Assembly (NCBI GenBank): GCA_022539475.1
Contig: VCMS01000065.1
Location: 124,001-188,000 of the forward strand
Direction of reading: 5' to 3'
DNA length: 64,000 nt
Origin: Gracilaria domingensis
Taxonomy: Eukaryota; Rhodophyta; Florideophyceae; Gracilariales; Gracilariaceae
Shown here: in pieces, positions 1 to 64,000 of the stretch
Numbering within the stretch: position 1 is the first letter of the stretch
How the letters are laid out: the number at the start of each line of letters is the position of its first letter
Made by a program: the position numbers and the translations under genes
Notes under the pieces: generated by a model
The model's input: the letters and a program-made list of their open reading frames with translations, nothing else
The model's database searches: none
Told to the model about the DNA's origin: nothing

Positions 1-1
1 G

Positions 2-1072
2 AAAAGCACCTCGGTGCATCCCCACAAAAGGGCGTTTTGCTCTACAGGGATGTGGCCAAAGGACTTTAGGTTCCTGACGTGGGCTCAGGCCAAATGGAAA
101 GGAACATCCGCTTCTGCCTCTGATACCGTGCGACAATCTCAAAGTATTGCAGACAAGAAACAGTGGAATGATGTAATGTCCATAGTCTACAAACGAATGG
201 GTATGTATTACAAAATGGTTTCCGTTCGTGACATTCTGCAACAGGACCAGGCGCGAATCGCGGACGTTTTCTTGCGTCATACACCGACGAAAAAAAGTAT
301 ATGGAAGAATCCTGAGCAACAGGTCGACCGCACAACAATCCAAAGAGGCGCGCCAGCGGTTTACGCTACCCATGGTGAGCTCATTAAGAAGCGTGAAGAG
401 CAGGAGAAAAAAGCCAAGGAGGAAGAGCTGGCCAAAGCGAAACGCAAGATCGAAGCCGCAGAGAAGCGTCAGCGTGAGTCTGAGCGAAAGGAAGCGCTTG
501 CCACTGAGCGCCAGAAAAAGTTAGAGGAAAAAGCCAAGCTTCGTTCTGAGGCTGCTGTTTTGCGCGAGAAGCAAAGGAAAGAAAAGGCAAAGCGCAAGGC
601 TGCTGCGGCAGTTGAACGTCAGCTTAAAAAAGAAGACCGCGAGCGGAAGGCGTTGCTGCGCAAGAATAAGAAGCAGAAAACGAATATTGGTGTTCGTTGT
701 ACTCCTAATGTGGTGACTGTTCCTTCTGGGGCTCTGTTAAACTCATCGAGTAGTGAAAAGGAAGATTCCCGAACCAATGTCGGCACTGGAAAGGCTGACA
801 ATATTGAGAACCGGAAAAGAGCCGCGGTAGTCGAAGAGCAAAACGCAGAAGAGAGAGCGATTGCATGCAGTCTTTTAGACTTACAAAACGTGCCCGAGAG
901 CGTTCTGAGGAGTCATCATGTCGGCTTGGTTGAGTCCGTAGGGGACCAAAGTGTTTTGGATGACGACGAATGGGCGTGCTGGGCGTTGGTACCGAAGACG
1001 GGGAATGTTCCACAATGCCCTGGATTTGGCAAAAACGGCGGTGACGAGAGTGGTGAAGAGTCAGCTGCGTAG
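2..1072 (+). CDS. C-terminal part of a probable pogo-like DDE transposase with a coiled-coil tail
   Basis: The frame is open to the left edge of the window, so the start is missing; the first ATG inside it is at 50. The first residues read AFCSTGMWPKDF, which resembles the conserved segment just after the DDE core of pogo/Tigger-type transposases (pattern AF..TG.WP.D). From about residue 120 to 220 the protein is a charged K/E/R-rich stretch predicted by eye to be a long coiled coil, followed by an acidic, serine-containing tail and a TAG stop. No catalytic DDE residues are in view; they would lie to the left. It could instead be a host protein with a coiled coil. A second, unrelated-looking pogo relic lies at about 28.5 kb. 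Confidence 0.42.
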   Translation, partial: KSTSVHPHKRAFCSTGMWPKDFRFLTWAQAKWKGTSASASDTVRQSQSIADKKQWNDVMSIVYKRMGMYYKMVSVRDILQQDQARIADVFLRHTPTKKSIWKNPEQQVDRTTIQRGAPAVYATHGELIKKREEQEKKAKEEELAKAKRKIEAAEKRQRESERKEALATERQKKLEEKAKLRSEAAVLREKQRKEKAKRKAAAAVERQLKKEDRERKALLRKNKKQKTNIGVRCTPNVVTVPSGALLNSSSSEKEDSRTNVGTGKADNIENRKRAAVVEEQNAEERAIACSLLDLQNVPESVLRSHHVGLVESVGDQSVLDDDEWACWALVPKTGNVPQCPGFGKNGGDESGEESAA

Positions 1073-2059
1073 CTCGTTCATCGTAGCATTTTAGAACTTC
1101 ATACTTGGTGGACGTTGAGTACACACACAGACCTATCATTGGGTCAGATGGGTTTTTAAATTGAGGCACGCATATAGCGGCTACTTGCGTTTGTTGAAAA
1201 GGTGTTCCACATTGCCCTGACCAGGAAGGTAGACTCGTACAGAAGACGTAGTCAAACAAAGAGAAGAAAAGAAAGAATCTCCAAGAAAAGGTAGTCAATA
1301 GCCGTGTGCAAGCAAGCAGCAGGCTTGCTGGCACGGAGACAGTGAAAAATCAAAAAAAAAACCACAGAAAACCCCAATGCTGGGGCGGAAATCTTTCTTG
1401 CAATCAGTGATAGAAGCGAAACAAAATCACAACTCTTACTGGGTATATTGAGATTCCAAACCGTCCCAAGAGTACTATTCCCACTCAAATCTCTTAAAAT
1501 GACTATACGGATAGCATAGTACACCGGCAAGGGCCATAGTGCCCAGACCCCACACTCAAGATGAATCTCAAGTGTTTTCACTTTTAATTTGCAGTTATCG
1601 AAGTAAAACTTGGTTGACTTTTACTTTAATTGGTTCAAACGCTGCTCCACCCGTCTTCGTAGACACAAAAATAAGTAATTCTAATTAATTAAAGAAGTGC
1701 ACATTCAGCAAGGGTTGCACACGTGCACAAACCCACTGTCATAGTGTGCGACAATTAACCAATTAACCATACTACCTTCTACTCCCTACAGTCCGATTCT
1801 GAACACTCACACTTGTTCTTACTTCCTGCTCTGGTGCACGTTAACAAGTCATTTACCTTCCAACGTTCCACGGAGAGGTGAATCTTTAAATACCGGCCGG
1901 CACGTGCACGGGCGCATCACTCTAAATGAAGACTCTTACTCCAAATACACCTACAATGGGTTTGGTCTACAAGCAGCAGCAGCAAAGCTCGTTGTTGTTC
2001 AGTTGCTGCCTTTACTAGCTATTACACAAGATAAACACATGTGCAGACGGCCTAAGGCG
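1073..2059. other. Non-coding spacer between the pogo-like tail and Gy1
   Basis: No convincing reading frame. AT-rich from about 1,580 on. It contains E-box/G-box-like CACGTG cores near 1,720 and 1,903, a short GCA run near 1,975, and nothing else I can support. Confidence 0.5.
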
Positions 2060-2577
2060 GACTAAAATTTTCATTTTTTGCCCAATATTTTGTATACGAC
2101 GTGTACTATGAGAAGATTGTTGAGACGCTAAAGCTGTACCACATGACAGTTCAGGATTTTTCGGGACATTCTACTAACTAGTTACTAACTTAAATAATTT
2201 ATTTAGTGATTTATATACTTTAGAGACACACGTAGTGCACCAGACAAAAGATCAGACGCATGCGCGAGATTGCATTGACCCGGCAGCCATACGTAGGCGC
2301 TGCCGAGTTGAGCGTCTTCTATGCCTTATAAACCAAGCACAACCTTGATAAACTCTCGCTTTTCTCGTTGAAAACTATCACTTCTAAAGTCTTATACGTA
2401 AACTTGCGCTCTCGCTTGCTGTTTCCGATACAGCAAGATCTGGCTATCCTATCTGCTGTAAAACTTGGTGATCAGGTGCCGATCTACGGTCTTGGTTTGT
2501 GTTTTATTCTGCACCTTACAGGTTGAGCCTTCGCTGGCTTCCCACAACCGACAAACACCGCCCGTGGGTGTACGACA
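2060..2577 (+). repeat. 5' LTR of Gy1
   Basis: Matches 24,539-25,053 along its whole length. Long shared blocks include the stretch around 2,176-2,190 and the GC-rich block at 2,280-2,310. It ends in TACGACA and is followed at about 2,583 by GGTCTCCCAACC, the putative primer-binding site shared in form with Gy2 and Gy3. The left limit is uncertain by about 25 bases. Confidence 0.8.
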
Positions 2578-2679
2578 TATTTCGGTCTCCCAACCTAGAA
2601 GGTTGGTGCTGAATAGAACCTAATAAGTTTCTGTCGTGACCACTTTGGAAACGAAGCCCTTCGTGGGACGAAAGCTATT

Positions 2680-3570
2680 CAAACCAATTCGGTAGTGGTA
2701 ATACAAGGGGAACAATTGGTGTAGTGCAACGCGATTGCGGGACTCCGTCGCTGATGCGATTCATAATATGCACGGCGATGCCGGGAGGTGGTGGCACACA
2801 GTATGAATAACTGGTGAGATCACCCCATTCTTGGGTATACTTAATATTAGAATTAGTGTTATGAGGTGCACGGCCTAGCCGGTGAGTCACACACGTGTGG
2901 GAGGTTTGCACCCATTCATTGGGGTGTTTGAAGTAGATATTTGTAGCATATCTGCTGTACCACACTGACAGTGGGCCAACCTACTTCCGTACTTAGTAGG
3001 TTGAGCTGCACCCAGTGTTGTGGAAGTAAACGGAAAAACCGAGTGTTCGGCTCTAACTTACCATCCTCGGTGTGTGATAGCCTCCTTGCGGAGGGTCGCC
3101 ACCGTGTGTCGGGTTCGTTATCCGCCTCGCGGCATCATTAACAACACTACCGCTTTCGCGTGTTTACTTTGTTTGTGTTTTCTTTATTTCTGTCCCTGTT
3201 ATACAGGTAGCACTACTTGGTGTACTGGTGCATACCGTTCGTGGCTCGACACACTCGCGTGTGCTATTACCGCTCTCGCGTGTCATCGCCACACTCGTGG
3301 GTACCGCGTGCTACGCACGTGAGGCTACTGCCGACTTGTGTCGTGTGTTCTCTACCGCTGGACGCGTCTTCTTCGCCGCTTCGCTCCCTCCATTGCCTGG
3401 GAAGAATTGGCCCCGGGTTTACAACCGGCTTAGCCGTGCCACTCCGTGGGAGCGCTCTATTCGCTGTGCTCACCTCTAAGAGGGAAGGTTTGAACCGCCT
3501 TTGCGTGTCACTCTCATCTCTGGGTTTCGCACAACAATTGACTACCCCAGTCAGCCAAACATTGGTGAGA
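2680..3570 (+). repeat. LTR-like sequence in the leader of Gy1, related to the Gy3 LTR
   Basis: Gy2 has only about 130 bases between LTR and gag, but Gy1 has about 1 kb. The extra DNA resembles the 5' LTR of Gy3: the block at 3,405-3,480 (core GGCCCCGG...TTACA.CCGGCT) matches 45,940-46,015 in order and spacing, and the part near 2,985-3,020 resembles 45,560-45,610. It may be a solo LTR of a Gy3 relative that inserted in Gy1, or an ancestral leader. Borders are approximate and no target duplication was seen. Confidence 0.45.
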
Positions 3571-3594
3571 CCTAAACGAACTATTCAAGGGTCT

Positions 3595-5945
3595 GATGCC
3601 ACCGTCAAGCCTTGCAGGTGGTCCTTCTGTTCCTACGGTACAACCAATTTTGGATAACCCGGAGGAATTGCTGCATCACACGAGAGTTAAAGCTGTCCGT
3701 CAGAGCGACCCGGTGGTAAGTGTGCCGCCGGATGCCGTAAAGGCCAATCTTTGTGGTGAAATGGTTGAAGACCTCTGGCCTCGTCTTGAGGAGTGAGCCA
3801 GAAATCTCGTGATCAAAGTGGTGAAGGACGCCGCGACGAATAATGTAGACCTTGAAGGTGGAATAGCCGCAGCCTTTTTGGGTCCGGACACACGTACCCG
3901 AGTGGTAATTGACCCCGTGGTTATAGAAGTTAAAGCGATGTTACCGAAAATGGTGCGCGAGTACCTATGGACGGACGCCAAAGGTGAGATATACCTCGTG
4001 GTTCAGGACCTATGGATTACTGAAGGATACGCCGAAGGAAGATCATCCAGGGTGAACATGGTTAGCAAGACGCCTCATGAGGTCCCGAGGGGTTCGCTAC
4101 AATATCCTCAGTCTTTATCGGCTAACAGTAGAGGCCACAAGAGTTCGTTGGGACGTGACCGCAAGGGCTCGGCAGAAGATGTTCCGATTGGCTACTATTT
4201 GCCCAATCGAATTGGTATCGCTCGAAAGCGTGGGAGAGGAGGTGGCCATGAGGGTGCATCGTTCGACTCGGAGAATGAGCGGCGAAGAAACCATAAAGAT
4301 AATAAAAAGGAGAACCGTCGAGGTTTGAAGAGGAAATGGAATTCGAGTTCTACTTCGTCGAGTTCAGATACCAATTCGGAGTCCTCGAGGGACGACGGTA
4401 AAGGTAAGAGAAAGAGAAAGAACAAAACCAAGAGATCTAGAAGAAAAGCTACGGGAACCCGCATAGGTAGGAAAAGAAGGAATGATTCTGATACCGAATC
4501 AGACACCGTTTCGGACCTAGAGGTAATTCAGTCGTTGAACGACCTGTTCACCAAAGCGGTTGATTACAGAACCTACTGGTTGCGGAAAAAGATTTCTCAC
4601 TACACGGATGCATTAGCTCAGAAATTACTAAGCACCACAAGAAGTTCAGCTTCCAGATGGGTGATGCTGTATTTACCGGTGAGGACCTCATTGTGGTGAT
4701 TGAGTTTCTGCAGAAATTCAAGGTCGTGTGCCACCGGAATGGTTTCTCCGAAGAGGCTTCCATGTGGTTGTTCCAGTTCTACCTTAAAGGACAAACATAC
4801 CACCGCCTTCACGGGCGCCTCGGAGGAAATGCCCTAGTTCTTGACGACGAGGAGACGAAGATGTTAAAAAGTTACCCTGAAGTGGTTAATTTCTTGTTGG
4901 AGACGCATGCGACCGATGACGTAATTCAGGAGTCCTATTCAGAGTTGCTCGCTTACCGTCAAACGTCTGGAAAAACCGAAATGTAATTCTCAGTTGACTT
5001 GTGGACGCTAGCCACATGGTACGGGAACGTGGTCACAACCACGCGGTTAAAGTCAATGTTCTCTGACAATGTTGACAGAGCCATCCGGTCCCAGGTACGT
5101 AATTACTTGGCGACTAACCGAAAGGTAGGCTACAATGCCCTCGCTAGGTATGCTCAGGGTCTGGGCGAAATGCTCCGCATGGGTAAGAAACAGACTCAGG
5201 GTCCTACTACGAAGGAGAAACGAAAACGGTCCGTGCTGGAAATCGAAGAGAACTCTACCACAGATGATGATTCTTTGATCAGGATACCAACCGGTTCCGC
5301 ATTTCACTTGGTTACTGCACCACAGTAAATTCTCGACCCTCTACGGTAGGGAACTGGTTAACCACACCAATTGGTACTGCTCAGTCTGTCACGCCACCGA
5401 CCAAGACCGTCTTGACAGTTAGCGACAGAAGCAGGTGACTGTGTTGCTGTGACAGCAACACAGTCACCTGCTTCTGTCGCTAACTGTCAACGAAATGCAC
5501 CAAGTGGTTATAATTCGTCTTACGCGACTGCGAACCCTGACGAACGAAAATCTACATCGATTGTGATGCGAGACCCTCATACGGGGAGCCTTCTTTGCTG
5601 TTTTTGCCCTTTAGCTAATGACATGGCCTATAGGTGTGACAAACTACCGCTCGGACTGCGGGATGGACTCGTTCAGGCCAGGAAGCGAAAGTTCTCACCT
5701 ATTTGATCCTAAACGTACCGTACCAATTGATAACAAGGCAGCACCATCTAGATCCTGTCCGGTCAACCTTATGGAACATGAACCGATCTTGGAAGCTTTC
5801 CCTGCTTCCAAGCAGCAGTAAAACTAAAACCGGTTGTGCTCGAGGCCACACCCAACCGGAATCGGAAGGCCATTTGATACCGAAAGAATTGGATGACAAC
5901 GTGAAGGACGAGAACAGTACACCAGTGAAGTTTATGTTCATGGAG
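3595..5945 (+). other. gag region of Gy1 (broken)
   Basis: Similar by eye to Gy2 gag in order: an N-terminal segment starting near DNPEEL, an SR/KR-rich basic-serine domain around 4,260-4,520, then the capsid-like part at about 4,530-5,200 with segments such as NDLFTKAVD and SIR/AIRSQVRNYLATNR. A diverged zinc-knuckle-like CCFC segment follows near 5,590. It is broken in several places. Confidence 0.75.
5412..5490. repeat. Perfect 38-bp inverted repeat with a 3-bp spacer
   Basis: The left arm 5,412-5,449 (starting TTGACAGTTAGCGACAG) is the exact reverse complement of 5,453-5,490, with TGA between. Nothing like it occurs in Gy2. Perfect arms inside an otherwise decayed element mean that the hairpin is much younger than its surroundings. 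Confidence 0.95.
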
Positions 5946-5989
5946 TAAAATAACTATAAAGTTGGTGCTTCGCTTAGTTTCTCACCTTC

Positions 5990-8943
5990 GCATGCGGTGC
6001 CTTCAATTTCTGTACTCGATACCGGTGCCGATCCGTGCGTATTGAACGCCTGTTTGGTACCTAAAGCGGTACTGTATATACTCAACCGGAAAGCTACACC
6101 CAAAGCTTTGGTAGACGCTAACAATCACTCTCTGTTAGTAGGAGAAACGCTGAACACTATGGTGCAAACTGGAACATGGAAGGTTAGAGTGAAGGTCTTC
6201 GTTGTGGACCGATGGGCTGCGGATTGCATCCTGGGAACTAGTTTCATTGACAATCATGTGAGAGCAATCTTCCCAGGATCGCAGACAATCCTGCTTGGTT
6301 ACAGTTGAAAGATGGCCAATCAAGATCATACGAAGACCATGAGTGGTTGGGCTCGAACCCGGACACGGAAACTCCCAACCGATACGGTTTCCAACAAGGT
6401 TAGGCTCACTAAAAGGGTTTCTATTGGCCTCATGCATTAGCCCCGTTGCGGTTTCATGCGATACACTAGGTCTGGTAACGTTGCAGAACCACCCAAGGAC
6501 AGCGGAACGACATCTGACCTCAATGGCGATCGGAACCGTTGAGAACGTACCGCACAGACCATTTCAGGTATACCTCACCCATTCTCGAAACCACACGGTG
6601 AACGTACCCAAGAATATCGTGGTAGGTGTCGCTCTACCAGCCCCAAGTGGTTTATTCATCATGCCAACCGAGTCCAGCGAGGTCGCCTACTCTAACGAAG
6701 GGGGAAGGAAATCGCTCGCGAACAACCAAGTGGTATCGAGCAATGCTATCGAACAGACCGTACCGGCTGACATTGATTCCGAAAGGGTATATTCCCGGAA
6801 GCAACTGGAGTTTGACCCAATGAAGGATTGGAGAGAGGAAGCCCATGTGGCTGAGGAGCACGATCACTACAAGCGACGTATCCTCTGTCTCCTTGAGGAG
6901 TTTGAAACCACGTGGTGGGACCAATTAGGTGAAATCAAGGCAGATGAACACCACATTGAACTGGTGCCTGTATCCAAACCAATATGACAAAAACCCTACC
7001 GTGCAGGTCCGAAAGCCTGCGAGGTGGAATTGGAAGAGGTGGAAAGGATGCTTCGTGAAGGTGTGATTAAACCCGCTTAATCTGAATGGGCGAGCCCGGT
7101 GGTGTTAGTTCAACGACGAGGAGATCCTCGAATGAGGTTCTGTATCGACTACAGAAAGTTGAACATTGTCAACGTACGACATTCGTACCCAATACCTAGG
7201 ATGGAACAGTGCATTGATTCCCTTGGAGATGCACAAATGTTTACCACTTTGCATGCCAATTGCGGTTATTGGTATATGCCTATAAGGGAGGAAGACCAAG
7301 ACAAAACGGCGTTCACGGGCCATCCTGTTCTTTACCGTTTTCATTGGATGCCTTTCGGTCTTTGTAACGCCCCCGCTACCTCTCAGCGAGCGTTAGATAT
7401 CATCTTTTCAAAGGTCAAATGAAGAACCACATTGGAGTATCTAGATGATGTTAACATCTATTCCAGATGGGTGGAAGAACATTTCGTTCATGTCAGTCAG
7501 GTATTGAGACTACTACAGACTGCAGGGATAACGTTGAAGCTTCGCAGTTGCTTCTTTTTCGATACCAAAGTGGAATACCTGGGCCACACAATTAGCCCAG
7601 GTCGACTTTCAGTTGCCAAGCGCAATTTTCAAGCAGTCCACGAAGCGGAAATACCGCGGTCCCAGACCGAGGTGAGGTCCTTTACTGGTCTTTGTGACGT
7701 TTACGGAAGATTCATGAAAGGATTCGTGACCATTGCGGCACTCTTGAATAGAAAGCTCGTAAAAGCTCAACCTGTGAGGTTTGAGACCCTTTCGGATGAA
7801 GAGATGGACGCGTTCGAAACGCTCAAGCGAGCGCTCTTGAACCCACCAGTACTGGCGGTACGCAAAGCTGGTTACCGCTACACGCTTGATACCGACGGTT
7901 CAGATGGCCAAATTGGTTGCTGCCTCATGCAGGAGCAAGAGAACGTCGAAAAGCTACCAATTGGTTATTGAAGTTGAGCACTGACCAAAACGGAGAAGAA
8001 CTATACAGTGACCAAGAAGGGATGTCTGGCAGTAGCGGGGAGTATAGTGGTGCTGTGTTCCCACCTATATGGGGAATGTTTCACCTTGCGGGCTGGTCAT
8101 GATTACTTTTGATGGATACTCGGATTATCAGATTCTTCCGGTCCGTTGGCCAGGTGGAGGTTACGTTTATCCGAGATGGAGTTCGACGTAGAGTACCGTC
8201 GCGGAATAAACCACAAGGTCGCATACGCTCTGTCTCGTCTGAGTACGAATGGGTTAGAGACCGAACCTGTGAAGGACGACATACCATGCTTCACAGTTTC
8301 TACCAACCCAAGTGGTAATTCGGCTGATATGTTACAAGGAGTTGGGAAACTATCTGGAGAAGGTGAGCTCTAGAACCACAATCTTTACCAATGTGTCATG
8401 AATCTTGGGGAAATGGACGTCACGCCCATTCCATAGCAGGAGTTCCTTCGGGAGCAAGCTACGATCCGTATTGCACGTCGCCAGCAGACCAAGTTGGTAC
8501 GAAGGGATCTCAGTTTGACGTCGACCGTAACAGCTATCTTGCGCGGAAGTAAACCCTCTACAGTCTCCTTCAAAAGGTCGTACCGAAACCCTTGCGCCCT
8601 AGAGTCCTTTGCCTGACTCAGTTTCCCAGGCTTGCTGGTCACCCAGGTGGTACAAGAACTTATTACACCCTGAGGAGGCCGTCCTACTGGCTACATATGG
8701 CACATGATGTGTCTCCTTCGTGGCACTCTGCGTGTCATGTTTGAGAACCCGTGGTGGTGTGGGCGAACATAGAAACTACCTCAAGCTGTTTCCTGCAGCG
8801 AGCCCTATGAAATTTGTCTCTATTGACCTTCTAGGTCCGCTTCCAAGCACCGCAAGGGGATATCAACACATTATGGTTATCAGCGATCGGTTCTTAAAGC
8901 TCACTAGAGCTATACATCTGAAGGACACGAAGATTACTACCTT
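5990..8943 (+). other. First part of the pol region of Gy1: protease, RT, RNase H, integrase N-terminus (broken)
   Basis: The protease segment has VLDTGA near 6,005. Reverse transcriptase lies at about 7,080-7,500 with segments YRKLN, SYPIPRM and MPFGL. RNase H lies at about 7,870-8,290, and the start of the integrase core (IDLLGPLP) is near 8,820. Matching Gy2 segments lie in the same order. The region ends where Plavaka A is inserted at 8,944. Confidence 0.85.
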
Positions 8944-9076
8944 CGTCTGTCTCTTGCAGATGCTAGTTTTTGGCGAGGGTCGTCCAGAAAGTGGCAAGGG
9001 TCGTCCAGTAAATTTTTTGAAAAAATATCGAGATCAATTATTTCAAAATTTGAAGATAATTGCTTGGGTCGTCCAG
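8942..9076. repeat. Left TIR, TT duplication and three GGGTCGTCCAG subterminal repeats of Plavaka A
   Basis: TT (8,942-8,943) precedes the left end at 8,944. GGGTCGTCCAG occurs at 8,977-8,987, 8,998-9,008 and 9,066-9,076, with an AT-rich stretch between copies two and three. The same three copies are kept in B and C. Repeated subterminal motifs are typical transposase-binding sites in CACTA-type elements; that role here is inference. Confidence 0.8.
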
Positions 9077-9441
9077 AATCGCTGTGCAGTAAATACTGGT
9101 GGGTTTTCCACTCGTGCTGGTTCTTTAGTCGAGGGCTACCTGAACGGTATTTCGCGAAGTCTAGGTTCAGTTTCCATTAAGGTGCACATTACACGATACC
9201 TTCTGCGGAATGATACCCTGCAACGCATGGAATACTGTTGCTAGTACAGTTGATGTCCATTATGAAATCATACCGTTTTATTCGTATCTATTCTTCTATC
9301 GACCGCTTTTGCTAACCACTACTTCGCTATATTACATGTACCATTTCCCCATGATGGAGCGGGTGTAGGCGCATTCTGCCGCAGCTGCCGCAGACTGCAC
9401 CTGCACCAAAGTGCGGTATCGGTAGAACAAATACGCACTCC

Positions 9442-9522
9442 GAGAGGATGAGGCGCGAAGCGCCTCATCCTCTCCGTTCCTCATGTAGGGAACCATGCCC
9501 AAATGCATGGTTCCCTACTTGA
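9442..9522. repeat. Two adjacent hairpins in Plavaka A (repeated in B and C)
   Basis: The first stem pairs GAGAGGATGAGGCG with CGCCTCATCCTCTC around a GAAG loop. The second pairs GTAGGGAACCATGC with GCATGGTTCCCTAC around a short loop. Both are kept in B (about 51,774-51,857) and C (about 55,850-55,930), with base changes only in the loops. Confidence 0.85.
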
Positions 9523-9570
9523 GGAACCTGCACCTGCATCTCGTGAGCTACGTCCGCATCAAAAGTCATT

Positions 9571-10320
9571 TACCTGTATACGCAAGCAGAAAGTATCCAT
9601 AAGTTAGTCAATGATCCGTTGGATACATTTGAAATGCGATGGAACGTACCATTGATAAAACAAAACAGAAACGTTGCGCTAGAAAAGTCAAGGGACCTAG
9701 TAACTCGCAAAAGAAAGAAGAAGCAGGAAAGGGATCGGTTAGATTACCAGCCCACCATCATCGTAAAGCGCGAAAGGTGTCGAAGCGAGAACTCACAAGC
9801 AAGGACACCAAGAATGCCCATGCAGCAAATATACCCCAAGATGCGATAAACGAAAGAGCGGCCTATGTCCCAACCAAGCACTAGAATCGCCTATCCCGAA
9901 CAGTCAGACATCGATCTTGAGAGACGAAATGAAATTGGTCGTTTACCTGTATACGCAAGCAGAAAGTATCCATAAGTTAGTCAATGCTCCGTTGGATATA
10001 TTTGAAATGCGATGGAACGTACAATTGATAAAGCAAAACAGAAACGTTGCGCTAGAAAATTCGAGGGACCTAGTAACTCGCAAAAGGAAGAAGAAGAAGG
10101 AAAGGGATCGGTTAGATTACCAGCAATCCATTCATCATAAACCGCGAAAGGTCTCGAAGCGAGAACTCACAAGCAACGACACTGAGAATGCCCATGCAGC
10201 AAAAATACCCCAAGATGCGATAAACGAGAGAGCAGCCTATGTCCCAACCAAACCAGAATCGTCTATCCTGAACACTCAGAGATCCAAGATCGCCAAGAAA
10301 CCAACTTGGTTTGTTGCGCA
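9571..10320 (+). repeat. 373-bp subterminal tandem repeats of Plavaka A (two units)
   Basis: The units start near 9,571 and 9,944; the landmark CGCAAGCAGAAAGTATCC recurs at 9,581 and 9,954. Each unit can be read as a short lysine/arginine-rich peptide (EMRWNVPLIKQNRNVALE...), but the frame ends differ between units and no family is known, so I treat it as a repeat, not a gene. B has about 3.4 units and C has two. Confidence 0.85.
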
Positions 10321-10389
10321 ATAGGCTCTAGCTTCTCGCGTCTTGCGCTACTTTTGAAAAGTAGCGCAAGAGGCGAAGCTAGAGCCTAT
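10321..10389. repeat. Long hairpin next to the tandem repeats of Plavaka A
   Basis: ATAGGCTCTAGCTTC at the left pairs with GAAGCTAGAGCCTAT at the right, and CTTGCGCTACTTTT pairs with AAAAGTAGCGCAAG in the middle; arms are about 33 bp and nearly perfect. Element C keeps only the right arm (about 56,730-56,745). Confidence 0.85.
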
Positions 10390-10646
10390 GGCGCAACGAA
10401 ATGAACCATTGTTTGCGTACTTACAGTCGTCGCTTTGGGTTACCGGGTTCCCGTTTTCACCCTTCAACTCGTTCTATATCTTGAACAAAAAGAAGAAGTT
10501 GAAGGTGATTAGCTTATTTCCTGCCGTTTACATGTCGCAGAGCGCGAAGAAACGCGGTGAGGATTGGTTAGTTTAGAGCAAAGATAAGTGGAAGGATATG
10601 GAAAAACGTACGAATAGACTGCACGGAATACACCCGTGAGATACGG

Positions 10647-10722
10647 ATGACTCCGTCCTACTTTTTTCCGCCCTCTACTTTAAGCAGCCTCCATAAAGTA
10701 GAGGGAGGAAAAAAGAAGGACG
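10647..10722. repeat. Hairpin upstream of the transposase gene, Plavaka A
   Basis: CCGCCCTCTACTTTA pairs with TAAAGTAGAGGGAGG around a short GC-containing loop. The matching place in C (about 57,015-57,075) has the same stem with different loop bases; B has another hairpin there (about 53,532-53,565, GCGTTCTACTCC with GGAGTAGAACGC). Confidence 0.7.
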
Positions 10723-11094
10723 GAGCGGAGTATAACGCGAGGATGTGGATGGCACGGATCACGACGGTAACGGAAGGTCGGACGTCGGAGGCGCGGCGGC
10801 GGCGGCGGAGGGAGGAGATTTATTTTTCTGTGCGAGATTGGACAGGTGTACAGCTTATAACGTTGGAAAACCACAGGTTTATAACCAGTGGTAGATAATA
10901 CGAGAGGTACACCCTTGTGTTGAGGTCGACGTGTACCTACGTTCCTTTTTGAACGAAAGCACGTGATTTAAACTCAAAATATATTCTCCGTTCTCAGCAT
11001 GACGTCGATCTTGACTGTCGCTCGACCTCCTTCTCCCTTCGGACGACCTTCCCTTGCAGTCTTTGTCGTCGTTTCTCGTTCATTTCTTCTTCCC

Positions 11095-11781
11095 ATGGTC
11101 TACTACTGTACACATAAGAAGCGTGGGTGCCCCTTCGTTACTCGCCGAGGAGTCTTATCTCTTCAACAGCATGTCAACCATTGCCCGTTTCGTCTGGAAG
11201 CAGCGCTGGAAGACGACAATAGGCGACCCACTCGGAGAAGCAAGCGTCTCAAGCTTTCCGCGCCCGCGGCCGCATCTCCCGAAACGGTCACTGCCCCTTG
11301 TCGCCTTCCCGAGCCTCCGGTGTCCGAGGACATCGTTGACCGCACTCCGTGCGCCCCTCCCATTCCGGACACTTCGCATTGTGTTTCTCCTTCCCCGGGT
11401 CCCGCGTCATTAGAGCGAGAACACGGAAGCAGTTCCCGCCCAGTGCCTTCTGAGAAGGCCCTCGGTGATTTGTATATGGATTATCTCACGGTTTATCTGG
11501 CTTCAGGAGCTTCCAACCTTGGTCATCGTGAAGCAGACGAGCTAATTGGGCTACTTCGGGACCCGCGATTCTCGCAAAAGCGATTCAACGAGACCATAAC
11601 AAGTTCCAAGCGCTGTACAGAACTGAAGAACGCCATTTTCGAACGATACGCCTCAAAGGACGGTTTAAATCGAAGAACTGTCTCGCCAGAAGGATGTAAG
11701 CTCAGCGCCACCCTCTACACGAGAGACCCCGTTCAGACACTTGTGAAACAGCTCCAGTTGGCTAACAACGAAAACACATAA
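11095..11781 (+). pseudogene. Plavaka A transposase, N-terminal fragment (3' part deleted)
   Basis: I chose the ATG at 11,095 because it is the first one kept in all three copies (MVYYCTHKK). The first 30 residues hold a Cys/His set that looks like a degenerate C2H2 zinc finger (C.....C.........H...C), followed by a proline/serine-rich linker. The open frame stops after LANNENT, where C continues for more than 300 further codons. From 11,790 the DNA matches C from about 59,796 on, so an internal piece of about 1.66 kb is missing. The fragment lacks the catalytic region and cannot be an active transposase. Confidence 0.85.
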
Positions 11782-12730
11782 ATCCTCTAAACCCCTACGA
11801 CTCTCGTCACCTTTTCCTTCCATAGAGTTTTATGCTGAATGAATTGAGCATATTCGAGCTATTGCAGCCCCCGTTCTCTATATCGCTGAGGATAATAGAG
11901 TAGGTAGCCAATCAGGACTCTATTTAGTTCTTTTTCGTGTTCCGCAGAGAGCTCCACTACCCCTATAAATCTGGTATTCTATGGTCGTTGAAGGCTTTCA
12001 TCGCTGATTGCGAGCATGTTTGAACGAACCAATTAAATTTAGATATATGCAAGAAACGCCAGAGCAAGAGCGCTGATGCTATAAGATAATACCTCATCTT
12101 CATCATCGGTAGAATTTGTATCTTCACCGGAAACAATGGTGGTGAGTATTTAAGTAGCCAACTACTGCCGTCACTGTGGTTTTCTGCAGGTAATCCCGGT
12201 GCATTATCATTTTTGTGCGTGCGGGTCCGGGCGCGCTTTTTTTATTTCCTTTCTTCGCTGCTTTGAGCAGTATAAATAGTGTACTGTGCCAGTAAGTACA
12301 AAAATTGTAGCGAACACAAGTTTATGTATTGTGTTACTAGTTGAGGAACAATTGGATGATAGAGACGAGTAAGAGCTTGCCTAATGGATGTTTAGTTAGC
12401 TCGTAAGAAAAGTACTGCAAGGAATGGAGCATAGTGGGTTTTGGGAGGTGTTGGAATGCTGGAAAATGACCTGAAAATGTGCCCGAGATAGGGGTTTTTT
12501 TACTGGACTTAGACTTATGAAAGCAATAATCGCGCTCTCCGGTCTTGCGTTTTGAAGCGCTTCTAATACTCAAGGTACATTCTCACTTATGTACAGCCCT
12601 TTGCCTCCGCGCCAATCCACGTGGACAGCGGTGCTAACGTGTTAGCGGGCGGGTGCATCGTAATGAGTGCGGGAAGTGTCGATGAAGGTGTTTTGGGAGG
12701 TCTCGGCATGATGCCAAAATGGGGCCAGAA
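11782..12730. other. 3' core of Plavaka A, shared with C
   Basis: Matches C at about 59,796-60,735 with moderate divergence (shared landmarks: TACGACTCTCGTC, GCATATTCGAGCT-like, TTTGGGAGGTGT-like and GCGTTTTGAAGCGCT). No convincing reading frame. This part leads into the hairpin array. Confidence 0.7.
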
Positions 12731-13165
12731 CGTGTCCGCGGGCGGGGGGGGGGGGGTCGGTTGTGTTAGGGTGGCTACCCTAACACAACCGGACCCCCCG
12801 CCCGCCGGCACGTTTTAGCCGATTTTTTAAAAAATGTGCTTTTTTATGCCCGCGGTCGGGGGGGTCCGGTTGTGTTAGGGTAGCTACCCTAACACAACCG
12901 ACCCCCCCCGCCCGCGGGCACGTTTTGGCCGATTTTTTGAGAAATGTGCGATTTTATGCCCGCGGGCGGGGGGGTCCACTCGTGTTAGGGTACCAACCCT
13001 AACACGGCCGACCCCCCCCCCACCCGCGGGCACGTTTTCGCCTCATTCTGGTAAGGACCACACACCTCCCAAAACACACAACGCACGCAGCGCCAGCCAA
13101 AAGGTAACGTGCCCGCGGGCAGGGTGGTCTAGTTGTGTTAGGGTAGCGACCCTAACACAACTTGT
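12731..13165. repeat. Tandem array of telomere-like hairpins in Plavaka A
   Basis: Three full palindromes and one shorter one, about 105-115 bp apart, each with the centre TTAGGGTAGCTACCCTAA (or a close variant), then CACAACCGG and runs of G/C. Arms reach about 33 bp, starting CCCGCGGGCGGGG and ending in its complement. Spacers between units carry the conserved ATTTTTTGA.AAATGTGC. A matching array lies in C at 60,735-61,166. Confidence 0.92.
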
Positions 13166-13209
13166 TCTCGCTCGCTGCCAGTACGACAGAATGACATTAT
13201 GACATGTCG

Positions 13210-13889
13210 GACGACGGCGCGTGAAAGTTGCGGCACCACGTCCGCAAGCCCACGCGCTGCCTGGTGCAGAGGCACTCTTCCCGTCTGCACACCGTGCTGA
13301 AGCGCTCTCACGATTTCGTCACCCCCGTCTGCCCTAGCTATCCGCCCACGCTGCACTCGCCGCCAGATGACGACGCCATCGGCGGCGTCATTGTGTATCG
13401 CGTCCTGCTCGATGCGCGGGCGCGCCCCTCCTCTCGCTCTTGTCCGGCCCCTTCAAGGAGGCCTCCTCCAAGACCATCACCGTACACCAGCTCTTTGACT
13501 CCTTCGAGGTCGTCCGCAAGTTCCTCCACTGCGAGCCTATTCTCATGGATGACGTCCCGCTTGAACTGCCCCTCGTAGCCGACGGCTGTGGCCTCACCAC
13601 GCTCTACCGCGCCTGCTTCACCCACGCCGAGGAGCGCTCCAGACCGCATGGTGCATCGCTGCATATACATATCGCAGAGCTGGTCATCCGCTTTCTGCCC
13701 ATCATGGCCATTGTTGATGTGCCTAACCGCTTCAAGACCTACATGGCCATGCGCTTAATGCTGGAGATGAGGCAGCTCAACGCTTATTTTGGAGAAAACT
13801 CTGTCCACATCCGCCGCCTTTGTCGCAAAGCTGTTTTTCTTTTTGCCATTCCGCCGTGCTTTTCGAGGACGCCATTGACTCAGGTTTGA
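13210..13889 (+). pseudogene. Captured fragment of an unknown host gene
   Basis: GC-rich DNA with a protein-like reading in two frames: the first part (about 13,228-13,415, ...PPDDDAIGGVIVYRVLL) ends and a second frame takes over (about 13,425-13,889, ...GPFKEASSKTITVHQLFDSF...). The change of frame falls in a GCGCGGGCGCG run near 13,415-13,425. The protein looks globular, with leucine- and arginine-rich helices, but I do not recognise the family. It starts directly after the hairpin array, where A and C stop being alike, so I read it as captured cargo. Confidence 0.5.
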
Positions 13890-14605
13890 GAACGGGCTAT
13901 TGAAGAAATAGTCAGATGCCCATGTCGACAAGTGTCTAATCGATGCCAACGGTATAGCGGAGACAAAGGATGCATTTGGGGACTGTATTTGACATCTAAT
14001 GAGGTATGGTGCCCCAGGCTGGTTGTAGTGATGAGTTACGTGATGTTGACGGCGTCAACGAGCTGACGTCGGGGTGCCGAGTACACGCACAGTTACGTCA
14101 TTCACGTGAGTGAACTTTGACCACGGTCGTCACCGAAAGGGTGGCATCAACTACTTCGGCGAAGTACGTCCCAAGTTGGAACGTACTACGCCAGCGCGAT
14201 TGGTACTAAGTTGGCACGCAGGATTAAGTATGAAACTTGCGCGTCGGGCGCAGACATATTGGTAAGGTTACGTATAAACGCACATGTGATCAAAAACAGC
14301 AGCACGTGCAGCCTTTCTACTGTCACTTTTACTACCGGCTGTAGGTTTGAGAAGCTCCGGTTTACTCATCCTCAAAAGAGATTTCGTACCTTGCGACGGC
14401 AGCGTTTCCGCGAGCACGGTCTAGAACGTGGGTAGGCACTTTGGTCAGAAAGGTCTCTACGTAATTCACTGCATCCGCGTAACAGAGCGAAGCTTGTTGT
14501 TGGTACTTTCTTTGTTCTACGCTAACGCCCTCTTCAGTAGGAATGAAAAGTGGGGTGTACACGCTAGCATCTAGCTGCGCCATGGTATTATCTGAAGCGC
14601 CAGCT
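13890..14605. other. Cargo spacer with short palindromes
   Basis: No recognised gene. Short palindromes GTTGACGGCGTCAAC (near 14,045) and TACTTCGGCGAAGTA (near 14,152), and several ACGTCA-like motifs. A minus-strand frame at 14,362-14,583 (73 codons) reads plausibly but has no known family; it may be a further piece of the minus-strand gene that follows. Confidence 0.4.
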
Positions 14606-16096
14606 CTAGCTCTTCACTGCAGTAGATGTTTGTCGTAGTCTTCGTTGATCATCACCGCGTCTTTGTGCGGAGGTCACCATGTAGGCCGCTTGAGAGTCCT
14701 TCGTGGTTCTTCGAATACATTCCAGCCTTAACAGTTCCATAGTCTCGTATATGGCATGTGAGATGAGACCGTCCGAGAAGAATCCCGGCGCAGGTACCGA
14801 AGTAGCTGCAAGCAAAGTACATCTCAACAAGCAACGCCCATCTGATCGTTCCAATGCTTGCTTTACACCCTTGTACTCCTTGACCTCAAGCCCGCTCTTC
14901 AAGTCCATAATGTCGTTGTTGCGTTCTGGGTTCTCTACCACATTCAGTACCATAGTCATTGGGATGGTTAGCACTAAAAACGTGTGGCACTGTACCATGA
15001 GCACTTTCACTTCCCTGTCGCTCTTCCTGTCAGGTACACGACTTTCTGATGCGCCTCGTATGAACTCCTGAAAGCCTTCGTAGTCGCGTATCACATCGAA
15101 ACCGATCTATGCAGGGGCTGGGACAATAATGCTTGCTTCAACCTGACGAGCGCCGCCATCACAGGCGCGCAGTCGTAGGCGCGGCGTGCTTTGATCCATC
15201 ATGGACGGAAGTGCAAGTCGTAAATAGAACTGATCCCTTCGTCCGGGTATGGTGTTCTGACTTAGTACAATTTGACCGTCGCGTCTGGCTGAGAGATAAC
15301 CTTTTTGAGTTCGCAGCGTGACGAGTTCGTCATCTGCGACAATCTCCACATCAACACGTTCTGCGCGATGATGAGACTGGGATCCATTCAGTGCATTTTC
15401 GGCATCCTTGCTGTTGAAATCTGGGGCGGCGATGAGCTTGTCGAGCTGTTCGGTGAAGCCAAGATACAAGCCTCTCGAGTCGCGGATGCGCGCGGAGCGA
15501 GTTGGGCTGTCATACTCGAGTATGAAGCCATCCCAACCAGCCTCCTTTCCGCGAGCCGAGGCGAGCGGTGTAGCAGGCTTTGATGCAAGAAACCAATCAA
15601 ATGCTTTGCTTTGTACACACAAGGGACATGATCTGGTAGCCTGGTAGGCCGCGGCCATGCTGAAATCTTGTGGCGGTGGTTCGTCACGGCGTTGGGATAC
15701 AGTTGGAGGCAAAAGCACATGATTAATTAAAAAGGTCTCACAAGAAGCTACGGAGTTGGCGTACACACGGGCGCGTCTGGTGGCGAGATGCACGCTGAGA
15801 TACCTGCCCGTCGTGCAAGTGCACTGCAAGAAGACCTGCGGTACGGCCTCTTCGGCGTTAGAAAGATGAATTTGAAAGACAGCGGCGGCCATATCTGACG
15901 CCGTGAGAGTGATGACTCCGGTTTTATGGTCGACCGCCAGCTTTGCACGCGGAATTGTATCAGAGGGAGCGGCTGTGGCAATGCGAGCTCGATCGACTCG
16001 TTGCGACTCTGGAGTGTCGAAGTGGAGAAAGAAAAGGGTGGATGAAACGTGAGGCTGCGAGGGAGACACCCAGCCCAAAGGCTCGTATGGAAACAA
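14606..16096 (-). pseudogene. Captured fascin-like (beta-trefoil) gene with an in-frame stop
   Basis: Read from 16,096 leftward. Three lobes resemble fascin-type actin-crosslinking folds: GRYLSVHLATRRARVYANS (about residues 95-115), IRDSRGLYLGF (about 205) and LRTQKGYLSARRDGQIVLS (about 260-280, followed by RDQFYLRL). A TAG at 15,107-15,109 ends the first 329 codons, but the same frame stays open for about 160 further codons (VIRDYEGFQEFIRG...), so the two parts were probably one protein of about 490 residues. The second part has no family I know. In A it lies divergently from the HECT fragment. Stop plus location inside a transposon make it a captured pseudogene. The family call is by pattern only. 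Confidence 0.45.
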
Positions 16097-16584
16097 GGGA
16101 CTTCATCTGGAAGAATCGACCATGTTCACTCTCATGGAGATCATTCGGGAACAGCCATCAATTTGCGAGACATGGACTCAGTGTGGACAGCCCTCGCTGC
16201 TCTGCAACGCGGCCCAAATCACAGAGTTTCCCGAAGTGAGGTAGGTGGTTCGATATTAAGTGCGATTGTTCAATCATACGCACGCTAACGAGGCCTGAGC
16301 CCCGGACCTTAGACTGATGTTCACACATTGGTTTATTAAAGGAAACAAGACAACTCGAGAAGCCCCGCCAACTCGAATGTAGAAGTTAACCACTCTGATG
16401 CTGCTACTGGAGATGGGAGCAGTTCGGGCCCTGTGCGCGGATCCCAAAGGCTGCAGGAACACGGAGAGTGTAGTAGAGCTCCTGGACGACAGAGGGCTCT
16501 TCGAGATGATGCTGAAGCTTCGGGGGAAGTACTGGCGGATATAATGCTGTCAGACAAACTTATCCTTTCACCTCACAAGCTATC

Positions 16585-17235
16585 GGCGACTGGTTTAGTG
16601 CCATCTATAGCATTGGTTATTGCGGTCTTGAAGCATCTGCACTGGATATCGGAGAAGCTAAGTTCTAGTTCAACTTCTGTGAGCGCAAGCACTGTCGCTT
16701 CTGGTGACTTTGCCGCTGATCTCCCTTTCCATTTGGAAGACCCCAAAGTACATTTTGTGAGCCACAAATTGACTGCTAAGGTGACTAGACAGTTGTCTGG
16801 TCCTATTGCGTTGTGTGGAGGGATTATGCCGGTTTGTTGCTTCACAGTAGCGAGGGAATCGTCATTTCTAATCCCGTTGAATATAATAAGAACGCTGTTT
16901 CAGTCAACGTCTCTGGGCGTTTCGCGAGCGCTTCATTTGTTGCAGACGCGCAACGAAATTTCAGGGGTTGCGACTCACTGATCTTCTCGACACTATCGTG
17001 AAAGCGAAACAAGGATAGGGCGTATTGAACGCCAAAAGGTTCGAATAAACCGCGACCGAATCCTCGAATCTGCGATCAAAGTGATGAACATGTATTGCTC
17101 TCATGGTACAGTGCTGGAGGTCGAATACTTCAACGAGGCTAGTACAGGATTGGGACCTACTCTTGAGTTTTACACTCTTACCTCGAGAGAAATTCAGATG
17201 GTACATCTGAAGCTTTGGAGAAGTAGCAGTTCGCA
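16585..17235 (+). pseudogene. Captured fragment of a HECT E3 ubiquitin ligase (TRIP12/UPL3 class)
   Basis: Segments match the region just before and at the start of the HECT domain of TRIP12/UPL3/UPL4 ligases, in order: EDPKVHFVSHKLTAKVTRQL, LSGPIALCGG, GVSRALHLLQ, RQKVRINRDRILESA and VLEVEYFNEASTGLGPTLEF. The last is the strongly conserved start of the HECT N-lobe. HECT ligases pass ubiquitin from an E2 to a substrate through a C-terminal cysteine; that C-lobe is absent because similarity stops near LKLWRSSS at about 17,235. A TGA at 16,979-16,981 lies in the same frame between GVSRALHLLQ and RQKVRI; it could fall in a short intron, but a plain nonsense change is simpler. The long N-terminal armadillo part of the family is also missing. 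This is a fragment, not a working gene. Confidence 0.85.
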
Positions 17236-17304
17236 GACAATCAAGACGAAGGCGGAATCGGAAGCGGCAACACACTTCATTCATCAGATTCGAGATACTA
17301 TCTC

Positions 17305-17345
17305 GAACTGGGAGGTTAACATTAGTAATGTTCACGTTCCAGTTC
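17305..17345. repeat. Imperfect palindrome between the HECT and PDS fragments
   Basis: Arms GAACTGGGAGGTTAACATTA and its near complement (17 of 20 pairs) around a single G. It lies in about 160 bases that belong to neither neighbouring gene, at the join of two oppositely oriented truncated genes. Confidence 0.75.
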
Positions 17346-17398
17346 GTCAGTCTTCTACACGACGAAGAAGTCGAAGGCAATCTAACATGCTTTCTGAG

Positions 17399-18037
<639 letters not shown>

Positions 18038-18182
18038 TTAGGCGGTCATGGTGTGAGTCGGATGAGAAAGAATGTCGTCGACATTGAGCGAGCGCGGGAA
18101 ATTGATAAAGTGTGTCATGAAAATGTTTACATAACAGAAATGAGCTACAGGCGCCCGGCAGCCACGATGCAGCGATATGAAA

Positions 18183-19171
18183 TCATCACTTCAGTGCAAA
18201 GCCGCCGTCTCCAATGAGAAGCTCCAAAATGGTCGCCGACAGCGCCACGGCCACGTTGTCATCGCTTCCAATCTCTTCCGCCACCAGCTCCGCGCCCGTG
18301 CTCAGCAACGCAATCAGCGCAACAAAGGTGAAGGTACCTGTGCCCGGCACAACTGCCGTTTCCAAGCACAAAAACCAGAGGCAGCAACGCGATGAAGCTC
18401 GTCGAAGCGCCCAGCACAAACGCAATGCTGCCGGCCACACTCTTGTCGCCTCTAGGCCAATTTGTGGACTGTACTACGCGTCTAATTACCTCCGCAAACC
18501 TGTCGCCCATGCACATGCTCGCCACGGCAACCGCTGCGGCTGACGTGCGGAACAGAAAGAGCGTGAGCAGCAGCAGCGTCACACTGTAAATCAGCGGTCC
18601 GTGTAGAGCTTCAGGCGGGCTTCTTTCTCTTGCCAACGCGCGCGCCAGCTTTCTCGCGGAGGTGGCCGACGACAAGCCCGACACTACAAGCGCAGCGTAG
18701 AACAGCAGCAGCACGCAGGCGGGAGACGGACGCGCGTGGGAGATCGCGTTATACAGTGGCCACAACGCTAGGAAAGCCGGCCCGCGACTGATTTGTATAA
18801 TCTTCCTCGTCGTGCGCGAGAAAAACAGCCAAAGCGCTGTTACCCGTTGCCAGACGCCCAGCCACAGGGTGACGGCGCTGACGATCACTAGTGTGAGCTG
18901 CGCGTCGCGCGACGCGTCGGTTAGCGCCAGCAGCATGAACGGTCGCGCCGCACTTCAGGCAAGCGCGGTGTGCGGGGCGGTGAGGAATGAGGGTAATGCG
19001 ACGGAGAGCGTGCGTGGCGGCGTGGCATTGGCCGATCAAGAGCGATGGAAGCTGCGGGAGGAAGCACGTCGCCTTCATGGCAGACAGCCGCGCGCACACC
19101 GTGAGGGTGCGACGCGGCGAGCGACAGCGGCGCGGCGTCGGCAGATGATAAAAGACTGCGGAGGACAGCAC
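18183..19171 (-). pseudogene. Captured phytol kinase-family gene (VTE5/FOLK-like), disrupted
   Basis: The core is at 18,936-18,259 in one minus frame, with segments RGPAFLALWPLY, LHGPLIYSVTLLLLTLF, MGDRFAEVIRR and DKSVAGSIAF, matching plastid phytol/farnesol kinases, integral membrane enzymes that phosphorylate free phytol for tocopherol and chlorophyll recycling. The expected C-terminal segment (FVALIALLSTGAELVAEEI..DDNVAVALSATI) is in the next frame, 18,340-18,186, so there is a one-base shift near 18,340-18,365. A possible transit peptide (M at 19,171, rich in R, S, P) is in yet another frame; an intron or a further indel must lie between about 18,960 and 19,070. Several hydrophobic helices are visible. 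The stop is only about 150 bases before the PDS start, same strand, suggesting a compact host locus captured as one piece. Confidence 0.78.
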
Positions 19172-19344
19172 CAGTATCGGCAGAGGCGATCATCGCCAAT
19201 AGTCAGCCAGGGGAGGCGTGGCGAGACGCCTCCACAGCATGTGGTACAAATGCTGGGGCCGCTACTGCTGTGTATGCCAGCGCGAATACACGCGTCACGT
19301 GCCACGTGCGCGGCGTCGTCGTCGTTGAGTCTTCCATACCCCCC

Positions 19345-19675
19345 GAAAGATATAGGGAACCCAGATTATTGCCCATATTCTATTAAACGATCAAGGAAAT
19401 GACTGTAGAGACATCCGTATAACAAAAAATTACCACTTTTTTTGAAATATGGGGAACCGAGCCGTATGGGGTACGCTATATCGAGTTGATTGGCTAAATA
19501 TGGGGAACCCAGATTGTCTTCTTCTTTCCTTGGTAGAATATGCCATACAAACCGACCTCGAATGATTCTTCGCATTCTACAAAGGTCTACAGTGGCTGAT
19601 CCATACCCCAAAAGCACACATGTTTTTGCAAAACGTTTTTCAATTCTTGTGATCGTCACGAAATATGGGGAACGC
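19345..19675. repeat. Repeated ATATGGGGAAC motif in the 3' part of Plavaka A
   Basis: Exact copies at 19,447-19,457, 19,498-19,508 and 19,663-19,673, a near copy (ATATAGGGAACCC) near 19,348, and inverted CCATACCCC near 19,336 and 19,600. They lie about 1.4-1.7 kb from the right end. They may be transposase-binding sites of the right end or a piece of captured DNA. Confidence 0.6.
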
Positions 19676-21046
19676 GTTTCCGGCACTCCATACAGTTTTC
19701 CGGAGATACCGCGTCGGCTGCTGCGCAGTCGTCTTCGCCGAGTTAGGTGGCGCGCGATGTAGTCGGATGGCGCCGACTTCGCGGCGCGCGCACTCCCAAG
19801 CGCGCACGTTAAGCTTTTATCGCAGGAGGCTGACTCAGTAGGTGCTGTGTTTGACGTGCAGGTGAGTTCTACGCCCAAGCAACTCCCGTAATTGCTGAAC
19901 AACCTTCTGAACAACGACACGCCGTTGCTGAATGCATTCTTTCTGTGCTCTTTGCACAAGCCAGTGAGCGAGAGCTTGGACGCAATTATGGATAGTGTTA
20001 AGAAGAATGACCGTACTAAGGATATACGTTTTTTAATACATCCAAGAAAGAAGTAGCAAAAGTAAAGAGCACTCAAATTTGAGGCACCGTGGTTAAAAAC
20101 ACAATTAAATGATATTAAGAGAGATAATTAGTGGGCAGACACTAGTGAAAGATGAAAAGGTATACATATGAGCGTCCGAAGAGAACTCCGATAATAGCAA
20201 AACGATGATCTAAGTTGAACAAAAGCGCGTGCGACAAGATTAGAAGGCCAAACTTCTCAGCATTCCTTGCTTGCACTGTATCGCATTGACTTCTTCGATC
20301 TAGTGAGGGCGCCATGTTTTGATTACGCATAGCGAATACGGAAGGGAAGATATGGGAAGTGAGGGAAGAGGTGCGGCACATAAGGGGCCATTTTTGACAC
20401 TGAATGCGAAATGTGGTAGGTTTAAGGACTGAAAGAGTCTTTTGAAGAAAAGGAGTAAGGAAAAGAGGAAGGTGCTGGAACAGGTGTTGCCGGAGGCAGT
20501 CGGGGCTCCGTTATTGACTGAGTTTTGGGGTAGGGCGTGGCACTGCGAACGGCGTGCCGGATTTTCAAAGTGCGAGAGGAGAGAAAGATGGGGAGGAATG
20601 GGAAGCCGTTTTGGGGCAAGGCGGATGCACAGTATTTGGGAGAGTTGCCACCCGTACTTCTACAGAATAATTTTTCTGGAGATGGAGAGAAAGGATCCGA
20701 ACGCGTGATGGGCGAGAAGTAGGTGAATAGTGGGGACGGTGAAGAATGGGAAGTAATGATGGGATGATTGAGGTGAGGTGAGTTGCGATTGGCATTGCAA
20801 CATGGGAGAAAATGGAAACGCAAACTAGCACAAGCGCAGATTTGAGAGAGGGTCGCGGAAAAGCGTGGATGGGGCGGTGCGGCGAAGTAGAACCTCTACA
20901 AAAACTAGGAGACCCAAGAATTAAACTGCGCGAGATGGAATTTAATATTCCAAAATTTCTTAATTTTTTGAGTGCCAGTCTCTGCCACCCCCTCGCGCGC
21001 CCCAATTAGCCCAAAAACTAGCTTAGTTTCCAAAGCGAACAGACTA
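19676..21046. other. Right part of Plavaka A without recognised genes
   Basis: A minus-strand open frame at 19,366-20,076 (236 codons, basic, no known family) covers the repeat motif and is probably chance. From 20,400 on the plus strand is purine-rich. No copy of this segment is seen in the rest of the window, because the right ends of B and C lie outside it. Confidence 0.45.
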
Positions 21047-21073
21047 TATTCCACTTTGCAGAACACAGAGGTT
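21047..21073. repeat. Right TIR of Plavaka A and TT duplication
   Basis: The inverted end CCTCTGTGTTCTGCAAAGT pairs with the left CGTCTGTCTCTTGCAGATG at about 12 of the first 17 positions. TT at 21,072-21,073 repeats 8,942-8,943. Confidence 0.75.
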
Positions 21074-22240
21074 GGCAATCGCGTTTTTCAACAATGGAGT
21101 CTATCCGTATGGTACTCCGCTTGATTTGCTGACCGATGACGGTTCGAACCGCGCGGCGAAGTTTTTCGAACCTGTTTGTAACCCGTTAGGTATCTAGCAC
21201 TACTTCACAACCGCCTACCACCCCCAAACGAATGGGAAAGTAGAAAGGTTTAACCAAACACTGGTTTCAAGGTTGACACACTACACGGAGAAACACCAAA
21301 CTGGTTGGGATGAGCTGGTTCAGCCACTGAACTACGCCTATAACCTACAGGTACATCGCTCGACACGGACAACACCGTTTGATTTGGTGCTGTCTCTTCA
21401 CCCTCCTGGTATCGTCCTTCAAGTTGAACCAATTGGTGAAGCACCAGCTGGATCTCTGACTCCCGCCCAGTTGAAAAAGAATACCCTGATGATGTTACGG
21501 AAGCCCAAAGCCAGCTTACAGCTGCTCGGCGACGCTACAAGGCAGACTAAGACCGAAACGTGAACCGAGTGGTGTCTGTAGAACCTGGTCAGTATGTCTA
21601 CCTAGGCGTGCCACCGAAAGGTACAGGAACGAGACATGGTAACAAGACAGATGACGAAGAGATTGAACGCGATGTTAACTCTAAGTTCCTCCCAAAATCT
21701 ACCGGTCCCTACAAGGTTCTGAAGTCTTCTGACTAAACGGCGACGATAATCTAAGATAGTCTACACAATACTGTGCCAATTGACCGCATATCGGTAGCAC
21801 CGGAGACGGTTCAACACCGTATGGTGGTGGGAGAGCGCGCGCGAGGTCCTCGTGCGGTTGAGCTCTGCGTCACGCCAAGTAGTGAAGAGCAACCTGTAGA
21901 GGTTAGTGAAGACAAAGGCGGAACCGATCTGGACTCCATACTACCCGTAATGAAGCTAAGTGACCATGAAAGTGATGCCTCGAATGGCCCCACGGACTCC
22001 GCGACGAACGCCGGATACCAAGTGGTAGACGCAAAGGAGTCCGATGAATATCCTGTGGAATCTATCGTGGGTAATGAACGTACACCAGAAGGTCTTCAGT
22101 ACCGTGTACGGTGGTATGGTTGGGGGCCCGAGGGTGACACTTCTGAGCCACCCTCAGCTATCCCTAGAAACTTCGCCATCAGCTACTGGCGGAGCCAAAG
22201 AGAACCTATGCCACCGGACTGTTGACTTGTCTAACAACAT
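21074..22240 (+). other. Rest of the Gy1 pol region: integrase core and chromodomain (broken)
   Basis: The integrase segments VYPYGTPLDLLTDDGSN and HPQTNGKVERF lie directly outside the right end of Plavaka A, then the C-terminal integrase part, then a chromodomain-like segment near 22,060-22,200 (YRVRWYGWGPEGDTSEP, then SYWRSQ). Chromodomains read histone marks and guide integration in chromoviruses. Confidence 0.85.
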
Positions 22241-22249
22241 GGGTTGACT

Positions 22250-24538
22250 CATCTAAGAAAGAGGGAGACCCCTCTCTCTCTCTTATTGCTACCAACTTTT
22301 AACCAATTGGTACCAGGAGATATCTGACAAAAAAGAATGTTGACGAGAAGTTCTAACCACACGGAAACGCACCTGTTGGTGTTGACGAAACTTCGAGAGA
22401 GATGGCGCTGACGATCAGTACCGATGAAAAAGCGACGCATATAGTGAACTGGAGAGGTAGTGCGCCGGGTGCGACGCACGCGCCTAACGCACTGCACACG
22501 ACGCACGCACGCAACGCGCTTGCACGCGCCCCACACGCACGCGCTCCACACACGCGACGCACGCGTCACGGTCCGCGCACGCGACACAAGCTTGGAGAAC
22601 CAAATGGTGGAAATCAAAATATTTTCCTTCTTAGATGGCAAGAGTGCACACGCATCATGCTTCAGGCTTCGCGCGAGTAACCAACTCGGTATACATTATT
22701 GTGTGTAGCGTGCACGCACCAGGCAGTCAAAACATTCAAGTATTTTGACCGCGCGGAAGCCCCAAATCGGTAACCCTCAGCCTCTGAAACCGTTTGGTTT
22801 CCGAAATACAGACCAAAAAATGTTTCGGCGTTTTCGATACCGTTTGGAGGGGTTCTATTGGCGTCAAATCATTTTATTCCCTTTGCAAGTAACCTCATGG
22901 TATTAGCGCTGCACGTGCCCGCATTCAACCCAAGAGGCGATGCGTTCTCTATGTGATACATTGCTGGACACGGGGACGCGCGCAGCTCGCAAGCACCAAT
23001 ATGGTACAGCGCATGGCCCCGCCGGCCACTCAGGGCGCTTCATCGTGTACCATGACAGTGTGAGACCAACTCGGTATTGAAGATAACTGTTTGGGTGGCG
23101 CCGGGAACAGTACCAAACAGCAGACCTCCATGGATCCGAGTAACGTCTACTACGTGGTTTACTTCGATTTCTTGAAAGTTCTTAACGTCTATTAACACCA
23201 CTATGGCACGATGGTCAAAGGAAGGGAGGGAGATGGTTACAATCCTTCGTTTCCAATAACCACTTGGTGAAAAGAGAAGGTTACACTCCTCCGTTTTCAA
23301 TGACCACTTGGTGAAAGCTGGACACTGGAACAGTTCCAGACCGTGCGGGTGACGACTTAAAAGGTCCTCCGCCTAAGAAGCTCGGAAGGAACTTACCACT
23401 TGGTGAACAGACGTGAGGTGAAGTGAAGAGTACTTCGTCACTCGACCGATATTACATGGTTGTTCCAGGAGCTCTAGCGAGTAGGACACCTTTATGGTAA
23501 GTACGGAAGCGGGGTGAATACTAGATCTAATATACTTACAGAGTTTGAGAAGGAGACGAGAGGCACCAATTTGTGAAGAAGGACAATGGACCTCTAGGTA
23601 TTATGGGACCAGTTCACGAGTACAGAAGTGTAGAATGGAGTGTCTCAAAGAGAGAAGAGTACCGAAAGGATGCTAAATGGGAAACGGTCGAGACCACTTG
23701 GTAAGAAGAAGGAAAGGGCAGGAAGGAAATTCAGTTCTATACGGATGTTTACCCAGGTGGTACAGAAAGGAAGCGTACCACCGAAAGGCTATGTACGAAT
23801 AGACCAAACGGCTATAGCAATTCCAGTAGCAGAGGTATACGAAAGACGGTGGGGCAAACCATGATGATGAAAGCACAAACCACAAGGGTACTATCTGAGA
23901 GTTGAATTTCTCGGTGAATAATTTGGTGGGATCGATTTGGACAGGATGGGATCGACTTTTGGTGATTAAAGAAGACCACATGTGGTTAGCTCAGGCAAGT
24001 TTTCACAACCGTCCAAGTAACTGCATATAACGAGAAGGCGCTTGCCGACAGGAGTTCGACCTTATGGGTACCATCCTACATATCAAACGGGTTTGTCGTG
24101 CTACAGAATTGGTCAACCGTGAGGTTGAGAACGGCAGACGAAATGAAAATCGAGAACTTCGAATCCCTCCAAGAGTATTTCGGTGATGTTCAAGAACCGC
24201 TCGGTACGAGAAAGACTGTAACCTCTACTTGGTGAGCAGGAAAAAGTACACCATCTTGGGTAGAACTGAGCTGAACCATTTGGCTCATCTTTGATCGCGA
24301 ACGGTATACTGAAAGAAGAGCTTCGTGGAATGGGGACTACGACGTACCTTCAAAGGCAGACCTTTTTGGTGAATCAAGACGGTTTTCTTATATACAACAT
24401 AGCCGTGAGGCCTCATTATGCTCACTACCAATTTGTTCTTCTGTTCAAATGGAGAAGAGAACCACATGATTGATAGAGAGGAAACCGAGATGGGATCCAA
24501 AGGAGCCACGGGGCGTGTCTCATGGTAGGAAGGGGGTC
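22250..24538 (+). other. Non-coding 3' part of Gy1
   Basis: No convincing protein. It holds a GCACGC-rich low-complexity stretch (about 22,475-22,590), a direct duplication of about 45 bases (23,230-23,315) in which each copy ends in ACCACTTGGT, further ACCANNTGGT palindromes, and a polypurine tract (GGAAGGGGG at 24,528-24,536). The antisense gene found in Gy2 at this place is not recognisable here. Confidence 0.6.
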
Positions 24539-25053
24539 TGTCGTACAATTAATTTTACCTAATGGTTTGTATACTACCGGGACCATAAGGAGATTGTTGA
24601 GACGCTACAGGTCTACCACGTGGGGGTGGAGGATTTTTTGGACATTCTACTAACTAGTTACTAACTTAGATAGTTTATTTAATGATGTAGATATTTTAAA
24701 GACCCACGTCGTGCACCAGACAATAGATCTGACACGTGTGCGACATCGCGTTGACCCGGCAGCCATACGTAGGCGCTGCCGAGGTCAGCGTCTTCTACGC
24801 CTCATAAACTAAGCACAACCTTGACAAACTCTCGCTTTTATGGTTGAAAACTATCACTCCTAAAGTCTTGTACGTACGCTTGCGCTTTCGCTTGCTGTTT
24901 CCGATACAGCCAAAGCTAGCAATCCTATCTACTGTACCACTTGGTATTCAGGTGCTCATCTATCGTCATGGTTTGTGTTCTATTCCGTACTTTACAGACT
25001 GAGCCCTCGCTGGCTCCCCACAACCGACGAACAGCGCCCGTGACTATACGACA
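24539..25053 (+). repeat. 3' LTR of Gy1
   Basis: Starts TGTCGTACAATT right after the polypurine tract, as the Gy2 LTR starts TGTAGTATAGC after its own, and ends TACGACA. Matches 2,060-2,577 with about 15 percent differences by eye. Confidence 0.85.
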
Positions 25054-25139
25054 CATCAGCATTGTGTTGTGCGCAGATTGCACACCAGGCACTACTCCGG
25101 CCAACACCAGAGCACAGATCCTACCAGAAGGCTTAATAA

Positions 25140-26270
25140 TACTAAGAAGACTCTAGTCTTGGATTACTATGAAAAAGAACTTTAAAAGTTATATAACCAC
25201 TTGCGAAAATTTCCAAAAAGCCAAATATAGCAACCAGGTTCATCTGGAAAACGTTAACCTTTTCCACCTCCCACAAAGAAATGGAAAGTTATATCTCTGG
25301 ACTTTATTTCGATTTACCAAAATGTAATGATTATACCGGTGTTATGTTCGTCCTAGATAAGTTAACAAAAAGAGTACAATTCATACCATTAACTTCAGAC
25401 ACACGAGCTCTTGTTCTTGCTGACTTACTTTATTGGGAAACATTCAAACACCACGAACTATCCCGTATTATTATATCAGAGCAAGATGAACGATTTAAGA
25501 GTAACTTTTGGAGATCTCTTATAGACCTTCACAGATGTATAGTTATTTGCAGCAAAGCACAAACAGACCAATGGGCAATCTGAAAGGATGTTCAGAACTT
25601 TACAAGAAAAGAATCTTTGCTACGTATCTTACACCAATCGCGATTGAGTAAAATAATTGCCAAGATTGGAATATGATTATAACAATACTGTAACTGACAC
25701 TACAAATTTCAGTCCTTTCTACAAGGAATATGGACATCATCCGCTCTCTATTTCTGCTATACTTCACCAAGAAAACATCTCGAAAAATGGAGCCTTTATG
25801 CTTTTCCTGAACGAAATCAAACGAGCTAACGAACTCGCGCAGACATCAACTAAGCTAGTAAACACAAGAAATGCAGACTTCGTAAACAACTCTAGGAGGG
25901 ACATATCATTTAAAGGTGGAGATTACGTACTTTTATCTACAAAGAACTTTGCTATTCCAAAAGAACGTTTTCGAAAGTTTACTCCTAAATACATCGGACC
26001 ATTTATGTTAATCGAAACCATTAAATCTGGAGCTTCTTACAAATTTTTACTACCACGAGAGTACACAAAGAACTACATAGCACAATTTATGTGTCTCTTC
26101 GTAAACCTTTCATCGGTGATTCCTCTCATTAAAAGCAAATGGGTATACAAAGACGAATACACAATGAACAACCAAATGTATCCATCATTGGACACCGGAT
26201 CCACAAAATGCGACTCGAACACTTACTTTAAAAAATTAAAAAGAGTTAGGAGATCCTTGGATCTCTGAAT
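25140..26270 (+). mobile_element. Gy4: integrase remnant of a different, AT-rich gypsy element
   Basis: Segments of a gypsy integrase core: a Cys-containing zinc-binding tail near 25,195, DYTGVMFVLDKLTKRVQFIP near 25,330, then YDYNNTVTDTTNFSPFYKEYG near 25,670 and a C-terminal part with GDYVLLSTKNF and RKFTPKYIGPF. Base composition (about 35 percent GC) and sequence differ from Gy1-Gy3. It is broken, and only the end of pol is seen. Confidence 0.75.
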
Positions 26271-28339
26271 CGGATTCATAAATATCCTCGGAACTACCAG
26301 AAAAGCAGAAAGCACGTATTCAAAACTCCATATGAAGGAAGAGCTCCCTTTCTTTCATTATGAACTAAGAGGGACAGACAGAACAAAATGAATCCTTTAG
26401 GTATACAGTAATACTAACTTTAAAATGTTTATGACAACTATTTAGCGTAACATTTAAGGAAAATATCTGATATTCCTTACTCTCAAACCGTTTTTGTCTG
26501 GAAGGTTATGCACATTTGCCCTGGGTACTATCAGAGAAAAGGCCCTTTTGTCCAGCAAAAGGATATCATCACGCTATATATACTACTAATGGCATACCTT
26601 CCACAACTGGTTTTTGAGTATAATGAAGAATTTGTGCAATACTTCTACTTTACAATATTATCATAATATGGTTACTATACCAGAGAAGGAGGCTACTTAA
26701 AGAAAATCCGTGAAAAAATAACAGAAATCGAAGATAAACCAGAACTAAGCCATTTTGTTATAAACGAAAACGAAGGTCATCCAAATATACAGTATCCCAC
26801 ATTCAGGGCAAGCGCACCGGGGCCATCTTCTGTTCTAATTCCTCAGAAATAAAGGGGGAGCTCTTTCATTACGGACCAGTAACGACACATATATATATCA
26901 CAACAACGGAAGCGTACAAAGAAAGATGAACCAAAAAAACGACGGGCTATGTAATCTTGCCTTTACAGGACACAAATTATCTTTTAGATTTCAAGAGTTG
27001 GAGAAGATCACCATTGCCAAAACGTAATACTTTATAATAGATTCCACTTATCACTTGTTTATTATCACATTCATTGTCCTCTGTTCTTTCAAAACGACAA
27101 AATTATTATCCTTGCTCTATATGAAAATTAGCTCCGTAGTCTAACAGCAGCATTTGAAGAAACATTTCTACTTCAAGTTCATTTCTATATTATTGGAAGA
27201 TACTCTCATCTACGAGAACAAACTTCCCATTGACAACAGGCTAAAATCGTCCTAAAAGCTATTCCCAATCTCAAAGATGTCCCTATTATTCTATTCCTGG
27301 GCTCCACAGGCGACGGTCAAATCTCGTTTCCTACCCGAGAGGATTAAAATATATAAATATCCAAGACAAAAGAACAAGAAACAAAGACAAAAGAAGTAAA
27401 GAAAGAAAAGCATCATGTCAAAAAGAAATAAAATGACAGGAATAAGAAGAAGAAGAAAACCCAGTAGAAAGAAGCCAATTGGAAATCTATTTCATGTAAC
27501 TATTTGAGAAAAAATTCCAATAAAAGCCGAGCAGTTGTTCTAAAACATTTCGGCTGGATTTCTTAGTGGACGTACGGTCCAAAAGATGTGCGTAATAGAA
27601 CTACTATACGAATAATATTAGTCCTAGAAAACCAAACGGTTTACTGCTCATACAATAGTACTTGTTGTAGGAGTATAGAATCGTTGCTTGCAGCCCGTTT
27701 TGGATCCTTCAGGTCCTATATAAACTGTCTCCGACATCTTTCTCGTGAAGCCGGAGCAATTCTCCTCGTTTCATCTCTCCTCTAGAGCCTCTCTAGTTTC
27801 AGCAACGGCCAGTCGTCGGTAGAAGGGAAAGCAACTGCCCGATTCCAGGTAGAAAACAATAGAATCAATATGTATACATCTATTTTATAATCACTATGAA
27901 TACGAGAAACAGAAGTAAGTTATCCAAAAGTTAATGTTAAATCTTTTGCTTGAGAGCGCTTTTTCTCAAAGGCCGGTTATGTTTTGTCAGGGAGGAGTGG
28001 CAGTATGCTGCCATCTAGCTTTGAGAATCAGCTACTTCTGCACGCCAATCAGGACCTGTGGAGTGTGTTTGATGTCGAGAGAATGATGTACTCGTTCTGA
28101 TAAAGTATAACGTAATATTTTTAATTATTTAATTCTTGTCAACCTCTGTAGTGAATAGTTTATTTCTGTCTCTTATGGCTAGGGTACTATATAAATTCTA
28201 TTCTGAGAGCCACCAATTTCTATCTTGTACGCATTCGAGCTTTTGTTCCACACTTGTTTGATTTTTTGAATGATAAACGAGGTGACAGGTTATATTAAGT
28301 GTGTTGCATTCTTCGAAAAGTATCTAATCTTCATCTTTA
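26271..28339. other. AT-rich decayed DNA, possibly the rest of Gy4
   Basis: No gene recognised. A purine-rich stretch lies at 27,365-27,480. Around 27,540-27,790 a TATA-like CTATATAAAC (near 27,717) with GC-richer flanks could be part of an LTR. A second TATATAAAT lies near 28,190. None of this is firm. Confidence 0.35.
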
Positions 28340-28700
28340 TGTTATTTGCAGCGTTTGCGCACTGCTCTGTCATATTATGGCCCCTGCAGTTGTTCACATA
28401 GGGCACTCTTGGGCGATCGTTTGGTCGTTTCGCAGCTTTTGAATTACCACCTACTCAGAAAGCCATTGCGGCATAACCGTTGTAGCTATTCACCGCGTTG
28501 GAGCCGATGGGTAGGACAGATTAGAAACATCGTCGGGTGCGGCTCTGATTGGATAACTCCTTCTTTTATTTTGAAGAACAATGCACGTTGACTCGATTCT
28601 TGTGTCTCGTCCGCCGCTTAAGCGCACAACCATTGTCATTCCTTCATCGCCGGAAACTACATCTGTGTACTTCACTTTAGCATCGCCACACAATCCCAGG
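28340..28700 (-). pseudogene. Pogo-like DDE transposase remnant
   Basis: Minus strand, read from about 28,700: VKYTDVVSGDEGMTMVVRLSGG, then YPIRAAPDDVSNLSY, then in a shifted frame MPQWLSE, RNDQTIAQECP, VNNCRGHN. These match, in order, the DDE_1 transposases of pogo-like elements known in oomycetes, fungi and algae, where the last block is YVDNCSGH. The second catalytic Asp seems replaced by Asn, and at least two stops or shifts are present near 28,400-28,500. Only about a third of a normal transposase is visible. A GC-rich block of other origin follows at 28,735-28,860. Confidence 0.7.
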
Positions 28701-28864
28701 GTCTTCCGGATGTCAACGATGATTACGAAATGCGCACAGCAGCGCCTCGCCGCGCTAGCGCAGGGCCCACAACAGCGTGGCGAACGTGGAGCGGTGAGGC
28801 ACGCAATTGGCGGCGCGCGCCGCGGGCCACAGCACCGGAGGCGCGCCGTTCACAGGCCTACGCC

Positions 28865-29065
28865 CAATATTATTGCAAAGTATTTTCTTCCGCATTGCAA
28901 TACCATTATATATTGCGAACTCGTCCTGGCTTGTACTAGGTATTGCAATACCACGTCGGATTTCCAGTATGTATTGCATTAATATGTTTGACTTCCAATA
29001 TGTAATAAAGAATGATCAAAATAATGCAATTCGTATTGAAATACCATCATCGCCTTGCAATAGAA
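28865..29065. repeat. Cluster of TATTGCAATA-type palindromes
   Basis: GGTATTGCAATACC is a perfect 14-bp palindrome near 28,939. Related ATTGCAATA, TATTGCA and GCAATAG words occur about seven more times across 200 bases. It borders the hAT remnant and could be its subterminal repeat region. Confidence 0.6.
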
Positions 29066-29167
29066 TGAAATACTACTGAGAACAGTTGCCTTATCTGCAA
29101 CAGCAAGATTCTTCACTACGCGATCTAGCAGTAAGACTTCAATCATCAATATATATATTATTTAGCT

Positions 29168-30150
29168 CTAAATATTCCTCGTGAGCCTCGATACAAGCTG
29201 CAGCAATGCAGATCGAGCCTGATAGACCGCTTCACAAACCGGGGGCGCAATCCAGAACCGCTCGTTTTGTTTCAAAAGCAATAGTGTCTCCAACATTTGA
29301 GAAGTCATAAAACGCCTGCTTTCGGTCAAAACATATTTTGCAACGCTGCATAAGCGCTCCACCTCCGCGTCTGAGCCCAATATAAAATCACAATTTGTAG
29401 AAAGTTCTGTTGAATTGTTGAGCTCCCGCCGTTTCTCAATCCTTTCCATCATACTTATGAATTTCTTGTTGGCCCCCATGTTATTATCCTCTACAGGAAT
29501 TGTAGAAGGGTTCCGGAACCACCCAATTGCATTATTTTCTTCTTCATTAAGTTCATGCTGTTCTCTGCTTTAGATCTTGACTTCCCCGGGCTCAGAAAAG
29601 AGACATTTCAAAATAGAATCATCTTCAGCCATGTGCTCTGACCCTAGCTCGCATTCGTACAATGGTGACTCTACATTCCCTCTCTCTTCATGAACTGAGT
29701 CCAATAAAGCATCTAGATCATTTCATCATGATGCAAGTGTGTGCCCCGGGTACTGCAAAAATTTCGTAACCACATCAATTTACGCTAGAATCTCAGCAAA
29801 TTCACGAGCTCCTGAAAAACTTCGATTGATGAGCTGTATATGAAGGTCACTCTCCGGAGCATCTCAAACCTTCTTCAGCTCATCATGACTTCTAACGTTC
29901 CGCTCAAACATTATAACCTTGCTTGATCAACGCGTAGCATTCTTCAACACCGGCTTGAGATCCTCAAATTCAGCGGCAGTGCTTCAGATTTAAGCTGCTT
30001 TGCATCGCACATAGTTTTGTGAACGCTGTCTATAGTGCTTCCCCACTCCATGTGCTTCGCCACCATACAATTAACTTCAAGATTCAATATGTGGCTACTG
30101 CACCCAACCTAAGGCTCCTTGCATAGGTGTGAACGTTTTGAATTCGTCTT
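29168..30150 (-). pseudogene. hAT transposase remnant
   Basis: Minus strand. Near 30,100 the segment CSSHILNLEVN fits the hAT motif C..H.LNL. The C-terminal dimerisation domain is at 29,400-29,200: DAEVERLCSVAKYVLTESRR and LETLLLLKQNERFW, matching the family pattern (ERLFS.A..v...RR...l..LLFLK.N..fW). In between the frame is broken by several stops, one just before the last 120 codons (near 29,570) and one near 29,730. The N-terminal zinc finger is not seen because a different element abuts at about 30,150. It is a dead copy of a cut-and-paste transposon. Confidence 0.72.
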
Positions 30151-30199
30151 TGCAATATATCCTATGAGACAAAAACACCACTCCTTAAACTCCGCTCCA

Positions 30200-33100
30200 A
30201 AAATGGAACACAGTTCTGTCTTATATTGCAAGTGAGCTTCTGCGTTAAATGTCGTGGTCTTGTCGGCAATTTAGTAACTGATGTAGTCTACAGGAACCTG
30301 TCCCAATGCAGTGAAGTGCGTTCCTAATTCGTGCTGAGTGGGGAGTAGTTTTTCCTTCGATCCCAACGAGTTTAGCTGTATCCCTATTGTTACGAAGATA
30401 AGCGCTGTAGTTCAAGTTAAATAATCGTGACGAACAGCATCGGAAGGGGTGACTTTGAAGACATGTGACAATGGCCTCTTCGTTAATGGTAGTGAACTGA
30501 TTGCTTCCCGTTTTCGCTTTAGTGATTCCAATTCCAGCTGAATATGAAGATCCTAGACCTTGAAGGCGTATATCTCCAGGTTGAGCAACATCTACTGTAC
30601 GAAGTGAGATTGTTTTAGAAGCTCAAAGATAAGCACCCCATGCTACGGCGATAGCGACAGCCGAGTGAGGATGCTTCGTTTCTTCCAGAAGTGGTACAAA
30701 GGCTTTCAGTAACAAGAGGATTGTGGCAGAGAAGCCTGGGGGGAACAGAACCTTCCCAAGCGCCGATAACTCTTCGAGAGAGAAATAAATGTGATCGAAG
30801 TCCTGGAACGACAAAAAATATGTAGGCCAGGAGAGTTACCATTTCTTGCCGTTTTCCACGAGAGGAAGTCTCGTCATAAGTTTCCTGGATATAGCTTAGC
30901 AGTAGTTGATCTAGCTCGAAAGGTTTTCGTGGCATATGCTTTATACTCTTGAGAAAATTTATGTAAGCTTTGAGATATTGTCTCTGCGTGGGTGGTTTCA
31001 AGCGTATAGCCAAGAATGGGAAGGTTTTGAACCAAGTAAGAGCATTTTGAGACAGAGATGTCATCTCAGGCGAGAGAGTACTTTTAAAGAGCATGAACCT
31101 TGGTGCTTGGAGAGGAAAAGCGTGAGTGGCCGAAGTTGGAAGGGTGCGTCTTTCTAATCAATGGACGGCTGCAGAAGGTCTTATGGAACCTTTGGGAGAT
31201 GGGCATAGTATTGTTATGGTCCAGATGGGGCGTCGGCAGGATTAAGGCGGCATAGAATATACAGTATTCAGGGGCAGAGATCATGAGCTAGAGCGACGGC
31301 TGCGAAACGGCGAGCAGGAAGCGAAAGGTGTTCTGATAAAGATCAGTCTTTGGAGAAGGCCTCTATTTCCCAGGCGGAACTATCTGTCATTAGCTTTTCA
31401 ATCCAATTCCTATATGTGCCAATTTTTTCTTAGTACTCCAATACCTTTTCAATGGCAATTACATGTCAAATTATTTGGCTTGCCATCTCTCAATAGAAAT
31501 TCAACATGTTACCATTTTCTTCAATTAACAGAGTTCCTAAAGGATTCTTCTTGAAACGTGAATGAAATCTTAATGACAGAAGCACTCCAGTATTTCCGCC
31601 TGGGTTTGTAGACGTCATTTTTGAATGGAATGACGCGCGTGGCGACAAACCCAACAGAAAGCAGAAATGTCAGGGGGTACCAGCCAAATTAATGAAAATG
31701 TGCAGATGTGCGCAATAAATTAAGCAACAGATAAGAACCGGCTAAAGCCCACGCCAACTCCAGACGAGGATTCGAAATAATTCTGCTAAAATCTGCGACG
31801 AACTCCACAAACAGATTAGAAAGCAAACGGCTAGAGCTCGCGCCAAACTTCAGACACAAGCTCGACTTCACTGGGCAAAAGTCCGTGTCAAAGTTCAGAC
31901 ACGAACTCGAAATAATAAAAAGAAATAGTAGGAGCTACTCCCGAGAGGTAGGCGAAGGAAAAGAAAAAAAGAAAAAAATTGGAGAAGGCCAGAACCACCA
32001 AGTGGCCGAAAGTAGGGACGGAAAATAATTGAAGGAAGTCCACTACACTAAGGGAAAGAAGAATGGGAAGGTCGAGGGGAAGGTTGAGCAGCAGGTGTTG
32101 CTGTTTATGTGGTTGTGTGGTGGGTGGTGGGTGGTTGGACAGGACCGAAGAAGCCTCAACTCGAATGCCAACCTGCTTATATAGACGATTGTTACCTTCT
32201 ATTATAGCTCTTGTTTGAAGATAGCAAATCGTTGAAAACATTTCTACGCCTCTCTAATTTCTACTCTATCACAAAATTAATTCAAGACACTTTGTCGCCT
32301 TACTAATGCTCTACTAGTTCCTCTTCCGAAGCTGCTAGCCATTCAACCATTGCTAGCAATTTGTTAGGGAGCTTTTGTAACTTCTAGATTAGTCTAAAGA
32401 CTTCTGAACAAGTCATTTAGAAACATCCAGAAGCTTCTGTGCTTCTTAAATGTAGAAATTGCACATCCCTGACAAGAAATAAAGAGAGATTTGTAGTGCC
32501 TTCTAGAAAATTTACATAGTTCAAGGTATTTTTAGATCCTTACAGGACATTCTAGAATTTCCCTGTAAGTATCCTGGAATGGGAAGCATATGCGTTTAAC
32601 ACTATTGTTGCCGTTGAGTCAGAGAGAAGTACGAGTCTTTTGCCTGTGATACCATGAGATACGGCCTATTCAACCCCAAGGAAAACAGCATGTCTCTCCA
32701 GCCTATCGACATGCCGAGTCCGTTTTCATTTATGCGAGAGAGCAGGAAACTTGTAGCAAGTTACAACGGTGTGAAACTTTTGCCGTTCTAGATTTGTTAT
32801 TTTGTGTCCTTTGGCTGCGAGGTCGTATAAAACTTCAGCGGCGGAGATTGATGTGACAGCGAAACAGAGACTAGCTGCAATAGGGCTTGCATCAAAGGCG
32901 ACATAGGTTGTCCAGATCTTCCTTTCAGGATTGATGTGTGCCAAGGGTAGTACTGATGCCAACGCAGAGACTTTTCGTCTAGCTGCAATACGTAGTGCGA
33001 ATGATGAGGTGCGCTGGCGATGGGTGACGAGAAAGATAGACTTCAGAAACGAAAACGCTGGTCGAATTGAAAGAGGAATCCATATTAAGGCTCCGACTAG

Positions 33101-33402
33101 GACGCGGAGCTGAACATGGATTTTCTGGGCAAACACAGACGACGATGCTGCAAAAGATATATATTTGAGGAGTTTCGAAGGATAAGGCTTAATGATATTC
33201 TCCTTAAGATGCTATTTACAGCCAATGGAGGGTGAGAAGTCTCTGACCACAGCGTCAAGGAAGCTGAACTCAGAGGGCTTGCGTCGAAGACCATGTTCAG
33301 GGAAAAGGCGGTCGCACTCTTGATAGAGAAGAATGAGATCTGTGGGCGACCAATTGGCACCAATTGCGTTAATATTGATGATGTGTAGAATGAGGAGGTC
33401 AT
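30200..33402 (-). mobile_element. DIRS-like retroelement remnant (RT/RNase H and tyrosine recombinase), broken
   Basis: Two minus-strand coding relics lie in DIRS order. At 33,402-32,726 there is an RT/RNase H-like part (KIHVQLRVLVGALIWIPLSIRP, then RKVSALASVLPLAHIN and VAFDASP). At 31,094-30,200 there is a tyrosine recombinase: an N-terminal SAM-like part (TQRQYLKAYINFLKS), a core with SLRTVDVAQPGDIRL and KAKTGSNQF, and a TPHSAR box. It carries several breaks. About 1.6 kb of unassigned DNA separates the two parts. A Crypton-type recombinase plus a separate RT relic is the alternative. The terminal repeats of a DIRS element were not found. Confidence 0.5.
31100..32725. other. Unassigned AT-rich DNA inside or between the minus-strand relics
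   Basis: Imperfect direct repeats of about 65-70 bases at 31,735-31,915 (landmarks CGGCTA.AGC.C.CGCCAA and CAGAC.C.A.CTCGA). A G/T-rich stretch lies at 32,100-32,140. AGTCTAAAGACTTCT-like and TTCTAGA-like words recur at 32,380-32,560. No gene recognised. Confidence 0.45.
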
Positions 33403-33836
33403 TTGGCGCGACCTCTACTGTTCCCGGCGTCCGCGAGAGAAACTTGTACTGAGAAATTGGTCTTCTTTGCTCTGGTATCCTGACACGAGCAGAAGCATAG
33501 GCAATATGTAGACATACCCTTGCGAGGTAGTGAGCAACGGCTACAATTCATGTCAAACCCATTAGCATCGTTGCTTGAAAAGGACGAACGAGGTCTTGTA
33601 GTGCAACGCTCAAGTATGAGGAATTTCGCCGGACTTAGTCATAATTCGCGTTCACGGGTTTGCCTGGTACACACCATATATGACTAGTAGTTACTAGTGG
33701 TTGCCATTGAGATGCTTTGGACACGTGGGACACCGTGGAGCTGAATGGAGGTTGGCCACTACACGTGGGCGTCTGCCACAATTAGTGGGATGTTTAGTTA
33801 ATATTATTTATTAATTCTAGTGAGAACACTACTTAG

Positions 33837-34408
33837 TGTAGTATAGCTCGGCCAGATCAACGGGGGCTCTACAAGACCAAGTGGTGACGTCACGGGCTCC
33901 CGGGCACGTGTGTCTACTGTACCACGTGGGACGCGCAAGCGCAGGCTTGGACAGGACTAATTAGTCTATTCTCGATAGTTTAGAATTAATAATTACTAGG
34001 TAGTGTAGATATGTGGCCGGGGTGGTGCACCACAAATGCACCTCCCGGTGGCCCACGGGGCACTAGGCCCGTGAGAGCCGGAGGGGCGCTCGGGTGTACT
34101 AAACCCCCGAGACGCCAACTTCCCACACCAGATGGTAAAGTCAAGCACCAACTAGGCTAATTTGACACCAGTTCGGTTCTACAGTCACCAATTGGTAAGT
34201 CTAGTAGTCCTCTAATAGTTTTGCTGACCTCGAGGGTTATACGTGCCTGCCGCACACCAGTGCAGGCGTATTTACCACTTGGTCACCGTGCACTATAGGC
34301 AACGGCGGGTGCTGCCGACCTATTAGGTGTCACGCGTTTCACTCCTCCGCCGGGTCGAGCCCACGCAGGGCTCCCCACTAGCAGCTCGCACCGATCGGTT
34401 ATGCCACA
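33837..34408 (+). repeat. 5' LTR of Gy2
   Basis: 572 bp, TGTAGTATAGC to GCCACA, about 98.6 percent identical to 44,988-45,559. It contains three ACCANNTGGT palindromes (33,876; 34,187; 34,274). Confidence 0.95.
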
Positions 34409-34541
34409 TATTTTGGTCTCCCGACCTAGAAATCTGTGGATTACCAAGTGGTTTTGGGAAGGGAGGATTTGGAAGTCACGAGATACCCGAGTGGTTTGGT
34501 TCCCGTTGCCGAAGCAAATGGCTCCGACGCCAGTTACCTAA

Positions 34542-36809
34542 ATGGAGAAACGGGGCGCGCGCTACCCAAATAGGGCGCCGAGCGCTCCACCAAGTGGTCA
34601 CCCCATACGGGGTTCAGTGTCCTATCCGGTGTCGGATAACCCGGAGGACCTGATTCGGAAGGAACGCCCATCGAGGGGGAAGAAGGTAGACCGAGAGGCT
34701 GGGGGCCCCTCGACCCTTCCCCAGGCTGACCAAGTGGACGGAGGAGCAGGCTTCGCAAGGGCGGAGCCCGCTCCTGTAACAACCCCAGTGGTAGACCAAA
34801 TGGAGGTGCCAGTCGGACCGCGACTGGACTTGGACGAGGTCACCCGAGTGGTAGTTGATCGAGCCTCCCAGGAGGTCCTCGACAAGGTACCTGTGGTGGT
34901 GTTACAGTACCTCGAAAACGAGGTGCGAGGACACATCGACCGATTGGTTATGCTGGCTCTGCAGCAGCAGGGGGCTAAGCTTCAACCTGAGATGGTGGCC
35001 CAGGCCGCGCTCATGAAGCAAGCTCCCCCGCCTGCAGTAGACGCCACCAAACCACTTGGTATCCTCCACCCTAACCTTCCTACACAACCGACTGGTGAAG
35101 GATTTATCGACCGTATGGGGAAAGGGGCAGAGCCTCCAGGGATGGAGGGCCCGAGGTACGTTTACCTCCCCCAACCTACTGGTGTAGCTCCGTCAGGACC
35201 AAGTGGTGGAGACCCCGATGGAGATTCGTCGAGCTCAGGAGACGAGCGTCGACGTAAACCAAATGGTAAGAAGAAGAAAACCAAAAGAAGAAAGAGAAAG
35301 AGTCGCCGGTCGGACTCGGACTCTTCGTCCTCAGACACCGATTCGGATTCGTCAGGAGACGACGACCGTACAGGTTCACGACGCAAGAGGAAGGACTCTC
35401 GCAAGAAGAAAGGAAAGAATCCCCGCAAGGGTAAGACCAAAAGGTATAACGATTCGGACTCAACTTCTGACGAGGAGACTGACCTAGAGGTGCTTACGCC
35501 GCTCAATGATTTATTCACCAAAGCGGTTGACTTTCGTACCTATAGGTTAGAGAACAGACAGGCTGAGTATACCAAAGAGGTAGCTCAGAAGATAACGAAG
35601 CATCATAGGAAGCTTCGTTTCCAACTGGGTGAAACTCGCTTTAGCGGGGATGACCCTATTGCGATCATTGATTTCCTTCAAAGGTTCAAGATCGCTTGTG
35701 ATCAGAATGGGTTTTCAGAGGCAGCAGCCATGTGGCTGTTTCAATTCTACCTAACTGGTCAGGCTGGAGCGTTGCTCCACAGCCGCCTCCAAGGAAACAC
35801 CATGGCGGTGGACGAAGACCAAACGGAAATGTTGACAACATACCCACAGGTGGTTAACTTCCTACTGGAAACCTACGCGACCGATGAGGTAATCCAGGAG
35901 GCGTACGCAGAGGTGCTTGCGTACCGCCAGCGCGCGGGACAAACCGAATTGGAATTCGCTCGCTCCTTATGGGCATTAGCCTCCCGCTGTGGAAGCGTCT
36001 TTACTACCAAAAGGTTGAAATCGATGTACGCCGACAACGTGGCGAAGTCTATCCGATCACAGGTTCGTAACTACCTAGCTACCAACCGCACGGTCGACTA
36101 CAACGCACTAGCCCGCCATGCACAGGGACTAGGCGATACCGTTCGGTCAAGGGCCAGGAAAGACTCCGCACCACTCGGCAAACCATCGAAGGAGAAAGGA
36201 AAGACCAGGCGGTCAGTGTTTGACGTAGAGGAAGAGGAGACCACTACGGAGGAGGCGTCCACACAATACGCCTCCCAGGGTCACCCAGTCCACTTGGTGC
36301 ATGCGCAACCGACAACTCGATCGCACGGTAATACCTCTTGGTCCAGCTCGCTATCCAGCGAGCCACCCTCAAGACAAACCTCAGCTCCACCATCACAGGT
36401 ATCCGTACCGGTCAGCCCGGTCCTAGCGGTACCATTCAAGCAATATGGTGAACAAGGACCATCCCCGCAGCAACGGAGTGCAGTACCTACTGGAGGCCGT
36501 CCCCCATCGCGCGCGTCGTCGCTCGCAATGAAGGACCCCACAACCGGCAATCTCCTCTGTTGGTTCTGTTTGTCGCCCCACCACTTGGCAACGGCGTGCC
36601 CAAGTGTGGCTCCGCAGAACAGGAACGCTCTCCTGACTGCTCGCCAGCAGAACCACCAGGATATATTTGGGCCCCCGGCACGGAGCGCAGGCACGGGACA
36701 CGCAAATGTGCGACCCAATGCAGCCACACTTCATCAGGTACACCTCGTCACGGAGCAGGACCAAACGGATCCCGCCCCGCAGGCGGAAAACGCCGAACAG
36801 TTGGGATAG
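34542..36809 (+). CDS. gag of Gy2
   Basis: Long open frame from ATG 34,542. Order: a proline/glycine-containing N-terminal part with a predicted helix near residues 90-150; a highly charged domain of alternating K/R runs and S/D runs (about residues 225-310) that looks like an RS domain; a capsid-like helical part (about 310-560, starting LEVLTPLNDLFTKAVDF and including SIRSQVRNYLATNR); and a CCHC zinc knuckle (CWFCLSPHHLATAC, about residue 675). Gag proteins form the particle that packages element RNA. Gy1 gag has the same plan. Confidence 0.9.
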   Translation: MEKRGARYPNRAPSAPPSGHPIRGSVSYPVSDNPEDLIRKERPSRGKKVDREAGGPSTLPQADQVDGGAGFARAEPAPVTTPVVDQMEVPVGPRLDLDEVTRVVVDRASQEVLDKVPVVVLQYLENEVRGHIDRLVMLALQQQGAKLQPEMVAQAALMKQAPPPAVDATKPLGILHPNLPTQPTGEGFIDRMGKGAEPPGMEGPRYVYLPQPTGVAPSGPSGGDPDGDSSSSGDERRRKPNGKKKKTKRRKRKSRRSDSDSSSSDTDSDSSGDDDRTGSRRKRKDSRKKKGKNPRKGKTKRYNDSDSTSDEETDLEVLTPLNDLFTKAVDFRTYRLENRQAEYTKEVAQKITKHHRKLRFQLGETRFSGDDPIAIIDFLQRFKIACDQNGFSEAAAMWLFQFYLTGQAGALLHSRLQGNTMAVDEDQTEMLTTYPQVVNFLLETYATDEVIQEAYAEVLAYRQRAGQTELEFARSLWALASRCGSVFTTKRLKSMYADNVAKSIRSQVRNYLATNRTVDYNALARHAQGLGDTVRSRARKDSAPLGKPSKEKGKTRRSVFDVEEEETTTEEASTQYASQGHPVHLVHAQPTTRSHGNTSWSSSLSSEPPSRQTSAPPSQVSVPVSPVLAVPFKQYGEQGPSPQQRSAVPTGGRPPSRASSLAMKDPTTGNLLCWFCLSPHHLATACPSVAPQNRNALLTARQQNHQDIFGPPARSAGTGHANVRPNAATLHQVHLVTEQDQTDPAPQAENAEQLG

Positions 36810-39800
36810 AGGCCTTCCCCAACTGTCCGAAGACGGAAGGCCTTCCAGAACCAAGTGGTGCAAGTATGGACAATTACCCATTGGTTACAGGGGAGGAGAG
36901 CCTCATGGACGGCACCGAACCGATATGCTTTCTCAAGCATATTACCTATAAGGTAAACGTCACCCTCGGGTTTACTTCTGACCACTTGGTACCATGCGTC
37001 ACTGTCCTGGACACCGGGGCAGGACCTAATCTGATGAATGCCAAACTATTAACTAACAGACAACTTAATAAGCTTCAGCCATGTACATTAACTAACCCAC
37101 TGGTTGACGCCAACAACAGACCACTAACCGTTATGGGAGCGCTTACCATAATGGTATTGATTGACACCATGAGGGTCCGAGTTCACTTCATAGTCGTTAA
37201 CCAACTGGCAACAGACTGTATCCTCGGCACAACTTTTATAGACCAGTATGTCAGGGCAATTTTTCCACGTTCTAAGACAGTTCTGTTCCATAATGGCCCC
37301 CGGATCGCCATTATTGGTAACCACAAGGGTGCCTCTACGAAAGAGAACCGCACTCAACACCAACCGGTCCCGGAAAACACACTCTCCAACAAGGTGCGAT
37401 TGGCAAAGGCGGTAACAATACCGCCTATGAACCACTTGGTAGTGAAGGTCACATGCCAACAACCTGGCCTGTTATCCATTCAGAACCATTCACGGTTGGC
37501 CGAACGACACATGACCTTAATGGCGAATGGTATAGTCGACAACATACCGACAAAACCATTTCAGGTCTACCTCAGTAACTTCAGCAACCGCCCGGTCAAG
37601 TTGCCAAAACACACCGTAATTGGTCTTGCCTTACCGGCTCCCCGTACGATCTTTACGATTATACCACAATGGTCCCACGAGGTCGTGGATGCTAAGGAAG
37701 GAGGGGGCAGTGTCAATTCGTTGAATTCGTCGCGAACAGACCATATGGTGCAGCGACTAGCTGAGCGAGAAGACCAGAAACTGGAGCTCGACCCAGTGAC
37801 CAATTGGAAGACGGAGGTGAATATAGGACTTGAAGGGGAAGAGCTCAGAGCTCGGATCCTTGGACTCCTGGAGCCATTCAGTACCATGTGGTCGGGTAAG
37901 CTGGGAGCCATTAAGGCCACCCAGCACAGGATTGACCTCAAACCGGACTCCCGTCCCATCCACCAACAGCCATACCGCGCGGGACATAAGGCCCGTGAGG
38001 TAGAGCTGGAGGAGGTAGAGCGGATGCTCCGCGAGGGGGTTATAGAACCGGCAAACTCGGAATGGGCTAGCCCTGTAGTGCTAGTCCAAAAACGAGGAGA
38101 GACCCGTATGAGGTTCTGTATTGACTACAGAAAACTTAATGCCGTAACGGTAAGGGACTCGTACCCCATCCCGAGGATGGATGAATGCATCGACTCCCTA
38201 GGAGATGCGAACATCTTTACCACACTGGACGCCAACTGCGGGTATTGGCAGATCGAAATACCAGAGGGTGACCGTGATAAGACTGCGTTTACATGCCACG
38301 CAGGCCTGTATCGCTTCTTACGCATGCCGTTTGGTTTAAGAAACGCCCCCGCTACCTTCCAAAGGGCGTTAGACATTATACTGTCTAAAGTGAAGTGGAC
38401 AACCGCATTGGTATACATAGATGACGTAGTCATCTACTCGAGGTCCATAGAGGAGCACTTCTCGCACGTCCAAGTGGTACTGCAGTTGCTACAAGAGGCA
38501 GGCGTGACCCTCAAACTACGAAAGTGTATGTTCTTCAACCAAGAGGTAGAGTACCTAGGGCATACAATAAGCCCCGGGAAACTCGAAGTGACCAAACGGA
38601 ATATCCGAGCGGTACAGGAAGCGAAGCTCCCTACGTCGCAGACGGACATACGATCCTTTATAGGTCTATGCAACGTCTACCGGCGGTTCATCAAGGGTTT
38701 TGCAAAGATAGCCGCACCCCTGAACCGGAGGTTGCAGAAGGGGCAGCCCACACACTTTGACCACCTGGAAGAGGACGAGGTAGAGGCGTTCTATACATTG
38801 AAAGCAGCGCTTCTCTCCCCACCGGTACTGGCATTGCCCAAAACGGGACTCCCGTATACACTGGACACGGATGCGTCGGACGCCCAAATAGGTTGCTGCC
38901 TAATGCAGGAACAGGAGGACGGCAAGCTCGCACCAATTGGGTATTGGAGTAGAGCTTTTAACCAAGCGGAGCAGAACTACACCGTAACGGAGAAGGAATG
39001 CCTAGCGGTTGTTTGGAGCATGCTCATGCTACGTCCTTACCTATATGGTGTGCGCTTCACGCTCCGAACGGATCACGACTCCTTGAGGTGGATATTAGGC
39101 TTGGCGGACGCATCGGGTCGTCTGGCCCGATGGCGTCTGAGACTCTCGGAGTTTGAGTACGATGTGCAGTACCGCCCCGGGGTCAAGCACCGAGTGGCGG
39201 ATGCATTGTCCCGGTTGAATACCGAAGGATTGGACACTGACCCAGTGGACGACGACATCCCATGCTTTACTATAGAACCAGCTAACCACGAGGTCAATGA
39301 AGTTCTGAAGGGATACTGGCATGATGACAGTACGTACCAAGTGGTAGTGGAGACCCTCCTTCCTGTGGAGGAAGGGGAACACGCTCCAATCACCCGTGAG
39401 GAATTCTTACGCGAACAATCGACCGATAGGTTGTGCAAAACGCTCGCTGACGTACTTGGAAGGAAGGATTCTCATTTCGACGTCGACCACAATGGGTACC
39501 TCATCAGACGCTCACCTTTAGACGGAGCTCTCCAGAAGGTCGTACCTGAGTCATTAAGACAAAGGGTGTTATATCTGTCACACAATCCACGGCTTTCGGG
39601 GCACCCTGGAGCCACGCGGTTGTACTATACCCTTCGGAGGCAATTCTACTGGCCGCATATGGCTAACGATGTATATACCTATGTGGCGCAATGCAATTCG
39701 TGCATTAAGACCCGAGGTGGTGTGGCGAAGCACAGGAAGTACCTAAAGCTATTCCCGGCGGCGGGGCCCCTGGAATTCGTAGCAATCGACATACTGGGGC

Positions 39801-41065
39801 CCCTGCCCAAGACCTCAGAGGGTTATCGCTTTGTAGTAGTCATAACCGACAGGTTCACAAAGCTCACCAGAGCCATACCTCTGAAGAACCAAACGGCAAC
39901 GACACTAGCGACAGCCTTCCTGGAGAATTGGGTCTACCCGTACGGTGCTCCCATGTACCTACTGACCGATAACGGTTCGAACCTAGCTTCTAAGTTCTTC
40001 GAGGCGGTTTGTACAATGCTAGGGATCAAGCACTATTTTACCACGGCCTATCATCCGCAAACAAACGGCCAAGTGGAACGCTTCAATAAGACCCTAGTGG
40101 CACGCCTACGGCACTACGTGGAAGAGCACCAAACCACATGGTCGGAGTATGTCCAACCATTGACATATGCGTACAACCTCCAGGTCCACAGGGTCACTCA
40201 AACAACCCCATTCGACCTGGTACTTTCGCGAACACCACATGGTATTATCGTCCAGCCCGGACCTGACCGCTCGGAAGCGGCCGGGACACTCACACCGGCG
40301 AAGGTCAAGAGAAACATACTCCATAAGTTACGCGCCGCTTTGGCTGCTGCCAAAGTTAAGATGACAGCAGCCCAAGAACGGTATAAAGCGGACTATGACC
40401 GAACGGTGAGCAAAGTGACCAAAGTGGTAGCAGGAGACATGGTCTTCCTTGACGTGCCACCAAAAGGTAAGCGACCAACCCCAGCGGAGATGGAAGAGGA
40501 CATCCGCCTTGAAGAGGATATCAATTCTAAACTACTACCCAAGTCCACGGGACCATACAAGGTGATTCGCTCCGATGAGCATACCGCTACGGTCATAATG
40601 GAAGGTTTGGAGAACACGGTCTCCATCGACAGGATTGTCAAGGCCGCACAACCGACGACAGCGAATACACAACCAATAGGTGAGCCAACGCAGCAAGAAG
40701 CGGAGAGGGAGCAAATGTCTCCCATACCCCCTCCTATGATGAGTCAGCCGAGCGGTCAACCTTCCACCAGAGCCGTAACGGCTGACCCCACGACCCAAGC
40801 GGCACAGGAGATCGAGCCTCGGCAAGACCAACGGGTCACACCACCCACGGGGAGCCACGCACCCCATGACCAAATGGAAGACTCACACCCTCAAGTAGAC
40901 ACCCAGGAGTGCGCTATTGACACCATTGTAGGTCACGAACACACCACAAAGGGTATGCGCTACCGGGTAAGATAGTATGGATGGTCGCCCGAGCACGACT
41001 CTATGGAACCACCTGGTCATATCCCTAACAACTTCATCATCCGATACTGGCGCAAACAAGGGCGA
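36560..41065 (+). CDS. pol of Gy2: protease, RT, RNase H, integrase, chromodomain
   Basis: Overlaps the end of gag in a different frame and has no obvious ATG at its start, fitting production as a Gag-Pol fusion. Protease VLDTGAGPN is near 37,007; RT at about 38,080-38,440 (YRKLNAVTVRDSYPIPRM, MPFGLRNAPATFQ, ALVYIDDVVIYS); RNase H at about 38,850-39,230 (YTLDTDASDAQIG, DHDSLRWIL, ADALSRLN); integrase zinc-binding domain near 39,600-39,720 and core at about 39,770-40,080 (IDILGPLP, LTDNGSNLASKFFE, HPQTNGQVERF); chromodomain-like segment at about 40,910-41,065 (YGWSPEHDS, RYWRKQ). About one break is suspected. Domain order places it with chromoviruses. Confidence 0.92.
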
Positions 41066-41261
41066 ACGCCCCCACCAACTGGTATTGCTTCGCGTGGTAC
41101 GCGTCGCTAAGGAAGGGGGGGGGTTATCGAAGCCGTTGAACGCCACGCTACACGAAAAGCTAACTAACTAACCTAACAGGAAAACAAAAGAAGATCAGAG
41201 ATCACAATGCAAGACACTTTATTAGTCGAGAAGAATCCACGAGAGGGAACCACGAGGTGAC

Positions 41262-43988
41262 TTAGGAGGCCTTGGAGGACCCACGGCCACGTCCGCGTCC
41301 ACGACTGGTTCCACGACCGCGACCACGTCCACGGGAGGTCCCGCGAGATGAAGCGGAACCTCCACGACCAGAGGACACCGACATAGGTCCGGCGGAGCTT
41401 CCGCCCCCGCCGCTAGCCGCGCTCGGTGGCGCACCACCACTTGGTAAGGGAGCAGAAGTACCAGCAGGTCCCGCAGGGGTACCGCGGCTGACTACCGGCA
41501 TGGTATTCGCAGGACCAGTGGGTGGATGGAAGGAAGGCGGTAAGCTAGACGGAGGGATGCCACCAGAGGTCGGAGGAGCAAGACCACTAGACGGCCCTGC
41601 ACCGGGGGTCAGACCAGTAGGCGGCCTAGGAGCACCGGACGTCGGCGGAAGCGGAGCCGAACGGAAACCAGTTGAGAAACCACTTGGTGCTCCTGTCCCA
41701 GTACTTGCTGGAGGAAGAGGAACGTTGTGGGGACCAAGCGGAGTATGGAAAGGTGCCGCAGGATCACCACCAGGAGGTCCACCAGGGAGTTGATACGTAC
41801 CAAGGCCACCAAAGCCTACCATTGGGGTCGCAGGTTGCTGTGACGCAGGAGCGTACGGGTTGAAACTTTCCACAGGGGGTCGATGTAACGGCGCGTGGCC
41901 TTCCACAAGGTTGCTCAACTGTCCAACATAGGCTGTCACCTCACGGTAGAGATTGCGCTGGAAGTAGTCGCGGAACTGTCGCAGCTCAGAAGTGCGCCGC
42001 TCGTGGTGAGCAACCACGGGGAGCAAGTTGGTAAGAGTATCCACAGCGGTGAGGATGTCATTGGGACCAGGACGGTTGAAGTGCACCATCGAGGCGTGGT
42101 TGAGACGAGCCAGAGCGCTCCGTATCGCGCCACTATCACCACCAGGGGGCACCGGATTCACCGGAAGCGACTGGAAACCAACCCGAAGAGGCCCCTGGGC
42201 AGCCCGTCCGGGAGGGTGAGCAGCCGCCTGAGGGTTCGCCAGACCACTTGGAACAGGCGCAGCCACGCTGGTCGGAGGAGTAGCCTGTACAGGTGCCGAC
42301 GGAGGCAATGCGGGGGACTCATAGTTCTCGGCAGCCACCATCACGGTATCGTCATTACCAAATGGGTCTTCGCCAGCCATGTGCTGCTGTTGGAGAGGCA
42401 CGATGCTATGAACCTCCGGGTCGTAGACATCCCAACCCTGTTCAGGCCCCCAATTGTGGTTACTGACCGCAGTGAGGTAGCCATCCAACTGCTGCGCAGT
42501 ATATTTGGTGCCCTCCACGATGTTGGAGAGCCCCATGGCACGAATGTCGCCGACCACATCGTTGGGAATAGTGAAGATACGACCAACTGGTTGAGTTCCG
42601 CTGATCCCGACAGACTTGTCAGGGCAGCGCGTGTCCCAAGTCACACCTTCCACGGAAGCCTGAAGGGCGAGGATAGCCACCATGACGGCCCACTCGCTGC
42701 GCGCGACCGACCAAACGGCATATGCGTTGTTCCTCTCGAGGGAGATGCTACTACCAAAGTACGCAAGGACCGGCGGGGTCGGCACTTCCAGCCACTGACA
42801 TACTTCATAGTGGTCCCACCAAGAGGGTCGATTGACATACCATGTCCGGCGGTTGTGGTCGCTCTGCGACCAATACTCAACGTTGTGGAACAGAAACATG
42901 GTCCGCGTACGGTTGTTACGGTGACGAACACGGCTCTCAGCCATCGCATCGGTCGCCCACCTCCCACGGTCAGTCCAATAATTGGTGTCTAAAGGGCGCT
43001 CAAACGCGACGTACTCCAGATCGACCTCGATGTGCGTAGCAGGTTCGTCCAAGCGGTGAAGGATATCTACCAAACGGCGGAAGTAGTGAACCTCCCCATC
43101 GCAGCGGATGAAGGGGAGATCCGACGGTACGGCCACGGGGATGTAGTATAGAAACTTCGTGTGTCGCTGCCGCGCATGGAAACACTGTTGTCGACCGAAC
43201 CGGCTCTGCTTCTCGCCCTTGCGTGGTGGAGGAGGTGCCATAGGCACCGCCTCCAACCGGCGACAATCCCAACGGGCAATTGCGGTATACTGCGTGAGAC
43301 CCATGTGGCGGAACCGCAAGGGACAGAGTGAGGAACTGATGTGGAAAGGCCAGTTCCCCAGAGTGACCAATTCGGCGGAGATATCGGCCAAGCGTGCACC
43401 ATAGTGGGCATGCGGCTGCCCGTGCGTCCTATTAAGGTCATGAGGATTCAGCTGTTGAGCCTCCACCGTACCGGCCACCGCAAGAGGGTTAACGTTGCTC
43501 GGACCCGCGGCGGCTGCGTAGGGATCATACCCACCGCGACCGTAAGGGTCTTGACGAGAACGCGTACTCGACCGCGTGTTAGGCTTGAAGATGCCACCTC
43601 CGCGGCCGCGCGCTACCCCAGGGGTCTTGCCAGACATCCTCGACCGGGAGGCAACAGTTTCGCGAACCGAACGGTTGACCTCCGCCGAGGGGGAGACTTC
43701 AGAAGCCGAATATCCCTTTATAGGGTCGAAGTGCGGCTCCTCCAATACCAAGTGGTTGGCCTCCACGGGAGCCTCGGCGCCCGATGGAAAGGACACAGGT
43801 GTAGCGGTCTGGGACGGCAGACAGGGCTGCGAAGAGTCAACCACGTGGTAATTCGATTGAAACGGCGCCGTCTCACCCCCGGGGTCCACCACAACGGGAA
43901 GGGCGCGCGCGATGCCCTCCTCGGCACCGTCTTCACGGCGTTCAAACGTCATCGACCACCCCGTTGGGGAAGCGGGTTGATCACCCAT
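41262..43988 (-). CDS. Antisense accessory gene of Gy2 (about 908 codons, unknown family)
   Basis: Uninterrupted on the minus strand from ATG 43,988 to a stop at 41,262, between pol and the 3' LTR. Four parts can be seen: a disordered N-terminus with an RG-rich patch (ARGRGGGIF, about residue 125); a compact-looking middle (about 195-500) rich in W, H, C and aromatic residues (HMGLTQYTAIARWDCRR, DLEYVAFERPLDTNYW, WWDHYEVCQWLEV); a helical stretch (about 620-700, DILTAVDTLTNLLP, FRDYFQRNLYREVTAYVG); and a long proline/glycine-rich tail ending in repeated SRGRGRGRG units, an RNA-binding-type RGG tail. No membrane helix or signal peptide, so not envelope-like. No family is recognised. Antisense extra frames occur in some plant gypsy lineages; relation to them is not shown. 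Confidence 0.8.
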   Translation of the reverse strand: MGDQPASPTGWSMTFERREDGAEEGIARALPVVVDPGGETAPFQSNYHVVDSSQPCLPSQTATPVSFPSGAEAPVEANHLVLEEPHFDPIKGYSASEVSPSAEVNRSVRETVASRSRMSGKTPGVARGRGGGIFKPNTRSSTRSRQDPYGRGGYDPYAAAAGPSNVNPLAVAGTVEAQQLNPHDLNRTHGQPHAHYGARLADISAELVTLGNWPFHISSSLCPLRFRHMGLTQYTAIARWDCRRLEAVPMAPPPPRKGEKQSRFGRQQCFHARQRHTKFLYYIPVAVPSDLPFIRCDGEVHYFRRLVDILHRLDEPATHIEVDLEYVAFERPLDTNYWTDRGRWATDAMAESRVRHRNNRTRTMFLFHNVEYWSQSDHNRRTWYVNRPSWWDHYEVCQWLEVPTPPVLAYFGSSISLERNNAYAVWSVARSEWAVMVAILALQASVEGVTWDTRCPDKSVGISGTQPVGRIFTIPNDVVGDIRAMGLSNIVEGTKYTAQQLDGYLTAVSNHNWGPEQGWDVYDPEVHSIVPLQQQHMAGEDPFGNDDTVMVAAENYESPALPPSAPVQATPPTSVAAPVPSGLANPQAAAHPPGRAAQGPLRVGFQSLPVNPVPPGGDSGAIRSALARLNHASMVHFNRPGPNDILTAVDTLTNLLPVVAHHERRTSELRQFRDYFQRNLYREVTAYVGQLSNLVEGHAPLHRPPVESFNPYAPASQQPATPMVGFGGLGTYQLPGGPPGGDPAAPFHTPLGPHNVPLPPASTGTGAPSGFSTGFRSAPLPPTSGAPRPPTGLTPGAGPSSGLAPPTSGGIPPSSLPPSFHPPTGPANTMPVVSRGTPAGPAGTSAPLPSGGAPPSAASGGGGSSAGPMSVSSGRGGSASSRGTSRGRGRGRGTSRGRGRGRGSSKAS

Positions 43989-44987
43989 GAGGTATAAAAC
44001 GCGCGAGTTGGAGCGAGAGCGTGCCACGGAGGATACCAACCGAGAGGGGGAACACCACCAATTGGATGACTAGATGAAACCTGAGGGGTCACAGAGAACG
44101 GGCACGCCGCTCGAGCGAGCTGACACACCGTGAAAATGACCAGGGTTGTGCGCCGGCTGGACGGGTTCCGTGAACCAGGGAGGTTACAACCACCCCAGAG
44201 GGAACCTAAGGGACGGAAGGAGACCGCCAGGAACCAGGTGGAGGGGCGCTGAACGCCACGCAGTCGGGTAAACCCCTCTGCTGGACCTGAATCAAGCCTG
44301 AACACCCCGATGAGGCAGACCACTAGGTAGAAGCGGCGTCAGCACCGGTACGGTCACGAAGTCTGAGGAGCCACGGGCAGGAGTCTCCTCACCCTCGACG
44401 CGGCCGCCCAAGGCAACGACACCCCAGTGGCGCCCTCACTCAAGCGGAGAGACAGTACTTGTCGGAACCAACGAGGTATCACCTCAGTACGGCACAAGAC
44501 CAAGTGGCCAACAGAGGATAGGAGCGACACCACGAAGGGGCGGTGTGCCGATCGGTTGACAACTGCGAACCCCACCGAAGGGAGGCTCGAAACCAACTGG
44601 TAAGCCGGGACTAACCCGCCCAGGGGGAGGACGGACAGGGGAAGATGGAGTGACGGACTCCTCCGGGACGGACCAAAGAGGCGAAGACAACCACGTGGTA
44701 CCAGGCGCGCGACAAGATCAACCTGAATGGTCGCGGTTCGCGGTTTCGCGTTCCAATACCACGAGGGACGTAAGGTACGATCGCACCTACCACAGGGGGG
44801 TACGGCGGCGTGGGTAATGGCGCTGCAGTGCATGTGGCGAGCCGCGCCGTGCACCGCGCCATCTTCGCGTCATCGCGAGACGCGCCGTGCGCCAGGCGAT
44901 GCGCGCCGACGACCGTTTGGTGAAAAGGCGGCAAACGCCGTGGGACCTTCGCAGCCACGGGGCGTGCCTGTCGGTAGAAGGGGGGTC
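43989..44987 (-). promoter_or_regulatory. Leader/promoter region of the antisense gene of Gy2 (inferred)
   Basis: About 1 kb between the antisense start and the 3' LTR, with at least two ACCANNTGGT palindromes (44,592; 44,690) and several near copies. A TATA-like TTTATACC on the minus strand (GGTATAAA at 43,991-43,998) is too close to the ATG to be the usual core promoter. The antisense transcript must start here or in the 3' LTR; no experimental basis. Confidence 0.35.
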
Positions 44988-45559
44988 TGTAGTATAGCTC
45001 GGCCAGATCAACGGGGTCTCTACAAGACCAAGTGGTGACGTCACGGGCTCCCGGGCACGTGTGTCTACTGTACCACGTGGGACGCGCAAGCGCAGGCTTG
45101 GACAGGACTAATTAGTCTATTCTCGATAATTTAGAATTAATAATTACTAGGTAGTGTAGATATGTGGCCGGGGTGGTGCACCACAAATGCACCTCCCGGT
45201 GGCCCACGTGGCACTAGGCCCGTGAGAGCCGGAGGGGCGCTCGGGTGTACTAAACCCCCGAGACGCCAACCTCCCACACCAGATGGTAAAGTCAAGCACC
45301 AACTAGGCTAATTTGACACCAGTTCGGTTCTACAGTCACCAATTGGTAAGTCTAGTAGTCCTCTCATAGTTTTGCTGACCTCGAGGGTTATACGTGCCTG
45401 CCGCACACCAGTGCAGGCGTATTTACCACTTGGTCACCGTGCACTATAGGTAACGGCGGGTGCTGCCGACCTATTAGGTGTCACGCGTTTCACTCCTCCG
45501 TCGGGTCGAGCCCACGCAGGGCTCCCCACTAGCAGCTCGCACCGATCGGTTATACCACA
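44988..45559 (+). repeat. 3' LTR of Gy2
   Basis: 572 bp, directly after a polypurine tract and directly before the CTTAG duplication. It has the same three ACCANNTGGT palindromes as the 5' LTR. Confidence 0.95.
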
Positions 45560-45564
45560 CTTAG

Positions 45565-46066
45565 TGCGACGCCGTCGCCGCCGTCGCACCAGTAAAGTTC
45601 CCCAACCAGGGTGATCCTAACTCAAGGATCTTGGCTCTAGCCACTCTCGCCTTCGGCGGTGCACAAATCCTTATCGGAGGGACTCCCCGTTGTAACGGTG
45701 CGGCTATCCACCCTGCGTCCCCACAGAACCCAACTTTGGGAGTGTTATAACCATCTGTTGTCGCGTTCGACCCTGTATAGGGAATACCCCGGCGATACGC
45801 CGTACCTCTCTTGTCCCTCTCTCTCTTTCCCTCTCTTTCCCTTTTCCTCCACTCTGTGGTCTCGTCTCTCTTTCGAGGCTGCTACACTCACGTGTGAGTC
45901 ACCGTTCCCTACTCAACTCTCAACGCTCCGTTTTGACGGTTCGGCCCCGGTCTTACACCCGGCTAGTTGTGCCATTCCAGAGAGGCTCTGTTCACTGGGT
46001 TGCGCTCAGTAGAGGAAGATCCCGAACATCTTCGTGGTGTTTCCTGCTTGCAGGCATTGCACTACA
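45565..46066 (+). repeat. Right part of the 5' LTR of Gy3
   Basis: Lies directly after the Gy2 target duplication. A CT-rich stretch lies at 45,800-45,860, then sequence related to the LTR-like block in the leader of Gy1. It ends GCACTACA just before the primer-binding site. The left part is 33,665-33,836. Confidence 0.65.
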
Positions 46067-46174
46067 AAGTGGTCTCCCGACCTAGAAGACAGGAGGTTTG
46101 ACGCACTTTTGTTTACCCTCTTTGAGGTTCGTTTTATTTTGGAAGTTCCCGTGTAACGGTTGGATTGGATACCG

Positions 46175-48560
46175 ATGTCTCGGAAGCCCTCCGATGCGGA
46201 GCCTGCGATCGCTCGCAGTCGTTCCACCAACGGTGGTAATCCGACGGACGGTCGGCCTCCTTCGAGGATACCAGTACGCATTGGATCGATCGTGGGTAAC
46301 AGGCCGTCCTCGCGGACCTCTTACCCACCGGCGCGCCGGACACTTCCGTTTTCTCCGTTGATCCCTCCCACTGATGGGATTGCGCCGGCATCTGCCGTTG
46401 CCAAACCGGCTCCTGCCGGCCAGGTGAAGGCTACCGCCGAAGTGTCTCACTCCTGTCGGGAGAAGGTTGACAACCCCCACGGTACAACCCTGGAAGAGCA
46501 GGTTCGCATGCTGCGAGCTGCTCACAATTCCCTTATGGGAGCCTATGAGTCCCTCGCGGGAGAAGTCCGGACTCTCCGGGAGAAAGTTCGCAAATTTCCT
46601 GTGAAGGATGTCGCAGAGGATCTCCGTATCCTACGCCCCGATGTCAACTCCGTGCTGGAATGCATTGGAGGACCAGCTGCCTTCGTGGAAGGAATTGAGA
46701 CCCGATTCGATCGGATTCGAAGCCGTCTGGAGACGTTGGAGAAGGCCGCTATGGCGGAACTCGCCACTCCGGCGGAGTCGGTTCAAGTGTCGCATCGCGA
46801 TAAGAACACCGGTTGGGACAAATCTCGCCGCAGGCGGAAGGTCAAGGAGGGCAATCAGTACTCCGACTCGGACTCGAGCTCGTCACAAGACGCACCGGAT
46901 GTTCCAGATAGCTCGGATTCATCCGATTCCTCATCCGACAATGGTCGTGCAGGGCGCTCATCACGCTCTAAGCGGTCGTCGGGCACCCAGGGTGTTGTTC
47001 GTACCCGGTCAAAAGGACGGTAGCACTCCGGGCTCAAGGAGCTGAAGCCGACGAACCCGATGTATCGAAAGTTAATTTCGTACCGGTACTACCGTTTGGA
47101 GGATTTCTCATTGGATCGCACACCCCGTGGGACGGGTAAGGTGAAGGACTGCATCCGCCGTATGCAGCTCTCACGGCGTAACCAGACATCTTCTGGAGAC
47201 GACCTAGTTCTGGTGCTCGATTATCCTGCCCGTTTCGTGGCGGAGGCCGATGTTCTCGGGATGACGAAGGCCAGGCCTACATTGCGTTACCGTATCTCTT
47301 ACGGGAAGTGGCCGAAGACCAGATCAACTCTGTAAGAAGCTCATCTCGTGCTTCCGAAGGAGAAGTTACGTGCTGGCCGGAAGCGGTTCAGTACTTGCCG
47401 CGATCGTACGTCAGCAAAGATGCAATTGACACGGCCATCCTGGCACTCCGGGACACCCGGCAGAAGTCTGGAGAGACGGAAACCAATTCTTCGGTACGCC
47501 TGAACAAGGCTTCCCACCGTTGTGGTAATCTCTACCCCGCAGGGGAACGTTGTACGATGTTCGTCAACGGCCTCGACCCGGCCATCAAGACCTTGGTGGC
47601 CCGCTACCGCGAGGATAAGCGGAAGATCACCTACCTTGAGCTAGTACAGTACGCTCGAGCGGAGGGTGATGCACTCCGTGCACGAGGTCCTGCTCCCAGG
47701 TCGAATTCCGCCAAGGCATTGATGATGGAGACGAGATTCTCATCTTTGTCGCTGCTAGCGAACGAGGCCTCCTAAACGGAGAATGACAACGTCCAGCTGG
47801 CCCAGGAAGGCCCGAGTTCCATTCCAACTACGGAACTAAAGTCGACGACTGATGCTTCTTTCGATACTGTTCGGGACGGTACGCTGCTCTACGCAGATTC
47901 CAACCGTGTGAACGGACCAATAACCTCGTATGCGAACGGAGCAACCCGTTTCTAACGGCCTGGATGGAAGGACACCCGCCCTAGGGTAGGATTCACCGAT
48001 TCTCGGAATGGTACCCCGCGTTCGGGAATGGCAACGCCGATCTGTCACCTTTGCTATACGCATGCTTACATTTCACCGCAATGCCTCTTCTCGATAAGAG
48101 ATATGCCCATGGTCACGGTGGAATATGAAGCTTTGACTCCGGAGGAGATGAAAACCGTCCCTATGACGTCGTACTTGCGTGCGAAGACGGACTTCTCTCA
48201 TTCTGTCGCAACACAACCGCCGCAGCGGAATGTCCAAGCACCGCCTATGCATCCAAACCCTTGGCCCGTTGCCGAACCCCATACCGCTAACGTGGGACCC
48301 CGCGGCCAGCGAGCCCAAGCACTTGTTGCCGAGGAGCCTGAACAGCCGCCGCAGGCGGAAGTTCAGAGAAACTAAACGAGGGAGTCTCTCTTTCGGGAGA
48401 GGCGTCCTCAGAGTCGAGGCTGTTGACGCCCGAGGCGTCGTTGCCTCGCTCCCCGGTGAAAGTACTCTCGAGGAAAGACGCCGCAGACGCGGATTCGGAG
48501 CACCTTGATGTTCTGCGTCGACCGTGGATACGGGTAAAGAATAATCGGATCCCGGACCGA
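46175..48560 (+). other. gag region of Gy3 (broken)
   Basis: Starts MSRKPSDAEP at 46,175. A predicted coiled coil spans about residues 110-200, followed by a serine/aspartate- and RS-rich tail near 46,850-47,020, like the basic-serine domain of Gy1/Gy2 gag but unrelated in detail. Capsid-like sequence follows at about 47,060-47,770 (ALRDTRQKSGETE, FVNGLDPAIKTLVARY) and a Cys/His segment is seen near 48,040-48,080. Confidence 0.65.
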
Positions 48561-48589
48561 ATCATGGTGATGGTCAAGCGAAACTAGAA

Positions 48590-51230
48590 GGTGTACGCTA
48601 ACCTTAGCATGAGCCCCCAGTTCATGGTGCGTTACCTGACTGTACTACACACAGGTGCAGGTCCGAAAAACATCGTGGAATCCCTTCTCACACCGCGACT
48701 GGGGGAACGCATACGCCGCAGCGTGCTTCTTGAAGTCACTGACGCGGATAACAACCCGTTAGCAACGTTGGGAACAATCGACTTAGTCGTGCGTTTGGGA
48801 ACTTCCGTGGTGAAGGTCGACTTCATCGTTTGTCGGTCAATGGCTGCCCTACTCATTTTGGGTTGCGATTACTGCGACAAGTTTGCAGATGCAATCAGGC
48901 CCCGCCTCAGGCGTGTAGAACTCGACGATGGTTCATCGGTACCGATCGTCCGTCGTGCGCTGAAGCGGTCATCGCAGAAGCAAGTTCCACTCCCTGCTGC
49001 GCAGACCCCGGCACCGGCGTCGCGAGAGTCTACCAAGCTCCGCGTCGATCCCCATCCCGCCTGATTCCCAAGTCATGGTATCAGTTAATTCCCGTCAACA
49101 CGGTCTTCGGGTTATCCAACCGCTTAACTCGTTGTACGAGAAGTGCCAACTCGCCGTCGCGAATGGAGTTGCGCAAGTCACACCGGATACTCCGTTTCGG
49201 ATACTCGTTGCCAATCTCGGCAGCACCCATCAGTATCTGGTGAAGAACCAAGTCATTGGGTTCGTGACACCGTACCCACTCGCGATGCTTCCGACGAAGA
49301 TGACGGCTGTCGATGTTCTCGGACTAGTTACCTCCGAAGAGGACGTCGCCCCATCTAAGGAGGGGGAGGGAGCTGCAGTTCCTGTTGTTTCCGCGGGTAC
49401 CAATACCGTCGCAACGGAGAAGAAACCGACTGACTCGGAACCATACCCTGTGTCAGGGACAGAAGAGCATAAGCCCACGAGCTACGGCAAGGTTGACCGC
49501 TTGAAGGCGCTCGAGGAACTTGACCTTGGTCATGTACCGGAATCGCACCGTGAACGTCTGAGAGACATGTTACGGGAGTTTACCCCAATGTGGGATGGCT
49601 CTCTTGGAGAGATAAATGCAACGGAACAGCGTATCGATTTGTTACCAAACACGCGTTCGTTTTCACAACCCCTTTACAGGGCAGGACCGAAAGCTCGGGA
49701 GGAAGAACAGTTACAAGTGAACAAGATGCTGCACGCAGGTGTCACCGAACACGCGCAATCGCCGTGGGCATCCTCAGTGGTACTGGCTCTCAAAGCCGAC
49801 AGAACCTGGTGGTTCTGTGTCGACTATCGGCCGCTCAATGCCATGACGGTAGGACACTCTTACCCAATCCCTCGTATGGACGAGTGTATCGATTCGCTCG
49901 GTGACGCTACCGTGTTCACGGCGTTGGATGCCAATTGGGGATACTGGAAAGTCCCTGTCAGGGAGAAAGACCGCGATAAGACTGCGTTCGTGTGCCACTC
50001 GGGCTCCTACCGCTTCAAGCGGATGCCTTTCGGCTTAACCAACGCGCCCGCTACGTTCCAGCTTGCCACCGACATCTTGTTCAGCCGCTTCAAGTGGCGA
50101 ACCTGCCTCGTCTACCTTGACGACATTATTGTGTTCTCCAGTAACCTGGACGATCATCTCACCCATGTCAGGGACGTGATGACCACTCTGCGCGATGCAG
50201 GGATATAACCCTCAAGTTGAGGAAGTGTGAATTCTTCACCGACACCGTCAAGTACCTTGGACACATTATCCGTCCAGGACGGCTGGCGATCGGGGAAGCT
50301 CGCGTCAAGTCACTCGCCAAGGCGAAGAAACCGCGAACTCAAACGGAATTACGGTCCTTCCTAGGGCTGGTCAACGTCTACAGACGGTTTGTACCGAACT
50401 TTTCGGACATTGCGGCTCCCCTTAACGCTCTCTTGCGAAAAGGTCAGCCACCAAAACTGGACCTCTTCACGCCCGCACAAGCGGAATCGTTCAACTCCTT
50501 GAAAGAGGCTGTAACATCAGCACGAATCCTATCGTTACCAAAACCGGGATTGCCGTTCTCCGTAGACACGGACTCGAGCGACTGCCAAGTAGGCTGCGCG
50601 CTTTTCCAAACCACTCCCGAAGGAGAACGAAAACCCATAGGGTACTGGTCACGTTCGCTGAACGTTCATGAACGGAACTACTCCGTTTCGGAGAGAGAGT
50701 GCCTTGCAGTCGTATGGGCATTATCCACCCTCCGTCCCTATCTGCTAGGTGTGCACTTTACCGTGTACACGGATCATTCCTCGTTGAGGTGGTTGATGAA
50801 TATCTCTGATCCATCAGGCCGCCTTATGGGGTGGAGGCTCCGCCTAGCGGAATTCGACTTCGACGACGTATACAAAAAGGGAACCATGAACACCCAGGCG
50901 GACGCGCTGTCGCGCTTATCAACGAATGGGGAAACTCTGGTCGTTGAGAACGATAACATTCCTTGCTTCGTCGTCAACGATGATGAGCCGGAACCCCCGG
51001 AGTGGCGGCTTGACGACTGGCCAGATGACTGGGACGATATGGACGCTGTGTTTGATGAAGTGCTTGTTGCGGACAAAGCCGAGGCTTTAAAGCCCCTACC
51101 GGGAAATTTTGTACCGGTATCACCGAAAGAAATGATCCGAGAACAACATGGAGACCCGTTCTACATCACGATCCGTGCCCGACTTAACGGTGGAGCCACC
51201 CTCCCATTCGAGGTAAACGACATCGGCTAG
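48590..51230 (+). other. pol region of Gy3: protease, RT, RNase H (broken)
   Basis: The protease-like segment is near 48,640. RT lies at about 49,700-50,200 (SYPIPRMDECIDSLGDA, MPFGLTNAPATFQ, LVYLDDIIVFS). RNase H lies at about 50,560-50,930 (FSVDTDSSDCQVG, TVYTDHSSLRWLM, DALSRLS). It ends before the integrase, where Plavaka B is inserted. Confidence 0.88.
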
Positions 51231-51904
51231 CTCGTAAGGACAGTCGAGTCACACCCACAAGTTGTGGTACCACACCGTCTGTCTCTTGCAGATGCTAGTT
51301 TTTGGCGAGGGTCGTCCAGAAAGTGGCAAGGGTCGTCCAGTAAATTTTTTGAAAAAATATCGAGATCAATTATTTCAAAATTTGAAGATAATTGCCTGGG
51401 TCGTCCAGAATCGCTGTGCAGTAAATACTGGTGGGTTTTCCACTCGTGCTAGTTCTTTAGTCGAGGGCTACCTGAACGGTATTTCGCGAAGTCTAGGTTC
51501 AGTTTCCATTAAGGTGCACATTACACGATACCTTCTGCGGAATGATACCCTGCAACGCATGGAATACTGTTGCTAGTACAGATGATGCCCATTATGAAAT
51601 CATACCGTTTTATTCGTATCTATTCTTCTATCGACCGTTTTTGCTAACCACTACTTCGCTATATTACATATACCATTTCCCCATGATGAAGCGGGTGTAG
51701 GCGCAATCTGCGGCAGATGCCGCAGAGGGCACCTCCACCATAGTGCGGTATCGGTAGAACAAATACGCACCTCGAGAGGATGAGGCGCGAAGCGCCTCAT
51801 CCTCTCCGTTCCTCATGTAGGGAACCATGTCCAGATGCATGGTTCCCTACTTGAGGAACCTGCACCTGCAACTCGTGAGCTACGTCCGCATCAAAATTCG
51901 TTTA

Positions 51905-53245
51905 CCTCTATACGCAAGCAGAAAGTATCCATAAGTTAGTCAAATATCCGTTGGATACATTTGAAATGCGATGGAACGTACCATTGATAAAACAAAACAG
52001 AAACGTTGCGCTAGAAAAGTCGAGGCACCTAGTAACTCGCAAACGGAAGAAGAAGAAGGAAAGGGATCGGTTAGATTACCAGCCCACCATCATCGTAAAG
52101 CGCGAAAGGTGTCGAAGTGAGAACTCACAAGCAAGGACACCAAGAATGCCCATGCAGCAAACATACCGCAAGATGCGATAAACGAAAGATTAGCATATGT
52201 CCCAACCAAGCACCAAAATCGCCTATCCCGAACAGTCAGACATCGATCTTGAGAGACGAAATGAAATTGGTCGTTTACCTGTATACACAAGCAGAAAGTA
52301 TCCATAAGTTAGTCAATGCTCCGTTGGATACATTTGAAATGCGATGGAACGTACAATTGATAAAACAAAACAGAAACGTTGCGCTAGAAAAGTCGAGGGA
52401 CCTAGTAACTCGCAAAAGGAAGAAGAAGAAGGAAAGGGATCGCTTAGATTACCAGCCCACCATCATCGTAAAACGCGAAAGGTCCCGAAGCGAGAACTCA
52501 CAAGCAAGGACACCAAGAATGCCCATGCAGCAAACATACCGCAAGATGCGATAAACGAAAGAGCAGCATATGTCCCAACCAAGCACCAGAATTGCCTATC
52601 CCGAACAGTCAGACATCGATCTTGAGAGACTAACAGTCAGACATCGATCTTGAGAGACGAAATGAAAATGGTCGTTTACCTGTATACGCAAGGAGAAAGT
52701 ATCCATAAATTAGTCAATGCTCGGTTGGATACATTTGAAATGCGATGGAACGTACCATTGATAAAGCAAAACAGAAACGTTGCGCTAGAAAATTCGAGGG
52801 ACCTAGTAACTCGCAAAAAGAAGAAGAAGAAGGAAAGAGATCATCCCTTCTCGCTTTACGATGAATGGATTGTTGATAATCTAACCGATGATCGGTTAGA
52901 TAAGCAATCATCCATTCATCCTAAAGCGCGAAAGGTGTCGAAGCGAGATCTCACAAGCAAGGAAACCAAGAATGCCCATGCAGCGAACATACCGCAAGAT
53001 GCGATAAACGAGAGAGCAGACTATGTCCCAACCAAGTACCAGAATCGCCTATCCCGAACAGTCAGACATCGATCTTGAGAGACGAAATGAAATTGGTCGT
53101 CTACCTGTATACGCAAGCATAAAGTATCCATAAGTTAGTCAATGCTCCGTTGGATACATTCGAAATGAGGTGGAACGTACCATCGATAGAGCAAAACAGA
53201 AACGTTGCGCTAGAAAAGTCGACGGACCTAGTGACTCGCAAAAGT
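51905..53245 (+). repeat. 373-bp tandem repeats of Plavaka B (three full units and a partial one)
   Basis: The landmark CGCAAG (or CACAAG) recurs at 51,913, 52,286, 52,687 and 53,112; the larger steps come from a 28-base duplication near 52,610-52,645 and an AT-rich insert near 52,845-52,915. The fourth unit breaks off near 53,245. Confidence 0.85.
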
Positions 53246-53911
53246 AACCCAAACCCTTTTTTCTGCCGTTTACCTGTCCCAGAGCGCGAAGAGACGTGGT
53301 TAGGATTGGTTAGTTTAGAAAAGAGATACGTAGAAGGATATGGAAGCACGTACGAAAAGCCTGCACGGAATACATCCTTGAGATACGGAAGATGTCCGCT
53401 TTATAGAGGCATCCATGAGGCGGACATGAAGCGTACTTCATTCTCCTCCCCGTACTCTACTTCGTAGCAAGTGCAAGGGCGGAGAAAGGTACGACGGAGC
53501 GCGGCTCGTGATCCGTGCCATCCACATCCTCGCGTTCTACTCCGGCGGAGTAGAACGCGCGACGGTAAATGGCACGGGTCACGCCGGTAACGGTAGGCCG
53601 GACGTCGGAGGCGCGGCGGCGGCGGAGGGAGGAGATTTATTTTTCTGTGCGAGATTGGACAGGTGTACAGCGTACAACGTTGCGAAACCACAAGTGTATA
53701 ACCGGTGGTAGATAATACGAGAAGTACACCCTTGTGTTGAGGTCGACGTGTACCTACGTTCCTTTTTGAACGAAAGCACGTGATTTAAACTCAAAATATA
53801 TTCTCTGTTCTCAGCATGACGTCGATCTTGACTGTCGCTCGACCTCCTTCTCCCTTCGGACGCCCTTCCCTTGCAGTCTTTGTCGTCGTTTCTCGTTCAG
53901 TTCTTCTTCCC

Positions 53912-55350
53912 ATGGTCTACTACTGTACACATAAGAAGCGTGGGTGCCCCTTCGTTACTCGCCGAGGAGTCTTATCCCTTCAACAGCATGTCAACCATTG
54001 CCCGTTTCGTCTGAAAGCAGCGCTGGAAGACGACAATAGCCGGCCCATTCGGAGAAGCAAGCGTCTCAAGCTTTCCGCACCCGCGCCCGCATCTTCCGAA
54101 ACGGTCACTGCCCCTTGTGGCCTTCCCGAGCCTCCGGTGTCCGAGGACATCGTCGACCCCACTCCGTGCGCCCCTCTCATTCCGGATACTTCGCATTGTG
54201 TTTCTCCTTCCCCGGGTCCCGCGTCATTAGAGCGAGAACACGGAAGCAGTTCCCGCCCAGTGCCTTCTGAGGAGGCCCTCGGTGATTTGCATATGGATTA
54301 TCTCACGGTTTGTCTGGCTTCAGTAGCTTCCAACCTTGGTCATCGTGAGGCTGACGAGCTAATTGGGCTACTTCGGGACCCGCGATTCTCGCAAAAGCGA
54401 TTCAACGAGACCATAACAAGTTCCAAGCGCTGTACAGAACTGAAGAACGCCATTATCGAACGATACGCTTCAAAGAACGGTTTCAATCGAAGAACTGTCT
54501 CGCCAGAAGGATGTAAGTTCAGCGCCACCCTCTACACGAGAGACCTCGTTCAGACACTTTTGAAACAGCTCCAGTTGGCTAACAACGAAAACACATTCTT
54601 CCACCCTATACCTCAGACCCACTCCACGAAAATATCTCACCCCATGTCCGGCTCTCTCGCAAGAGACGCCACCTCAAAACTTAAGGAAATGTTCATGGGC
54701 TCGTTGGATAGTAGAATAGTGTGGTACTCCCAAGAAATAAGTTACAGTGAATCTTTCGTAGGTCTTCTGCAGGTATACACCGATAAGTCTTCAACAACTC
54801 TAAAGCAAACATCGGTTACCGCCTATCCTCTTCACCTCATATTTCTCAACTTCTCCGACGAGCTACGCCGTAAGTGTATCCGTGATGACCTCACAGTAGT
54901 GGCATACTTCCCTACCACACTGATCAAGGTTTCCGCATCTGAAGCAGACGCAATGCCATTCGTTTCTAGCAGGTCTCTACGCGAGTCCAGGATGCAAATC
55001 CTTCAAGAATCTCTTCGTCAAGTCCTGGAGCCCATTATAAATCTCACGCAGAAAGTTTTCAGTTCATCGGCGAAGACAAACTAAGTCGAGTGTGACATCC
55101 TCTGCAAGTTTTCGTGCGGATACTTTTGAGGCTAAAGACATTCTGTTAACTCTTCACGGGACCAAAACGGGGAGCTCCTGTCATAGATTCGAGGCCCCTC
55201 TCTCATCTTTATGCAGTAGTATTCTTACTTCATTCACTGGACCCTCTCAAGACCAAACCAAAAGCGTTAGAGATACATACTCAGTTATTCTAGAATATGC
55301 AAAGAAAGACGAGGCAGGAAGAAGTATATGTCTTGCGAGGGAGAGTATAT
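53912..55350 (+). pseudogene. Plavaka B transposase, interrupted by Plavaka C
   Basis: ATG 53,912, same N-terminal Cys/His motif and linker as A and C, then the transposase core: LLQVYTDKSSTTLKQTS, AYPLHLIFLNFSDELRRKC, LTVVAYFPTTLI. These fit the Plavaka/Tnp2-like pattern (YSDKT..., ...P..L.l.N.....R.K......LLGYLPT). The frame is open to 55,084 and then shifts; about 270 bases later C is inserted. The copy is therefore inactive. Confidence 0.85.
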
Positions 55351-55977
55351 CGTCTGTCTCTTGCAGATGCTAGTTTTTGGCGAGGGTCGTCCAGAAATTG
55401 GCAAGGGTCGTCCAGTAAATTTTTTGAAAAAATATCGAGATCAATTATTTCAAAATTTGCAGATAATTGCTTGGGTCGTCCAGAATCTCTGTGCAGTAAA
55501 TACTGGGGGGTTTTCCACTCGTGCTAGTTATTTAGTCGAGGGCTACCTGAACCGTATTTCGCGAAGTCTAGGTTCAGTTTCCATTAAGGTGCACATTACA
55601 CGATACCTTCTGCGGAATGATACCCTGCAACGCATGGAATACTAGTGCTAGTACAGATGATGCCCATTATGAAATCATACCGTTTTATTCCTATCTATTC
55701 TTCTATCGACCGCTTTTGCTAACCACTACTTCGCTATATTACATGTACCATTTCCCCATAATGGAGCGGGTGTAGGCGCAATCTGCGGCAGATGCCGCAG
55801 ACTGCACCTCCACCATAGTGCTGGATCGGTAGAACACATACGCACTCCGAGAGGATGAGGCGCGAAGCGCCTCATCCTCTCCGTTCCTCATGTAGGGAAC
55901 CATGCCCAGATGCATGGTTCCCTACTTGAGGAACCTGCACCTGCAACTCGTGAGCTACCTCCGCATCAAAAGTCATT

Positions 55978-56730
55978 TACCTGTATACGCAAGCGGAAAG
56001 TATCCATAAGTTAGTCAATGATCCGTTGGATACATTTGAAATGCGATGGAACGTACCATTGATAAAACAAAACAGAAACGTTGCGCTAGAAAAGTCGAGG
56101 GACCTGGTAACTCGCAAACGGAAGAAGAAGCAGGAAAGGGATCGGTTAGATTACCAGCCGACCATATCATCGTAAACCGCGAAAGGTGTCGAAGTGAGAA
56201 CTCACAAGCAAGGACACCAAGAATGCCCATGCAGCAAACATACCGCAAGACGCGATAAACGAGAATCTAGCCTATATCCCAAACAAGTACCAGAATCGCC
56301 TATCCCGAACAGTCAGGCAGTAAAACGACCAATTTCATTTTGTCTCTCAAGATCGATGATGGATCTGGAGAGATGAAATAAAATTGGTCGTTTACCTGTA
56401 TACGCAAGCAGAAAGTATCCATAAGTTAGTCAATGCTCCGTTGGAAACATTTGAATTGCGATGGAACGTACCATTGATAAAGCAAAACAGAAACGTTGCG
56501 CTAGAAAAGTCGAGGGACCTGGTAACTCGCAAACGGAAGAAGAAGCAGGAAAGGGATCGGTTAGATTACCAGCCGACCATATCATCGTAAACCGCGAAAG
56601 GTCTCGAAGCAAAAACTCACAAGCAACGACACCGAGAATGCCCATGCAGCAAACATACCGCAAGATGCGATAAACGAGACAGAAACCTATGTCTCAACCA
56701 AGTACCAGAATCGCCTATCGCGAACAGGCA
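55978..56730 (+). repeat. 373-bp tandem repeats of Plavaka C (two units)
   Basis: The landmark CGCAAGC recurs at 55,988 and 56,403; the 415-base step includes a small insert with an inverted copy of the CGACCAATTTCAT segment near 56,325-56,390. Confidence 0.85.
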
Positions 56731-57199
56731 GAGCTAGAGCCTATGGCGCAACGAAATGAACTATTGGTCGCGTACTTACAGTCGTCGGTTTGGGTTACCG
56801 GGTTCCCGTTTTCACCCTTCAACTCGTTCTATATCTTGAACAAATAGAAGAAGTTGAGGGTGATTAGCTTATTTCCTGCCGTTTCCATGTCGCAGAGCGC
56901 GAAGAAACGCGGTGAGGATTGGTTAGTTTAGAGCAAAGATACGTGGAAGGATATGGGAGAACGTACGAAAAGACTGCACGGAATACATCCCTGAGATACG
57001 GATGACTCCGTCCTACTTTCTTCCGCCCTCTACTTTATGGAGCCTCCATAAAGTGGAGGGCGGGAAAACGTACGACGGAGCGGAGTATAACGCGATGATA
57101 TCAATGGCATGGCTCACGACGGTAACGGAAGTTCGGACGTCGGAGGCGCGGCGGCGGCGGCGAAGGGATTAGATTTATTTTTCTGTGCGAGATTGGACA

Positions 57200-57449
57200 A
57201 GTGTACAGCGTACAACGTTGGGAAACCACAGGTTTATAACCAGTGGTAGATAATACGAGAAGTACACCCTTGTGTTGAGGTCGACGTGTACCTACGTTCC
57301 TTTTTGAACGAAAGCACGTGATTTAAACTCAAAATATATTCTCCGTTCTGAGCAACACGTCGATATTGACTGTCGCTCGACCTCCTTCTCCCTTCGGACT
57401 CCCTTCCCTTGCAGTCTTTGTCGTCGTTTCTCGTTCATTTCTTCTTCCC
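57200..57449 (+). promoter_or_regulatory. Conserved region upstream of the Plavaka transposase
   Basis: Almost identical in A (10,845-11,094), B (53,660-53,911) and C. It contains GTCGACGTGTACCTACG, the G-box GCACGTGATTTAAAC about 130 bases before the kept ATG, and an AT-rich AAAATATATTCT that could serve as a TATA region. The upstream ATG present in A and B (MTSIL) is absent in C, so I take MVYYC as the start. Confidence 0.5.
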
Positions 57450-59690
57450 ATGGTCTACTACTGTACACATAAGAAGCGTGGGTGCCCCTTCGTTACTCGC
57501 CGAGGAGTCTTATCTCTTCAACAGCATGTCAACCATTGCCCGTTTCGTCTGAAAGCAGCGCTGGAAGACGACAATAGCCGGCCCATTCGGAGAAGCAAGC
57601 GTCTCAAGCTTTCCGCGCCCGCGCCCGCATCTTCCGAAACGGTCACTGCCCCTTGTCGCCTTCCCGAGCCTCCAGTGTCCGAGGACATCGTCGACCCCAC
57701 TCCGTGCGCCCCTCCCATTCCGGACACTTCGCATTGTGTTTCTCCTTCCCCGGGTCCCGTGGCATTAGAGCGAGAACACGGAAGCAGTTCCCGCCCAGTG
57801 CCTTCTGAGGAGGCCCTTGGTGATTTGCATATGGATTATCTCACGGTTTGTCTGGCTTCAGTAGCTTCCAACCTTGGTCATCGTGAGGCGGACGAGCTAA
57901 TTGGGCTACTTCGGGACCCGCGATTCTCGCAAAAGCGATTCAACGAGACCATAACCAGTTCCAAGCGCTGTACAGAACTGAAGAACGCCATTTTCGAACG
58001 ATACGCCTCAAAGGACGGTTTCAATCGCAGAACTGTCTCGCCAGAAGGATGTAAGTTCAGCGCCACTCTCTACACGAGAGACCCCGTTCAGACACTTGTG
58101 AAACAGCTCCAGTTGGCTAACAACGAAAACACATTCTTCCACCCTATACCTCAGACCCACTCCACGAAAATATCTCACCCCATGTCCGGCTCTCTCGCAA
58201 GAGACGCCACCTCAAAACTTAAGGAAATGGTCATGGGCTCTTTGGATAGTAGAATAGTGTGGTACTCCCAAGAAATAAGTTACAGTGAATCTTTCGTAGG
58301 TCTTCTGCAGGTATACACCGATAAGTCTTCAACAACTCTAAAGCAAACATCGGTTACCGCCTATCCTCTTCACCTCATATTTCCCAACTTCTCCGACGAG
58401 CTTCGCCGTAAGTGTATCCGTGATGACCTCACAGTAGTGGCATACTTCCCTACCACACTGATCGAGGTTTCCGCATCTGAAGCAGGCGCAATGCCATTTG
58501 TTTCTAGCAAGTCTCTAGGCGAGTCCAGGATGCAAATCCTTCAAGAATCTCTTCGTCAAGTCCTGGAGCCCATTCTAAATCTCACGCAGAAAGGTTTTCA
58601 GTTCATCGGGGAAGACAAACTAAGTCGAGTGTGCCATCCTCTGCTTGCAAGTTATTGTGCGGACATTCCTGAGGCTAAGGACATTCTGTCCATTCTTCAT
58701 GGGACCAAAACGGAAAGCCCGTGTCATAGATGCAAAGCCCCTCGCTCATCTTTATGCAGTCCTATTCCCACCTCATTCAACGGACGTTCTCAAAAGCAAA
58801 CGAAAAGTATCCGAAAGGCACACACAGCTATCCTACAACATGCACAAAAAGACGAGGCGGAAAGACGTCCCCGTCGTGCGAAAGGATATCTCAGGCGGAT
58901 ACTCTCAAGCGTTCTGATTACATATCTCATATTCTGTCGTTCATCGAAACCCTCTCTCGAAACCCTCTTGACCGTAGGATTGATCCAGAGGTTGTTTTTA
59001 TGCAGTCTGTTGGAAACAATGAGACCTCTATTCGAAAAGTTACGCAACTTGCATCTCGGCATATTGAAGCTGATTAATACTCCAGTAATCGAGAACCTGT
59101 AGTCAGAGCCTCTAATCCCTGCAATAGAATCATCCGCGTCACGTTCATCTCAAACGATACGTACTCAAATCCGCAACTTTACAAACGCTAATCTGTCCCC
59201 CATGCATTGCAACTTTTCTCCCAGAGGTTTACATATAGAATTTTCCACGCCGAAGAAAGGCAGGTCACTGAATGAAACCATCACCGAGGCAGATCGCCTT
59301 TGAATGATGGAGACCAAAGCATACAAAGACCTTGACATGGTTTTCCTTTCATGAAGGAATTCTTTGAAATCTGACGGGGAGCGCACGACAGGGCCCCAAT
59401 CAGAACAATTTTCTCTCAGTACTCGGACGTCGCTTTGACTAATTATAGGTGCAATCGTGGCGCATGATGTAATAAAAGTTCTATTTCGTCTCTTCGGTGG
59501 CAGATTGGAGCCTTTAAACGCTCCTCGACAAAGTCGTGGGCAGCAATTCATAGCTCTGGAAGTGGGACTCTGAAGTTTTATCACGGCTCTTAACGGAAGA
59601 AAAACGAACACCATTGGCAGCATTTTACGGTATCTCCACAACACGTCGATTAATATCTTCTTGTGTATTGTTGGTGACAGGCCTTGTTAA
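57450..59690 (+). CDS. Plavaka C transposase (DDE superfamily, EnSpm/CACTA-related)
   Basis: Start ATG 57,450 (MVYYCTHKKRGCPF). Parts: Cys/His finger-like motif (residues 5-30); P/S-rich linker to about 120; helical part (HREADELIGLLRDPRFSQKRF); core with LLQVYTDKSSTTLKQTSV (about 290-305), YPLHLIFPNFSDELRRKC, LTVVAYFPTTLIEV; then GFQFIGEDKLSRVCHPLLASY and ILHGTKTESPCHRCKAP, matching the Plavaka pattern of an RRC.P.LA.. block followed by C..C. The open frame ends at 59,102, but coding similarity shifts frame near 58,900 (SDYISHILSFIETLSRNPLDRR) and runs on to about 59,690 with several stops, so even this copy is decayed or has introns. It would cut and join the element ends; B and A resemble its substrates. 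Confidence 0.8.
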
Positions 59691-60734
59691 CGGGAGGTAG
59701 AGCGATACGATTTCAACATTGGAACTATTGTCATGTGGTACCAGCTCAAGCACGCCGGGCTGAAGGATTTTCATGCCTACCATCTGTTTTGCTTTCCGCT
59801 ACGACTCTCGTCGCCCCCTTGTTTCATACACTTTTGTAATGAATGAATGTAGCACATACGAGCTGCTACAGCCCCCGTTCTCTAATCCTGTGAGACTCAT
59901 GTAGTAGTTAGCCTATCAGAACTCCATATAGTTATTTATAGTATTCCGTAGAGAGCTCTCTTACCCCTATAAATACGGTATTCTATGGTCGTTGCCGGCC
60001 TCCATCGTTGTTTGCCAGACCGTCACAACGAACGAATTAAATTCAGATATATACATTGAACGCCAGAGCGAGAGCGCTCATGCTATTAGGTAATACCTTA
60101 CCTTCATCATCAAAACCGATGATCGATAGAATTTGTATCTTCACCGGAAAAAATGGTGGCCAGTATTTACGTAGCTACATACTGCCGTCACTCTGTGTCT
60201 CTGTATTTCAACCCGGCGCATTACCGCTTTCGTGCGTGCGGGTTGACGGGCTTCCATGGTACGTCTCTTCGCCGCTTTCAGCAGTTTAAACAGTGTAGTC
60301 TGTCAATAACTACACAAATTGTACCAAGGTCGCGTATTGTGTTAATAGTTGAGGATCAATTGGATGCAAAAATTAGTTGATTCTTCTCTGATAGATTTAT
60401 ACTGAGCTCGCAACAAATTATTTGCTAGAAATGCAGCCGATTGTGTTTCGGGAGGTGTGGGAACGCTACAACATGCCTGAAAATGTTTCTGTTGGAGAGG
60501 GGTTTTAGTGGACGTAGACTTATGCGAGCAATCGTAGCGCTCTCCAGTCGTGCGTTTTGAAGCGCTCCTAATACTCAAGATACACCCTGATGAACGTACA
60601 GCTTTCTGCCCTCCTGCCAATCCACGTGGACAGCGGCGCAACGTGTTGGCGGGCGGGGGCATCGTACTGAGTGCGGGAAGTGTCGAAGAAGGTGTTCTGG
60701 GAGGTCTCGGCATGGTGCCAAAATGTGACCACAA

Positions 60735-61166
60735 CGTGCCCACGGGCGCGGGGGGGGGTCGGTTGTGTTAGGGTGGCTACCCTAACACAACCGGACCCCC
60801 CTGTCCGCGGCCACGTTTTGGCCGGTTTTTTAAAAAATGTGCTTGTTTATGCCCGCGGACGGGGGGGTCAGGTTGTGTTAGGGTAGCTACCCTAACACGA
60901 CCGGACCCCCCCACCCGCGGGCACATTTCGGCCGATTTTTTGAAAAATGTGCGATTTTATGCCCGCGGGCGGGGGGGTCCGGTCGTGTTAGGGTAGCTAC
61001 CCTAACACAACCGGACCCCCCCGCCCGCGGGCACGTTTTTGCCTCGTTCTGGTAGCGTCAACAGACCTCCCAAAACACGCAACGCAGGCAACGCCAGCCA
61101 AAACGTAACGTGCCCGCGGGCAGGGTAGTCAAGTTGTGTTAAGGTAGCGACCGTAACACAACTTGT
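60735..61166. repeat. Tandem array of telomere-like hairpins in Plavaka C
   Basis: Three full palindromes and one shorter one, with the same centre (TTAGGGTAGCTACCCTAA or TTAGGGTGGCTACCCTAA) and the same order and spacing as A (12,731-13,165). Stem bases differ between the copies but mostly stay paired. Confidence 0.92.
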
Positions 61167-61209
61167 CCTCGCCCGCTGCCAGTACGACAGAATGACATTA
61201 TGACATGTC

Positions 61210-62441
61210 TGACGATGTCCTTCTGCAACAACCTGTCCGGCCATCTTCGATGCAAGTGGATCTGCAACACGTGCTCTGGATGGGTGAAGCAGTACGGCCG
61301 TCTTCTTTTCCAAAAACGGAAAGAACCGTTGCAAATCCAGATTAGGCGTGTAAGTCTTCAACATCTTTTGACCATTCAGGTGAACTATTCACACGTATCG
61401 GCAACACTCAGGATTTCCTTGACTGTAGATCTTTGAAAGAAGATAGACTGCAGGCGAATGTCTGCCGTGACTAAATGCGGCGTTGTTGCGAACTGCAGAG
61501 CTTTATGCCAGTCTCTTGGTCTTCAACTCGCGGTCGACGGCATGGCTGACGCAAACTATGCGGGGTAAGGGTTCACCCATGTATGAAATACCCTTCATAC
61601 ACCCCCCCGCTCTGCGGAGCAAGGAGCACATTGATATTAATGACTTCGCCAATATAATGAGACGTCTCGAACTTTTCGAGCTGGAAGACCGCTCATCGTC
61701 AGCAACAGAGTGAATCCATCGCGCCAGTCAGCTCCCCTGCCTACTCTCACTCTATCTCGCTGTATCAATACCTGTTATGCATCTTCCATTCACAAGTTCT
61801 ATCATAAACATCCAAGTTTACTATCCACGAAAATATTCACACAAGTCTTTGAAACCTCGGCTCCGAAACGCCACAAACGCAAATCGCTGGTGTGCAATCC
61901 CCCTGCACACATCTATCCTTACAATATAAAATAGTCAGCTATACAAATCCTATCCTTATACACCGTCCCATATACGCGTTCACAGTTCTTTGCTTCCCTA
62001 AGTCTGTTGTCTGTCCGAACACGTTCAGGATTGCGAACAAATGCCCCCTACCCCAAGCGCACTTGTCGTACTCCCAGTCTTCAAGCCTTCGGGTGTATGC
62101 TCATCATCTGACCCCCACAACGGACCGCCATAAAAGCCTGTGCATCAGAGCGATTTCATTATTGACCTCCACGAACCTGACACAGATTATCGACCGCTGC
62201 ACCTGACCGCAGCTATTCTCTTATGCTTGAAAAGCTTCAACTATTACTGGTTCGGAAGGGATTTCGCAAAGGGTTTCAGCAATGGAGGTTTCACCACTTC
62301 GCAGTTATGCCTTATATGTCAAGATTCATATGCAGCGCCAGTAAGTGAAGCCTCGATGTAGTACTCCTGTTCTCACATGCAAACTTCTGACGGATCATAG
62401 AAGCGTAGAATGCCACCCAGTCGCACCGCGCCAAATCAGAG
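61210..62441. other. Cargo region of Plavaka C, unrecognised
   Basis: From about 61,210 the sequence no longer matches A. A plus frame at about 61,483-61,713 (PALRSKEHIDINDFANIMRRLELFELEDRSS) and a minus frame at 61,364-61,215 (LDLQRFFPFLEKKTAVLL, ADPLASKMAGQVVAEG) look protein-like but I know no family. 61,714-62,130 is C/T-rich. A plus frame at 62,140-62,361 (CLKSFNYYWFGRDFAKGFSNGG) may be a further fragment. Confidence 0.4.
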
Positions 62442-64000
62442 CTATCCGGTGGTCATCATATGATCGCAATGCTCCTTCCAGAGAAGCGCAATCCATTCAG
62501 AACCCGGCACGCTCAGACCCCAGAACGAGTTTAGACAGAAAGAACATCTCGTGACACAATTAGAACTTTCGGTCGCGACAATACTCTTCATCCCCTCAAG
62601 TCGTGGCCCTGAATACCTTCCAATCTCGAATACTACATCTCTCACATCATAGGAAACATAGCGGTCAAGTCGGTGAATTGATTCCAGGTTGGAATCAAGC
62701 TCTCCGTTGTTCCCAGATTCTGCAATACCACCCGGTAGCACATACTGTTGTTGCAATCTTGATGCAGGTACCTGCGACATCAGCGATAGGTCAACGTTGT
62801 CCCACTCATTCGTGAGCTATAAAACGGCAACTCACAAGCAGTCGTACGCCGCAACAGTGTGCAATTCCCAGATCGACTGTGTACTTCCATTGTACCAAAA
62901 GAACTCATACTGGCGGCTGCGAAGCTCCAGTGCAGTTGGATACAATCGACTTCCATGCTACCGGTAATCCTTTGCCAAGATTCGAAAGAACACATATGGG
63001 ATCGAGTTCAACGCCATCAGCAGGCACTTCATTTTCCCCGGACATGTGCTTCTTTTCCCCCTTCTTCTCCTTCTCCTTCCTGTCTTCGATTGTAAGCACT
63101 TCTTCGAGGACCGCTGTCAAACGACGTCGGGTTTAGAAGATTTGCCAAACTTGCAACTGCCTCAACGCGATGTCGCCCTCCTCCTCCTGTGGTCGAGTTA
63201 TCTTCATAACTCTCCTGATGAATTTCTGCCTTCCTATTCCGCATTACTCCTTTATCGCATCCAATCGGAACACTATGGCCATTTCTCATGGAAGCTTGTA
63301 ACTTGCATTCAGTAGCGCCTTGACTCTCGATGACCATTTTCTCCTGTCTCTGTGTGGATGATTTGATTCTCATCACCTTAAAGCTATTCGCTGAATGTAC
63401 AAGAGGGATCATCTCTCTTGAGCTGTCACTGCTGGACGTGTTCACTGGATCGTTTTGCCCTTCAAATGATGCCCGATTGGGCATGTCAAACGTGGGATCC
63501 TCCTCGTTGCCACTGTGTGCTCTCGAAACAGCACTGGAGGGTTGTAATATCGGTGAACCTCTTCTCACCCCGTCCCTGCCATTCACAATAGTTCCAGTTT
63601 CGAGCATTCCCCGAGTAGCCTTTCCTTGATGCGCTTCGCTTCCGTTCTCGTCGTTCTCCTCTTTGAAATCGCCCTTTCGCGTAATCTCGCTTTCATTTGA
63701 GTGCATACCGCCTGCAGACATTTCGTTAATCTCTCCTACAATACTTCGCACACGACTATTTGAGTCAAGCTGTTGAACATCAGAATCTTTCTCATATAGA
63801 CCAGTAAGCACCCGGCGTTCCGGGTGTCCACTGTCATCGTCACGACCGCCATAAACCGCACCATGCCCTGTGCTATTTTCAGGACTCTGATGCTCAGTGA
63901 AGTTTTCTACTGACCTTTTCAAATTGGTGGTATGTTGATTCTCTTCCTTCGTGCGTTGCATACCACTAGGTGCCCCACGGTCTCTACTCGCACCCAGTAA
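62442..64000 (-). CDS. Unknown gene or fragment in the cargo of Plavaka C (open at right edge)
   Basis: Minus strand. The frame 64,000-63,029 is open to the edge (first ATG 63,961) and encodes a hydrophilic, probably disordered protein rich in S, E, N, G and R, ending VASLANLLNPTSFDSG and a basic E/G-rich tail. Further minus frames at 62,995-62,780 (FESWQRITGSMEVDCIQLHW) and 62,780-62,442 (NLESIHRLDRYVSYDVRDVVFEIG) read plausibly and could be later exons or shifted parts. No family recognised. It may be captured host DNA like that in A, or host sequence beyond the element. Confidence 0.4.

Follow-up and report, generated by a model that had tools for sequence, protein, structure and literature searches.

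How did a DNA transposon in the red alga Gracilaria domingensis come to carry fragments of several host genes? The window analysed here, a stretch of 64,000 nucleotides, holds such an insert at 8944-21071 (12,128 bp), and the boundaries given for it in an earlier note on the same DNA hold to the single base. Most examples of host genes captured by cut-and-paste transposons come, to our knowledge, from land plants. Pack-MULEs of rice and Helitrons recurrently capture gene fragments and shuffle them into chimeric assemblies; the Gracilaria element likewise captures fragments, but its transposase, ends and duplications differ from theirs. Our reading, to which we give a probability of about 0.85, is that the insert is a Pack-type, non-autonomous Plavaka-like element with a deleted transposase gene, which captured a 9.1-kb host block and later pieces, and then moved into a Gypsy integrase gene (Table 1).

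Results

Insertion site and family of copies

When the flanks are fused with a single TT, the Gypsy integrase frame is uninterrupted, and the same integrase stretch is intact in a paralogous Gypsy at 37.5-40.7 kb of the window. In Pfam, the Gypsy flanks exceed the cut-off for RT and RNase H, and the integrase match (rve_3, E 1.5e-4) and the chromo match (E 1.4e-4) fall short of it; the short flank piece 8708-8941 has no Pfam match. The last inverted bases of the family are CGTCTGT and ACAGACG, the right end of the window copy being ACAGAGG. The imperfect inverted ends described in the earlier note are thus real, as are the TT duplication with integrase sequence on both outer sides and the left end shared with two other copies (at 51276 and 55351).

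Indeed, eleven aligned left ends (the three of the window, those of C22, C156, C64, C544, C124 and C470, and two of C245) all begin at the base equivalent to 8944 and have different flanks, and nine right ends terminate at the base equivalent to 21071. Duplications of 2 bp, within the 2-3 bp range of the Plavaka (CMCT) group, match in seven of the eight copies having both ends in hand (TT in the window, AA in C22 and C544, GT in C156 and C64, AT in C124 and C65:179351); the sole exception is C470, with GT/TG. Other elements with the same ends, which the earlier note had proposed to look for, occur across the genome: we counted 555 left ends (up to 2 mismatches) and 572 right ends, the reversed-pattern control giving 0 for each. 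Pairing of 91 of the left and 94 of the right ends gave 36 pairs within 20 kb, with a median of 11.5 kb as an estimate of copy length in which some pairs are nested; measured copies are 12-14 kb long. The right module is found from 20605 to 21071 in every full copy seen, and over its whole length in all except the majority (C64) type.

Table 1. Features of the insert and its borders (window positions)
Feature	Position	Strand	Basis or remark
Whole Plavaka-like element, within Gypsy integrase gene	8944..21071	+	termini and genome-wide end counts
TT target-site duplication, left copy	8942..8943	.	joined-flank reading
Left module	8944..11779	+	sequence comparison; ~91-97% identical to sister elements fetched
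Subterminal 373-bp repeats within left module	9565-10284
N-terminal 269 aa of transposase frame	10972..11781	+	truncated by 1.65-kb internal deletion at 11779/11795
110-bp palindromic repeats, 3' end of transposase gene, left of cargo	12746..13042	.
Additional palindromic arm, left of cargo	13106-13161
Captured piece 1	13212..13849	+	source C58:76689-77328 (1182-aa frame, unnamed gene), 88.6% identical
Captured piece 2	14591..16101	-	source C22:595947-597457 (592-aa frame, Polyketide_cyc/START-like domain), 95.1% identical
C91 block: part of HECT E3 ligase gene (TRIP12-like)	16097..17387	+	1.36-kb internal deletion
C91 block: phytoene desaturase (PDS), N-terminal part	17388..18037	-	TIGR02731 E 1.5e-65, under the whole-protein cut-off, the query being a fragment
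C91 block: membrane-type ORF	18259..18954	-
Later insertion in cargo, ~365 bp, ATACC duplication	19339..19705	.	missing from C91 and C65:179351-192562
C91 block: 5' end of Notchless/NLE1 (Rsa4) gene	19706..19985	+
Right module	20354..21071	+	comparison among copies
TT target-site duplication, right copy	21072..21073	.	joined-flank reading

Transposase and class of the element

The internal deletion of the transposase gene, already noticed in the earlier note, removes about 1.65 kb as measured against C22, C64, C156 and others. Relatives with the same left end have kept the frame open, over 1049 aa in C113, where it matches the Plavaka profile PF18759 (E 8.1e-19, over cut-off), and over 1025 aa in C249; the contig of C113 stops before its right end. 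A copy at 57327-59099 of the window, with the same left end, also matches PF18759 over cut-off (E 5.1e-18). The element at 8944 has no PF18759 match, its remaining 269 aa preceding the domain, and its assignment to Plavaka is supported by the profile in these relatives. In C113, the C(2)C motif is CHRC at 466 and the H(3-4)H motif HLLDH at 744, placed without assigning the D and E residues; the window copy has lost the corresponding stretch.

With the fungal PlavakaA and PlavakaB elements, as presented in PMC12730594, the family thus has in common the PF18759 profile, 2-bp duplications and, in C113, the C(2)C and H(3)H motifs. However, the fungal termini are TGT..ACA or CATCA..TGATG, and the fungal cargo is an intact TET/JBP gene instead of host gene fragments. 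Ending in CGTCTGT..ACAGACG, the Gracilaria family is therefore a Plavaka-type lineage outside both fungal groups. A protein search with the transposase, using words from its first 500 residues only, scored 7989 candidates, none of them a relative at E 1e-5.

As in Pack-TYPE elements, host coding pieces with identifiable donors lie between the inverted ends, and the 1.65-kb deletion makes the element non-autonomous. The packFinder rule (PMC8903248) admits no transposase match longer than 250 bp. With the transposase frame that it retains, the window element is Pack-TYPE-like, yet this pipeline would file it as autonomous-derived.

Cargo and donor loci

Four of the cargo pieces, namely HECT, PDS, the membrane-type ORF and the 5' end of Notchless, adjoin at a single host locus of 9.1 kb (C91:161572-170668), in the same order and on the same strands as in the element. 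This locus holds a 1927-aa HECT frame, a 630-aa PDS frame and the Notchless gene; the membrane-type ORF is divided there between two frames. The earlier note had listed five unrelated host gene pieces. All of them were found, each with a parent elsewhere in the genome, which supports capture and argues against these being intact single-copy host loci in place, but four pieces are neighbours in the host and cannot be called unrelated. One of these four, the Notchless piece, had been missed and makes a sixth. The 741 bp at 13850..14590 match none of the donor loci fetched.

Two of the names given earlier fared less well. The name 'fascin-like' for piece 2 has a weak basis (E 0.01, under cut-off), the gene piece itself being confirmed. 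That of phytol kinase for the membrane-type ORF was not confirmed: neither Pfam at E values of up to 10 nor NCBIfam, comparison with solved structures or a search against proteins gave anything convincing, be it a family or a homolog at E 1e-5.

Shared junctions and history of the copies

Other elements agree with the window element both in their ends and in their cargo junctions. The left junction falls on host base 161572 in all seven copies tested, spanning three subfamilies, and the right junction agrees within a few bases in the window, C22, C156, C245 and C65:179351-192562. Against 300 shuffles, the left-junction tests were overwhelming for C156 and C245 and exceeded the shuffles by 2-5 points for C544, C470 and C319. 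Those for C64 (19 vs 20) and C65 (13 vs 13) were no better than the shuffles, so the weight rests on the exact positional coincidence.

Over the PDS part, host identity to each of nine elements is 91.7-93.7%, and window-type and majority-type elements are 87-89% identical to one another. The host branch of the PDS tree measures 0.012, and the elements lie 0.047-0.079 from the same node. Judged from these alignments, the sister elements radiate from the host sequence. The tree groups C156 with C245. The 1.36-kb HECT deletion, common to the window copy, C22 and C156 and absent from C245, is at odds with this grouping, which implies that copies recombined or that the segment was lost twice.

Three of the six distinct internal deletion joins that we measured have 3-4 bp of microhomology, the others 1, 0 and none. 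Measured exactly, the left junction has no extended microhomology, and a C22 join has no GCAC. The C91 block and the C58 piece start about 10 bp apart, some 50 bp to the right of the last palindromic arm.

Discussion

Taken together, the donor locus and the shared junctions show that an ancestral element took up one contiguous host segment reaching from HECT to the start of Notchless, and that the donor persists at C91. Its descendants shed and added pieces, the window lineage gaining fragments of two more host genes (from C58 and C22), and the window copy then inserted in the Gypsy integrase, giving the TT duplication. Since its own transposase gene is deleted, it was probably moved in trans by relatives such as C113 and C249, which have open frames and the same left end. 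The gene-capturing Plavaka element of the earlier note is thus upheld by the open-frame parents and the common ends and junctions; the separate capture of five fragments gives way to mainly one 9.1-kb block and two later pieces.

Could the assembly itself have fused unrelated gene pieces? The evidence here comes from the assembly, a long family repeated about 550 times is error-prone for assemblers, and C470 and C319 have a common right flank. However, identical joins recur in C22, C156, C64, C544 and C124, with different flanks and duplications of their own; window-type and majority-type elements are 11-13% apart in the PDS part, unlike collapsed repeats; and the Gypsy frame is intact at the empty site. 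We therefore regard misassembly or repeat collapse as highly improbable. That the flow was reversed, the C91 genes being built or duplicated from transposon-borne ones, is scarcely credible. PDS-bearing element-like places do outnumber the host copy (40 of 46 candidates were scored, all matching), but C91 has open frames for HECT, PDS and Notchless where those of the window copy are broken, and the C91 PDS is 88% identical to that of Agarophyton chilense and 81% to that of Gracilariopsis chorda. Moreover, the donor locus has no element ends within the 18 kb fetched and lacks the 365-bp insertion, and the elements radiate from the host sequence. A segmental duplication with later insertions was also considered and rejected.

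How did the host DNA enter the element? Probably, an element with a break or gap was repaired by copying from other loci, a reading that owes more to plausibility than to the junctions, given the little microhomology at the joins. For this loading step only, the composite capture proposed for Pack-CACTA (as summarised in PMC13317346) is a possible though less favoured route: after inserting on both sides of the C91 block, two elements would have been stripped of their inner ends and mobilised jointly as a hybrid, without repair copying. It would account for the uninterrupted 9.1-kb host stretch between the left and right modules, for the absence of the middle seen in C113/C198-type elements, and for the START/HECT join, the only clean capture join between donors, having no more than 1 bp of microhomology. 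Nevertheless, in the window copy and C22 the START piece abuts the HECT part directly, without intervening element sequence, the left edge of the older cargo is occupied by the C58 piece, and each of the second and third captures would require a fresh pair of flanking elements.

Repair copying might also have been channelled, the palindromic array of the transposase gene's 3' end acting as a break-prone capture port where repeated repair loads host DNA at a fixed site. We consider this unlikely; if true, it would turn the family into a device that collects multiple genes at one loading point. Two events underlie the idea, the second of which possibly reused the edge of the first.

Once captured, the pieces may now be drifting as neutral passengers. 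Retention for a function, for instance as a domesticated protein or through an antisense or small-RNA effect on phytoene desaturase, is very unlikely in our view. In its favour, the PDS piece is found in at least 38 further places, and the PDS C-terminal parts of C156 and C245 have a third-position excess (7/5/23 and 8/8/24 at codon positions 1/2/3) that might point to selection in the element, not the host. But the sites varying among elements in the PDS N-terminal part are spread evenly (42/42/37, plus 1), as changes are in most other comparisons, and the frames are broken. A 99%-identical Myb gene piece, present in about 17 copies of a sister subfamily, could also speak for a function, as it has a stop-free open frame in 10 of 17 near-complete copies. 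However, these Myb copies are 95-100% alike at the protein level, the single copy compared being 99% identical to the donor, and their frames are thus open because the copies are young.

The likeness to Pack-CACTA and other plant Pack-TYPE elements, as described in PMC8903248 and PMC13317346, lies in the inverted ends with a duplication, the non-autonomy, the multiplied host coding pieces and the persisting donors. The Gracilaria element differs in its Plavaka-type transposase, its red algal instead of land plant host, its length of 12-14 kb, its partly kept transposase gene and its main cargo, one contiguous multi-gene block to which later captures were added. In searches of the open-access literature, the titles and abstract openings listed mention no Plavaka element with captured host gene fragments and no algal Pack-type element.

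Here, the host is a red alga, the transposon belongs to the Plavaka group and four neighbouring genes were captured together, and the several relatives with other parts of the cargo show that such mobile DNA can acquire and spread host genes. A single genome holds the donor locus, common junctions, intermediate copies and, with Myb, a very young second case (99%), so that the loading of elements with host DNA becomes testable from junctions. For annotation, broken copies of PDS, HECT and Myb genes in Gracilaria domingensis can be transposon cargo.

The element and its insertion site

The window corresponds to C65:124001-188000 in an assembly of 77.9 Mb and 680 contigs (designated here C22, C91 and so on). 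Alignment of 11 left and 9 right ends from copies fetched from this assembly places the limits of the element at 8944-21071. It terminates in CGTCTGTCTCTTGCAGATGC and TTTGCAGAACACAGACG; at the last-but-one base the window copy has a G, and the C22 copy shows one other change. The left flanks are different in each copy, and among the aligned right ends one flank is common to C470 and C319. The 2-bp duplications agree in seven of the eight copies for which both ends were obtained, C470 being the mismatch; this count omits C319 (left end not found), two left ends in C245 and the left end at C65:175276, which has no right end assigned. The aligned ends thus uphold the earlier description of an insert with imperfect inverted ends and a TT duplication. 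Integrase sequence of the Gypsy element Gy1 does lie on both outer sides, as had been proposed: once the insert and one TT are removed, the flanks read ...LTRAIHLKDTKITTLAIAFFNNGVYPYGTPLDLLTDDGSN..., an integrase frame, and the same stretch is uninterrupted in a paralogous Gypsy at 37.5-40.7 kb. In Pfam, RT and RNase H score over the cut-off in the left flank; in the right flank integrase and chromo domains score under it, and no domain was found at 8708-8941. The paralogous Gypsy has a 572-bp direct repeat on either side (98.6% identical), so placed that the two probably represent LTRs of one young element.

Coordinates of features in the window and on related contigs
Feature	Position	Remark
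110-bp palindromic repeat arrays	12746-13042; 60752-61038	transposase gene 3′ end
C58 piece	13212-13849	from C58, 88.6%
Stretch between C58 and START pieces	13850-14590	741 bp, no assigned donor
START piece	14591-16101	from C22:595947-597457, 95.1%
Seeming remnant of 342-aa ORF	20433-20708	judged by eye
Direct repeats	33837-34408; 44988-45559	beside paralogous Gypsy
Third copy of left part and transposase	51276-55350	truncated
Second element	55351-68562	C65:179351-192562
Membrane-type ORF, host locus	C91:169225-170240	split over two frames
415-aa ORF	C198:8276-9520	minus strand
342-aa coiled-coil-like ORF	C198:10435-11460	extends into right module
Different sequence, majority subfamily	C64:199166-203019	contains 205-aa ORF

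The transposon family

The family shares its transposase profile and motifs with Plavaka; its termini match neither of the fungal Plavaka groups in the accessible text of PMC12730594. Genome-wide, 555 left and 572 right ends were found with at most 2 mismatches, and the reversed end patterns used as a control gave 0 at the same tolerance; a subset of 91 left and 94 right ends yielded 36 pairs no more than 20 kb apart (median 11.5 kb). All 123 sequences scored among 672 candidates pass the PF18759 cut-off, many of them in frames of 1000-1110 aa. From C113:223974 onward, the left end of the window element recurs at 95%, with an open 1049-aa transposase frame terminating in the array of 110-bp palindromic repeats. 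The contig stops before the right end of this element, whose middle is nevertheless continued in C198 and C188, both with a right end. The transposase gene of the window copy lacks about 1.65 kb, so that the internal deletion reported earlier stands. Palindromic arrays (cores e.g. GTTAGGGTAGCTACCCTAAC) occur at this gene's 3′ end in several elements.

The middle of the C198/C113-type elements holds the 415-aa ORF, 96-100% identical among 101 scored of 611 candidates and free of stops in 86 of the 101. It matches no family in Pfam or NCBIfam and looks like a conserved, putative accessory gene of the transposon.

In its workings the element resembles Pack-TYPE elements. Under the packFinder rule, as given in the accessible part of PMC8903248, its retained transposase sequence would place it among the derivatives of autonomous elements. 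In the open-access literature searched, we found no description of a Plavaka carrying captured host gene fragments, nor of an algal Pack-type element. The 2023 Gracilaria genome paper gives repeats of 46-66% in four assemblies, and the words Plavaka and EnSpm are absent from its accessible portion.

Donors of the captured fragments

Parent genes were found elsewhere in the genome, at C91, C58 and C22. The C91 locus comprises a HECT ligase (1927 aa; HECT E 2.3e-64, TRIP12-type repeats), phytoene desaturase (PDS, in a 630-aa frame; TIGR02731 at 798 bits, cut-off 569) and a homolog of Notchless/Rsa4 (matching NLE1 at E 2.9e-152), each in a single open frame, and between those genes a membrane-type ORF. 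The latter is split over two frames at the host locus, through either an error in sequencing or a genuine shift of frame, and reads through in the window, C22 and C156 copies. SWIB and RWP-RK genes flank the locus, and the 18 kb fetched contain no element ends. C156 and C245 carry the C91 segment 161572-170668 in the same order and orientation, minus deletions, C245 also with an insertion. In the window element, the HECT, PDS and membrane-type pieces and the beginning of Notchless are therefore the remains of one block. The fragments are indeed host-derived, as the earlier note held, but not all are from unrelated genes, since these four are neighbours at C91.

All 40 PDS places scored among 46 candidates match, namely the window, C91 and 38 others. 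For seven of these others the flanks were extended. Both ends of the element are present in C22, C64, C544, C124 and C470, which are further elements with the same ends and cargo; C319 has the right end, and C245, interrupted by other copies, none of its own. The C58 and START pieces both recur in the sister element C22:962257-974721, the former reduced to 64 bp. In the majority (C64-type) subfamily, the 205-aa ORF matches a 225-aa frame at C33:63012 at 89%, possibly a further donor.

A single capture followed by radiation

The C91 block was captured once and radiated afterwards. Free local alignment places the left junction at one shared base of the element and at host base 161572 in 7/7 copies (C64, C544, C470, C319, C65:179351, C156 and C245; C124 was left out, and in the window and C22 the C58 piece occupies the junction). 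The alignments are beyond doubt for C156 and C245 and exceed 300 shuffles by 2-5 points for C544, C470 and C319; those of C64 and C65 do not exceed the shuffles, so that there the weight rests on the shared position. Moreover, the Notchless junction is identical within a few bases in the window, C22, C156, C245 and C65:179351.

Over the PDS part, identity of the host to each of nine elements is 91.7-93.7%, window-type and majority-type elements are 87-89% identical to each other, and five majority copies are 99-100% alike; only 6 sites set all elements apart from the host. Sites variable among the elements number 42/42/37 (plus one) at codon positions 1/2/3, the even spread expected without selection. 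Most comparisons of single pieces with their parents show a similarly even spread (HECT of the window 17/11/20, START gene of the window 24/19/30, C58 23/20/26). The majority-type PDS N-terminal part leans to third positions (13-15/13-14/21-23), and the C-terminal parts do so clearly (C156 7/5/23, C245 8/8/24), an excess that probably reflects changes in the host sequence.

A 365-bp insertion, with ATACC duplicated, is present in the window, C22, C156 and C245, and in neither the host nor C65:179351. The HECT deletion 163782-165144 is shared by the window, C22 and C156 and absent from C245. This conflicts with the tree, which unites C156 with C245 (100/97), and requires that copies exchanged sequence or that the segment was lost twice.

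Mechanism of capture

The ends, the duplications, the donors and, in outline, the order of events are established. The element would have moved in trans through relatives with open transposase frames, and host DNA may have been loaded during repair with template switching. Two features point to such loading: the direct START/HECT join of unlinked donors within one element, and a piece added where older cargo has its edge. Exact overlaps, of 1 bp at two joins (START/HECT and, in C22, C58/START) and of 4, 4 and 3 bp at the shared HECT, C245 and C22 deletions (three others have 1 bp, none and 0 bp), weakly favour repair copying. The composite model for Pack-CACTA, as summarised in a review, could account for the first block just as well.

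A second, younger capture

The second element, with AT duplicated, retains scraps of the C91 block and adjoins directly the third, truncated copy. It carries part of a C130 Myb gene (1295-aa donor frame) from the DNA-binding domain to the gene end, 99.1% identical over 3592 bp with the far limit not reached. Besides the donor, the 55 candidates, all scored, include 17 near-complete copies, 10 of them without a stop; among the right element ends listed, 16 of the 17 have one about 1.7 kb off and the donor has none there. The Myb copies are young.

The finding of a Plavaka transposon with host gene fragments is thus real and somewhat larger in scope than first described: a multi-gene capture, which one genome presents together with its donor, its intermediates and a young second case.
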